Assembly (NCBI GenBank): GCA_947561395.2
Contig: OX387192.1
Location: 12,126,221-12,190,220 of the forward strand
From: Buxus sempervirens
Taxonomy: Eukaryota > Streptophyta > Magnoliopsida > Buxales > Buxaceae
Direction of reading: 5' to 3'
DNA: 64,000 nt
The notes beneath the pieces were generated by a model that did no database searches, was not told where the DNA came from, and worked only from the letters and a program-made list of their open reading frames with translations. The translations under genes were made by a program, and so were the position numbers. This document shows, piece by piece, positions 1-64,000 of this stretch (its first letter is position 1; each line of letters starts with the position of its first letter).

Positions 1-1390
1 GTTCTAATATAGTTGCTATTCCTTCATCTTGAAAGGTTAATAACTTCTGTTTTTTTTTTCTTAGAACCTGATGATATGGTTGTAATCTCTGCCAATCTCA
101 TTTGAATGTTGAAATGAATCAACAGTTGTTTATAACCAGATCTGAACGTCCAGAATTGAATAAAAACAGAGTTATTGCAATATCAGATTTTAAACTAACT
201 CAAAACCTCAATTAATTGGCTAAACCAGTTTGGATTGTGCTACTTACATATGAATATCAACAAGCTTAAATTGACACAAATCTGATTGACATGATTTACA
301 GACACATTTCACCAAACAGTAGCCGAGCATGCTTAAATTGAAAACCAATTTCTCCCACAACATTCGTATGACACCCTTACATAGAAAATCTAACCACATT
401 ATCTCTAATATAACACCTCCAGCAGTGTAAGACATCTAATCAAACAATTATCATGCTGCTACCATGATGTAATTCAGAAATTAACTATTACCAAATCTGA
501 AACGCCCAATACAGTGTGCATAAAACTTAGTTGTGCTCAGCTTTTAAAACCAAACCAGATCCTTGATCAAAACGGCTAAACTGAATCCTAATTGTGCTAC
601 AAAAAAAAAACCATCCGAAAATCATAAGAGGACTGCCACTTACTTGATTGAAAGTTAATCCACAGATCAGCACCTCTTAATTCCTTAAACACAAACTCAG
701 CAACAAAATTTACTCAGCCGCCAGCTCTTGCTTCTGATATTTATCTCAAATAAATCAGAATATTTCAGATCTGAGATCTGATCCGAAATAGCATTAGATT
801 TGAACGAAAATACCTAAATGCACTGCCTACCTTTTCCAATAGATCTGAATTTCTTATAATTTGACTGGTGACACAACTTCTGGACGGATTGGAGTTTTGC
901 TGTAGGTGCTCTGCACTTCCACTTGATTAATGATAATTTATCCAACCAGACTTTCTCTGATCACTACGAAAATTCCAGATCACCTCAAACCCTAAATCAA
1001 CTTCTCTCTGATCTCCAGTTTCATTCGATCAAATGCCAAAATAACCAACAACCAACTCAACATCCGATTATATAATTGCCGCCATACTTCATTTTTAAAG
1101 TCTAATCACATGCGTGCCACTACAGGAAAAACCCATGCACGAGCACTCTAATTCCTTGCATATCTTCTATTTGCCACATCACCAAATAATATTAAACCAA
1201 TCACTAAAATTTCCAGCGATTTCTCATATCTAATTAATTGTAATCATCCCAATCCAGTTCGACCAAAAATCTCCGGTCTAATACCTTGGTCTTTTTTTTT
1301 TCTTTTCTTCAAAAAAAAATTTACTATTTGACCTTAATTTAATTATTAAACTAATAATTTTTATTTTCATTAAAAATTAGGGATTTTACA
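1..1390 (-). mobile_element. T2 LTR, minus strand, cut by the window start
   Basis: AT-rich non-coding DNA ending at 1390 in GGATTTTACA, the reverse complement of a T2 5' terminus (TGTAAAATCC, compare 47777). In minus orientation this is the LTR start; its other end lies off-window. It interrupts a plus-strand T2 whose sequence resumes at 1391. No ORF in it resembles a protein family. The family assignment rests on terminus form and base composition; the TSD cannot be checked because the left junction is missing. Confidence 0.6.
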
Positions 1391-1844
1391 GTATAGCATA
1401 TGGTTGAGAGTCATCTCAAACGTGTATATTTCTTTGTGAGTCCTACAATGATACTGAGATCACAAACACTTATTTCTGATGTTGTTCACATGTGGGATGC
1501 ATGTATTGGATGCTATGGTTGGATGTGACTGTTTAGTACATCCCGGACTTATATTGAAATCTATTATTGATTTATTAATCATGATCTTGATATACGTTAT
1601 TTGTTCTCAATTACTAAACTGTTTTACATGTTGATTTCTATTCCATGAACGAGATGAATGTTTATATGAGCCTATTATTCGAGACTGCTTATATGTGCAT
1701 GAAACTCCATTTTTTTGATTATGAACTGTTTATAGCATGCATGTGTTGTCTGCTGGGATATTCGTATTGTGCGCACCCGATTTCGGTCGCACGACGAGGC
1801 GAACGCAAAACGATGCGTGCCTCGGGATTTGTTTGGAGTCGCCA

Positions 1845-1866
1845 CTGCCTGACGGGGTGCAGGCAG
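1845..1866 (-). other. T3 terminal stem-loop
   Basis: CTGCCTG and CAGGCAG pair with an 8-nt loop, just upstream of the conserved GTGGCGACTCC. The same hairpin with changed base pairs is at 45864-45885 and, weakened, at 42317-42337 and 53067-53088. Confidence 0.6.
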
Positions 1867-2832
1867 ACACCTGGGTGCCTAAGTTTGTCTATTAAGGCTT
1901 GGTCTGCGGCTTGAGATTCTAAGTAGGTTCTCGGTTGTGGTCTGGGGAAGTCCGTAGACACCCCAGTCCACCCTGTCAAATGACGGGTCCCATAAGTTTC
2001 CCTGGTTTGAGTCAACTCAGTTGGTCTCTCACTCACCCGATTCCTAATTCAGCATTCAATTTTGGTTTAAGTCTGGTGGGACCGCCAAAGTGGTGTGGGT
2101 CCCTTTAATTGATTTTATCTTCTTATTATTGAATGAAGTGAGTCTGATTGGGTGGGCCCTGTTGGAAGGCCCACGGTATCCCTGGTGGGCTTGGTTAAGC
2201 CCACATACCCCCTAGTGGGCCTCAGTCTAGCCTGAGAGGCCCTTTGGGCTTTGATTCAAATGAATTGATTTTATTTAAATTCCAGTTTGATTATTTAAGT
2301 GATTTCTATGCACAAGTGGGCCGGGACTGTTTGTGGGCCCTTGAGTGGGCCACATAATTGGTTGCCAAGTGGTTTAATTTATCTTTGTTAATTGTGCCAA
2401 AATGGGCCAAGCATTGGGCTTGGGGCCTTTTACCTGGGCTCGGACTTGAAAGCCCAAGACTCTCTGAGATAAGGTTTGGAAACCCCACACTTGCTTGGTT
2501 CGATGGGCTTAGTGGGCCCGATAGGCCCTGCCCATGGTCTTGGCCAAACCATGCCTAAATCTAGATCAACATGCTTCAAAATTGGGCTTGGGTGGGCCTC
2601 CAATGGTGTGGCCCACTCAAATGGATTGATTTTATCTTTATTTAACAAAAGGAGTTTGTCGCGCTTGGTGGGCCCCGTTGGAAGGCCCACTGGGAATCAA
2701 TTTGGACCGGGTGTCCAAGGCCCATCTTGGGTTTCCGGGTGACCCGAAAACCCTACTGGTTCACCCGGATTGATCAAACAAACCAAAAATATGGCACAGG
2801 ATCACAAGATAGCAAAAAAGGGATTCTGGCAG

Positions 2833-2936
2833 TGTAGCCGGCCTGAGATGCCGGCTACGCATATAGGACAGTGTATCCGGCATTCTTCGCCGGTTACGAG
2901 TGAGCTTCTGTTGATCCGGCTTGAGTTGCCGGATCA
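2833..2936 (-). repeat. Palindrome array, ~39-bp pitch (T3, downstream cluster)
   Basis: Three hairpins, each about 25-27 nt, start at 2833, 2872 and 2911, so the pitch is 39 bp by hand count. The core stem is CCGGC/GCCGG with AT-rich or mixed loops, and outer pairs vary (TAG/CTA, GTAT/TTAC, TGAT/ATCA). It lies about 1.0-1.1 kb downstream of the TATA box in the sense of the element. The same ATCCGGC stem builds the cluster next to the TATA box at 3971-4168 of this LTR. Confidence 0.8.
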
Positions 2937-3950
2937 ACACACAGAAGCCTTTTTTCGGGCTTTTTGCATTGGGGTTTGGTTTTTGGGTCTTCTAGGGTGA
3001 TCTAGGGGTCATGTGGACTCCTGTGCGATCCCACAGTGGCTCTGGGGATGAGGAGTCACCTCATTTCAATTTCTTTTGAGATTCTTACAACAAAGCAAGG
3101 AGGGGGGACATATGGTTCCAATGGTGTGTGAAAGCATGCATGCGTGCATGTGCTAAAGAGACGACCACATCATGCTGTCCATGACTTTAACTAGGGGATA
3201 TAGCAAAAAGGGGTGTGGGGAACATGCTTTCCAAGAAACATGCATGAATAATATGACCTAGATGATCTAGCCTAAGCTCTTGAATTAAATCACTACCTTC
3301 ATGCTTAGTACACATGCAAAATTATTCGAGTAAGACCATTCAAAGGAGGGAATGAGGGGGTTACATGGGGTTACATTGGACGAGGTAGGAGAGGAACATG
3401 CTCCCCTCAGAAATGCTGGAAACCAACCCAAACAATAACTCATGAACTTAGAGAGAAGTGTGTGAGGACAAGGTTCCTATGCTCTTATGAAACCAGATGT
3501 GGACCTCTTGCTTTTAGTGGCTGTTATGCCATGAAAAAAGACAGCACAACATGCTCAAGTCACCAAGGAAGAGAGCTCATACCAAAGAAAAAGGAGAGCT
3601 TGGTAACCCCTTTAGAAAAAAAAATCTCATTTTAATATATGTGTAACAAAACCTGATAAGAAACCTTACCTTGGAGTCTTGTAACCTTCCTGAGGAGTGT
3701 AGGGATCTCCTTAAAGTAGAGATGAGGGCTGGAGCAGCTCCTTTGGCTACCAACAGCAGGCAGCCTCCTCCTTGCTTAGGCACAATGGAGAGAAAGAAGA
3801 GAGGAGATGATGGGAGGGCCTTGGAGAGAATCCCTTGGGTTTGGGGAGCAAGGTGGAGTGAAAGGAATGGGATTTCGGAGCAGTAGCCAAGGGGAGATGG
3901 GGTGGAAACCAGCCAAAATGAAGCCAACCCCAGATATGAGCTGCTGGTTT

Positions 3951-3961
3951 GCTATTTATAG
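3951..3961 (-). promoter_or_regulatory. TATA box of T3 LTR
   Basis: The minus strand reads CTATAAATAGC, matching the plant TATA consensus. The last palindrome of the upstream cluster ends 10 bp before it. Confidence 0.7.
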
Positions 3962-3970
3962 ACACATTAA

Positions 3971-4168
3971 TGTATCCGGCAACTCAGGCCGGATACACTG
4001 AGGCTTATTCATATCCGGTCTTCATGACCGGATACACAGAGCTTTCTTTATATCCGGCACTTAATGCCGGATACAAACATAATCATTTCAAAATTTAATG
4101 CCGCTGCGAATCTGTCGAGCGATCTTGCGCGAGAAAATCTCTGTATCCGGCCTTCAAGTCTGGGTACA
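3971..4168 (-). repeat. Palindrome array, 39-bp pitch (T3, TATA-proximal cluster)
   Basis: Hairpins with TGTATCCGGC/GCCGGATACA-type arms and 7-nt loops start at 3971, 4010 and 4049 (39 bp apart); a fourth, decayed one lies at 4142-4168. Their stems match the downstream cluster of the same LTR and differ from those of the other T3 LTRs in the window. Confidence 0.85.
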
Positions 4169-4759
4169 AAGGAAAGATAGTAAATCGAAAAATTACGGAT
4201 TTGCCCCTCGACCGATTCGATCGATTTGACACTTTTGAGCAATTACAGATTGGTCCCTGCGAATTTCAGTTTAGTCCCTGAGATTTTTATCAGATTTTGG
4301 ATATTTAAGATTTAGTCCCCGAGATATTTCGCTGCGTTGGCTGCCACGTGTGCAGCTTCTGCGCCACGTGTGCAGCTTCCGGCTTTGCAACCCGAAAACC
4401 TTGACAGCTCATATCTCCTTCATCCGAACTCCGATTTGAGCAAACTCAATTGCATTAGACTCGTATCGGAACTCTCTATCCAACGACCTAGGGCTAAGCA
4501 CTTGGCACGGGGTTCGAGGAAAAGTCAACTTTCAGCTCACCCTTAAGTTTGACCGCCCGCAGAACCTTCATCCGGACTCCGATTCCAGCAAACTCAGTTG
4601 CGTTGGACTCGTGTCGGGATTCTCTATCCATTGAGATAAAGCAAGGCAGCCAATTATCACTTGATCAAAAAGGTCAAATTTCGACCCCTCAGGGTTTGAC
4701 TTTTCTGCTAGGGTTTTCATTTTTAGCACTTCCAGGGATGCAAAAATAAGGTGCTTACA

Positions 4760-4776
4760 GCAGTCCCTCTTTGCCG
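4760..4776 (-). other. Candidate polypurine tract
   Basis: Directly inside the LTR; the minus strand reads GGCAAAGAGGGACTGC before the LTR start. It is purine-rich and placed where plus-strand priming occurs in LTR retrotransposons. The purine run is short, so this is a positional call. Confidence 0.45.
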
Positions 4777-7739
4777 GAGTCACCTTGGGGATGAACGGCA
4801 AAGAAAAAGAAGAACCTTGTTTTTGCGCCCAGCATTTCTGTCGACGTGATTGATGAGCTTAAATCCTCTTGATGTTTTCAATGAAAGGGAAGCGCCCAAT
4901 GGCTTCCACTAAGATTTTGAAGTTTGCTCACCCACTTCGGGCTTCTCGGAGCAACTTCTGATTGTGATTCAGATTGAAAAGGATGGGGTTGGACTTAAGC
5001 TCATCAACCCGTTTTGACGTTGATGCAAGGCACTCAACAGTTTTCTCTTTTTCTTGTTTGTTCCATTAAAGCTTTAGGTGATTTCAAATTTTTGATTTGG
5101 GATTTGATTTCAGATTTTAGACTTAGTTTAGGTTTTCTTTTTTTTTTTTCTTCTTTTTTTTATTTATTTTTTATTTTTTTATTTATTATTTATTATTTTT
5201 ATTTTTATTTTTATTTTTTTAAGGGTTTGGATTAGGGATTGGAAGGAACGAAGAAGGAGGAGATGCTCTTGGTGAGGAGGTGCTCTCAGCGCTGCTTGGT
5301 GCCTCAAGGGAGCTCACACACCTGTCGTACTCTATTTACAAAAGTGGGAAACGAAAAATTTACAAATGGGGCCATCCTGCCCGAGGATTTCATCTTTTTG
5401 TCTTCTTTTTCTTAGGAGGTTCTTTGTCTCTTTTTGCTTTTCCAGAGGGGAGGGCGCTTCTGCCAGTCCCCGTTTTAATAAGGTAGGGGCTTCCCAGTTC
5501 GAAGTAACTCCACTGGGGATTGGTGGGAGTCCCTGCCATCTTACTTTTTTGCATGACTCAGCTCCTTCTTGTCGGGTGTGAGTTGATTGGCCTTCCGGCT
5601 CTTGTTCTTCTGAGTGGAGGCCCTCCCTGTTCTGAGGAGGAGATCATCATTTAGGCAAACATTGGGGCTTCTTTTGAAAGGACCGTTCCACTGAGGATTT
5701 GCGGAAGCCTTCTTGCATTTGTATTTCTTTTGCAAAACCAGCCTCTTCAGACTGGGCATAGTCTTGACATACAGCTTCAGGTTTCTTGCATATTCTGCTG
5801 GGGAAAAGAATTAGTTTTAGGGACAGAGGAAGTCTTTGCCATTCCCCTTGCCGGTGTATTACTGCATTGGCTTTCCGCCGTTCTACCCTTCTTCTGCTCT
5901 TGACTTCAAGGTGCTTTCGGACCTCTTTCTGATTCTTTTGCCTCTCTTGGGTCTGCAAAATTCTCACAGAGCAGTGAGGTATCTAAAGTTCAAAGTGCAA
6001 ACACTCATGACTTATTGCGTGCAAGTGCCCACGACTGAAATGAAGTATTTTTCAAAAGTTTTTTTTTTCAAGTGATTTTAAAAGAGAGGCAGGACCAGTG
6101 ATCATGGTGAACTGCCTTGTCAGCTCGAGGTGTTTCGGGACGGTGTGCGCGACACCCAATCCCAGGAGACTCTTGACTCATGCCAACAAAGGCTAAAAAG
6201 ATGAAGGGTGCTTCAAAGGGTGTTCCCTCTTTCCCAATTTTTGTTTTTCTCTCATCTTGACTCAATTCTTCAGGGTGATTTCAAGATCTTGTAACTGAGG
6301 GTTTTTTCTTTTCTTTTCCCTTGGGTTAGTGCTAGTCCCAGTTTACGGGTTCTGGCCGACTTGTACATCTTGTCTCATAGATCAAAGAGGTCTTCACATT
6401 AGGACGAAACATTGGCTCGGTTTTAAGTTTGAGAAATGATGGATATAAGGCTCAAGTTCTTATATTTCCATTTTCGGGTTTTACTTTGTGTCTTGACAGA
6501 GCTCGTTCTTCTTTCTTATGTTCCTTCATCATTAACTTGCATGAATTCTATTATCACATTTTCTGCAATCAGAAAGGACTTTTGATAGGACGAAACGAAG
6601 GCTGAGGTTTTTAGTTTATGAAAGAAAGGGAATATGGCTCAAAGTTCCTTTGTTCGTGGGTCGAGTCATGTTCTACCCGTTTTCTTGGTTGCTTGGGCTT
6701 TGCCATTACCTTTTTACTTTCCTCCATTTTCCTTTTTGGAGGTCTTTTGTGACCTTCGCCTTTTTCTTTTGCTTTTGTTCTGTCCTTTTTTGATTTTCCT
6801 GTCCTTTGCTCTGGGATCATCTCGACTTCTTGCTTTGATTAGCAAGTCCCAGTGTATGTCCTGCTTTCTTTTTCTCTTCTTTGTTTCTGCTCATTCAGGT
6901 CTTCTCTTCTTTACCCAGCGCCAGATTTAGGGCTTATGACTCAGTGGGTTAGAAGAAAGAAAATTAGGCTCAAATGGTTTGACTAGCGATATGACTTTGC
7001 AAACTGGGGAAATAAAGCGAGGATGGCCTTTCATCCTTTTGCCGAAGTTGTGACAACTCGAGATGCTCATGCAAATTTATTCAAGAATCTTTTTATCCTT
7101 TTCATTTTCTTTTGTAGCTTTGCCCCGGTGTGGGGTGGCTAGACACAACACGGGTGTTTGAATAATACGATCAAGCTCAAAATGTTTTGACTAGCGATTC
7201 TCAAAATTCAGGATATATAAAAGATGGCCTCTCATCATTTCTTAGAGACATGATGTTAAAGCCGGCCTCGGCCCTTAGCTGTTTTTTGCACTTTCACTTT
7301 CTTTCTTCCTTTTCTCTCAAGGATCACCCTGCCCTATTGCAAAGGTAGGTTTTTCATGGTTTGGATCAGGAAGGAATTGCCTTTAGCTCAATCCAGGTTC
7401 TCATGGGACAGTATGCTGCACCCAATTGAAGACACCTTTGAGCCACTCGGCATTTTTCCATGATCGCGGTCCTTGCCAAAAAGGGTGTGGTCTCAGAGCA
7501 GTGTCATCACCGACCACTCACTTGTATTTTTCTTCAAAAGGTATTTTTTCTTTCTTTTTTTTGTGTTTTTCAAAAGGTTTTTTTTTTTTTTACAAAGCTT
7601 GTATGAAAGTAAAAAGCATTTAAAATATTTACAAGGGATACTTGGTGCAAAAAGCAAAGTTCAACTTATCCTAGTCATGGTAGACTTGAAGATTTTGGAT
7701 TTCGGGGTTGCTCTCTGCCTTGTAGTCTTACCAACTTGT
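4777..7739 (-). other. Gypsy internal region without recognisable pol
   Basis: About 3 kb between gag and the LTR. Its + strand is T-rich (long T/C runs at 5140-5220, 7540-7590). No RT, integrase or protease motif appears in any frame; short lysine/arginine-rich ORFs such as minus 5647-5967 and 6611-6820 resemble nothing I know. Diverged blocks with GGCTCAA followed by T-rich sequence recur near 6450, 6634, 6968 and 7172, the last two sharing TTTTGACTAGCGAT, which suggests old tandem duplication. It may be a replaced or noncoding region of a non-autonomous derivative. Confidence 0.5.
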
Positions 7740-8391
7740 TCAGCTGGTGCCACTTGAAGACGCCTGATTGTGGTTAGGAAGAGGGTCCGTGAAAATGGCC
7801 GAGGGAGGAGTCGATACTGGGGGATCGACTGAGATACGCTTGTTGTCAATCAAGTCCTGGACATCGTGTTTCAGTTCCCAGCAGCGATTGGTATGATGTC
7901 CAGGGGCTCCCATGTGGTAGTCGCAATACTCATTGGGGTTATAGGAGCGACTGTTGGACGGTTGCTGAGTTGGCTGCTTGTTCTGTAAGTACCCTTTTTT
8001 CAATAGGGTTGGCAGCAATTCTGACAGGGGATAAGGTAGGGGTGTGAACACCCTGCTCAACCTCGCTTGGAATTCCTCCTTGGTCCACCTCGGCCGACCT
8101 GTGGATTGTGCCCCCTGGCCACTATTCTGATTCTCCCTCCTGTTGGGTGCCGGGAAGTGGAGAGGCCGATTCTGTTGGACGTAGTTGACAGCTTCGTCCT
8201 CTTTCTTTCTATCCATGCCCCTTCCACTGACAGGGGTCCTTCTCTGCTCAGTTGCAAAGCCAGCCACTCTGCCAGACTTCACCCCATCTTCTATTCTGTC
8301 TGCGACAACGACCAAGTCTGCAAAACTTGCAGCAAACTGCCCCAGCAGCAACGTGTAGTATGGTTGCCCCAATGTCGAGATGAACCATGTC
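7740..8391 (-). pseudogene. gag: Ty3/gypsy gag, C-terminal half
   Basis: An open frame on the minus strand runs in from the broken end near 8391 and stops at 7737-7739. It resembles plant Tat/Ogre-type gag: a capsid segment with FADLVVVADRIEDGVKSGR, a middle part with PLPYPLSELLPTLLKKG, then the variant zinc knuckle C-X2-H-X5-H-X4-C (CDYHMGAPGHH...C) followed by WELKHDVQDLID, and a Pro/Ser tail with DPLPNHN. The capsid N-terminus is missing because the element was cut against T2. The nominal start near 8372 would be TTG, and the frame runs on past it, so this is a truncation and not a start. No intact pol follows. Confidence 0.85.
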
Positions 8392-9693
8392 GAATTCGAT
8401 TGTTAGGCTGAATTCGGGTTGTTACAGTGACGAACCGGATTCGAGTCAAGGTCGGTATTTTATTGACCCGGGTTTGGGGCGTTACAGTAATATTAATTAT
8501 TATTATTATTATTGGTGGAAATTTCAGGAAAGAGGAGTATGAGGATATTACGGAAATTCCAGAAATTTAATGGAAGATTTACTTAAATGAGGTAAATAAT
8601 TATTATAATTCAATGATACTAATAATTAATATTTAATCAAGTGTTTTAATTACTGATTTGGCCTTGAATATGTAGAGGAGGTTGGTGGAGTGACAATGCA
8701 GCAAATCAGTTGGTGTTTGAAAATAGAAAATGGGTGGAAAATCAATGAGCATAAAAGGGGGAGTTAGTTAGTTAGTTAGAATGTTTGGTTAGTTGAAAAC
8801 TCTCTGGAAGAACAGAAGAAGAAGATCAAGGAGAATTCAGATCCAGAAGAACCTGGAAGAGAGAAGATCTAAGAGAAGATTGAAGTAATTGAGAGTTGCT
8901 GATTTTGGTTTTGAAATCTAGAAATTCCGTGGAGAAATAGGGTGATTCATCCAAGTTCAAAAAGGATTCAGGTAAGGATGATCTTAATCATTGAATTATG
9001 ATGTATTATAGAGAATTCGTAGGGGTTTGATCAGATCTAGATAGATCTGGGAGTAGTTCTCTGAAATTTTTGGAAATTGTGTTAACAGTGGGGAATTCGA
9101 TGAAGGAAAAGGAAGATCTCGAAATTTCAGATTGAATGGTTGAAACTTAGATTTTAGTAGTTTTTGAATTATTGAGGAGAAAATATAGATCTGGTCTATA
9201 ATTCATGTTAAATTGTTGATGGTTTAACTGGAAAGCTTCTACTAATGATTTAGAAGATGTTTGCATGATTTTAGACTGATTAAATTAGGTTTTGGTAGTT
9301 GAATTATCGAGAACTCAGAAATTTCTGTATCGCCCCAAATCCGGATCATTTCTTTTTTACTCGGATCAAGGCATTAATTAGTGGTGCATAACAATCAGCT
9401 CAAAAGATGGAGAATAAAAGAACTAAGAGTTATCAGAGTGCTAGGAAGCTTAAATTATTTATTAGAATCTGAATCTTACTATTGCATCAAATATTCAAAT
9501 AAAAGACAAACTACAACTTAACTAACTCCCAAAACTTTACTAGATCACCTACTATCATTTTAGGAAAATAAAAACACCTACATCAATATGCTACTCCTAG
9601 CTTCTGAATATTCTAGACTTCAAGCCCACTATCTGACTAACCCAAGGCATCCTTTCTAAGATCACCTGAAAACAAAACATTTAAAAGCACGAA

Positions 9694-9731
9694 CGAGATA
9701 TAAAATCACAGCAAGCAGCAACATGCATGAA
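9694..9731 (-). other. T2 stem-loop box (decayed)
   Basis: Minus-strand GCATGT...GCTGCTTGCTG followed by a weakened GAT/ATC stem. Same place and spacing as the better copies at 35592 and 50911. Confidence 0.5.
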
Positions 9732-9733
9732 AG

Positions 9734-9740
<7 letters not shown>

Positions 9741-9820
<80 letters not shown>
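9741..9820. repeat. (TA)n-(CATA)n microsatellite
   Basis: About 48 bp of TA dinucleotides run into about 30 bp of CATA tetranucleotides. Simple repeat inside the reversed T2. Confidence 0.95.
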
Positions 9821-9821
<1 letters not shown>

Positions 9822-10079
9822 CCTTTATAAACTTTTCATGAGTTGCAAAACAATATCACAAGTATCGCTAAAACAAGAAGACAAAGTCGTATAAATCAAA
9901 TCTACAAATTTTCCCAAATTAATACAAAGAGTTTTTCCCAAAACAATTCATCATGTTAATCATGTCATTTTAATATTTTTCTCAAAACGTTCTTGTCAAA
10001 ATATGATTAAACCGATCAATCAATCTCTTTTTTCTTAAAAGAAATCAAATCATTTATAATTAATAATTAAATCTCACTT

Positions 10080-10740
10080 TCAGGGAGTAGCCTACCTCTA
10101 CCGCAGGATGCAAACACATAGTATACACACCTCATTCGCAGGAGAATGCACATCTCTAGACCGCAGGCACTCCCCGCAGGGGATAGCATAACTCAACCGA
10201 AGAATGTGAACACATAGCACCTACATCTCCCTTGCAGGAGATAGATTCCTCACTTTCAAGTGGTTACTCACACACCCATATCCCATGTAGGATGCAATCA
10301 TGTAGTAATCACATCTCTCCCATATGAGGAATCTCCCCTGTAGAATGCAATTCTATCAAGACTACATCTCCTCCATGGAGATAACATACACATCTCCCCT
10401 ATTGGATGCAATCACATCATGATTACATCTCCCCCACAAGAGGTCTCTCCCCTGCAGGATGCAATCCAATATGGATTACATCTCCCCACAGGAGGTAACA
10501 CATCTCTCCTACAGGAGGTAACATACACATCTCCCCTATGGGATGCAATCACATCATGATTATATCTCCCCCACAGGAGGTCTCTCCCTTGCAGGATGCA
10601 ATCCAATCTGGACTACATCTCTCCCACATGAGGTAACACATCTTTGCCACTAAGTAGGTAATTCATATCTTTGCCGCAAAGCAGGTAAAAGTCTCTACCA
10701 CCAAGGAGGCAATCAATAAATCTGGCCACCAAGCCATTAT
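10080..10740 (-). repeat. Degenerate tandem array of CTCC...GGAGGT blocks in T2
   Basis: Repeated blocks combining CATCTCCCC, GCAGGATGCAATC and ACAGGAGGTAACACATCTC, many containing self-complementary CTCC/GGAG. A related array lies at 19130-19590 in the same position of another minus T2, where units GCCACCAAGCGGGTAA recur every ~24 bp. No protein is implied. Confidence 0.7.
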
Positions 10741-11204
10741 ACAAATAATCTACATTGCCATCCATGACATATAAATCATTCCATTGTACATGGAAGAGCA
10801 TAAATCCACAATCCAATTTTGTATATAAAGTAGTTTGTTCATGTTCAATCAATAATCGAAAACCTCTTGCCAATACTTATTATATTTTAAAACATAGGCT
10901 CAATATACTCAAATCTGTTATAAAAGTATTTAGATCAATTCCAAAACTTGAATCATGTCTAAAACAATGTTTTACAGGTCTAGAAATCAACCAAATTGAT
11001 TTTAAACAAATTCTAGAACCAAAACTCTCTTTCAAGTTAAAACAAGAGTATATTTCAGTAGAACGTACCAAAAACATTGTATAATTTTTATAAAATTAAT
11101 CGACAACAGCTCATAAACACCTAAATCTTATTTGTACATGTGTTTGATTTGTTTGAAAATCATTTTTATAATAAAAATCTAGGCATATTTCCGAAAATTA
11201 AAAA

Positions 11205-11390
11205 CCTGGGTTGGGCGCTCAACCCTTTGTGTCTAGCGGTCTACCAAAACAAAACAAATAAAAGGGCGCTCAACAAGGTGCTCAAGCGATCGTGTTGAGA
11301 GGTCAATAATAGAAGTAATACAGGTGAAATGTTTGACATGGTCACTCGAGCGACCTGTCAGGCGCTCACCCAATTGCGACAAAACCTGGA
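11205..11390 (-). repeat. GGCGCTCAA palindrome cluster in T2
   Basis: GC-rich island in AT-rich DNA with GGGCGCTCAACC, GCTCAAGCGATCG, CACTCGAGCGACC and GGCGCTCACC in direct and inverted forms. It is the positional equivalent of the clusters at 12881, 17298, 28690 and 36350 in other T2 copies, with different stems. Confidence 0.6.
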
Positions 11391-12030
11391 AATCCGATTT
11401 CTGTAATTCTTCTCTTTTAATCCTTTAAATCATGATTCCAACAATTCAAACTACTTCTAACACATCTAATATCATCTATAAATCATATTAAATCATTCTA
11501 AACAAATCAAAGCACAGATTTACTACAATTCTAAATCAAAATTTTAGAAAATCAACACTAGAAAGCATACTTAACAGATTTCATAAACCCCATCTAAGAT
11601 CATTCAAACCTGGGAAATCTACTATATAAAATACATGGTTTGGTATCTCAAATCATCATATATTAATTCCAAATCAAACTCAAATGATTAAACCTAAAAT
11701 CATACAACGATAAAACAAAACAGGGTGTAACTTGCCCCAAAACACAAAATCCTTCTCTTTAAGTTATCGCCGAGATTATACTACTATTGCACCCCTCTAA
11801 AGACCTTAGAACACCATCTCCACCATTCAGATTGAAGCTCCACTAGGCATGAACAAAACCCCCCAAATTTGAGGCTGATCTAACGGTTGATCTTTCTAGA
11901 TTGCACTTTGATGAACGTTGGTTAGAAATTTCTTCAGCACCTTCTCTCTCTATATTCACCAAATGTGAGAGCCCTCATTTCTCCTCTATATGATTTGATT
12001 AGAAGAAACCCTAACTCCTCCCTAAAGCTT

Positions 12031-12040
12031 CCTTTTTATA
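12031..12040 (-). promoter_or_regulatory. TATA box of reversed T2
   Basis: Minus-strand CTATAAAAAGG about 800 bp inside the LTR start. Confidence 0.55.
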
Positions 12041-12880
12041 GGCTCACCCAAAATAGAAGTCCTAATAGGGTTTGGAAATTTTCTAACTATCCCCACTAGA
12101 ATTCCTACTCTTTCACAGCTCCTTCTAATTCTATCTTCTTAATTCTAAATAAGAGAAATTCTATATTTCCAAATTTTCGTGCTAATTATTTCCCTTATTT
12201 TTAAATATTACAAAAACTCCCCAAAACTTCTCTTTCCCTCAACTTAAGGTTCCTAATCAACTATAAATACTAATATGCCATTTTCTCACTTATTAAGCTA
12301 TAAATATCATTATTAATCAGCAATTTAAACCCAACTTAGGTCTAATGTAATTTCTCAAGTCTAATAATAATTTAATTAATCTATTTAATTATTTACCAAT
12401 AATTAGTAGGAATTGACCAAAATACCCTTCTCATGACAATTTCATATCTACCCATTGGATTTCTTCTAAAATTTCCAAATTTATTTTCTATAGTATTCTT
12501 GGCCATAATACACACTTGGATTAATACCTATCTTTCCCAAACTTCATATTTAACTTACTCTCCCAATTATTCTAAATTAATTCTTCATTTTTCCTATCAC
12601 TATTAATTAAGGTCAAATTTATAATTAATCTTCCAATTAATTTAATTACTATTCCAATTCCCAATAACTCGTAATTACTATCATTTATTTAATTACTAAT
12701 ATATACCTACTTGGAACATAATGCTACTACTCCAATACTTGGATTAATTCTTTATTCCTTAATATTTTTCATGTTTATCTAACTTATTATCCAATATTTA
12801 GATTTATTTATTATATTACTATATTCAAAAATTCGGGGTTTTACAATTTTAGAAGTCTATTCGCAAATCAGTGTTTTGGC

Positions 12881-12996
12881 CGAGTGCCTGGAATCGCACT
12901 CGAGCGCTATCCTAAGCGCCCCGCATGTGTTTTTAGAAAAACTCAGAACTGAGAGCTGTCAAACTTAGATAAGCCGAGTGCTCAGCATGACACTCG
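12881..12996 (+). repeat. CGAGTGC palindrome pair in T2 no. 2
   Basis: CGAGTGC-N8-GCACTCG at 12881-12902 and CGAGTG-N10-CACTCG at 12975-12996, with GAGCGC and GCGCCC words around them. This is the T2 downstream palindrome cluster with a stem particular to this copy. Confidence 0.75.
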
Positions 12997-14280
12997 AGTG
13001 CTCTGCCAAGCGCCCATTTCCAGATTCTAAATTCTTCGAATGCTTGTATGGAAGCTCAAGCACCATGTCAAGAGCCCATGACAAACTTCCATATTTTCCC
13101 AATTTAAGGTGAATTTGACTATGGATTGGTTTTTAATCAAATCCAACCTATGTATAAATAAGATTTAGGTAATAAGGAATTGCTTGCACAAGTATTTTAT
13201 TAAAATTCAATATAATGAAGAGTTTGGTCACATTCTACTAAACTAGGTTCTTGAAAGACTTTTGGTTCCAAATTATTATAGAATGAGTTTATTTTTATTC
13301 CACCACTTATAACATCTTTCTAAGATCATTTCTAAGGTGTTTCTTAAGGCCGATTGTATTAATGAGTTCATATCAAATACTTGTCCACCTATTCCTCCAA
13401 ATTAGTTCATTTTGGGATTTCAAATGAGTATTATGTTTTTAATTTAACTTGTAAGGATTCTAAGGGGTTCCACTTATGTAATTCTCATATTTGAACATGT
13501 TTAGATAAATAAATCTTTGAGAACCCAATTTTGGTTAGATTTGAGAAATCTGTGTTTTGAGCTCTATTTTTAATTGCTTTGGTTTACAATGGACTTGATT
13601 GGAAACTTACATGTAATTTGGTTTATTGTGAATTATTTCTACAGATTTGGATTATTGGTTTTGTCTCATGAATGATTTGATATAAGATTTGGTTTGGATA
13701 TTGTCATTCGCCTTGAAGGGCATGTACTTGAGATCCTCCATGATGGAGTAGATGTGGTCATGATTGACCCATGATTTTCTGATTGAACACATTTGATTAT
13801 ATGCTAATTTGGTTACAAGCTATTTTGATCTAGTTTGTCTTGGATCCATGATTTAAGCTTAGTAATATAATGCGTTGACTTTATTGATGTAATTTCATGG
13901 CCATGAGTGTTGCCACGACGGGTTTAGAGCAGCACCGAAACCCTAAGTAGACCAGTGTTGTCAATGCTGAAACCCGTAGTAGGCCGGCATTGGATGACGA
14001 AACTTTGAGTAGTTCGTCTTTTCATAATTTCGATACCCTGAGCAGGCCGGATTGTGTACATGGAGGTATGGATTTGGCTTCGGCATGTTAATTGCCCAAT
14101 TAAAGTGAACTACATAATATTAGCCATGATGATGCTTGGTTTATAATTATCTTGGTTTGTTACTTGAATTTCGATGTTATTGGGAACTTATTGGTTTATT
14201 TGAATTATACATGAGTTGATATTGACTTTATTGTAATTTTTTATCGTAGCATGATTTAGAACTGTGATAAAATGTTTTAG

Positions 14281-14316
14281 CATGCATGTGCTATTTACTG
14301 GGATATTTTTATCTCA
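14281..14316 (+). other. T2 stem-loop box
   Basis: CATGCATGTGCTATTTACTG leads into the stem GGGATA/TATCTC with a T-rich loop, about 380 bp before the LTR end at 14691. Confidence 0.7.
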
Positions 14317-15207
14317 TTCCATTTTGTTTTGTTTTGTTTTGTTTTAAGACACTCTTGGAGAGGACTTAATCGACGGGGTAGAGCTAGAGGATTCATTTAG
14401 GAAGGAGGATTATTACCTTCCATAGACATTGTAAGTTATATTTCAGATTTGATGGGAATATTGACAACTTGTATTTTGATTGGGATTTATATTGGTATCA
14501 GACTTAAATAGTAATATACATTTCATGGTTTGATTTAGTTCCCACGCTTAATAGAAATTTTAAAATTCCGCACTCTGATATATGTGACTCATTTTATGAA
14601 ATGAGTTTGGTATGAGCACATTGGGCCCATACATAACACTCCGTGAGATGTGTTATATCTTTAATGAACAACATGAATCCGTGGCATTACACTTGAACCC
14701 ATTGGAGAATCACTTGAAATTGAAGGAGGGTGCTCAAAGTGCTGTCCATACCTCAAGGAGACTTCAAACACCTCAAGGAGGCCTTAACGCCCAAGGTAAG
14801 CCGTTCTCCATGTATTGTATTCAACATAAATGAAATTCATAAAATTATAGAAGATTTGTTTACCCTCCATTTGAATACAACCAGAATTTGAGCCTGAAAC
14901 TCCTTGTAGATTTGTCTAGAAAAACCATACACCGAAAAGTCAATGTTTTTAACCAGACTTGGAATATTTTCGAGGTCCAAAACTTTTTGTCTCGGAATCC
15001 ATTGATTTTTGGTATAATGACCGTATTAGGAATCCTAAGATTACCCCACTCCCCGAAAATGCATTTTAAGGATTTTCTGACGTTCATTTTGATTAATTGG
15101 ATTGATGATAGCGAGGTTGAAAAACTCGTATATGATTTGAAAAAAAGGCTTTTGGTTTATGGTTTGGCGGTGGATGGGAATTTCCACCTGGCATGTGTTA
15201 TGATCAG

Positions 15208-15363
15208 GTAGTGTAGAGATTACTCTACTTGGCCTTGGTTCATTGGGCAGCGTTGAGATTACTCCGCTTGGCCTTGGTTCATTGGGCAGCGTAGAGATTA
15301 CTCCGCTTGGCCTTGGTTCATCAGGCAGCGTGGAGGTTACTCCGCTTGGCCTTGGTTTGATCA
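15208..15363 (+). repeat. 39-bp tandem array with palindromic core (T2b)
   Basis: Four units start at 15208, 15247, 15286 and 15325, exactly 39 bp apart. Each joins a self-complementary half (GTAGAG-ATTA-CTCTAC in unit 1, GCG...GAG...CTCCGC later) to CTTGGCCTTGGTTCATT. In the sister T2b the same place holds another 39-bp array with different stems (20771-20908). Confidence 0.9.
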
Positions 15364-15689
15364 CTGGTTCTACTCATTGATTTGAATGGTTTGGTGTGAC
15401 TTGTGAGTCTAGTCTATGTGTTGGTGTTGGCTTGTTACTATTAATGTCCTTGTCCATCTATCTTTGTTCTTGGATAGTGTTCATTAATCTAATTTAGAGA
15501 CACGCTAACCCACGAGTCCTACCAAAACATGTTTGCAGCATTTGATTGTATTTATGGATCTTGACTGCATGTGTTACCCGATTGAGATATTTGACTTGGA
15601 ATTACATTTATATCCGATTGAATTGTTTTGGTCTACATTTGGTACCTTATACTTGTGAATATTATCATGATGTTACAAAATTACATAAA

Positions 15690-15736
15690 TTGTTTCTCTG
15701 CGTGCATGTTCGCTATTTACTGGGACTTTAAGTCTC
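15690..15736 (+). other. T2b stem-loop box with paired stem change
   Basis: GTGCATGTTCGCTATTTACTG then GGGACT/AGTCTC around a TTA loop. Against the usual GGGAT/ATCTC stem, a T-A pair has become C-G, a compensatory change. Confidence 0.65.
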
Positions 15737-16213
15737 ACGCGTGTTTTGTTTTACCAGATTTGTTTTTAGATCCGCTTGGTGAGCCATGTATCAGGGCAGA
15801 TATAGAGGGTGGGCTTCAGTACAGGCCAGAGGACTACTACCGCCCATAGTAGGATTTCTCTTTGTGATGTGGATATTGGATTTTGGGGAATTGTAAATGG
15901 GATGCAAATATTATTTTTGGACTTATACTTTTGGGAGATACTTTTGTATATGTCTGTATCTCTTAGAGAGAACCTGTGAGTATTTAGTTGCATTAGTTGT
16001 ATCTTGTTCACACATTTATCATTTTTGGAGTTATTATACAGATGTCCTTTTGTTGGACAAAATTTTAATTTCATGCTTCTTTAGCTTATGTACTCTGATG
16101 ATTACATTGTAATTGCCCAGGTAACTGTGTTTATCAGGTTCTATTGGACCATATGTAGGTCTCGGGGACAGGTTGGTGCCATGATAGGGCAGACCCGAAT
16201 CTGGGGCGCTACA

Positions 16214-16646
16214 GAAGTAGCTCTCAGAAAAAAAAGAAAGAAAGTTGGGGTTTCCCAACTACTGGTGGAGTGTAGCTATTAACAAAATAGAAAGTTTTTG
16301 GATCTTATAGGATCACTCCTGTAATATTGTAGTTGAGAGTGCATTATCCTAGTGTGTGCACTTGATGATCTCTGTCATTGCTGAAGAAAATTTTGAATTG
16401 ACTTTCGTCCATTCTAGCTCCCAAGTCCATATTCGGGCCAAGCAGTGGGAGTGGTTGAAAAGGTTTGCCAATTCTAGCGTCCACCCTTGGGTCACTATTG
16501 GAGACTAAAATGCAGCTCAATATAGTCACAAAAAGGGGTTGAAATCCAATCTAGGTACACAAAGCTGAATTGTTCCAAGAATTTTTTAATGACTTTAATC
16601 TTGTTGACCTCCCATGTAAGGGTTTAAAGTTTTCTTGGAATAATAG
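16214..16646 (+). pseudogene. LINE piece 1: L1-type endonuclease
   Basis: Translation in broken frames gives an apurinic-type endonuclease segment of a plant L1 LINE: WEWLKRFANSSVHPWVTIGD, then a stop where the Phe of the GDFNA motif belongs, followed by NAAQYSHKKG and, near 16600, the LPCKGLKFSWNN-like stretch. The domain is cut at 16646 inside the next element and continues at 30426. TSD AATAG (16642-16646) marks the break. The LINE's 5' part lies beyond T2b, left of the window. It carries stops and cannot encode an active enzyme. Confidence 0.8.
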
Positions 16647-17297
16647 TGTAAGACCCCAAAATTTCCAGAATTATTAATTAATTAAATGTCTGAAAATTTA
16701 ATGTGATTATGCTAAATCTATGGTTGGATTTATATAGGTAATTGCATGGAAGAAAGAGATCTAGAATATGAGGCAGACCGATAGTTGGATCCTGAGATAA
16801 AAGACAAGCATTATTTAATGTGTTATTTGAAATCTTATTGGAAAGAGGTATAGTAGAAAATATAGATGAGAAGCATGGGATCATAGTTAATAAATTAGGG
16901 TTTTATTATGCATACGAATGAATCGTATTGTTCTTGTATTTGTGTTTTGATGACTGAAGGGAGAAGAAAGAGAGCTAAGAGCACCATTCGTAATCACTCC
17001 AAGAAGAGCAACTTGGAGAGATTCCAATCATCTAGAAGGCTCCTGATCAGTGGTGGAAGAAGGATTTGATCATGTGCTTAAGAGGAAACAGAAGAAGAAA
17101 ACAGGAGGTTTGAGCGATCAAGAGGTAGGTAGCACACTGTTTATTCGTTAATCACAAGTTTTATTGTGTTTAGATCGTTTAACATGTTTTGGTATGATTT
17201 ATGAATGATATTTGTTGCATTAGAAGTGATTTTTATTGACGAAATAGTGTATAAAGTACGGAGGAAACGAAACAGATTTCCAGAAATTCGCCACTGT

Positions 17298-17507
17298 TGC
17301 TCGAGCGATCCCATTAAGTGCCTCACCTGTAATTCCATGTGAACGACTGCTCAACATTACGCTTGAGCGATAGGGTTGAGCGCCCATTCAATTTTCTTAG
17401 TTTAAAAGGTCGTCAAACATCACCGCTTGAGCGCCCTTTATTGAGCGCCAGTTTTATTAGCACTAAGACCGCCCAACCTCACCGCTCGAGCACAAGGGTC
17501 GAGCGGT
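17298..17507 (+). repeat. GCTCGAGCG palindrome cluster in T2, ~60-bp spacing
   Basis: Four units near 17298, 17359, 17422 and 17481 built on CGCTYGAGCG...; the last, 17481-17507, is ACCGCTCGA-N9-TCGAGCGGT with perfect 9-bp arms. It is a GC-rich island in AT-rich DNA downstream of the LTR's 5' third. Confidence 0.75.
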
Positions 17508-18680
17508 CAATACAGAACTATGATTTCTGAATTTTTGAGCAAATCTACATTATAGAATGATTTTAATAGAATTCAACCTATGTACCAATAAGAATTAGGT
17601 GTTTATGAGTTGTTTTCACTAACTATTCATTTAAAATAATTTAATAAAGATTTTGGGTATGTTCTATTAAAATAGGTCTTATTTTCATTATAAAAATAAT
17701 TTTGGTTCCCAAATTTGTTTTAAGTTAAATGAGATGAACCTTACACCTGTATAAGTATGTTTTTAAAGCATTTTGAGCACTGGAAGTTGTTAGGAAGGTT
17801 TTGTACCAGATTTGGGTATGTTGAGCTATTTATTTGATATTGAACAAGTTTTGAAAACCCTATATGCCACTAGGCACTTCTTCTAATATGCATTGATATT
17901 AATTGAGTAATACTTGTTGGTGTTTAGTGGGCATAGCTGCATATGGATCCATAGGGTTAAGCTAGAGAGTGAAGAGGTCTTTCTTTGATTGGTTACTCCT
18001 AGTTTGCGTACGCGCTTCCTTTGCAAGTTAGTTTGCATTGGGAGGTCTTCATGTACGATAGGGTCTCATTTTAGATACCAGTTGCTGGTGAGGTGCCCTG
18101 TATGTGTTGATTAGCGGCCATCCTCATGTCCAAATACCCGTTGTTGCATGCTTGGGTGGTATATGCCAACTCCATACTTCAAATCCCAGTTGTTGGTATG
18201 AGAGTTCTTGCGCAATAAGCCGATGTCTAGGACCCATATTTCATATCCCAGTTGCTGGTATGATGGTTGTGATTACTATAACGCCCCGAACCCGGGTCTA
18301 TGCAAAACAAGCACCAAACCCGAATCCGAAGTGCTACTGGGCCCAAAGCTACTAATTACTAGACATTTAAATTCATAGAATTCCATTGAATATCAGAGTG
18401 CGGGAAATTTAAAACATTGAATTCATCAATAAGTGTGGCTAAATATAATCATCAACTATCTCATCAATATAAAATCATAAGTTTGGTAAATAGGTTTTCT
18501 AACACACTTTTTCTCATAATCATAAAGTATCCATCAATGTACATTTATATCAACCTCTAAAAGAAAAATCTAAACAAAATAAGAAAGATCCTCAGCCAAT
18601 AATCTGTAACTCCCCCTCGTGTCAACCCCAAGGATGCTCTCACGCGGAACAGCTGAAAACAAAACAAAACAAAACACGGG

Positions 18681-18717
18681 TGAGATATGAATATCTCAGT
18701 AGGTAACACTATGCATG
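18681..18717 (-). other. T2 stem-loop box, perfect palindrome
   Basis: TGAGATAT/ATATCTCA arms with a 2-nt centre at 18681-18698, followed on the + strand by the reversed ATGCATGG box. Confidence 0.7.
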
Positions 18718-20110
18718 GAGAACAACAGTTTATATACAAGGAAATTAACAATGATTTCATGGTCGTTAAAATAATCAAGTAATCTCGGTCGATAAGATGA
18801 GCGAGTAATCACAATATGAAACCAACATTAAATTAGTGCTCGAAATAAAGAGACTTTATTATGTAAACTTCATTTCAATTAGAAGGACAATGTATTATAA
18901 ATCACTTCCACTTGGTTTCCAATTTATTTCAATTAGTGTCTCCCTGAGAACAATTCTACATTTTTATTCATGTTTCAATAATATTCCATTTTAATATTTC
19001 TAATCAAGCCACAGCTAATCCATTCAATCATGTCATATTAATATTTCATTTAAAACCATTCTTGTCAATCACGGCTAAATCGATCTAGCAATCGGAGAAC
19101 AAATCATAATGATCAGTTGTTAAAGCCCACCTTCAGGTAGTAGCCTACCTCTACTGCAGGTTGTAGAAACATAGTATCCACACATCCTCTGCAGGAAAAT
19201 GCACATCTCTAAGACCTCAGGTATCCCCTTGCAGGAGATAGCATAACTCGACTGCAGAATGTGAAGACATAGCATCTACTTCTACCGCAGGAGATAGCTT
19301 CCTCACCTTCCAGTGGTAACTCACACACCCATCTCCTATGTGGGATGCAATCAGAAATAATCAGTCTCCTCCACATGAGGTATCTCTCCTGTAGGATGCA
19401 ATCCCCTCAGAACTACATTTCCCCCACAGGAGGTAATAAGTCTCTCCCGCAGGAGGTAATGTCTCTGCCACCAAGCGGGTAAGGGTCTCCGCCACCAAGC
19501 GGGTAATAATCTCTGCCACCAAGCAGGAAATATACAAATATAGTTCTGCCACCAAACAGATTATCAATAAAACTGGCCACCAAGCCATTGTACAAATAAT
19601 CCACATTCCTATATTATTTATAACATAGTTGGTGTAGCGCCCCATATCCGGGTCTGCCCTATCACAGCACCAACCCGTACCCGAGACCTACTTATGGGCC
19701 CAATAGAACCTGATAAACACAATTTCTTGGGCAATTACAATGTAATTATCAGAGTGCATGACTTAAAAAAGCATGGAATAAAAATTTTCCATCCAACAAA
19801 AGATTTCCTGTATTACAATCTCCAAAACATGATATTTGTGCATACAAAATACAACTAAGGCAACTAACCATTCACCATGATCTCCCCAAAATATACAGAC
19901 ATGTACAAAAGATATCTCCCAAGAGTATAAGTCCAAAAATATTATTTACATCCCATTTACAACTTCCAAGATAAAATACAACATCATAAAAATAATCCTA
20001 CTGTGGGTAGTAGTCCTCTGTCCTGAACTGAAGCTTACCCTCTATATCTACCCTGGTACGTGGCTCACCAAATGGATCTGAAAACAAATCCGGTAAAACA
20101 AAACACGCGT

Positions 20111-20145
20111 GAGACATAAAGTCCCAGTAAGCAGCAAACATGCAT
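20111..20145 (-). other. T2b stem-loop box
   Basis: Minus strand GGGAC-N5-GTCTC, preceded by CATGTTTGCTGCTTACT. It shares the C-G pair variant with 15690-15736. Confidence 0.65.
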
Positions 20146-20770
20146 GTAGAGAAACAGTTTATACAGTTTTATAACATCATGATGATATTCACAATTATAT
20201 AGTACTAAATACAAACCAAAACAGTTCAATCGGATATAAAAGAAATTCCAATTCAAATATCTCAATCAAGTAACTTGGGAAATCAAATCAACAAATACGA
20301 TCAAATACTGTAAACATGTCTTGTTAGGACTCGTGGTTAGCGTGTCTGTAAATTAGGTTAATGACCAATATCCATTTGCCACCTACACGACTTACAGAGA
20401 GAATCCTAGCTAGGGTATCTCAGCAAGCGGAGCACCCACATATGGGTTGGCAAGTGACAACCAAGGAAATAATCAAGGCTAGGTGGAATGCCCTATCCAC
20501 TGCCAGACCAAACCATATGAATCAGAAGGACGTCCCACCGATACCCCACGGTGGGTGGTTGCTGCAGCACCTCTATGGCCCAAGAGGGCCTCACTGATAC
20601 CCCACAGTGGAAAGCTGTATAGAGAAGGAAATTAACGCTAACAAGTCAACACTAACACACAAATTAGACTCACTGTGGATCCACACTAAGAACAACGTCC
20701 AATTAGATGACTCACAATTTAAATCAAACCAATCAAATCAAAGTGTAAAACCAGTGCTTAAACCAAAGCC

Positions 20771-20908
20771 AAGTGGAATTCCCCATCCACTATTAAATCA
20801 ACCGAGACCAAGTGGAATTCCCCATCCACTATTAAATCAACCGAGACCAAGTGGAATTCCCCATCCACTACCAATCCATACCAAGGGTAAGTAGAATTCC
20901 CCATCCAC
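20771..20908 (-). repeat. 39-bp tandem array with palindromic core (T2b)
   Basis: Units start at 20771, 20810, 20849 and 20889 (39, 39, 40 bp). Each carries AGTGGA-N8-TCCACT plus a spacer ACTATTAAATCAACCGAGACC. Same pitch and LTR position as the array at 15208-15363, but an unrelated stem. Confidence 0.9.
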
Positions 20909-21448
20909 TGCCAATAAAACCATAGGCCAAAGCCTTGACAAATCATATAAGAGTTTTTCGACATCGCTTTCATAAATCTAAGTAAATCCCAAAACGAAGG
21001 TCATAAAATCCTCAAAACACATTTTAGATGAGTGGGTTGATCTTAAAAATTCCAAATAAGTCACCATACCAAAATTCAATGGATTCCGAGACAAAAAGTT
21101 TTAGACTTAAAAAATATTGTAAGTCTAGTTAAAAACGTTGACTTTTCGGTGTAGAATTTTTCTAGACAAATCTATAAGGAGTTTGGGGCTCAAATTCTGG
21201 TTGTAGTCTATTGGAGGGTATAAAAATCATCTAGAATTTTCTGGGCTTCTGAATCACTCATTTGGATATCAAACTCAAAAAGTGGCCATTTTTGAAAATC
21301 GGGAAAACTGGAAATTTAGGTACAAACTGAAAGTTGACTTTATATTGGTTGGGAATTGGGCCTTGAGAGTATTTTTATTGGTTCCAAATGGGGGGTAAAA
21401 CCTTATTTACATGTAAAGACTTAAGTAAATGGAGCAATAAATACACAA

Positions 21449-21608
21449 GTTAATCCGGAGCCGCGATTTAAAATAACAGAGGTTGACGCGCGCGCGCTGA
21501 AGTTGAACATTCGCGCGTTAAGGCTCTGGATTAATTGCCCCCAGGTTAATCCTGAGCCGCGATTTAAAATAACAGAGGCTAGTTTTTAGGGGTTTGGCTC
21601 AGGATTAA
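21449..21608 (-). repeat. Two tandem long hairpins in T2b leader
   Basis: TTAATCCGGAGCC (21450) pairs with GGCTCTGGATTAA (21522) at 12 of 13 positions; TTAATCCTGAGCC (21546) pairs perfectly with GGCTCAGGATTAA (21596). Both left arms are followed by GCGATTTAAAATAACAGAGG. A GCGCGCGCGC run sits in the first loop. Confidence 0.8.
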
Positions 21609-22160
21609 TTGTCAACTTTCAGGATTAATCGCCAGGTCGGGGTTTGAAATATTTTTTAGTATTTTCAAATACAAAACTCACACAATCACTCCTAACTTCT
21701 CCAAAACCAAATGGGATGATCATAAATCATCCCAACACACTTAAAACACTTTCTAAAACCAAGATTCATTCCAAATCTTCATGAACATTCATCAACCCTA
21801 ATCCGAAACATGATCAATGGAGGTTGTAAATTCAGGGCAAATCAATGTAAAACTAATCAAGAGCATTATACAATCACAACCTATGAATTTTAGAAACCAA
21901 TAGCAACATGCAAGATCATTTCTTCGAATCAATCAAATCCTAGAGAGAGAATATGAATTTTAGTAATTAATTTTTTTGGAAGGGTTTGCTACTTACTTGT
22001 TAATGAAGAAGTACAACTTCTCTTCAAGTTCTCCTCTCTTTCTTCTTCTTTTTCTTCTTGCTCAAGCTTTCAAGTGAGCTCACAATCTTCCTCTCTTGTT
22101 CTATACGTCCAAAACAAGAGAAATGGGTTTTCAAACACTTAATTAGAAATTAGGGCATCC

Positions 22161-22168
22161 TTTTATAT
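22161..22168 (-). promoter_or_regulatory. TATA box of T2b
   Basis: Minus strand GGGCATATAAAAGG, directly downstream of the GGTACC array in the sense of the LTR. Confidence 0.6.
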
Positions 22169-22233
22169 GCCCAAGTTTTGGGTCTTTCAAATATGCCCCT
22201 AAACAAAGCTTTTATTCAACTAAACTCTAGGGT

Positions 22234-23480
22234 GTACCTAAGGCATACCAGGGGTACCTTAGTGTTATTCGAGTGGGGTACCTTGGTATTAAGTGGGGGT
22301 ACTTTAGTGTTAAGTGGGGTGTTTGCCTTAGCCACTTCAAAGGCATGCTTTAGGAATGCTTGGGAGGTGTACCTCAGTTAACACAAAAGGGTACCTCAGT
22401 TATATGAGGGGTACTTTAGTTATTTGAGGAGGTACCTTGATGTTTCAAGGGATTTACCTTAGTCATTCTAAGGGGTAAACTTTGAATAAGCTTAGGGGGT
22501 GTACCTCAGTTATATTGAGGAGGGTACTTAACTATAGAAGGGGTGTACCTTAGTTATATGAGGAGGTACCTTAGCTATATAAGGGGTTATACCTTAGGGA
22601 AAATAGTGGGGGTTACCTTACTTATATAGGGGTTACTTTAGTTAGACAAAAGGGGGTACTTTGGCTATATAGGGGGTGTACCCTAGGTAAAACAGTGGGG
22701 GTACCTTACTTATATGAGAGGAGTACCTCTAGGAAATTCAAGGGTGTCCCCTGGGTAATGTAAGGAATATACCTTAGTAATATAGGGGGGAGGGGTACTC
22801 TAGTGATATAAAGGGGGTACCTTTAAGTAATACAAGGAGGGTATACCCTAGGTGACATAAGGGATGTACCTTAGGTATGTTGGAGGTACTTTAGTTATAT
22901 AAAGGGGGTACCTCTACTGTATAAGGGAATGTACCTTAGCTATATAAGGGGGATGTACCTTAGGTAAACAAGGGGGTACTTTAAGTAAAACAATGGGGTA
23001 CCTTAGTCAAAATAAAGGGATACCTTAGGCAATACAAGTGAAGTACTTTAGGTATAATTAGGGGGTACTTTAGGCAATATGAGTGAGGTACCTTAGGCAA
23101 TGTAAGAGGGTACCTTAGGCAAAACATTGGGGTACTTTAGGTATTCATGAGGGGTACCTTAGGTAAAACAATGGGGTACCGCTAGGCAATTAAAGTAGGG
23201 TACCTTAGGGATACAAGTGGGGTACCTTAAGTATAATTGGGGGGTACTTTAAGTAACACTTGGGTGGTACCTTGGGTAATACTTGGGCATACCTTGGGTA
23301 TATAATGAGGGTACCTTGGGTAATACTTGGGTGTACCTTGGGTATAGAAGTGGGGTACCTGGGGTATACTTGAGAGGTTATTTAGGTATTCTTGGGAGAT
23401 ACTTAAGTTACACTTGAGAGGTACCTTGGGCATTCTTAAGAGTTACTTTGAGTATTCTTAGGGGATAATTTGGGTACACT
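22234..23480 (-). repeat. GGTACC palindrome array, 22-bp pitch, ~1.25 kb
   Basis: GGTACC or GGTACT recurs in GGGGTACCTTAGGTAA-like units. Starts of GTAC counted from 23043 run 23065, 23088, 23110, 23132, 23154, 23176, 23200, 23222, 23244, 23267 and on to 23355: almost all steps 22 bp. Towards 22234 steps are 20-24 bp with some units lost. Roughly 50 units sit immediately upstream of the TATA box, in the U3 position. Confidence 0.9.
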
Positions 23481-24139
23481 TGGGAATTACTCTAGGTACA
23501 CATAAGTCTAACTTTTCAGAATTTGATTTCCAATTCATTAAAGCTAATTGGAGAGTATCTTAGACAATTGGAATTGAGAAATAGCATTAATTAAACTTAC
23601 CTTAATACCTTTCATATCGTTCAATTGATTTCTCTAAATCCTCAAGAATAATCCACATCTACCTCATCTTCATAACACAAGTACTTAATTAGTCTAATAA
23701 TCACACTTTAGATAATTAATCTTAATAATTAAGATATAATCCGGGTCGGGGTTTTACAGTTGGTCCATGTTCAATTGATAATCCAAAGTCTTGTTCCAAA
23801 ATCAGTTCATTTGTTTGTACTCACAATGATGTGGTCTAGTTGTGTGATTATTATAATAATAGAAGACTCAAGTGATTAAAGGTAGTGGTGAGATCGATTA
23901 AAGTAATTTAAACGTTATGTAAAGTTTAGAGGTAGTCGCATAAAGTAATAAGGTACTTACTATTTAGTAGAGAGAAATTAGAGTAAGCCAATTTAATTAA
24001 ATAATAAAGCCTAAAGACATATAGGGTTCTTTCTCTGTAGACATCCCAAATTGCACTACAACATGAGAAAATAATTGAAAATATGTAATTGGGATTTGAA
24101 ACAGGTCAAAAATGCATAAAATTTCATCAAGCATGCAGT

Positions 24140-24246
24140 GCCCGTACTTTGTTTGCGGGTTGGTCGCGCCCGCAATTCATATACGGGCATGCTGTGCCCC
24201 GTATTAGCATTGCGGGCAGGACACGCCCGTAATGTATATACGGGCA
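24140..24246 (+). repeat. Palindrome array, 28-bp pitch (T1)
   Basis: Four hairpins start at 24140, 24168, 24196 and 24225; stems combine GCCCGTA/TACGGGC and GCCCGCA/TGCGGG. It lies about 210 bp upstream of the TATA box. Confidence 0.85.
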
Positions 24247-24454
24247 CGGGGTTTTTTGTGCGAATTTATCCTTTTTCGATTTCTGAGCCTTATCTGCATC
24301 CAAATCTCTCTCAAGGAGATTTGAATCCTCTTGTTTATCCATTCGAATCCTCTTATTTATCCTATTTGGCAATGGATTGGCATTATCCCTATTTTCAATT
24401 CAATCTGGAGGATTTTGGTATATCCCTTTGGAGCAGCCATGCCCCTTGGTTTGC

Positions 24455-24464
24455 CTATAAATAG
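24455..24464 (+). promoter_or_regulatory. TATA box of T1
   Basis: CCTATAAATAGAGGG, identical in form to 51492 and 33296. Confidence 0.75.
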
Positions 24465-25212
24465 AGGGCAGATCCTCAAGCAAAAGGCCACTAATTTGAA
24501 GTCTGAAGAGCTCCAAGTGAAGAAAGGAATCTCTGCTGCTCTGCTTGCTCAATCCAGGTAAGTCCCTTTTCCCTTTTATTTTCTGTCTTCCATTCTAGAA
24601 ATAATCTAACTTTCTCCATTGCTGTAGAATAAGGCCTTCTTATACTTGTATTACCAAACCTGCCTCCAAGTACCTCAAGAATCCTCTCTAGCCGTAAAAC
24701 GTGAAGAGAGAGCTAGGGGAAAGGGGAACTGGTGGATCCCTAGAATAGAACCTCATAATCTGTTTTTCTCCTTTTTTATAGAATAAGGCCATTGATTGTG
24801 TTTGTATTCCCAAACTTGTCTCTAAGTACCTCAAGAATCCTCTCTAGCCGAAAAACGTGAAGAGAGAGCTAGGGGAAAAGAGAACAGGTGGATCCGTAGG
24901 GTAGACCCCCATGTGCTATAATCTGTGAGATGTGGTTGCTTTTACTATCATGTGAATGTTTTGATGGTTTTATTTTGAATTCGGATTAATCCTATGAGTT
25001 CATGATGTTTATAGCATGAGATCCCCACTTTTTTTCTAAAATTTGGATTTTTCACACCATTGCACCTACATCACTGTTTTCTTGATTTTGGTGATATTTG
25101 GCTAGGATTCTGTAGACACCCCAAATTGTATAGTAAAAATGAAGAATAATTGACAAAAATCATTATCTCCTTTGAAACCAGCACAAAATTTGAGAAAATA
25201 AGCATTTTTCCT

Positions 25213-25356
25213 TGTATCCGACAACTCAGGTCGGATACAAGCATATCCCTTTGTATCCGACATAAGTTGTCGGATACAAGCAAGCCTTAATGTATCCGAC
25301 ATCATATGTCGGATACATATAGATGCTTGTGTATCCGACCTGATATGTCGGATACA
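25213..25356 (+). repeat. Perfect palindrome array, exact 39-bp pitch (T1)
   Basis: Four 27-nt hairpins start at 25213, 25252, 25291 and 25330. Each is TGTATCCGAC - 7 nt - GTCGGATACA with perfect 10-bp arms; the four loops differ (AACTCAG, ATAAGTT, ATCATAT, CTGATAT). The 12-nt spacers also differ. The TATA box follows 165 bp on. Confidence 0.97.
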
Positions 25357-25520
25357 TGATTTTTGCTCAAAATTAGGGTTTTCCGAGAGTTTTCACTTTT
25401 TACCATCATATCCTTCATTAAAGGAGTAGAAATCTCGGAAATAGCCTTAGGGTTAAGGTTGGTGGACTCTAGACATCATTTTGTGTCTATCATCACACCG
25501 ACCCTAACCCTAGCCTTTGC

Positions 25521-25530
25521 CTATAAATAG
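25521..25530 (+). promoter_or_regulatory. TATA box of inner T1
   Basis: CCTATAAATAGGAGG, same context as in the other T1 copies. Confidence 0.75.
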
Positions 25531-28500
25531 GAGGCTCCTCCTTAAGCAAATGACCATTAACTCTTGCCAATAACTTTTGCCAAGAAGTTGGAGATCAAAG
25601 AGCTCCGAGTGAAGAGGGGAACTGCTGCAGTCTTGCTTCCAGAAGCCTAGGTAAGACTCGGACCTCTCTTTATTTTTCTGTTTTTACATTCTAGATCTAG
25701 ATCTTTTCTTCTACCTTTCTGTAGAATAAGGCCTCTTCTATGTGTATGAAAACCCTTCCCCTACTCAAAGTACCTCGAGACTCCCCCTAGCCGTAAAACG
25801 TGAAGGCGGGATCTAGGGGAAACGAGACTGGGGATTGATCCTAGTATTAGAACCTTGTTGGAATAAGACTTTTGATTCTATGAAAACCGTTTCATATTCA
25901 AAGTACCCCAAGATTATCTTGAAGAACCATGTTTAATAGGGAGAGAGAACTAAGGGAAACGATAATGGAACGGAACCATAGGTTGTTTTAGAACCCCATT
26001 TGATTGATCTAAATGCATGCTATATGTTATTATATTGTTAAAGAATGGATTTTCACTTACATACATAGCACTTGTTTTGTCGGATTTGGCTTGTATTTTG
26101 GATCTATTGTCGTCATTGTGGTAGATCTAAAATAAATAGTCCCAAGAAATTCTGGAATGTTCGTTATCGATTTCAATCAAGTTTATTTCAAATTGTGGAG
26201 ACCTCTAGGTCTAACCTCTTGGTTTTGGGTATTTTTTCTCACTTTTTGGGGTTCTTGGTATATCTTTTCTAATCAGAGAGGATGATGAGCCAAACCTGTG
26301 CCCCATTTCTTCCTAGAGGTTCTTCAACATATTTTTAAAATGGTTTTGACTTATCTTGCACGGATTCCACACACTTTATCACTGTTTGAGTTGATTTTCT
26401 TCAAAAAAGGCTTAACTTGACAGCAACTATACCCCAACTTCGGACACTCGTAACTTCATCGTCCGGATGAATTTTGGAGTGATTCTAAAGCCATAGGAAA
26501 GGTGGGGCTGTCTAGTTTATGCTTGTAAAATTTCATTAATTTCTATCAAGCGGATTTTTTACACCTCTATGTCGAAGTTGATAGGTCATTTCAGGTCTGA
26601 TTACAGGACCTGTCACTTCAACTGAGCGCCATGTGTTCGTTTTAAGTCCGATTCGAGTGATTCTTGTTTCTGAGTTTTCCTTTGGAAGTCTAGTTTTAAA
26701 TCCAGTTAGTTTAATAATTTTTTTGACTCCATTTGTGTCGTTGGTAACAGATTTACTCAGAACTGCTCAACAGCACTTTTCTGGGTAAATCTGTGATCTT
26801 CGGGGTCTGTTCGGGAGACCACCCAAGGCACATCCGAATGAATTTTGTATGAGGCTTATTTTAGTTGAAAGATGGCCATACAGACTTCATTCACACCAAA
26901 TTTCATGAATTTATATGGAGCTGATTTTGCTAAATGATTTTCCAAACTTGACCACTTGTCACTTTTTAACTATCTCCAACAGCACTTTTAAAAGAAGCAT
27001 AACTCCTAGGATTTCAACCGGATTTAATTGAAATTTTGCATGAGTCTCTTATTTACCATAATCTTTCAAATGGATTTGGTTTGATTCAATTTAAATTAGA
27101 TTTGAATGATTTCAAGACAAATGGTTCTTGCTTTTACCGAATTTCCTGGATTTGACTCAACTTGGTTTTGTGCAACTTTTGCATTGATTTCCATCTATTG
27201 GTGATATTCCAGAAGTGATATTGACGTAAAAGAGGATCTGTAATTCTTTTGGATTTTCATGTGAAGATATCATACATATTTGTTTAATCCTTTTTCAAGG
27301 TTTTTAATGATTTTAGCAAGCTTTCTTATTTTTTAGCATGAACAACACTTGGCAACCACCTTGTGTGGGTGAATGGGGGTGCCTAACACCTTCCCCCGTT
27401 CATAATCTTATCCCTTTACCCATCTTTGGATTTGATTTTCAAGTAGAGTCATGTTTACTCTAGAATTTGCCTTTTAGCTCTTTTTGATTATTTTTAAATC
27501 TTTTGGTGTCCATTCACACCCTAAAAATCTGAATGGTGGCGACTCTCCCACATTTTACGTTGAGCCCGTGTGTTGACGGAGGGGGAATCACCTAGGTGAT
27601 TTTTCCATATCTCGCAGATTCTGGATCTATCATGATCAATATGGTAGATCTAAAACAAAAAACCTGAAAGTAACCTGTAGGGTTTCATGATATGATTTTA
27701 AAATTGTTTTTGATCTTGGAGAAAGGATCCTATGGTCTAAACTCTCCCTTTTGATGTTTTTTAATCAACATGGGTTGAGTGGGGGTTCCATATCTCCACT
27801 ATTGAGAGATCCGGATCAGATCTGTACTCCAAGTAACTTTATTCTTCAATGATTTGACCAAGAGATTTCAATCTAGTTTTTCAACCTTTTAATGGTTTAG
27901 CCTAAAACTAGTTTTTTAGGTTTCTCTTTAGATTGGTTTTATCTAATTTTTTTATCTCAATTTTATCTTAATCATGAAACCTTAGAATGGTATGATCATA
28001 TTTGAAAGTTCTGAATCAATCAGGCTGTTCGTATGAAAAAACCATATACTCTTGTCTTTTGTGATTTTTTATGATTTTAATAGCAAGCTTTCTTTATTTT
28101 TAACATGAACAATACCTGGCAACCACCTTGTGTGGATGAATAGGGGTGCCTAACACCTTCCCCTGTTCATAACCTAATCCCCTTACCCATCTCTGGTTGT
28201 TTCTTTATAGGGTTATTTTTATCCTAAATTTTGCCTTTTGTGCTTATTTGAGATTTTGGTGTCCATTCACACCTAAACAGAATGGTGGCGACTCTTTGTT
28301 TTTAACTAATCCCGTGTGATGATTAGGAAGTCATTAAATTGATTTTCCATGTCTCACATTCTCCCAAATTGAGTCTATAAGGTAGTTTCTGGTGTAAGGT
28401 TTTTCTAGTGAAGTTTAGTAGTCATGGTACTTAAAATTACATTTTTCCTAAATGAGAATTTAAATCAATTAGGTTCAGATATTCAAATAATTCAATATTT

Positions 28501-28679
28501 AATTTTATGTTCAAGTTAGGCCACTATTTGACCTAAAATAATCTTCAATTTGTTTATGTAGCAAACAAGGTATTTGAACAGTTAAAAGCGTCTCAAATTA
28601 GTTGATTTAGATGTTAAAATCTATTTAAAATCCTTTCGTTTCAATTTAGAAATTTAAATTTCACAAAATCTGGATTTTT

Positions 28680-28960
28680 GTCTCGGTCACTCAGCATCGT
28701 CACCTAGGCGACCTAGCTGGGTGGCCATTTTAAAACTCTGCAAAATTTTGTGTTAACAGGCGCTCAGGAGATCGCCTAGGTGATCCCCTTAGGCGACCAA
28801 CCAAATACTTAGTCGCCTACCCCATCGCCTAGGCGATGGGTGGGCGACCTAAGACCTGGGCGATGGGTGGGCGACCTAAGACCTTACTAATTTCCATAAG
28901 CGAACGCCTACGATCGCCTAGGCGATCGAACTAGGCGCTCACTCATCTGCGGCTAATCCG
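28680..28960 (-). repeat. CGCCTAGGCG palindrome region in T2
   Basis: GC-rich island with repeated ATCGCCTAGGCGAT words, the 18-bp perfect palindrome CGATCGCCTAGGCGATCG (28911-28928) and a direct duplication of GATGGGTGGGCGACCTAAGA. The T2 at 32300 uses the same CGCCTAGG vocabulary. Confidence 0.8.
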
Positions 28961-30005
28961 ACACTGTACCCATGATTTTAAGCATCAAATCTCCATCTAC
29001 ATATATAATCAACAATAATATGACAAAAACATGCATATACACTACGATTAAACATGCATTACGATCAAAAACACGAATAAGAATCAAAATCACGATCAAA
29101 CGGTGTGTTACCTACCTGTTCGAACAGATTTCTTCTTCCTCCTCTTTCTAGCGACGACTTCCTCTCTTCACAGACACAAAAAGCTTCTGAGATGCTGAGG
29201 AAATTGAGATCAAACGCCCTCCTCCTCCTCCTCCTTCTTCTTCTTCTTCTCTTGGTCTCTCTCTCTTGTTCGTTTTCCTTCTGCCGTCACAAACACAAAA
29301 ACAGAATACGGTGAAAATACGATCCGTATTCTCTTAGGGTATAAAAACCCTTTTTTATTACCCCATGATCCTACGCATCTCATCACTATTATTCATTACA
29401 CATCCAACCAATCAAATCATAGAATCACTGTAATTTAATCCTTACCTCGATATGTCACTATCCAACGGTCAGATCTGCATCAAACTCCTGATCTTCTCCA
29501 TAAATGCGATCACCTATAATTATAATAAAAATCCATCAATAAAATCCTTGAATAAATATTAGCTATTATTTAATTTAAAATTTAGAAAATTTTCGGGGTC
29601 TTACAATTGCTAGCTTCGCTCATAAATCACATGGTGGCGTAGTGAATGGAGAGTATCTTTTCAAAGGCTTTCTTTTCTTCATGAGTCCTACGATAACTGT
29701 TATGGTTTGAGTTATGAGTTTTGTTCACACATTAGAGATATAATGTTGACCTTCCACATACATTGATTTATGAGGCCTGTGTGTTGAATTTTATTATTGG
29801 GATACTTGTTGTGATATTGATGGCGGCAATATCATCAAATCAAAGATGGTATATACATGATGAACTAATTTATTTTGAGCACTGATTTATTGTTGGAATT
29901 GTATTGGAATTGTATCGGAATTATTCTTTTATTTTGTTGAGAATGAAAACATGTTAATTTATTTATATACGTATGAAACTGTTTATTCACGCATAATGTT
30001 ACTAT

Positions 30006-30023
30006 TGAGATATTCGTATCTCA
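30006..30023 (+). other. T2 stem-loop box with TTCG loop
   Basis: TGAGATA-TTCG-TATCTCA, a 7-bp perfect stem closed by a TTCG loop. Confidence 0.7.
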
Positions 30024-30425
30024 TATGTGTTTTATTTTCAGTTGATCCACGTGAGAGCGATTTTGGGGTTGGCACACTAGGGGAGTTTGCTAACTATCGT
30101 GCAGAGGATTATTATTATCCTGATTAGACTTCTATGTGGAGGTTGATATAGATGTTTACTTTTATTGTCACTTATGGATTGACTGACTATGAAAGAGAGT
30201 GATAGAAACCTATTTAACCAGACTTTTTATTTTATATTGATGAGATAGTTTGATGTTACATTTAACCACAAATATTGGTGAATTTGATGTTTTATCTTTC
30301 GCACTCTGATATTGATTGGAATTTTTTGAATTTAAATGTTTGGTATTTAGTTGCTTTGGGCCCAGTAGCACTTCGGATACAGGTTTTGTGCATATTTTGC
30401 ATAGACCCGGATTCAGGGCGTTACA

Positions 30426-30945
30426 AATAGTAGAATGGGAAATGTAAAAATAATTGAGAGAATTGATAGAACTTTCTGTAGTACTGAATGGGCTTTACTG
30501 CTCCCCAATGTTGTACTCTTACAAGACCCATTGTTGGGTTGGACTACAGTCCTCTGTCCCTGAATACAAACTGTAAAAACTTTAGAAAGCACAAAATTTT
30601 CATATTTGAAAAATATATGGTAGATGAACCTTTATGTAAAGGTATCATAACTAACAACTAGAAAAAAAAGTGGAGGAAGTTTCCAGAGTAAAATAAATCA
30701 GTTAAGGAGTAGTTTGGCATAGTGGAATAAAGAAACTATTAGGAACATTAATCAGAGGTCCTTGAAAGATATCAAGAATTAATAGAGATTCAAAAAACTC
30801 TTGAAGTAAATGAGACCACTCAAATGTTTAGCAAAGAGTAAGAGATACACAAAGCTAACATTAATGCTCTAAGGGCTCAAGAAAAACTTTGGTTTCAAAA
30901 GTCTAGAATAAAATGGTTAAAATATGGGGATTTAAATATTAAAAT
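30426..30945 (+). pseudogene. LINE piece 2: endonuclease end and linker
   Basis: After the second AATAG copy, the LINE frame resumes with NSRMGNVKIIERIDRTFCST and a position-typical hydrophobic stretch, the end of the L1-type endonuclease domain. The linker leading to RT follows, including ALRAQEKLWFQKSRIKWLKYGD, the conserved box before NTKFFH. Several stops and frame shifts are present. Cut at 30945 by T2; continued at 38069. Confidence 0.85.
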
Positions 30946-31673
30946 TGTAATCCCCCGAATTTTCCCTTTTAAATAATTTAATTAATTTATTGAGGGAAAT
31001 AGTGGATTAAGTGATTGATTAGAATTTATTGACATGAATAGGAGGAGAAGAGGAAGATCAAGCCTAAAGATTGCTAAGGATGGGAAGAAAGGAAATAAAC
31101 CATCAAGTAAGTCTATAATTGAGCTTTTATTTGAGTTTTAATTGGTGAAGGTGCATGAGTTTGATAGATAGGCAAGGTAGGCTATCTTATTTTAATTAAA
31201 TACAAGCAAATTACCTATTTGGACATGGTTGGACATCCATGTGCTTTCAGCAGTGAGTTTAGAAGAATAGAAACTCACAATAGGGTAATTATGAAATAAA
31301 TCATCAAATAATAATTAGGATTAGAAAATAGAAGAAAATAATTTATTTAGTCAAGTTAGAAATTAATTAGAAGTAATAAAAGCCCAAAAGATAGAAAACG
31401 GGTAATTAGGTAATTTCGGGTCTTAATTGGGAGAAAAAGTAACTAATTTGGGTTTTAGGTGATATTTAGGATTTAAGAGAGTGTTAGGCACAAAATTAGG
31501 CTGTAAGGAGTATTTAGATAATATGAAATTTAATTAGTATGGTTTTGGTAGAAAAATAGAAGGTGGAGAAAAAGCAGGAATTAATTAGGAGTTAGACTTT
31601 AACTAGACTACTCTTGGGTTAGCCCAATTAAAAAGGGGTTATTAGGGTTGGTTTCGGACTCTTACTAGCTTAG

Positions 31674-31683
31674 TATAAATAGG
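31674..31683 (+). promoter_or_regulatory. TATA box of T2
   Basis: AGTATAAATAGG followed by a purine-rich leader (GAGAGAAAAGAGAGGGAGAAG). Confidence 0.65.
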
Positions 31684-33006
31684 AGAGCAAGAGAGGAATT
31701 AGGGAATTTTCGTGTGAAAAATATAATGAGAGAAAAGAGAGGGAGAAGAGAAGAAGAAAGTTGCTGGAGATGTTTAACTAGTCTCCATCAAATCGTGATT
31801 TGGGAAAATCCGTACGGTGGATCGACTTCAAAATTGGAGGTTTTGGTCACCCTGATGGATCTACAATATGAACGGTGGAGATTGGAATTGGAGAAACCTA
31901 GGTTGGTACGATTGGGAATAGAAGTTGGGTCCAGAATTAGAAACTCTAATAAGAAGAAGGATTTAGTGCATGAGGCAAGTAGTAACCCTTGAAAACTGGA
32001 GGAATTGCATGGTTTTGATTTCTGTGATTTATTATGGTTTAGATTGATTAGCCGGAAAGGATTTTACATGGAATTGAATGGTTTATATTTTAGAGTTTTG
32101 TATTCTTGAAGGAATTGCTAGAGTAATGTTGAAATCTTGGTTTGATCATGTAAACAATTATGGAATGGTATTGACTTGACACTAATTAATCTAGAGAGCT
32201 TTAGTTATGATTTAGAATGTTAGGGGATTAATTTAGACCAATGAAACTCGAAGCAAAAGCCTAAAAATCCGAAATTGGAAAATCTGGAAATTTATAGCAG
32301 AAATTGTACGAGCGCCTAGGATCGCCCAGGATCACCTAGCTTACCAAGGTAGGCGCTCTATGCAGAAAATTTAGACTTAGAGGATTTTTGTAATCCAAAT
32401 AAATTTCTAATAATTTTTCTAGTAACTTAATTATTCTAACATATTTATAAAGACCTAATTGAAGTATAGAAATTATAAAAATTAAATTTGGTAAATAACC
32501 AATTAATTGGAAGTCCTAATGATAGGTTAGAGTATGAAAAGGACTAAATTGGAGGCAACAACAATAGGAATAATACTAGCTTGTACTTATGGATTAAAAT
32601 TACCTTCTAAACTATATTTTAGGTCTGTAGAATATGCTAGAATTTAAAAATACAGAAAATTGGATTAGGGGTTATCTTAGGCATTAATATGGGAACTTGG
32701 ATTATAATAAGGGGATTAATAAGGAAAACTCTAAACAAGACTTGAATTACTTTTGTTTGTGCTTTAAATATGAATATTGGTTTCTGGAATTGAATAAACT
32801 CTGATTTTCATTGAATTTATGATTCATGAGTTTTATTTTGAATATAATTGGGAAATTGCATATGTAATCTTGCAAAAGGCTTTATTCGGGGTTTTAAGGA
32901 TTTGTAGACACCCCAAATTGCACTACAAGATGAGAAAATAAAGAAAAATATTTAATTGGGATTTGAAACAGGTAAAAAAAGGTTAAAATTTGGTCAAACC
33001 TGTTTT

Positions 33007-33104
33007 GTCCGCATTTGGTATGCGGACGAGCCTTGACCGCATTTAATCTACGGACATTACGTGAAAATGCGGACAAAGCGTGTCCGCAATTCAAATGTGG
33101 ACAT
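33007..33104 (+). repeat. GTCCGCA palindrome array (T1)
   Basis: GTCCGCA...TGCGGAC at 33007, GACCGCA...CGGAC at 33035 (28 bp on), a half unit near 33061 and GTCCGCA...TGTGGAC at 33082. The TCCGCA stem also builds both clusters of the T3 at 39371-42364, an unrelated family. Confidence 0.8.
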
Positions 33105-33295
33105 GGGTATTTTTGGGCATTTTCGTAAAAATTCTTTCTTTAAGCCTTGTTACTATTTTTAACCTCTTTCTAGGGTTTCATCCGTCCTTTCTTTTTTACC
33201 CTCATTGGTTCTCATATTTACTCCAACTCATGTTTCTAAAACTGAATTGGAACATTCTAGAACCTATTGAGACCACCCTTGCCCTTGCTCTTGCT

Positions 33296-33304
33296 TATAA
33301 ATAG
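33296..33304 (+). promoter_or_regulatory. TATA box of T1
   Basis: CTTATAAATAGAGGGCC, about 190 bp after the palindrome array. Confidence 0.75.
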
Positions 33305-34889
33305 AGGGCCGCTCCTTAAGCAAATGGCTGGAATTTGTGGCTAAGAATTGTGCCAGAAGTTGGAGATAGAAGAGCTCCAAGTGAAGAAGGGAACCCGTGC
33401 CTCTCTACTTTCAGAAATCCAGGTATGCCTTTCCTTTTCTTTTATTTTTCTAGTTTTAATTTCTAGGATTATTCTGATCTTCTCCCTTTCTGTAGAATAA
33501 GGCCTGTATGTGATTGCAACACCAAACCTAAATCCAAGTACTTCAAGTATCTTCTCTAAGTAAAACCTGAAGAGAGTTCTAGGGGAAAGGAGGGCAGGAA
33601 TGGATCTGTAGGATAGGCCCCTATGTGTTGTAATCTTTGATTTATTTATTTGTAATACTTTGTTTAGGACATATGTTTGTTTATTGTTGAAATATGGAGG
33701 AATGCCATGGATCTATGCTGTTCATAGCATTAGATCTCATTTCCTCCTAGATTTTTGATTTTTCATTGTTTTCGCCCTTTTTTATGTTTTTTTTTCATTA
33801 TTTTTTATCATTAGGCTAGGATTTTGGGTCTGCCATTATCTATATGGTAAATTTGAAATCAAAAGCCTTAAAGTGACCTCTGGGGTTTCATGAGGTGATT
33901 TTTGGTCTATTTTTAATTTTTGAGAAAGGACCCTATGGTCTAAACTCTCCCCTTTTGGATGTTTTTCATCAGTATGGGTGAATCTGGCTCAGATATCTTA
34001 ATTAATGAGAAACCTGGACCAGATCTGTACCCTAGATGGTTTTGATTCATTCTTCCACTTCACAAAGTGATTTTTGGTTTATTTTCAATTTTGAGAGAAG
34101 ACCCTATGGTCTAAACTCTCCCCTTTTGATGTTTTCCATCAATATGGATGTATTTAGTATTAGATTTCTTAATTAATGAGAAATCTGGGCTAAATCTGTA
34201 CCTTAGATTGTTCTAGTTCAATCCTGCAATTTTTTGTAAAAATAATTTTTTTAATTATGGAATTCCTAGATTTCAAGGATTTGACTTAGAGCTGTATTTT
34301 TTAAGTTTTTACTTTAGATTTGTTTTCTTTATCTTGATTTTAGTCAATCATGAAGCCCAAGAAATGGTATGTTCATAAGAAGGATCCAGAATTAATTGGA
34401 TTATTCATATGGAAAAAGCCATACATTTTTTTTATGCTTTTTCTTTACTTTTGATTTGATTTTTATTAGCAAGCCTTTTTCAAAACATGAACAATACTTG
34501 GCAACCACCTTGTGGGGATGAATAGGGGTGCCTAACACCTTTCCCTGTTCATAACCTAATCTTCTTACCCATCTCTGGTTTATTTTTACTCTAATTATGT
34601 TTTTCTATTATTTACTTTATTTGATTATTTTTGGTGTCCATTCACAACCTAAAACAAATGGTGGTGACTCCTCTTTTCTTTTAATCCCGTGTGATGATAG
34701 GAAGTCATTGGGTTGATTTTCCATGTCTCACAGGATTGAGTCATGGTTGTCTCTTGGAATTGGATATTTTGGTTAATATGATTCTTGGTATGGTTTGGAA
34801 TGTGGTATGATGTTTAATCGTTTCTCTTTTATGGTTGAGTGCTACGACTCCTGTGGTTAAGTTCATACTAGCTTTTACGGCAAATATGG

Positions 34890-34957
34890 GTAATCCTCTG
34901 TTGTAGGGATGTGTAATCCTCTATATAAAGATGTATAATCCTTTACGGCAAAGGTGT
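34890..34957 (+). repeat. Three hairpins at ~22-bp pitch (T2)
   Basis: TAATCCTCTG...AGGGAT, TAATCCTCTATATAAAGAT and TAATCCTTTACGGCAAAGG start at 34891, 34914 and 34935. Each is self-complementary (CCTTT/AAAGG in the third). Confidence 0.6.
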
Positions 34958-35591
34958 GTATGCCTCCAATAGTAGCGTGTCCTACCGTATGTTGTTTTGT
35001 CGTGGTTTGTGTCAGTGGCCTTAGCTGTATATGGATCCATAGTTTCGGCTGGTTACCTAAGTAGTATTTCTTTTGGGTTGAGTTACTCCTATGTGCAAGC
35101 GCGCTTCCTTTACAAGTTAGTTTGCTCTGGAAGGTCTTATGTCTGGAGGGACACTCTGGTGCGCCGCTGGTGATTCCCTGTACATGTGGATAAGCGGCCA
35201 TCTCTATGTATTGATTTCGGGGCTGCATGCTGGTGGTACATACCAACTCTGTTGAGTTCGTGCGCAATAAGTGTATGACTATGGCTCTTGTCTTAGGAAA
35301 TGTCTCGGGCTTGAGTATCATTAGTAGCTTCGCTCATAAGTCACATGGTGGTATTGCTTGTGGTTGAGTGTCATCTCAAAAACTTATCATCTTTGTGAGT
35401 CCTGCAGTGATACGTGCTTTATCGCTTTCATCGGTTTTATTTATCGATAACATCTTTTTGCTTGTATTTATGTATGATTACATTACTTATCGCCTTATTT
35501 GGAATTGCCTCTATTAACTTGAATTTATCGTTTTATCGTTGATTAATCGCATACCTCATGACTGATTGTTTAAAATTAGACTGTTCTAATT

Positions 35592-35626
35592 GCATGCACC
35601 TGCTACTTGCTGAGATGCAAATCTCA
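35592..35626 (+). other. T2 stem-loop box with GCAA loop
   Basis: GCATGCACCTGCTACTTGC then TGAGAT-GCAA-ATCTCA. The loop fits the GNRA tetraloop form. Confidence 0.7.
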
Positions 35627-35933
35627 CTCTGTTTTCACCTATTTTTCAGGTTTGCTTGGAGAGATCGTGAAGATGGGGTTTATTTGATGGGTAGAATTGT
35701 AATTGATATTATTGTACACATTTTGATTAGACAAATTTTCTTGTAAACTGATTTGATTAAATTGAATAAAGAATTGTTTTATTTCCCACCAGAACTCTGA
35801 TGTAATTAACTAACTTTAAAATTTATTGTGAATCTTAGTTTGTATCTGACCCAGCTTTGTGTTAATACCTCGGGTTTGGTTGTTGAACCAGACTTGGGTT
35901 GTTACAGTAGCAAACCGGGTTTGGGGCGTTACA

Positions 35934-38068
35934 TAGAAGGTTTATTCTTTTGTTTTGGATGTGTGGTATTGAAGGAGACCTTCTGAATGTGTGCTTGACG
36001 ATTTTGAGAGGAAGAAATCATGCCCAGAAACAAAGGAGAAGTAGAGTTGCTGATTTTGCAAGTTAGAGTTGGAATCTTGCGAAAAGAGGCAAGTAACACC
36101 TTCGTTTTTGTTTAATCGTTGCATGGTTGTTGTTTATTTGTTATGATTGATTTAGATATTTATTAAGAGATGATTTTTGAAGGAAACCATGTTGTTTTAT
36201 TCCAGATTTTCGTAGGTTTATATTGATGTTTCAAAATTCTTTAAAAACTGTTAATGTGTGTTTAGTGTTTTGAAGTGCTGGTTTGGTGTCATTTGATTTT
36301 AGTTTGAAATTTCTCAAAGTTCGGAAAACTCAGGTTTTTGCGAGTTTGAATAGTTGCTTACGATCATGCTCGAGCACCCTGTTAGGCGTTGGGCTAATTG
36401 CCAGGGCGCTCGAGCGCTACTGAAGGCACCCCGCCTGTGTTTTTTTTTTATTTTTCAAAACCCGAGAGTTGTCAATTTCTAGTAAATCGAACACCCGAGT
36501 GATCGCTCGAGCACATCACCGAGCGGCCAATTTTTAAAAGTGAGTTTTTAACGAATGCCTGCACGAGCACCTTACGCCGCTTGAGCGCCCTTGATATAAA
36601 ATCTGTATTTTTGAAATATTCCTAGTTTTTTATTATAAAATTGTTTTTATTGATTTCCAACTTATGTAATAATAAGATTAGAGAGTTTTGAGATTGTTTG
36701 CACTGGCCGTTGATTAAATTGAAATTTTATAAAGATTTTGGGTACGTTCTATTGAAATAGCTTTTATTCGAGTTTATCGTTCCAAACTTTTTTCCTTTCA
36801 ACTTAATTTGATTTTATTGATTCCTACACTTGTATTTGACCTATCTAAAGATGTTTCCAGGGTTGTTTTGAAATAATTGCATATATTTTCCTCTGTGTAC
36901 CTTGGGGTGGTTATTTCTCACTCATGTAGGTTGAGTTTGAATTTTGATTTCCTCCATGTATCTTGGGGATGATTTGAGATGAATTGTTAACGTTGTGAAT
37001 TGGTTTTGGGTATCAAAGATTATATGATTTCAGTGTTTTGTTTTGTATGCCTAGTGGACATAACTTGGTATGGATCCATAGCCTAGCTAGGAGTGAGAAT
37101 AATATTTTCTTTGTTTGGTTAAACTTGTTTCACATTATGCTCCCGTCGTGTATCTCGACGAGGTCTTCCTGTATCTGATCGTGCTGCAGCAATCCCACCC
37201 GTCATGTATCTCAATGTGGTTATTTTGGGCTACCACCATTTATCTTGCTCTAGTATTCCCACGTTGTTGCAGTTGATGGAATTGTACATGCGAGCCCTCA
37301 GTGTATCTTGAATGGGTGATCCGCAATTAGTCTGTGTATCTCAGCTCCCACCTAAGCCGTGAGGTGGCGACCCTTGACTCAGCACTTTTTCTTTTCAAAG
37401 ATGTATTGTTTTCATGAGTCCTGTGATATCACATCATTGCAAGGATTTGATTTGAATTTTTTGGAAATTATTGTTTTGTTATTGAATTGAAAAATGAATT
37501 ACAACTGAATTATTCGTTACTGTTTTGAATTTGAAACACATGCTATCTTGAGAAATATATATATATTTGATAAAATGCTTTATTCATGCATGTGTTACTT
37601 GCTGGGATTTATATCTCATTCTTGCTTTGTTTTGTTTACAGACTATCATGGAGAGGACGATACCGCTGGGGTAGAGCCATAGGGTATTTGTGAGGAGTCT
37701 CCATCTGACGACTACATAAAGGACGATTACTATTGTCTTATGTAGGATGTTGATTTATGTTTTAAAGAGTTTATTTTTCAGTAGTTAGGAAGTAATTTAT
37801 TATTGGAGAGATGAGAGTGAGTGATGTAGTAGACCTTTGTTCAGATTTTTATATTAGGAGATTTATTATCTTATTTGAAAATTATCTCAGAAATTTTGAA
37901 GTAATAAAGATTTGGTTTAGTTTGTTTTATTTCTATCTTGTTGCCGCGCTCTGATATTGATATAATTGTTAAATTATATTATGGCATTGGCTTGCTATGG
38001 GCTCATGCATAGTGTTACCGTGAGACGAATTATATCTTTAATGAACAATTCGGATCTGGGGTGCTACA
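35934..38068 (+). mobile_element. T2 LTR (plus), 5' part missing
   Basis: Begins in mid-LTR (leader region like 16940-17130), with a GCTCGAGCGC palindrome cluster (36355-36590), hairpins GTCGTGTATCTCGACGAGG (37146-37165), and the stem-loop box (37585-37617). It ends GGATCTGGGGTGCTACA at 38068, after which LINE resumes. The block TTATATCTTTAATGAACAA at the end matches 14650-14670. Its 5' third was lost at the junction with the preceding T2. Confidence 0.75.
37585..37617 (+). other. T2 stem-loop box
   Basis: CATGCATGTGTTACTTGCTG then GGGAT-TTAT-ATCTC, followed by CATTCTTGCTTTGTTTTGTTT. Confidence 0.7.
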
Positions 38069-38344
38069 ACAAATTTTCCATATCACCACCATTAACAGAA
38101 GACACATAAACAGAATTGTCTCAGTTCAAAATGAAAACCTTGAGGATGTTAGTGATCCTTCTGAAATTGAGAAGACTTTTTCAGACTATTTCTCGAGGAT
38201 TTTCATGGCTAACAACAAAGAAAGGGATTTTTCTATTCCAATTCACATTAGTCCTATCATAATTGAGGATGAAAACCAACATCTACCAAACTTGTATCCA
38301 AAGAGGAAGTGTGGGAACAATGAAAAAAATGGGCCCTTTCAAGC
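38069..38344 (+). pseudogene. LINE piece 3: start of reverse transcriptase
   Basis: Open for about 90 codons: the KFFH-like box (IFHITTINRRHINRI), a linker with FSDYFSRIF, and NEKNGPF at the end, which corresponds to the KMGPFKAPGPDGF region opening LINE reverse transcriptases. The frame is cut after 38344 by T3a, whose TSD CAAGC occurs at 38340-38344 and 53181-53185. The rest of that motif is at 53186. No stop inside this piece, unlike the others. Confidence 0.85.
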
Positions 38345-38850
38345 TGTAAGCACCTCATTTTTGCACCTCCCGGAAAACCAGAAATGAAAACCCTGAAAGA
38401 TAGGTCAAACCCTAGGGAGTAGAATTTGACTTTTTGATCAAGCTTGAATTGACTGTCATACCCTATCCTAATGGATAGGAAATCTCGACATGGTTTCAAC
38501 GCAACTGAGTTTGCCAGAATCGAAGTCCAAATGAAGGAGGTATGAACAGAACAACCCTAAGGGTAAAACTATAAATAAATGCAGAAATTTAGTCCACGTG
38601 GCAAGTGTGCTCGCACATTTGACAAATGGCAAATTAAAGGGCTAAAGGATGAAGTAAGGAAAAGACAAAACACATGAGCAAAATATCTTGATTAAAATAG
38701 TATTATTTCATAAGAATATCTTAATTATTTAATAATCAAATCTTAATGATTCTCTGATTTGATGAGAGTTCACCTCACATCAAATCTCATTTATGGGAGG
38801 TCACCTTACATCAAATCAGACAACTAAGAGAGAGAAAAGGAAATTTACAA

Positions 38851-39164
38851 CCGTATACCTTATACGGACACGTAAAATTCTCTAATGATGAGAGATCTGT
38901 CAGAAAGATTCACAAATCTTATCCAAAATCTATCAGAAAATCCAATCAAATCAAAGAGAATCAAATAAACCATATTGAGAATACGGACAAAGCAAAATTG
39001 AGTTGAAAATGCCTTGTTTGCACTTCCCATAAGGTTTTGGAAGATTTTATGGAAATCTTATCCATTAGGTGAATCTGCCACATGGATGAACGTGATCATT
39101 GCGGACAAGATAGCCTGATCTGTATATAGTATACGGACATGACCAATCCATATATTATATACGA
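38851..39164 (+). repeat. CCGTAT palindromes, TATA-proximal (T3a)
   Basis: CCGTATACC-TTATACGG at 38851-38867, a weaker one at 38970-38986, then two 28 bp apart at 39120 and 39148, the last ending about 14 bp before the TATA box. The same stem forms the downstream cluster at 47135-47186. Confidence 0.75.
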
Positions 39165-39177
39165 TTTGGCTCGTTTT

Positions 39178-39187
39178 CTATAAATAG
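39178..39187 (+). promoter_or_regulatory. TATA box of T3a
   Basis: TCTATAAATAGGAACC. Confidence 0.7.
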
Positions 39188-40074
39188 GAACCTGACCCTC
39201 AGTGTAGGGGGTTGGCTTGTCTCTAAACCCTCTCCCATGAACCAGACTCTCCCTCTACCCTTCTTCTTCATCCCCTAAGCCCTCTTACCCCTCTTAGATC
39301 CCATAAAACCTCACTTAGCTCTTCCTTTCTTCACCTCCACCAAGAAGGAGATCTAAAAGGGTGTTGTGAATGTCAGCACCTCATCTTTGCACCCCCAGAA
39401 ATGAAGAAACGAAAATCTTAACTAAGAAAGTCAAACCCTGAGGGGTCAAAAAGTTGACTTTATCATCCGGTGCAAATCAACCACCATGCTTCTTCCCATT
39501 GAAAAAGAAAATCCGACACGATTCCAAAGCAACTGAGTTCGCTCAAATCGGAGTCCGGATGAAGAAGTTATGAGCTGGCCAAACTTGGGGGGAGCAGAAA
39601 TTGCCTTTGTGCTCAAGCCCAGTTCAACTACCCAATTTAATCCCAAAAGACAAAAGATCCCAACACGATTCCGATGCAACTGAGTTTTCCAGAATCGGAG
39701 TCTCGAGGAAGAAGATATAAACAAAATTGAATCCCAGGGAACAGTTTTGGCCTTTTGCTAAAAACCTGAATTTGCTACCAAACTCTAGCTCAGTGGATAG
39801 AGAAGTTTGACCTGTTCCAACGCCACTAAGTTTGCTAAAATCGGATATCATATGAGAAAGTTATGGCAAGTCAAAATTTCAAGAAAACTGCCTGCGTGGA
39901 AAAGATGCAGAAATGACAAAACAAATAAAAATTAGGAATAAAATAATCATTTTTATAAAATATCTTGATTTTTACATTTGAAATAAATAAAAAATCGGAT
40001 TTTAAATTCGGATAAGATTTAAAAAGTTTGTAAAATCGGATAAAATTTGAATTCCGTTCATTAAAAACGTGCGT

Positions 40075-40232
40075 GTCCGCATTGTATGTGCAGACATGTC
40101 GTGTCCACATATTCAGTGCGGATCAATCCTTGTCCATTCGAACAGCTGGTAGATTACGCATTAATTGTGCACGAGCTAATTTCGTCCGCACTTTAAGTGC
40201 AGATCAGGCCAATCCGCACTATATGTGCGGAT
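40075..40232 (+). repeat. TCCGCAC palindrome array, ~28-bp pitch, TATA-proximal (T3b)
   Basis: Units at 40075-40095, 40103-40123, a decayed one near 40131-40170, 40184-40204 and 40212-40232 (ATCCGCAC-N5-GTGCGGAT), the last ending 15 bp before the TATA box. Stem shared with 41526-41604. Confidence 0.85.
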
Positions 40233-40247
40233 CCGGACTTTTTTGCC

Positions 40248-40256
40248 TATAAATAG
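40248..40256 (+). promoter_or_regulatory. TATA box of T3b
   Basis: CCTATAAATAGAGGCC. Confidence 0.75.
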
Positions 40257-41525
40257 AGGCCAGCAGCCATTGTTTGAGGAGGCTCCCCTTTCCCATGTTG
40301 TTACTCTTCCTCTCCGGCGACCTGCAACCGTCCGAACACCCTTTTACCCATCTAAATCCTTTTTTATGCCCAAAATACTCCTCTAAACCAGCTATCCTTC
40401 CCTTTTTTCCCATACCCACTACAAAGAGATTGAAGGAGGTTGTCTTTTGGAGCAAGAAAAGAGCTCCAAGCTGTTGTTTGTATACCAAGGGGACCATCAC
40501 TCATCCAAATAGCAAGGTAATATTAAGGTGAAGGTATTTGTTGTATTTTGTTTAATATATCTTGGAATAAATCTCTCTTAACATATTTCATTTTGGTTCC
40601 TCTTAGATCTATTGCTTTTTATCTTGTTCTCACCATTTCTTTCCCATTTGCATGACATCGGAGTCCCCAACGTAAGGGGGATTCCTCACACGAGAAGGGT
40701 GGGAGGAGAGAGCTTGTACAAAGTAAAAAAGGGGGTCTTGAGCCATCTTAAATTTCTCTTTTTTTCTTATTGATCTACCTTGTATTTAAAGAGGGGTTTG
40801 TCCTCTTTCAAAATCTATTGTACCGCTAATGTCCATCCCCTCCCTTCTTTCAATCAAGATAGGTTGTTTGTAATTATGTCTTTGCTTGTTTTGTTATTCT
40901 GCATATTTTTATCCACATCCATAGTCACACACAAGAGCACTTTTGCATTCATCTAATCATGCATGTCTATGTATAGATTGGTATGTTATTTTTTGTGAAC
41001 ATAAAAAATAAGTACCATGTACATACATAAATAGTTTTCTTAAAATAAGATTAGTTTCCATTTTGTTCATTGTTTTAAGTGTTTCTTCTTTAGGAAATGA
41101 ACATCACACACCTATATTCACTTGTAGTGTTTTAGATCTATTTTAATTAATTCTTCTCCATTATAAATATTGATATGGGATTTCATTTTCATTTAGTCTA
41201 TTAGTAAAGATTACTTCCGGTGTTTCTAGTTCATTTTTCAAAGTATATTTGATCTTTTAGATATTTCATTTCCTTTGTTGTTATTAGATGTCTCATTTCA
41301 TCATCCTCGTGTATGTTTACTTTTATTAGCTTAGTTCATGTGTTTTTTTATTGATTGGATGAAAGAGCATGTGATTGGCTTATTAGAGTAAGCTTGTTTA
41401 GTGCCAAAAGTGGATATCCAAGCTATTGTGGGTTTGCTCAGAACCCCATAGAAACTCACGGAAACCCCTGAGAGATAGCCGAATAGATCCCTGTGGCAGT
41501 TTTGGCCATTTTGGGGATTCGGGTC

Positions 41526-41604
41526 AGATCCGCACTCCATGTACGGATTAGACCCGACCGTACTCCATGTGCGGATCAGTCCCAACCGCACTCCATGTGT
41601 GGTC
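41526..41604 (+). repeat. TCCGCAC palindrome array, ~28-bp pitch, downstream (T3b)
   Basis: Three units beginning near 41527, 41556 and 41584: ATCCGCACTCCATGTACGGAT and variants. The cluster is about 1.3 kb downstream of the TATA box, with the same stem as the upstream cluster. Confidence 0.85.
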
Positions 41605-42439
41605 AGACCTGATCTGCACAAGTCAGGCCCAGTGAACCCCCAAAAATCCTTCTTTTTGGACCCAGATCCATTCGGGCCTACTCGATTTTAATCACCTTGG
41701 ACCTTTTGGGCCTTTGGGTCAACCCAAACGCATTTTTTGAGACTTGGGCCCATTTAGGCCCAATAAGCATTGTGGGCCTTCCAACGGGGCCCACATCCAG
41801 TTTGGCCCAAACCAGGGCCCATTTCCATGAATGGGTCCTAAGGCCATTTGGATAATTACCCATGGGCTACATCCAAGCCCAATGGGCCTTAAAATCCTTA
41901 ACCCACTTAATTAATGTGAATATTTAATTAATCCTTAAATCAAATAACTTAAGCCAATAATTAGGGTTACCCAATATAACCCTAGCTGGGCCTTGGGCTT
42001 GACTAAAGCCCAACTTGGTAACCAATGGGCCTTCCAACGGGGCCCATATCCGACCCACTTCACCTAAGGTAATAAAATAAAATAAAGGGGACCCACACCT
42101 TCAGCGGCCCCCAATCAGACTCAATAAATAATACATGCTGGCCTAGGGATAGGGTGAGACTGAGTTGACTCGAACCAGGGAGACCCAAGGGACCCATCAA
42201 ACCGACAGGGCGGGCCGGGGTGTCTTCGGACTTCCTTGGACGTAACCGAGAACTTAACCAGAGTCTTTAGAAAGCCGCAGGCCAATCAAATTAGACCTAA
42301 ATAGGTACCCTGGTGTCTGCCTGCACCTCTCAAGCAGTGGCGACTCCTAGTTCTCCGAGGCGCGTGTAAGCACCTCATTTTTGCGCTCCCAGAAAAACCA
42401 AAAATGCAAACCCGGGACAGAAAGTCAAACCCTAAGAGG

Positions 42440-42890
42440 TGAAAAGTTGACTTTTTGATCAAGTGAAAATTGGCCACCTCGCTTTATGCCATTGGATAGA
42501 GAATCTCGACACGGTTCCAACGCAACTGAGTTTGCAGGAATCGGGGTCCGGATGAAGGTTCGGCGGGCGGTCAAACTTAAGGAAAAGCCGAGAGTTGACT
42601 TTCCTCGAATTCCGTGCCAAGTACCTTGCTTTATACCATTGGACAGAGAATCCCGACACGAGTCCAACGCAACTGGGTTTGCAGGAATCGGGGTCCGAAT
42701 GAAGGTTCTGCGGGCGGTCAAACCTGAGCAGAGCCAAAAGTTGACTTTCTGCTAAAATCCGATCCAGAGGCCTACCCCTAGGTCATGGGATGGAGGGCTC
42801 CGATACGATTCTAATGAAACTAAGTTTGCCCAGATCGGAGTCCGGATGAAGGAAATATGAGCTGACGAAATTCCCGGGCAGCAAAACCGG
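42440..42890 (+). repeat. Three diverged ~155-bp tandem blocks (T3 LTR 5' part)
   Basis: Each block holds CCATTGGAYAGAGAATC, CGACACG..TCCAACGCAACT, TTTGCAGGAATCGGRGTCCG and ATGAAGG, ending GTTGACTTT. Related blocks lie at 4380-4740 (minus), 38450-38550 and 39470-39860, so the feature is general for T3. Confidence 0.8.
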
Positions 42891-43080
42891 CAATCTGCGC
42901 ACGTGGCAAAAAGCTGCACACGTGGCGAGTTGCGCAGGAAAATATCTCGGGGATCAAATCCGTAAATATCCGAACATTCGAAATATCCCAGGGACTAAAT
43001 CTGTAAAAATCCAAGAATATCGGATTTTACCAAAAATTGTCAGGGACTAAATCTTAATTTTAAAGATTTTTACGTCCGGC

Positions 43081-43171
43081 GAGCGGCGGCATTAAATGAT
43101 TTTCATCATTTTGCCGCTCGCGCGGACGTGGCGAGCGGGCTTGCGCCCACCTTGAGCTGGGCGCCAAGGTG
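43081..43171 (+). repeat. GAGCGGC and GCGCCCACCT palindromes, TATA-proximal (T3c)
   Basis: A long hairpin, GAGCGGC...GCCGCTC with inner ATTAAATGAT/ATCATTTT, at 43081-43119, then GGCGAGCGGG and overlapping GCGCCCACCTTGAGCTGGGC and CACCTTG...CAAGGTG to 43171, 23 bp before the TATA box. Confidence 0.75.
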
Positions 43172-43193
43172 AGCGGCAGCCCTTTTTCCCTGC

Positions 43194-43201
43194 TTATAAA
43201 A
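43194..43201 (+). promoter_or_regulatory. TATA box of T3c
   Basis: GCTTATAAAAGCCGCG. Confidence 0.7.
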
Positions 43202-44400
43202 GCCGCGAGAGTCCTCATCGCTTGGGGTTCGGCATTTTTTGTGGTTCAGACATTTTTTTTTTGAGGTTGGAGAGCTTCGGTTGAAGACTTTTAAGGCGCA
43301 GTGCCCAAGCTCTTCCCATCCGAACCCTACCTGTCTCGGTCACCTTGGCCACCCCAAAGCCCCCCCCCCCCCCCCCTACCATTGATCTGACACTCTCCTG
43401 TTCTTGCTTCTTCTTCATCCCCACACAAGCAAGCGGAGGCCGGTTGCTGTGGTCGCTGTTGGAGCAAGAAGGAAGGTGCTCCAGCTCTTGCTTCGGTGCA
43501 AGGAGAAGCCCACACAACTCAAGCAGGTCTTAGGATCCCAGGTATTATTACCCACCATGCTTGATATACATATATTGAAATGAAATGAGAAGTTGCTAAT
43601 AAGTTTGCTAAGCTTGTTTTCGTCCCTGAGCACGAGTTTGTTCCCATGGTAGTTTAATATGCACTTGCTTCACTTAATATGCACTTGCTTCACTTGGCCG
43701 TATGGAGGGTCTCTAAGTAAGGAAGAGATCCACCGGAGCTTAAGGTATGTTGAGAGAGTTCCCCACAAACTATTCGGACCTGCTTAATGCTATGGCCGGG
43801 CCTGTTTTCGTTGCTTTAAAAGGGAGTTTGTTCCCTTATGTTAAGTGATCCACTGTACCCCTGTAAACCCCCCTCCTCCTCCCCTTCTTCGGATATTAGG
43901 GTGCATGCTTGAGGTTCAGTCGGTTGGAGGAAAGTGCATGTGCGTCTGCATATTGTTTTCTTGTTGATTTTACATTGCTAGACTTGCTAACATGCTGTTT
44001 GTTGCTTGTGCACCCTTGAGCATGCTCCCATCACCCCCCCCCCCCCTCCTTTAAGATATTAATGCATCTGTACCAGTTGTTTATCGGGTCTGTTTTCTTT
44101 TAAGAGATTTTGGGATGAAGCATGAAGCATGTTTAGATTAGTTTGAATACATGTTTAAGTGGCTTCTGGGGAGTGGTCGAAGCCCGGGGAAGTGTCCTGG
44201 GCATATTATTCGTGAAGTATTTTGAATGCATGTTTGTACTGGGTTTTCAAAACTTGAAATAAAAATGTGTTTAGATTAAATCCAAGATTGGTTGGGAGGT
44301 GTTCTAAGCATGTTAGGAGGCTAGTGGAACAGTTACAGACCGAAAAAAACCGGCCAGAGTTGGAGATCTCAAAAAAACAGAGAGCAGTGACCTGCCGCCC

Positions 44401-44665
44401 ACCTGGCGCCCACCTGGCTCTCACCTAGGAGGTGGGCGCCCCTTTCGGCCCACTTCCCGCCGAGCTGGCGCCCACCTAGCGCTCAGCTCGCGCCCACCTA
44501 AAAAACAAGTGAAATTCTCGCGCCCATCTCGCGCTCACCTCCCGCCCATCTCGCGCTCACCTCCCGCCCAGCTCGCGCTCACCTGGTATCGGGTGAGCGC
44601 CAGGTCAAATTTTCGCCCGGTTCTGGCGCCCACCTGGCGCTCACCTCAGGAGGTGAGCGCCAGGT
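44401..44665 (+). repeat. GGCGCCCACCT palindrome cluster, downstream (T3c)
   Basis: Dense direct and inverted GGCGCCCACCT, GCGCTCACCT and CTCGCGCCC words. Two clear hairpins: 44405-44440 (GGCGCCCACCT/AGGTGGGCGCC) and 44632-44665 (ACCTGGCGCTCACCT, 15-bp perfect arms). Vocabulary shared with the TATA-proximal cluster of this LTR and with the T2 at 48975. Confidence 0.85.
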
Positions 44666-45863
44666 CCAAAACAGGCCGAATTGTTATTTTTTTTTAAAAT
44701 TCCAAAAATACCCTTTACCATACCGCGGGGGGCTTCGCCCCCCGCACCCCCCACCCCTTTTGTTCGTTGCGCATCCAACTCGTACCTTGGTACGGGGAGG
44801 TACCCCACCCCGTGGGTTCCACTTCGCTTTGCCCACAGGGCCCCCGGGTACCTCCCCTTGGACCCAGCATAATGAGCCAGTTTTTTTTCTGACATAGTGT
44901 TTATCTTGTGTCTTTTTGTGTGATTATTGCTAGATATGAATGATATTTCTGAACCGAACCGGATAAACCAATAGGGTTTCTGGGTCACCCGGAAACCCGA
45001 CATGGGACTTGGACTCCCGGTCCAACTTGACTTCCAGTGGGCCTTCCAACGGGGCCCACCAAGCCCAATAAACACCAAAGCATGCCATTAAAATAACTTA
45101 AGTAAAATGAACAATTTGAACCGGGCGGGCCAAACCCAATACGGCCCACCCGAGCCTTGTTATGTGAAATTGATGCATGAATTGCGTGGTTTGGCCGAGA
45201 CCAAGGGCAAGGGCCTACCGGGCCCGCCAAAGCCCACCAACCGAACCTAGGAAGGGTGCAAACCCTAACTTTCGGTAACTTGGGCTTACAAGCCCAGATT
45301 TGGACTACGGGCCCCAAGCCCAGCGTCCAAATCACTTTGGCAAAATTAAAAAGATAAATCCGATAAAAAATACTTGGCCACCATGTGGGCTCACCTAAGG
45401 GGCCCACAAACCAGTCCGGCCCACTTGTGCATAAAAACACCTAACCTTCAAATCTGGATCTAAAGTAAAATCAATGCACCAACCAAAGCCCAAAGGGCCT
45501 CCTAGGATAAGCCAAGGCCCACAAGGGCACACGGGCTTGACTAAGCCCACCAAGGATACCGTGGGCCTTCCAACGGGGCCCACCCAACCAGACTCAGATC
45601 ACCTAAGTAATCAAGATAAAAGCAATTAAAGGGACCCACACCACTCAGGTGGTCCCGCCAGACTTAACCAAAATTGCATATCGAATTAGGAATCAGGTGA
45701 GACCTATGTAAGCTGACTCAAACCAGGGAACCCACGGGACCCGTCATCCGACGGGGTGGACCGGGGTGTCTACGGACTTCCCCGAACCACAACCGAGAAC
45801 AGACTTAGAATCTCAAGCCGCAGACCAAAAAGCCCTAATAGGCAAGATTAGGCACCCAGGTGT

Positions 45864-45885
45864 CCGCCTGCACCCCATCAGGCGG
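45864..45885 (+). other. T3 terminal stem-loop
   Basis: CCGCCTG-N8-CAGGCGG; against CTGCCTG/CAGGCAG at 1845-1866 the second pair is C-G instead of T-A. Confidence 0.65.
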
Positions 45886-46556
45886 TGGCGACTCCGAATT
45901 ACCCCGTGCCGCGTTTCCCACGCGCGCACAGCGCGCACTCCCATGTGCACCTCGTCGTGCGAAATCACATGGGCACAATGAAGCCAAGAGAAGGAGTTCT
46001 AGCCTCAAAGGACTTCCATACAACTCCAAAGAAGCCTCTCCTCCTCAAGGTGAGCTTCTCAACACTTTGTACATAACATATATGACATTTGAAGTAAATG
46101 GAGTATGTTTAGGTGTTACATGATGTTTGCATGTTAGTTTATGGTTCTTTTCTCTTTTCCTCCTTCTTTTCTTCATTTCTCCCACCTTTTATTTATGTGA
46201 ATGGGCCCCCATGGTGAGGGGAGGTGTCTTGGCCCAAAGGAGAGGAGGAGAGACCATGTTCATGTTGTCTAGGGTCACACTTCAAAACACTTTTCCATGA
46301 TTCCCTTCATCTTTGTTTTCTTGTCATTTAAAGGAGAGTATGTTTTCCTCTTTCTCTCAATCTCATGTACCCCATATTAAACCCCCATATCCCTTTCTTT
46401 TATTTGTTTTCTAGTTCTCTTTGAGTATGCTTTGTCATCACTCCATGTTATATGATGTTTGTATGCATGGTTTGGCCGCATCGGATATTGACATAGGCCA
46501 ATTGGGACACCACCTTCCCCTATGGCATGGAGGGAAGGGGGGATGTCTTTGGTACA

Positions 46557-47150
46557 CAAAAACAGGGACACTTAAGGTCCCTGTTTTACCTCCTTGAGCT
46601 TCAACTCAAAATAGAGAGGGAGAGGCCCCAAGCCTCCTCCCTCCTTTTTTTTTTTGGGTAAGCACCTATGGAAATAGGTTTATTTTGTTAAAAATGAATT
46701 GGAAAGCCACTGTGGATCAACACAGTGACCCACAGGTAGTACCAAACCCATGTAGGGTGGGGAACCCTGCTTCTAGCCTGGAAAGATCAATTTTTGTTAC
46801 TTTCTGTGCTGCTTGTATACACAGGGCGGTTTGGCCTGATCCGTATGGTATAACAAAAACAGGGACACTTAAGGTCCCTGTTTTACCTCCTTGAGCTTCA
46901 ACTCAAAATAGAGAGGGAGAGGCCCCAAGCCTCCTCCCTCCTTTTTTTTTTTTGGATAAGCACCTTTGGAAATAGGTTTATTTTGTTAAAAATGAATTGG
47001 AAAGCCACTGTTGGTCAACATTGTGACCCACAGGTAATACCATACCCATGTGAGGTGGGGAACCCTGCTTCCTCCTTGAAAAGATCAATTTTTGTCACTT
47101 TCTGTGCTGCTCGTATACATAGGGCGGTTTGGCCTGATCCGTATGGTATA
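46557..47150 (+). repeat. 297-bp tandem duplication in T3a
   Basis: Copies 46557-46853 and 46854-47150 are alike apart from scattered changes. Each starts with the hairpin CAGGGAC-N7-GTCCCTG and ends inside a CCGTATGGTATA palindrome half, so the junction falls in a palindrome. Small ORFs inside are duplicates of each other and have no homology I recognise. Confidence 0.92.
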
Positions 47151-47186
47151 TACGGATCAAGCCAATCCGTATGTAATATACGGATC
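47135..47186 (+). repeat. CCGTAT palindromes, downstream (T3a)
   Basis: TGATCCGTATGG-TATATACGGATCA-type hairpin at 47135-47159 and ATCCGTATGTAATATACGGAT at 47166-47186, about 29 bp apart; a half unit at 46838 in the first duplicate. Confidence 0.85.
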
Positions 47187-48270
47187 AGTCACAGAAGTGG
47201 TAAAAATTTGATTTTTCTTGATTAAACAAGATTAAAACTAACCCTAATTAGTTAACCTTAGACCAATATGGTCTTTGAGTAATCAAAGACCTCTTTTGGG
47301 GATTTGGGCCTATCTAAGGCCCAATAGTGGCTTCCTAGTGGGCCTTCCAACGGGGCCCACACCCGTCTTCTAAACATGGATCCATCCCAATAATGGATTC
47401 TAAAGCAATTTGAATATTCCATGGGCCCTTACCAAGCCCAAGATACCTTCTTTAATAACCTAAACCAATCAAGTTAATTGTTTTACATCTTTAAATCACA
47501 TCCAAAATAAATAAACCAAATCCGAAAGGGGGTTATCCAATGTAACCCTAAACGGGACTTGGACTTACTTTAAGCCCAAATTGGCGTACCTGTGAGCCTT
47601 CCAATGGGGCCCACATATCAAACCCATATCATCTTTAAGGTAATAAGATAAAATTAAATAAAGGGATCCCTACCATAGATGGTCCCGCCATGGCTTAAAA
47701 TTACAAATGTATATCAGATTTGGATTGGGTGAAATAGATCAAATTGACTCTACCAAAATTAACCAGAATGACCCGTTGTAAAATCTTGAATTTTTTTAAT
47801 AATAATTAAAAAATTTATTTTGGGATTATTAATTTATTTAAGTGATGGAAAATTCCGAAAAAGAGATTAAGTGGTTAAACCGGAAATTCTCGGGTGAATC
47901 CGGGTGGAAATTCTAATTAAAAAAATAAAATAAGAAGCAATAATTATATTTTAATTTATTGGTTTAGGGTGGAGTGTCGCAAGGGTAATTTGGAAATTTC
48001 AGCAATTCAGGGATTATGTAAATTTGGGTAAGTGTTAATTATATCGTATTGTAATAATTTAATAAATGATTAAGGTAAACTTGGTTAGATTCAATTAAGT
48101 GGGGTTGTATTTATCTAAATAGCAAATCAGCTGATCAAGGCTAATAAGATGCAGTGTTCCTGTAGTGTAGAGATCATGGAATTAAAGCATTTTGGGTAGT
48201 GTCTATTTAAGGAGTTGGTAGTTTGGCGAAGCGGCGGATCATGAGAAGTTAAAGAATCTTGGGCGGCAGC

Positions 48271-48280
48271 TATAAATAGA
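48271..48280 (+). promoter_or_regulatory. TATA box of T2
   Basis: GCTATAAATAGAATG, about 490 bp inside the LTR. Confidence 0.65.
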
Positions 48281-50910
48281 ATGTTAAACTGTTGATGTTC
48301 CATTTAGTTCGCTCATTGTTCGATCGGAAGAGAGGTTGCTAAGGAGATCAGAGTAGGAGCTAGGGTTTGATAGAAATTATAAGAAGAGATTCTGATTAGA
48401 TGTGAGTGAATCATCTGTTTTGTCGAAGCTGAAGAGAACAGAGGCTTTGTTCATGGAAGAAAGGGGTGTCTAATCCTATTGATCTGAATTTTCGTTCAGA
48501 TCTCAATCCAGATCAAGTAAGGATCAAATAGGTTATTGCTTTAATTGATTTTGATTAGGTTTTGCTTCAGAATTCATGAAGAAAATAGATCAGGTGTTAA
48601 AACTCAGATTTATGCAATTTTAGCTTTCGTTGTAAAATTCTGGGCGTGGAGAACCAGATCAGCTTGTTGATTTCTGTTGAGATGGAATTCTAGCATTAGA
48701 CAGGCAAGTAGCACTTTCCAAAAGCATTTATTCGCACGATTTGGTTTACCTAAAGATGTAGAAATGAATTGATCAACAATTTTCTGAGTTCGGTTCTTAT
48801 ATGTGCGTCTAATCTATATTGCAGAGTTGTCATGGTTAGATTAAATTCAAATCAGTGTTTTTGTCTTGTTTGAATGATTTTCAAGTGATTAAAAGTGGTT
48901 TGGTTGGAGAAATACAAGTCAGTCTTTGAAGATATGCAATTGCTGCAAGTTGGAGAAACTTTGGTGTAGAAAATAACCTGGTGCTAACTTTGGGTGGGCT
49001 AACCTGGCGCCAACCTCACCAGGTCAGCCCCAGGTCAGTGCCCAGCACAAATCCCATATAAGGTGCAGCTAATTTGATAATGGAGTATAAGCATAGTTTT
49101 AGCCTCTTAAATCCTTTCAAATAAGTTCATCTAAACTCAAATTAGTATCTGAAGTTATTAATAACCTAATGAGGATTTAGATTAACAATATGAACTAAAG
49201 ATGGTGAAGCATGACGGCAAATATGTAATATGGTTTTCTATAGCAAGTTTTTGGGACTTCCTTGAACCTATTCTTGGTGTCAAACCTAAGATATTACCTC
49301 ATCTGAATTTTTCAAGATATAGTTGGGAGTTCAAGAACAGTTGGTAACCTATGGAAAATATTTCTTTTACAATAAAGAATAAGAATAATTTGATACTGGG
49401 ATTAATGAGTAGAGGGTTAGCCTTCATTGAAAAATATAAAAAATGCGGCTGTTTTGACCTAGCTTGTACAAGTTGATTTCTACCCTATTATACCTTTCCA
49501 AAGGAGTTAATATAGGTTCAATATAACCTTCAATTAATGTTATAAAATTTATGAAGGATAATTATCACCAAGAATTAAAGGATTGTTGAGAACTATAATA
49601 GCAAATGTATATTGTAATTTCTGTAGCATGTAACTGTGTCAACTTTAAGCAAATTCATATATTCTAACCTATGGTACCACTTCACCCGAGTTAGGCAAGG
49701 ATTATTTGAAGTTCAAGAGATGTTAGTAATTCCATGGAGATTAAAATAGCAATAAAGAATAGTGAGAAATTAATATTGGGATCAACCAGTAGAAGTTAGT
49801 AAATTTTGAATTATTACATTAAGCAAATTTAGCTAATTGGAGAATTCGTGAACCGATTATAATATCATTGAATATACTGTTTTATGTTGTGACCTGAATA
49901 GTATTTGGTTGTATTTTTCTTAGAATGTTCCCTGGTTATCACTTTTGGTCAATTGACAAAGTACTTTTACCGATTGTACCGAATATTTGAGAATTTCACT
50001 GTTTGATGATTATAGTGGCTTGTTGAGCTGAATTTGGTATTGTTAATGACTTCATTTGCCTTGAGCATTATTTTGATTTGAATTGAGTTAATATTTAGTA
50101 AATATGGACAGCTTTAAATAAAAGGGAATTTCACGCTTGAATTGTCTAATTCATTTTGATTTATTCCTGGGATTTTCTTGAGAAATATTTTGGGAAACTC
50201 CATGAGGGAGTAAGTTGGTCCTGAGTGGCCATGTCATGTTTGATCGCACTAGGTTATAAGTTGTTTTTGCACATCGAAATACTTCTTGGTTTGAACCGAA
50301 GCTTTTGCTGTACTTGTTGGTCTTTATTTAAGCTATTTAGGGCTTAGCTCATTATGGATCCATAATTTAGCTAGTAAGTGAAGTCTGTCTAATTTGTTTG
50401 GTTAAAATCTAGCTTCCTTTATACATTTCCTTTATATGGAGAGGCCTTCCATGAGGGAAGTGCTGCAAATCAAATTACCCTATTGCCTTTCCTCAATATA
50501 AAGAGGCCTTCCATGAGGGAAGTGTTGCAGCAACTTCCTTTCCACCCCAGAGGGGGTGAGATCTATTTTGGCATCAGATGTGGTAGTGGTTCTCAAACTG
50601 GATTGTTATCCCTTTCCACCCTAGAGGGGGTGAGGTCTTGTGGTTCCACCGAGCGACGACGATATTGGAATCAGAGTTCGCAGAGGTATCAGACTTTGCA
50701 GAGATATCAGATTTGGTAGAGGATTTCGGACTAGAACTATTTGGAGCTAGAACTTAACCATACAAAGTGGTGAAATTTCACGAGTCCCACTATACTATGT
50801 GGTTTGATATTGTTTTGCCGGATTAGTCGGATTATTCCGATTATCCGTGGTTAATCGTCGAGTTATATTTTAATCGTGCATATTTTAGAAATTAAATAAA
50901 TGTATTTGAG

Positions 50911-50946
50911 CATGCATATGCTGCTTGCTGAGATATTCATATCTCA
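50911..50946 (+). other. T2 stem-loop box, perfect palindrome
   Basis: CATGCATATGCTGCTTGC then TGAGATAT/ATATCTCA with a 2-nt centre (50929-50946). Confidence 0.75.
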
Positions 50947-51187
50947 ACCTTTTTGTTTTGTTTTTGTTTTCAGATCTCGGAAAGGACGTTACCGGCGGGC
51001 ATATGCTTGGTTCAGGTGAGTTGGGGATTTTAGTTGACTCTGATTATATTTATTTTATATTCATGTTTTCCTTTACTTTGATATTGTAGACACCCCAAAT
51101 TGCACTACAAAATGAGAAAATAATGAAAACATTAATTGGAATTTAAAACAGGCCAAAAATGCATGAAAATGAATAATTTAAGCCTGG

Positions 51188-51292
51188 GCCGTATTGTATC
51201 CACGGGCTAAGCGCGCCCGAATTTTATATACGGGCACGCAGCGCCCGTAATACATATACGGACACCTTTGGACTGTAAATCATTTACGGGCA
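51188..51292 (+). repeat. GCCCGTA palindrome array, 27-28-bp pitch (T1)
   Basis: Units start near 51188, 51215, 51243 and 51271; stems GCCCGTA/TACGGGC and relatives, the last with GTAAAT/ATTTAC. About 200 bp before the TATA box. Confidence 0.85.
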
Positions 51293-51491
51293 CATCAGAC
51301 TCGTGCGAGTTCTGTTCTTCTCTCGATTTCTGAGCCTTATCTTTAGTCCAATATCCCTTTAAATGAGCGAATTACATATTTTATTCGTGCGAAATATCTT
51401 TGTGGATAAAGGATGGGCATGATCTTGTGTTTAACTCAAACTGAAACTCTATCTTGCCAAACCTTGGACCAACCATACCCCTATGTTTGCC

Positions 51492-51500
51492 TATAAATAG
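51492..51500 (+). promoter_or_regulatory. TATA box of T1
   Basis: CCTATAAATAGAGGGCC. Confidence 0.75.
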
Positions 51501-53180
51501 AGGGCCTCTCCTCAAGCAAAGGGCCACGAAAATTTGAAGTCTAAGAAGCTCCAAGAGAAGAGAGGAATCCTTGCTACCCTGCTTGCTCAATCCAGGTAAG
51601 TCCCTTTTCCCTTTTTATTTTCTGTCTTCAATTCTAGAGATAATAGGATCTTCTCCATTGCTGTAGAATAAGGCCATATTTTGTACTTGTATTCCTAAAC
51701 TTGTCTCTAAGTACCTCAAGAGTCTCTCTAGCCGTAAAACGTGAAGAGAGAGCTAGGGGAAAAGAGAACAGGTGGATCCCTAGAATAGAACCCCATATCT
51801 GTTTTTCTCCTTTTTTCTAGAATAAGGCCTTTGATTGTGTTTGTATAACCAAACCTGTCTCCAAGTACCTCAAGAGTCTCTCTAGCCGTAAAACGTGAAG
51901 AGAGAGTTAGGGGAAAAGAGAACAGGTGGATCTGTAGGGTAGACCCCCATGTGCTCTAATTTGTGAGATGTGGCTGTTTTAAATATCTTGATCATGTTTT
52001 AATGGTTTTTATGATGAATCTGAATGAATCACATGAATCTATGATTTTTATAGCATGAGATCCCCACTTTTTGATAAAATTTGGATTTTTCACATATTTG
52101 CACCTACAGCACTATTTTCGTGATTTTAGGCTATGATCTTGGATTTATCATGATCAATATGGTAGATCTGAATCCAGAAGCCTGAAAGTAAATTCTAGGG
52201 TTTCATGATGTTGTTTTTAAATCGTTTTTCATTATTGAGAGAAGACCCTACGGTCTAAGTTCTCCCCTTTTGATGTTTTTCATCAACATGGGTATTTTTG
52301 GTTTTAATTTTTTGATTTAATGTGAAATTTGGGCTTTATCTATGTCCTGGACTATTCAAGTTCAAATTTGAAATATTTTATAAAAATTATATTTTTCCAG
52401 ATTTCTAGAATTTAACTTGAAGCCAGATTTTTGGATTTTTCACTTTAAATTTATTTTATCTCAATTTTATTTTGATCATGAAACCCTAGGAATGGTATGA
52501 TCATATTTGAAAGTTCTGGATCAATCAGACTATTCATATGAAAAAACCATATATTTTTGTCCTTTCTGTGATTTTTCATGAATTTTATAGCAAGCCTTTT
52601 TTCCTTTATTTTAATATGAACAATACCTGGCAACCACCTTGTGTGGATGAATAGGGGTGCCTAACACCTTCCCCTGTTCATAATCTAATCCCCTTACCCA
52701 TCTCTGGTTGTTTTTTTTTAGGAGGGTTATTTTTACCCTAAAATTGCCTTTTGTGCTTGTTTAATATCTTGGTGTCCATTCACACCTAAATTGAATGGTG
52801 GTGACTCTTTGTTTTATTTAATCCCACGTGATGATAGAGGAAGTCATTGGATTCTGATTTTTTCCCATGTCTCACAGATATAGCGATCCTGTGTGTAAAA
52901 GTAACCATTTGGGAATGAGTTACGTCTTTACTACGTAACCCGGTTCTGGGGCATTACACCCGTCACCCGACAGGGCGAACTAGGGTGTCTAAGGACTTCC
53001 CCAAACCGTAACTGAGAACTTAGCTAGAATCTCAAAGCCGCAGACCACTAATAGACACCCAGGTGTCTGCCTACACCCCATTTGGCAGTAGCGACTCTCA
53101 TTCCCAAAATTCCCAAAAGAGAGGAATGCACTCACGTACACCTTAGTCAATTGTGCGGCCCGCAGATCGACGCACGCACA

Positions 53181-55129
53181 CAAGCGTCCTAGGCCTAATG
53201 GATTCCAATGGATCTTCTATCAAACCTATTGGGAAATCATCAAGGATGAGGTTTGTAATCTTGTAGAGGAATTCTTTCTTGATAGAACCTTGGACAGGAA
53301 AGTAAACGATCCTTATATTATGCTAATCCCCAAAACTGAAACCCCAAAAGATTAAATGAATTTAGACCAATTAGCCTATGTAACTTCTGTTATAAAATAA
53401 TTTCTAGGCTGATTGTAAACAGAATGAGAATTCTCCTTCCTAAATTAATCTCCTCCTTTCAAAGTGCTTTTGTACTTGACCGTGTAATTCAAGAAAACAT
53501 ATTGACTGCCAGGAACTCTATCATGCCATTAAGAAAAATAAAAGGTGAAGCAAGGGCTATTTGGTGCAAAGCTTGATCTTACTGAAGCCTATGACAAACT
53601 AGATTAGAACTTCATCCAAGGTCTTTTTGCACACTTTTGGATTCAGCCAGAAATTTGTTGATATGATTATTACTTGTGTTAATTCCGTGTCATATATCAT
53701 CTTGATTAATGGGAAACCCTGTGGCATGTTCTACCCTTCCAGAGGCATTAGATACGGAGACCTCCCTATCTCCCGACATCTTCATACTTACTCAGCAAGT
53801 TCTGTCTGCTGCCATGGTTAAAGTTAAACAAGAGCATTTTTTTGCATGGTATAAAGGCCAATAGGGTAGCAGAACCCATTAGCCACCTTCTCTATGCGAA
53901 TGATCTTCTTCTTTTTGGAAGAGCTTCTGAAACTAACACCCAGAATTTAAATGCTACCACTAAAAGTTTTGTGAGTTTGCAGGTCACAAGATCAACAATT
54001 GAAAAGTAACGATAACATAGCTAGGATTTTTGGTGTCAAAGTTACTAAAAAAGGCTGGCAAATATTTGGGTATCCCCAATTTTTTAGCTGGCCAAAAAAT
54101 AAGTAACTTTCAAGAGGTGCTATATAGAATTAACAAAAAGCTGTCTGGGTGGAAGGCCAAGCTTCTTACCCAAGCTGGGAAGGCTACTGTCATCAATGCC
54201 ACTCTATTAAGTATCTCCTAGTATTACATAGGTTGCTAAAAATTCCTGGTACCATTACGAAATACATTGCTAAAGAGGCTCAAAATTTTTTTGGGTATAA
54301 ACCCAATAAAGAAAGGACTGTTCACACTATATGCCGGGAAAAACTATGTCTTCCAAAAAGATGTGGGGGCCTTAATATTAGAGACAGTAGGAAGTTCAAT
54401 CTGGCTATGCTTTCTAAAGTAGCCTGTGCCTTAGAATCTAACGAAAATAGAATTTGGACCAATCTATTTAAAGCTAAATATTTCCATAACCAAGATTTTT
54501 TCAAGCTCAAGCCGACAAAGAAAACTCTTCTTGGTTATGGAAACAAATCTGCAAGTCCAAGGATGTAATTGAAATCGGTAAATGTTGGATTATTGCTAAT
54601 GGTAATTCCATTAAGATTAGCGATAGGGGATGGTCGCACCAGTTAACCATTGAAGCTCTTGTGAATATGAATAATCAAAACTTTTCTAAGGTGGCTGACC
54701 TGATTGACTAACATTTGAGATGTTGGAACTTATAGAAATTAAGGGAGGTAGGGCCGGATCACATATTGGATCAAATCATAGCCATCCCAATTAACACATT
54801 TGCAGAAAATGATAGAATGGTGTGGTTTGGCACGACTGGTGGTAAATACACGGTATCTTCTGATTATTGCATGTTAACAAATGGGGAAGAAAGACATTAT
54901 GAGGTAAGTAAATGGTTTAAAATTTGGCATCTCCCTTGCCCCCAAAAAATCAATTTTTTTCAATGGAAACTTATACAAGAAGGCACGAGCACAAACAAGC
55001 TTCTGCACAACAGATTGGGTACTACTGTTGAGTACTGTATTCTGTGTAATAAAGAACAGGATTCAGGTCTTCATCTATTCCTCGAATGTGATTTTCTGAG
55101 GGCATTGTGGTTCGGCTACATGGGAGGTC
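53181..55129 (+). pseudogene. LINE piece 4: reverse transcriptase and zinc-binding domain
   Basis: Resumes the RT frame directly after T3a (PNGFQWIFYQTYWEIIK), then EFRPISLCNFCYKIISRLIV, a SAFVLDR box, KLD..EAYDKL-like and GIRYGD segments in shifted frames. The catalytic box reads YAND (53893-53904) where LINE RTs have F/YADD, so one metal-binding Asp is lost. From about 54030 comes the thumb part (AGKYLGIPNFLAG, RLNKKLSGWKAKLLTQAGK) and at 54913-55112 the RT zinc-binding domain (WHLPCPQKINFFQWK ... C-X2-C ... HLFLECDF). Multiple frameshifts and stops. Cut at 55129 by copia, with TSD AGGTC. Confidence 0.93.
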
Positions 55130-55576
55130 TGTAAGAAACCCAACGATTCTAATTATGCGGAATAAACACTTAGAACCAAATTTGACTAAAATTAAAACTG
55201 AATTGTAAAGGCTTAATGCCAAGGAATCTGTACCTCCAGCCATTGATGTTCTTCACGTTGCTGCTTCATTCTCTCAATATTTGGCACTTCCAAACTCTAA
55301 TCACTCTCTTTAGATAGTGTAAGACTGAAGGGGATTGAGCGTGTTGAGTTTGGGGACCAAACAGATTATTTATAGCCAAGCTTCCATCAAGCTTTTCAGT
55401 GGCTATGTGTTCAATGCTTCAGATCAAGATGGGCACATTCTAATTGCTCCATGAGTTGTAGACCACTTTCCGTTGCTGAAATGAAGAGACTTAACTCCTA
55501 AAATGAAGGGACTTAACTCTTCGTGAGAAACTCTTAAAATGAAGAGACTTAACTCTTAAAAGAGAAATGGTTAACA
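55130..55576 (-). repeat. Copia 3' LTR, 447 bp
   Basis: Sense strand starts TGTTAACCATTTCTC and ends GGTTTCTTACA. TATA box (sense GGCTATAAATAATC) at about 55365-55376. Internal repeats of GAAGAGACTTAACTC-type words lie at 55485-55560. Confidence 0.97.
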
Positions 55577-55591
55577 TTCTCCCACTTGGTC
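55577..55591 (-). other. Copia polypurine tract
   Basis: Sense strand ACCAAGTGGGAGAA abuts the 3' LTR; typical copia position and form. Confidence 0.8.
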
Positions 55592-55877
55592 CACAATTCT
55601 AATCTAATGTCTCATCTTAAACCCATCGATAATCTGTATTTAAGTAATGAATACACGAATCATGGTGATAGGTCCTCTAATGACGAGTAGTACCTTCCAT
55701 GTATTGCTATGTATTTATTTCTTAAAAATTCAACAATTTCTTAATGAATGAACCCTATGTTCATTCTTGGTCCAACATAGATGAATTCTTCTCAAAATTA
55801 AGGTGCACATAAATATGAGAAAAACTTCACAATAATTAAGAATTTCATTAGAACAACATTGTCCATACAACGAAAAA
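55592..55877 (-). other. Copia 3' untranslated region
   Basis: AT-rich sequence between the RNase H stop and the purine tract. No domain seen. Confidence 0.7.
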
Positions 55878-57632
55878 TTACATAATGGAACCAAGTCCCA
55901 TATGCACTACATGATCCTTGAATTTCAACAGTGGCATGCCCTTAGTCAAAGGATCAGCTATCATTAACTCAGTGCTGACATGCTCAATGACCACTTTCTT
56001 TTCTTTGATACGTTCCCTTATGGCTAAGTACTTAATGTCGTTGTGTTTACTTTGACTTCCACTTTTGTTGTTCTTAGCTATAAAAACAGCAGCTGAATTA
56101 TCGCAATATATTCTCAATGGCCTAGAGATAGAATCCATAATTCTAAGCCCAGAAATGAAACTCTTAAGCCATACACCATGTGAGGTAGCCTCAAAACAGG
56201 AGACGAACTTGGCTTCCATAGTGGAAGTGGCAATCAAAGTCTGTTTGGCACTCCTCCATGATACAGCTCCATCGGCCATAAAAAAAAATGTATCCTGATG
56301 TTGATTTGCGTGAATCAATACAGCTAGCTAAGTCAGAATCTAAGTAGCCAATTACTTCCAGATTGTCTGTCCGTCTGTACATAAGCATGTAGTCTTTGGT
56401 TCCTTGAAGGTACCTCATTACTTTCTTTGCAGCTCTCTAGTGGTCTAAACCTGGATTACTCTGATATCGTCCCAACATTCCCACAGCAAATGCAATGTCA
56501 GGTCTTGTGCAGACTTGAGCATACATTAGGCTTCCAACAGTTGAAGCATATGGAATGTTCTTCATTTGTTCCCTTTCAAGGTCGTTCTTCGGGCATTGGC
56601 TCAAATTGAACCTATCACCCTTCACAATGGGAGCTACACTTGGTGAGCAATCCTTCATCCGAAATTTCTCTAAAACTTTATTAACATAGATTTCCTGACA
56701 CAGACCCAAGATACCTCGAAATCTGTCTCTATGGATCTTTATGCCAATGACATAAGATGCCTCACCCATATCCTTCATATCGAAATTTTAGAGAGGAATT
56801 GTTTCACCTCATGTAGCAAACCCTTATCATTGGTTGCTAGCAAAATTTCATCCACATATAAAACAAGAAAACATATTTTACACCCACTGACCTTTTGGTA
56901 TATACATTGATCCATAATGTTTTCTAGATACCCGAATGAAGAAATTACATCATGGAATTTCAGGTACCATTGGCGGGATGCTTGTTTTAAACCGTATATG
57001 GATTTCTTAAGCTTGCAAACCAATTGCTCACCATCACTAGAAGGGAATCCTTCAGGTTGTTTCATGTAAACCAGCTCCTCTAGATCTCCATTGAGAAATG
57101 CCGTTTTCACATCCATTTGTTGCAACTCTAAGTCAAAATGGGCTACTAATGCCAAAATAACGCGCAAGGAATCTTTCTTAGATACAGGAGAAAAAGTCTC
57201 AGTGTAATTGATTCCTTCTTTCTGAGTGAATCCCTTAGCAGCGAGTCTTGCCTTGTATCTCTCAATGTTGCCCAATGAGTCTTTCTTTGTCTTAAAGACC
57301 CATTTACATCCAATGGCTTTTACACCATTAGGCAACTCAACAAGATCCCAGACTCCGTTACTCTTCATAGAATTCAACTCTTCCTTCATGGCATTGTACC
57401 ATAATTTTGATTCTTTGCAACTCATGGCTTGTGAAAAGAACTTGGGATCATTTTCGGCTCCAATATTGTAGTCAGATTCTTGCAGATACACAATATAATC
57501 ATCAGGAATTGCTGATCTCTTTGGTCTAATAGATCTTCTTAATGTTGTACCATCATATTCCTGAGAAGTAAGTGGTTCAACTTGCTGTTCAAAAGTTCTT
57601 GGCAACTCTTGAACTACCTAATCTACTGGAGA
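55878..57632 (-). pseudogene. pol: Copia pol: reverse transcriptase and RNase H
   Basis: The longest frame (57605-56775) opens with a linker to RT, then SNGVWDLVELP, the CKWVFKTKKD and RYKARLAAKGFTQKEGI boxes, MDVKTAFLNGDLEE, LKKSIYGLKQA and the catalytic box, here YVDE in place of YVDD. A frameshift near 56775 moves to DMGEASYVIGIKI and the connection part; another near 56430 moves to RNase H with GYLDSDLASC, then YCDNSAAV and ADPLTKGMP at the end (55878-56318). Order and length fit copia RT-RNase H. The Asp-to-Glu change plus frameshifts make activity unlikely. Confidence 0.95.
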
Positions 57633-58160
57633 TATGACCTAATCTCCGGTGCCATAATTTAGAGGAATCCTCATTAATAACACATCTTTTAGTTCCAGTG
57701 TGAACATGCATTGAATCATAAATGGCATTGTTTTGTAAATTAATGCAGTAAAGACCATCAGACAAAGTACCATTCCCAACACAATCAGATTTATAAAATA
57801 AACTGAAAGATGTTCCTGAAAAATTAAAGGAATATTAAAAAGGTACAAGCCTTGAAACTGAAATCAAGTTTCTAGAAAAACTTGGAATATAAAAGGTCCT
57901 TTCTAACTTTAAAACAAAGCCACCACTTAAAATTAAATAGCAAGTTCCTATAGCTTCCACATGCGAGCCCATCTTGTTTCCTGATAAGATGTTTTTCTCA
58001 CTTCCCATTGGCTTCCTTAGGTTTTGCAAACCCTGCAAGGAATTCGAAATGTGGATTGTTGATCCAGAATCAATCCACCATGTGTTAATATTGACATTAA
58101 CCATATTAGATTCATAGCTAACAAATGAGGTTGGATTACATTTATCCTCAAGCCATTTTT
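57633..58160 (-). pseudogene. pol: Copia protease and integrase N-terminal stub
   Basis: Protease with WWIDSGSTIHIS (active-site DSG) and LERTFYIPSFSRNLISVSRL, then after a frame change the pre-integrase segment with the KLWHRRLGHIS box (about 57640-57850). Right after that box the frame joins the linker that precedes RT (VVQELPRTFEQ). The integrase catalytic core and C-terminal part, normally several hundred residues, are absent. The junction lies at about 57615-57632. Confidence 0.9.
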
Positions 58161-58930
58161 GAAATTTGACGCATTCCTTTTTCATGTGTCCCTTCTTTTT
58201 ACAAAAGAAACACTTGGAATCTTTCTTGATACCAGCTTGGGGAGGTATTTTACCTTTCCCTTTCTAATTGGCTTGAGATTTGCCCTTTCCACGTGTTGCC
58301 AGCATTGCACTTTCTCCCTGTTCCATCACCAATCTTCCTTCCTCTTGAACACACATGGTCATGAGTTCATTAATTAACCATTTATCTTTATGTGTGTTGT
58401 ATGAGATTTTGAAGGGTCCGTATTGGTGCGGAAGGGTGTTCAGGATGTAGTGCACAAGGAAAGAGTCCGACATTTCAACCTCGAGTTTCTTCAAGTGAGC
58501 CACGCTGTCCCTCATTTGCATGATGTGCTCACGCACACCTCTCACATCGGTGAGCTTTTGGGATGAGAGCTTCATGATTAGGGTGCTTCCTAGTGCCTTG
58601 TCTGAAGTGATGAATTGCTCATCAATGGCTTTCAGCAAGTCTCGGACCTTTTCATGTTGATCAACATAACCACGAATACCAGCATAAATTCTTGTCTTAA
58701 TGAACATCATGCTGAGGCGATTAGATCACTCCCATCGTTCATAAAGCGTGATGTCCGCTGTAGTGCTGGTATTAGTAAGTGCAGGTGGTTCGTCTTTCCT
58801 AATAGCATAGTCTAGTCCATCCACCCTAAATGAAGAACTCTCTCCTTCCAGACTTTATAGTTATCTCCCTTAAGTTCAGGGATATCACAACGAATATCAG
58901 AGAAATTTTCAGGTTGTACAATTGCATAAA
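58161..58930 (-). pseudogene. gag: Copia gag
   Basis: Capsid-type gag of the plant copia group: LHLGWMD near the N-terminus (stop TAG in frame at 58812-58814), then SMMFIKTRIYAGIRG-like, SDKALGSTLIMKLSSQKLTD, VREHIMQMRD, FLVHYILNTLPHQYGPFK and MCVQEEGRL, an Ala/Gly/Lys linker, and an intact CCHC knuckle C-X2-C-X4-H-X4-C near 58165-58210. The frame is open for 148 codons at 58264-58710 but is stopped both up- and downstream. No clear start codon can be chosen because of decay. Confidence 0.92.
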
Positions 58931-60041
58931 ATTATAGATTACATGCTTATGTTAAAACTGAGGTCTAAATAAAATTTCATGCTTTACCAATGTAAATCAT
59001 GCTTAAAAATTGAATCTAATGACATAAAAAATGCCTGTGGGCTAAATTTTTAATTCAAGTAGATTCAATTATTCTTTATGATAGAATTTGATATACATAT
59101 TCTATCTTATATTGAACTTTATGATAAAACTATCAAATTATTTAATTCATAATTCCTGTGGGTAAGTTATGAATAACTTGATATTTTATCCTAATTAATA
59201 ATATAAATATAATAAAGAATTCCTGTGGGATAAAATTTATTATATTCAGTATAATTAATTACAATTAATGTCTAATATTCTTTATGTGATCATAATATAT
59301 AATTTTCTTTAATTAAAGATGCTGTGGCTAATCTCTAATTAATTAAAATTATATGGATCACTAGACATTAAAACACATAAAAACTAGCTTAATATGAGAA
59401 TAATCACGAATTACATAATTTTAACTAATACTAATATGTTATTTATTATGCACAAAAATATTCTCATAATATAAGCATAAATATTGCATAATGAAAACTA
59501 TAATATTATGCATAACATTTAGTTCACCCAAAAATTGCATGTATTAATATAGAGTAGAAATAATCAATTCATGCAAACTAAATACGAGCATAGAGATAAA
59601 TTTGCACAACAATTAACAAATTGCATATAATTAAATAAAACTCATATGCATAAAAGTTTGAGCAAATCTTACATGTGGGCCTATGCAAACTAAATTAATT
59701 ATTTAGACATTTTATAAGCACACAAATTCTGGTCCAAAAGAGCCTAGGCCCACCCAAATTTCTTCCTCTTTGGAGGGGTTGAGAAGAGAATCTTAGCAGC
59801 AGTCATAAAGTCAAGGTGAAAACAATAGGAGTCTTATTGCTATTCTCCATGCCATCAAAAGGTGAAAACGACAGGAGTCTTATTGCTATTCTCCATGTTA
59901 TCTAAAGGTGAAAACGACTCGTCATCAAGATGGTCGTCTTCAACCTCCAGATTTTGCAAATCCACATTGCCAATCTCACCCAAAAAACAGAGACAAACAG
60001 AGCAAAAAAAAAAAACAAAAAAAATATCAAGGCAGAGAATA
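58931..60041 (-). other. Copia leader, AT-rich, non-coding
   Basis: About 1.1 kb between the primer site and gag. Very AT-rich at 58960-59700, with CCTGTGGG-type words recurring (59030, 59155, 59220). A short direct repeat, GGTGAAAACRACAGGAGTCTTATTGC, lies at 59815-59890, and a poly-A run at 60006-60025. No protein homology seen. Confidence 0.7.
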
Positions 60042-60044
60042 AAA

Positions 60045-60059
60045 CCTGCTCCGATACCA
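60045..60059 (-). other. Copia primer binding site (initiator tRNA-Met type)
   Basis: Sense strand TGGTATCGGAGCAGG two bases inside the 5' LTR; plant copia elements typically prime with initiator tRNA-Met through TGGTATCAGAGC. Confidence 0.93.
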
Positions 60060-60061
60060 AA

Positions 60062-60508
60062 TGTAAGAAACCCAATGATTCTAATTATGCGGAATAAACA
60101 CTTAGAACCGAATATGAATAAAATTAAAACTGAATTGTAAAGGCTTAATGCTAAGGAATCTGTACCTCCGGCCATTGATGTTCTTCACGTTGTTGCTTCG
60201 TTCTCTCAATATTTGGCATTTCCAAACTCTAATCACTCTCTTTAGATGGTGTAAGACTGAAGGGGATTGAGCGTGTTGAGTTTGGGGACCAAACAGATTA
60301 TTTATAGCCAAGCTTCCTTCAAGCTTTTCAATGGCTATGTGTTCAATGCTTCAGATCAAGATGGGCACATTCTAACTGCTCCATGAATTGTGGACCACTT
60401 TCCGTTGCTGAAATGAAGAGACTTAACTCCTAAAATGAAGGGACTTAACTCTTCGTGAGAAACTCTTAAAATGAAGAGACTTAACTCTTAAAAGAGAAAT
60501 GGTTAACA
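60062..60508 (-). repeat. Copia 5' LTR, 447 bp
   Basis: Same length as the 3' LTR with about 15 mismatches and no gap by hand alignment. Drives the element; sense TATA box at about 60296-60307. Confidence 0.97.
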
Positions 60509-61358
60509 AGGTCATCTAAGGGAAAGTGACCAACCTGAAAACTACGTACAAAGTATGGGTATTCAACACCATTACGAAGATGGAACAAGAGCATAACTCT
60601 CCAACTCAACTTCAGTTGCAGCTTGGGCAAATTTATGCTAAGTTGTTTGGAACGCAAGAAACAAGATAGTATTTGAAAACGAACAACCTTCTCTGCACTC
60701 ATGTATGCCTTTTCTCCATATTTTACAAGAAGACACCAAGGTTTTAAGTCAGAATGTTCATCCAGATGAAAGGATAATGAAGGAAGAGAGATTATTCAAA
60801 TGGGAGAGGCCAAACTGTCAATGGATTAAAATTAACGCAGACGGTGCAGTTAAAGGTTATCCGGGATTAGCAGCTTATGGGGTCGTAGCGAGGAGCAATG
60901 ACGGTTGAATTCTTGGTGCCGTGGCTCACGGCATTGGGATGTCAAACTCTCTTGTTGCAAAGGCACATACCCTAGTTGATGGTTTAAAGCTCACGTCTTT
61001 TCTATACTGCAAAAAGTACTACTAGAGAGTGACTGCAAAGTCGTAATGGATTACTTCAAGTAGAGGAGTCCACCACCTTGGAAGATCTCTTGGTTCGTGG
61101 AGGAAGCCTAACTTCTCAATTCCTCATTTGAAGAAATAAAATTTGTTCACATAGTCAGAGAGATGAATGCGGTAGCTTATAAGTTGGCTATCTTTGCGGT
61201 TGATCATTATTCCTGTTTTTGGTTAAAAATCAACCTGAGGAGATAAATCGCGTAGTAATGGATGATTTCTTTGGTGTTTGTAACCAAGATGTGTAAACTC
61301 TTTTCAAGTTGCTCAATAAAATTTTTTGTGATCTTACTATCAAAAAAAAAAAAAAAAA
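60509..61358 (+). pseudogene. LINE piece 5: RNase H, 3' UTR and poly-A tail
   Basis: Resumes the LINE after copia. A linker (VWNARNKIVFENEQ-like, 60640-60690) leads to a plant LINE RNase H domain: CQWIKINADGAVKG holds the first catalytic Asp (60840-60842), then AAYGVVARSNDG and a TGA stop (60906). Later parts are recognisable only across frames. AATAAA at 61315-61320 is followed by a 17-A tail at 61342-61358. The tail fixes the LINE's 3' end and its + orientation. Confidence 0.9.
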
Positions 61359-61483
61359 TTTATCTTACCATGGTAACGAAATCCAACCATTAACCAATAT
61401 GCATTAAAAGAAAAAGATTTTTAAGATGTGTAGCTTCATACATGCATTTATCAATCTACTCAATTTTACAGGTCATAATCTTT
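61359..61483. other. Host DNA next to the LINE tail
   Basis: AT-rich; nothing recognised. The LINE's target duplication cannot be tested because its 5' end is off-window. Confidence 0.5.
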
Positions 61484-61517
61484 GTTTCTCAGCCTTTTGA
61501 CTAAGATCAAGTGTTAT
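61484..61517 (+). pseudogene. U2 snRNA 5'-end fragment
   Basis: TTTCTCAGCCTTTTGACTAA followed by GATCAAGTGT matches the first ~35 nt of plant U2 snRNA (TTTCTCGGCCTTTTGGCTAA then GATCAAGTGT), with two G-to-A changes. The match ends before the branch-site-pairing loop and Sm region. No upstream USE or TATA pair of a plant snRNA promoter is seen, so this is a fragment, not a gene. Confidence 0.8.
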
Positions 61518-61800
61518 ACATTTTTCGGCGGCGTGCCGCCGAAAAATCGATATTTTTGAAGTAGCGATGCGTTTCGACACAAAAAATCGGTGTTTTAAAA
61601 AGCGATCGATTTTTTCAGCGTGCCGGCGAAAAATTGGTGGCGTGCCGAGCGAAACGGGCCGAAACGATCAAAAAATTGATTTTTTCTAATTTTTTGCCTT
61701 TTTTTATTTTTCCGGTGTTTCGCCGGCACACCGGCGGCGTGCCGTTTTTTCCAATGGGCAGCACGCCCATCGGCACCGATATTGCAAACCTTGGTTGCAC
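61518..61800. repeat. GC-rich palindromic segment next to the U2 fragment
   Basis: Opens with a perfect hairpin, ATTTTTCGGCGGC-GT-GCCGCCGAAAAAT (61520-61547), then repeated CGGCGTGCC, CGGCGAAA, AAAAATCGAT and TGCCGGCG words in both orientations, e.g. CGGTGTTTCGCCGGCACACCG at 61711-61731. It differs sharply in composition from both sides. No coding frame; the ORFs across it are shadows of the repeats. Confidence 0.75.
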
Positions 61801-62640
61801 CCCAACAAACCTTATCCAATATGCTAAAGGTTCTTTGTTGGCTGCAGTGAGTCTTAGACCTCAACTCGGGATTTATTCACAATTGACCTCAACCAAACTA
61901 ATTCCCTACTTCAACTAACAAATGAATAGAAGATTTTGAAAAAGTATGCAACAATACAAGAGTCTAGTGAGGACTTCAAAGTTCCTCATCTTATTCCATA
62001 AGTGGATGAATTGTTTAAAAAAAGGGGCATCAGAAAGAAAAGGCTAATTACTACCAAGTATGAGAACGGTGAATTGTTTTTTATTTTATTTTATATGATG
62101 CTTGCAATATTCCAAAAGTTTAACTGTAGATTCCGTAGAAGATTAAGAGAATGGTGAACTAATCTTTGTGATTATCGCCATATGTAGATTCTACAAGTAA
62201 AATCTCTTGATGCTTTCATGGTCTTCTCCATGTAGAATTTCTTTGAAATCCAGAATACCATGCAAGCCAAGCAAGAGAAGAATTCTTGAAGATGAAGCTA
62301 TACTTTCCAAAGAAGAGATCCTGAGAAGCACTATAATTGTTTGTTAAGAATATTTTACATTCTTAATGGCATGGACAATTTCAAACTAAAGCAAGCATTT
62401 CTATGTTAGTTTCGTAATTCTGTTGGTGATGAAAGCCTAGAAATCTTAGGAGTTGAGTGTTTTACGTTGCAAACATCTTCTTGTCGAGAAATATTCTAGC
62501 ATGCCCTTCTTACCTTGTAAAAACCTCTTCAATCAAAGGAAATTGTTTAATGGAATCTATGCCCACTGTCGCGCGAGTAAGTTCAGGGAGATCTCAAGAG
62601 TCTCGACTGTTCAATTTTTAGGATGTGAACAGTCAACCAA
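61801..62640. other. No recognisable gene
   Basis: About 840 bp of AT-rich DNA with many stops in all frames. No family, LTR terminus or RNA gene recognised. Confidence 0.5.
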
Positions 62641-62945
62641 AAAATCTGGCTAAACTCGGTCATGATTTGGGGAAGTACGTGAACACCCCATATCATCTCG
62701 TTGAGTAGTCGGTTCCTACCGCAATTCGAGTTGGACGATAAGTTGACCCGGTTATATTATTCTTATTCTCGCATGCTTTAATTTAGGCCGATTTAGTCCT
62801 CTTTGGATTTGGGCCGACCTTTGTATTTTTATTTGTCTTATTCCCATGCGTGGGTCTGCAATGGTAGGCTATGTTGGAAGGCTCATGCACCAAGTTAGGC
62901 TCAAAATTGAGCCCAAGTCTTGTGAAGGACTGGGAAATGCCCAAA
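62641..62945 (-). mobile_element. Decayed T3-like LTR relic
   Basis: GATTTGGGGAAGTACGTGAACACCCC resembles, with changes, the minus T3 stretch near 1940-1970 (GTCTGGGGAAGTCCGTAGACACC), followed by a GGCCGA/GGGCCGACC-rich part and GTTGGAAGGCTCATGC, like the T3 motif GTTGGAAGGCCCAC. Ends are unclear. A relative of T3, not a close copy. Confidence 0.4.
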
Positions 62946-63402
62946 TTGCCTTTGATTTATTTAGTTTTTGCCTTTGTCAGCTCATTCAAATTTTTTGACT
63001 ACTGGAGTAGCCATACAGACTTCCTTCCATTTTTTGAAGAGATTTGGTGCTCAGACATACCGGGCTCTCGGATGTTTGTGTTAGCTCAGAAGTTGAAGCT
63101 CTTAAAAATCAGACTGAGATGGTGGAGTAGAGCTACATTAATTTGGGGATCTCGAGAGTAAAGGAAATGCATCAAGGGACGAATTGCATTCATGCCAAAA
63201 GGAATTGTTTGCGAATCCAAATAGTGATCTTCTCAAGTTGAAGGAAAGGCAGCTATCAGATATGCATGTGAGACTCCCAGGCAACCTGGAAACCCCAAGT
63301 CCGTCAAAAGTTCCAGATTCAATGGCTTGTTGAAGGAGATGCAAAGACCTCGTTGGTAGTGGTACAGAAGTAGGCCCCATGTTGGTAGTGGTACAGAAGC
63401 TT
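62946..63402 (+). pseudogene. Second LINE fragment (endonuclease-RT linker)
   Basis: The frame at 62940-63161 reads SSHTDFLPFFEEIWCSD, then SRMFVLAQKLKLLKIRLRWW, the linker found between endonuclease and RT in plant L1 LINEs; after a stop, WLVEGDAKT (about 63330-63350) matches the W-L-x-E-G-D-x-N-T box. It is a different copy from the main LINE, whose linker is at 30600-30945. A 19-bp direct repeat (63352-63370, 63381-63399) follows, and a T2 end cuts it at about 63403. Confidence 0.75.
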
Positions 63403-63639
63403 TACGTAACACCCTGGATCTGGAATAATTATCCAAATCCGAAGTGTTAATGTTGTGGCCTGAAATAATAATAAATCTATAACAAGACAATGATTTTATA
63501 TCAGAGTACGCCAAAAATTTAAAACAACTTTTTATTATTTCAATTAATAGCAGAAGGCTCCAAAATAAACTCTAATTTGTATATACATCATATCTGAATA
63601 TAAAAAGGCAACTAACAACTCTCAACTCACTATCATAAT
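63403..63639 (-). mobile_element. T2 LTR, minus, 3' part only
   Basis: CGTAACACCCTGGATCTGG is a mutated T2 terminus (compare TATAACGCCCC at 18277); ATATCAGAGTACGCCAAAAATTTAAAAC matches the T2 stretch near 18390-18415. Cut at 63639 by another T2. Confidence 0.65.
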
Positions 63640-64000
63640 TGTGAGATCCCAAATTTTTAGTAAATAAATATAAAGAAATCAAATATTAATATTTGGAAAG
63701 TAATTAAATGATTTTATTTGAAAACAATTGGAGATTGAACATATATTATAATGATTTGGGGAAGTGTGCATTAATCTAGGACACATAATTGATCCAAAAT
63801 AAGGAGGATATTAAATATGGAAAATTTTGGAAGAAAGTTATTGATTAAATATGACCAAATTAAAGAAAAGGGTATTTTGGTCAATTCTTAATTAGCTAAA
63901 TTATTGAATGAATTAGTTAATAATTATTAGACTTGAGAAATTAAGTTAGATATAAATAGTGAGATTTATAGCTTTATAAGTGAGAAAATGGCATATTGGT
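63640..64000 (+). mobile_element. T2 LTR, plus, 5' part, runs off the window
   Basis: Starts TGTGAGATCCCAAATTTTTAG. The stretch at 63895-64000, with TATAAATAGTGAG and GAGAAAATGGCATAT, matches in reverse 12250-12400 of the T2 at 9326-12845, confirming family and orientation. Confidence 0.75.

Follow-up and report, generated by a model that had tools for sequence, protein, structure and literature searches.

The LTRs of the apparently Ogre-like T3 elements of Buxus sempervirens carry one cluster of short repeated sites before the TATA box and another about 1 kb later, and the arms of the two clusters vary together, by subfamily rather than by individual copy. The window, the whole stretch of DNA analysed, comprises 64,000 nt of contig OX387192.1 (12,126,221-12,190,220; GCA_947561395.2). 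With moderate confidence we interpret the arrays as putative targets of a symmetric DNA-binding factor whose specificity changes, most likely an element-encoded PMD/DUF7745 protein. New here are the class-dependent step between sites, the similar centre at sites whose arms change, and the arrays ahead of PMD genes; the titles and abstract openings surveyed in the literature contain no description of such arrays.

Geometry and abundance of the sites

The sites are 21-bp palindromes of the form CCG-N11-CGG, arranged in tandem, each consisting of two inverted half-sites 14 bp apart, a half-site being CCG with two or three type-specific letters per side. The window contains 28 of them, whereas 200 first-order Markov shuffles gave a mean of 1.6 and a maximum of 5, and the N10 and N12 variants occur once each; at least four of the five non-core pairs are complementary in 16 of the 28 (shuffles: mean 0.035, maximum 1). 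The excess is not due to chance. Twenty-five of the sites lie inside T3 or T4 clusters, those outside being at 42200, 42872 and 45746. Genome-wide, TCCG-N11-CGGA is found 53,779 times, against 1,724 for the N10 and 2,683 for the N12 form.

All eight T3 clusters described in an earlier, sequence-only reading of the window were recovered, in T3a, T3b, T3c and T3m (Table 1). T3a, T3b and T3m have the CCG...CGG core and N11 spacing in common and differ in the surrounding letters, while T3c has a word and layout unlike these palindromes; its GCGCYCABCT is the sixth of at least six array types in the one genome. T4, the second LTR family of the window, has the same kind of array ahead of its TATA box, and no second cluster was seen among its four LTR copies. 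The transcription start of T3 LTRs was placed from the TATA box, and inspection by eye of the T3m downstream cluster for a promoter in antisense revealed no TATA box. The sequence preceding the T3m LTR matches that preceding the L022 LTR, which belongs to the T3m-type element L021/L022.

Table 1. Positions of LTRs, site arrays and associated features in the window
Feature	Position	Strand	Basis
T3m (minus T3) LTR	1768..4759	-	
T3m downstream array, three CCGGC palindromes, 39-bp step	2836..2934	-	
T3m upstream array, three ATCCGG palindromes, 39-bp step, adjoins TATA	3974..4072	-	
CCHC-type gag-like fragment	7740-8402		
T4a LTR array, GCCCGTA type, 28/29-bp step, ahead of CTATAAATA	24140..24245	+	
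T4b LTR array, four ATCCGAC palindromes, 39-bp step	25216..25353	+	
T4c LTR array, GTCCGCAT type, 28-bp step, later sites decayed	33007..33100	+	
T3a LTR, first part (split by nested T3b and T3c)	38345..39370	+	self-BLAST, sequence
T3a upstream palindrome AACCGTAT-N5-ATACGGAC, CCGTAT/ATACGG	38849..38869	+	sequence
T3a upstream, decayed CTG/CCA versions, 28-bp step retained	about 39118-39166	+	sequence
T3b LTR, nested in T3a	39371..42364	+	self-BLAST, sequence
T3b upstream array, CCGCA[CT] type, ahead of CTATAAATAG at about 40247	40075..40232	+	
T3b downstream array, CCGCAC type, 28-bp step	41528..41604	+	
T3c LTR, nested in T3b, GCGCG at both sides	42365..45930	+	sequence
T3c upstream cluster, words GCGCCCACCT / AGCTGGGCGC / AGGTGAGCGG, 12-bp steps	43143..43176	+	
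T3c downstream cluster of GCGCYCABCT words, often repeated directly at 11-bp or 22-bp steps	44401..44665	+	
T3b LTR tail past nested T3c (LTR flanks: GTGAA before, ATGAA after)	45936-45977	+	
T3a LTR, second part, end approximate	45978..47776	+	self-BLAST, sequence
T3a downstream cluster, a pair of palindromes ATCCGTAT...ATACGGAT with perfect 8-bp arms, 28 bp apart	47137..47185	+	
T3a downstream sites, individually	47137-47157 and 47165-47185	+	
T4d LTR array, GCCCGTA type, 28-bp step	51187..51263	+	

Spacing changes with the class of the arm in both T3 and T4. Where a purine follows CCG, the step is 38-40 bp in 91 of 91 neighbouring pairs from T3 and T4, and where a pyrimidine follows it is mostly 27-29 bp and exactly 28 bp in all 31 T3 pairs, in a count that sets aside neighbours of mixed class (five in T3, two in T4), takes every site without a T4 or PMD label as T3, and includes related copies that are not independent. 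Thirteen downstream sites, picked by eye for their centre, retain a similar, ACTCAG-like centre, and their arms vary with type on both sides of it.

Agreement between the two clusters of an LTR

The comparison set consisted of 35 LTRs with CCG sites in both clusters, downstream sites having been dropped where they were part of nested, oppositely placed or unrelated sequence (both LTRs of L003 and of L018, L051, and the second LTR of L002). In 29 of 34 LTRs the two clusters have the same consensus letter behind CCG, in a set that includes the near-identical copies L012 and L013 and from which the window's T3c was taken out because its two CCG sites are chance words; unrelated stems were not found as often as related ones, and the earlier claim of a common stem in the two clusters is borne out. 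Three of the five mismatches (L011, L028, L035) are G/A exchanges within the T3m group, and the others are a hybrid site (L020) and a hit in a spacer that entered the count as a site (L047).

Similarity of upstream to downstream arms averages 0.714 within one LTR, 0.669 within the same subfamily and 0.301 between subfamilies. Among the 120 possible pairings of five subfamilies the true one ranks first, with the AAAT subfamily represented by one LTR and GCCCGTA by two, and with the window's T3c and L047 kept in both the matrix and the permutations; permutation within subfamilies gave p values of 0.0185 (T3m), 0.042 (T3a) and 0.0675 (T3b). The stem had been thought specific to each element or copy, and it is instead specific to the subfamily. 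LTR types also track LTR lineage, and there are therefore few independent switches.

The T3c word behaves in the same way, GCGCYCABCT being present in both clusters of five of six T3c-type LTRs (T3c, L049, L050, L053, and L052 with a single downstream word); L051 has the upstream cluster only. The 5' part of L016 groups with T3c, yet both of its clusters carry CCGG. In L057, which is Ogre-like and encodes PMD, both clusters are arrays of the GCCCG/GACCG type, and they agree less well (0.57). In three T3m LTRs (L027, L031, L036) the TATA-proximal and first downstream sites are exact reverse complements, for which reason the second T3m cluster may have been founded by inverted duplication.

Of the interpretations offered with the sequence-only reading, whole-cluster transfer in the course of reverse transcription loses ground, since the downstream centre stays similar where the arms on both sides change from type to type. 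A single factor reading both clusters is the part that gains support (looping between them being conjectural), from the match of arms within an LTR and from the recurrence of similar array types in T3 LTRs, T4 LTRs and the promoters of PMD genes.

PMD genes and the candidate reader

A PF24924 profile search of the genome gave at least 118 matches over the cut-off, from which 18 were chosen for diversity, not randomly, with L054 added. In one PMD/DUF7745 class, all 15 genes sampled have arrays ahead of them, placed before a TATA-like box (a pattern that also admits ATTTTAAA and ATTTAAAA, the form in AACCG genes), and the assignment to PMD/DUF7745 is above the curated Pfam cut-off for the L058 gene (7e-26) and for L056 (3e-28). 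The roughly 3.2 kb read before the ORF of L056, which encodes PMD and has T3-like LTR landmarks, held only chance-like matches. Three sampled clades carry GCCCGTA, AACCG and ATCCGGCA arrays, and in these three only does array type follow protein clade, on a tree in which L073, a wrong reading frame, is ignored and L072, too short, is left out; linked descent of gene and promoter accounts for this match equally well.

One T3c-type element, L054, has a 516-aa ORF matching PF24924 (3.2e-22) and PF10536 (3.6e-19), both over the cut-off, followed by a gag-like CCHC ORF as in Ogre, and L055 has the RNase H and integrase domains of Ty3/gypsy elements (RVT_3 5e-16, rve 7.5e-11, Integrase_H2C2 3e-6). 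By its PMD ORF and these domains the T3 family would be classed as Ogre-like (Tat/OTA Ty3/gypsy). The T3m-type element L021/L022 bears arrays and showed no PMD among the ORF pieces searched, so that a factor would have to act in trans there. The T3m-type gag was rejected as the factor: ten ORF pieces from L021, L022 and the window matched no Pfam family above the cut-off, the best relevant match being Retrotrans_gag at E 0.056. TRP28 (PF04195) had no matches in the genome, a result that is no evidence of absence because 14 control genomes gave none either, and a search for PDB relatives of ORF1 gave a single match at E 0.95, which is not meaningful.

Host recognition, which the sequence-only reading also offered, is the less probable alternative, since the association with PMD genes favours a factor encoded by the elements themselves. 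We propose that the homotypic arrays would serve a sequence-specific, two-fold-symmetric DNA-binding factor at transposon promoters, from sites that directly precede the TATA box and, in T3, from a second group roughly 1 kb inside the presumed transcribed part of the LTR. With the same kind of array in the promoter of its own gene, the PMD protein would activate or un-silence its own element and all others with matching sites, including those that lack PMD, and a change in its specificity would be followed by change in both arms, at most sites and in both clusters. More tentatively, as a possibility that falls short of probable, PMD proteins may form a family of dimeric sequence-specific DNA readers that retrotransposons encode, with targets in two grammars (CCGR every 39 bp, CCGY mostly every 28 bp) and the third T3c word; protein and targets would switch together, splitting co-resident elements into separate regulatory networks joined by non-autonomous LTRs with a matching array.

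Ogre ORF1 as the only reader was rejected on account of L054 and L057, whose ORF1s are 81% identical over 181 aa and are paired with different arrays, GCGCYCABCT, as taken from the T3c relatives of L054, and CCGTA in L057, which argues against a simple reading of arrays by ORF1. The same pair favours a host transcription factor or repressor family as the binder, with elements changing their site type so as to acquire or evade such factors and with arrays at PMD genes simply because these are transposon genes under the same control, and the similar types across T3, T4 and PMD genes are what one host factor per type predicts. We nevertheless consider a host factor unlikely, as it would need a number of specificities close to that of the array types, and both the arrays at every sampled gene of one PMD class and the correspondence of type with protein clade in three clades speak against it. 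Far less likely is non-functional turnover, with slippage and gene conversion homogenising stems within an LTR and the palindromes as a by-product: the tandem steps, the reverse-complement sites of the three T3m LTRs and the within-subfamily permutations agree with it, but centres are similar despite differing arms, spacing switches along with arm class in T3 and T4, and promoter-adjacent placement recurs in T3, T4 and PMD genes. Least probable of all is a role of the palindromes in the genomic RNA, as hairpins with an 8-bp stem and a 5-nt loop that would serve dimerisation, packaging or strand transfer. The perfect 8-bp arms, 5-nt centres, compensatory arm differences between types and recurring ACTCAG-like centre would suit such a role, but it is disfavoured by core deviations that keep G-U pairs no more often than they break pairs (36 changes of C to T, 46 of G to A) and by spacing tied to arm class, as well as by arm letters common to the sites of an LTR, which RNA folding does not require, and by PMD-gene arrays that precede the TATA-like box and so are absent from that promoter's RNA.

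Should PMD proteins be the readers, a single genome would offer tens of thousands of natural sites in at least six array types. Type-specific arrays at PMD genes, together with like-typed LTRs, bring DNA recognition by PMD proteins within reach of testing.

Relation to known systems

TnpA of En/Spm is a transposon protein acting on repeated subterminal motifs, and Tnt1 has repeated U3 boxes that differ between subfamilies; the protein in these cases is a different one or none is known, and neither is known to have paired clusters. With Ogre elements (Tat, Ty3/gypsy), 57% of which contain PMD (PMC6317226), the elements described here have in common a PMD/DUF7745 ORF that precedes gag, domains for RNase H and integrase, and long LTRs; site arrays in the LTRs go unmentioned in the excerpted Ogre account (PMC6317226), and the excerpted literature assigns the additional PMD ORF no function. 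Retand elements with antisense TRP28 ORFs are similar in having an extra ORF with predicted DNA binding and a proposed part in regulating the element, and the report as excerpted does not describe target sites (PMC11963269). The host PMD proteins MAIN and MAIL1 offer a further likeness, in a promoter motif and in transposon silencing (PMC7156037, PMC9899485): in Arabidopsis a connection exists between PMD proteins and a motif in promoters (PMC7156037), which may or may not reflect direct recognition of the DNA. Their DOWN motif (CATGCAGTTT in the MORC1 promoter) differs from the palindromes found here.

A close parallel is the VANC/VANDAL anti-silencing system of Arabidopsis, in which short tandem target motifs of 8-9 bases lie in the non-coding DNA of VANDAL transposons and the transposon-encoded VANC proteins have targets that differ between related transposons, VANC6 motifs being present also in the unrelated transposon AT9TSD1 (PMC5735166). 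VANDALs are Mutator-like DNA transposons whose VANC protein binds its motif and removes methylation, whereas the carriers here are LTR retrotransposons, T3 and T4, and PMD genes, with 21-bp palindromes at 28- or 39-bp steps. By this analogy the role of PMD is probably like that of VANC for VANDAL, and the arrays would then be another case, besides VANC, of private DNA addresses evolved for a transposon-encoded regulator.

Structure and spacing of the palindromes

Each stem of the arrays is a palindrome of 21 bp built on the constant core CCG-N11-CGG, which occurs 28 times in the window (mean 1.6 and maximum 5 in 200 shuffles). Among window sites in which two or more non-core pairs are complementary, all 15 successive distances below 200 bp measure 28, 29 or 39 bp. 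Across the 676.5-Mb genome, TCCG-N11-CGGA was counted 53,779 times, with 1,724 counts at N10 and 2,683 at N12; the reversed pattern, a control without CpG and hence with another expectation, gave 6,718 (N11), 5,883 (N10) and 16,416 (N12). Gaps between palindromes in 28-bp arrays are often inverted pairs as well, giving alternating half-sites at 14-bp intervals. Most deviations from the core are C-to-T (36) or G-to-A (46) changes, chiefly at both CpG positions, as expected from decay by deamination.

The step between neighbouring sites of the same class (purine or pyrimidine after CCG, 20–45 bp apart) is 38–40 bp for the purine class, in 83/83 pairs of the Ogre-like LTR family T3 and 8/8 pairs of T4, a second LTR family. 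For the pyrimidine class it is 28 bp in T3 (31/31 pairs), 28–29 bp in 6 of 9 T4 pairs (the others 23, 38 and 39) and 27–28 bp in 32 of 38 pairs at plant mobile domain (PMD; DUF7745) genes, the other six being 41. The sole purine-class PMD gene, L066, carries sites at 39-bp spacing, of which one is intact and two are decayed.

By sequence reading and self-BLAST of the window, T3a, T3b and T3c are LTRs nested one inside another. The sequence preceding T3m, the minus-strand copy, resembles that ahead of the LTR of locus L022, with a gag-like fragment farther out. L021/L022 is a T3m-type element with two LTR starts ~11 kb apart that are 96% alike over 1045 nt; it is apparently non-autonomous, because its ORF pieces look gag-like and no pol was seen among them. 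In the window, T4 (TGTAGACA...TCTCACA) is present as four copies, among which three array types occur.

Features located in the window and at other loci
Feature	Position	Description
T3c		inside T3b; flanked on both sides by GCGCG repeats
T3b		inside T3a; flanks GTGAA and ATGAA
T4 copies	window 24036-28358, 32903-34732, 51085-52876	
Short repeats	window 22252-23430	degenerate, GGTACCTTGGGTA-like unit, self-matching at shifted positions
L050 (T3c relative)	~1776-3144	downstream region much expanded; 13 GCGCYCABCT words and long CCCGAAAATGCCCTTT repeat run
L058, upstream gene	3-2611	upstream of PMD/DUF7745 gene; also PMD (3.7e-19, first ORF); apparent introns
TCCG-N11-CGGA runs	C1:3.38-3.46 Mb	39-bp spacing; runs recur at intervals of a few kb, resembling a local tandem array of a single LTR type (among places listed)

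Matched clusters and LTR lineage

We fetched 53 loci around T3 LTR matches and, with the window copies and L057, read 67 LTR objects, of which 35 carry CCG sites in both clusters and five carry GCGCYCABCT words in both. These five are among six T3c-type LTRs; the sixth, L051, whose later part is T3 sequence reversed, has the word upstream only. For the five CCG subfamilies (CCGTAT, 8 LTRs; CCGCA, 6; CCGG, 18; CCGAAA, 1; GCCCGTA, 2), the best upstream/downstream pairing is each with itself (rank 1 of 120 permutations), and mean similarity between clusters is 0.714 inside one LTR, 0.669 between LTRs of the same subfamily and 0.301 across subfamilies, pairing and similarities alike taking in two flawed rows. 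The consensus letter following CCG is identical in both clusters in 29 of 34 LTRs (the window's T3c copy dropped), with five exceptions. The sequence-only reading had claimed one shared, element-specific stem per T3 LTR; the letter agreement and pairing rank bear out the sharing, but the specificity lies mostly with the subfamily.

A tree built from the first 420 nt of each of 65 LTRs requires 9 changes of array type when typed rows are counted, and 12 when untyped rows are treated as a group, against a shuffled mean of 36.2. Array type thus tracks LTR lineage, and the cluster correlation is for the most part at subfamily level, as descent would give. The placements of two nested LTRs suggest switches within a clade: that of L016 groups with T3c, yet has CCGG in both clusters, and that of L010 groups with T3a, yet has CCGAAA in the upstream cluster (upstream part read). 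Permutation inside each subfamily gave p = 0.0185 for T3m (18 LTRs, the window's T3c copy included), p = 0.042 for T3a (8) and p = 0.0675 for T3b (6, L047 included).

The centre of 13 chosen sites is ACTCAG in seven and differs by 1–2 letters in six, and the arms of the 13 sites are CCGGC/GCCGG, CCGAC/GTCGG, CCGCA/TGCGG, CCGAA/TTCGG and CCGTA with an imperfect partner. Arm differences are shared by the two ends of a site, by the sites across an array and by both clusters; such joint difference around a similar centre argues, from sequence, for recognition of the arms rather than replacement of whole clusters.

PMD genes and a candidate reader

The domains found, PMD and an Ogre-type polyprotein, suggest that the genome is that of a plant. 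At least 118 DUF7745 matches lie above cut-off in the genome; the sample read comprised 18 of them plus the ORF1 of T3c type, and 15 of the sampled PMD genes are one class by protein and layout. Palindromes stand ahead of all 15, the last readable site ending 14–53 bp before a TATA-like stretch (TATATAAA at GCCCGTA genes, looser and ATTTTAAA-like at AACCG genes); the arrays are GCCCGTA at 8, AACCG at 6 and ATCCGGCA at 1. L058 holds two tandem PMD genes with an array between them. Read by eye, a T4 LTR at L030 with a purine-rich tract ahead of it adjoins a PMD exon in antisense, and at L059 AACCG arrays are carried both by a PMD gene and by a reversed T4-like LTR upstream of it. In the PMD protein tree, one group (support 89) holds the 7 usable GCCCGTA rows and another (82) holds 5 AACCG rows, with L066 beside the former; the match of array type to PMD clade comprises three clades, and linked descent by itself could produce it.

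Because arm letters are shared per LTR, spacing is exact, the step is class-dependent and the arrays lie at promoters, a symmetric DNA-binding factor fits them better than neutral turnover as their origin or a role as RNA structure. PMD is the leading candidate reader, since arrays mark PMD genes. Four of the sampled ORF1s are Ogre-class. At L057, GCCCG/GACCG-type arrays stand in both LTR clusters, and relatives of L054 carry GCGCYCABCT; arrays were not found in the part of L056 read, and 650 bp of L061 were read. The L054 and L057 ORF1s share 81% identity, yet go with different arrays, which is the main evidence against a PMD reader. To account for it, either specificity must change quickly or the reader's gene must lie somewhere else.

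A search of titles and abstract starts, subscription journals being mostly outside it, found no paper on such palindrome arrays; one listed paper, PMC6911290, concerns palindromes as insertion targets. A T3c-type element (L054, L055) has a PMD/DUF7745 ORF ahead of gag, as well as RNase H and integrase, an arrangement reported for Ogre elements (PMC6317226). By analogy with VANC (PMC5735166), the array factor might act in anti-silencing.
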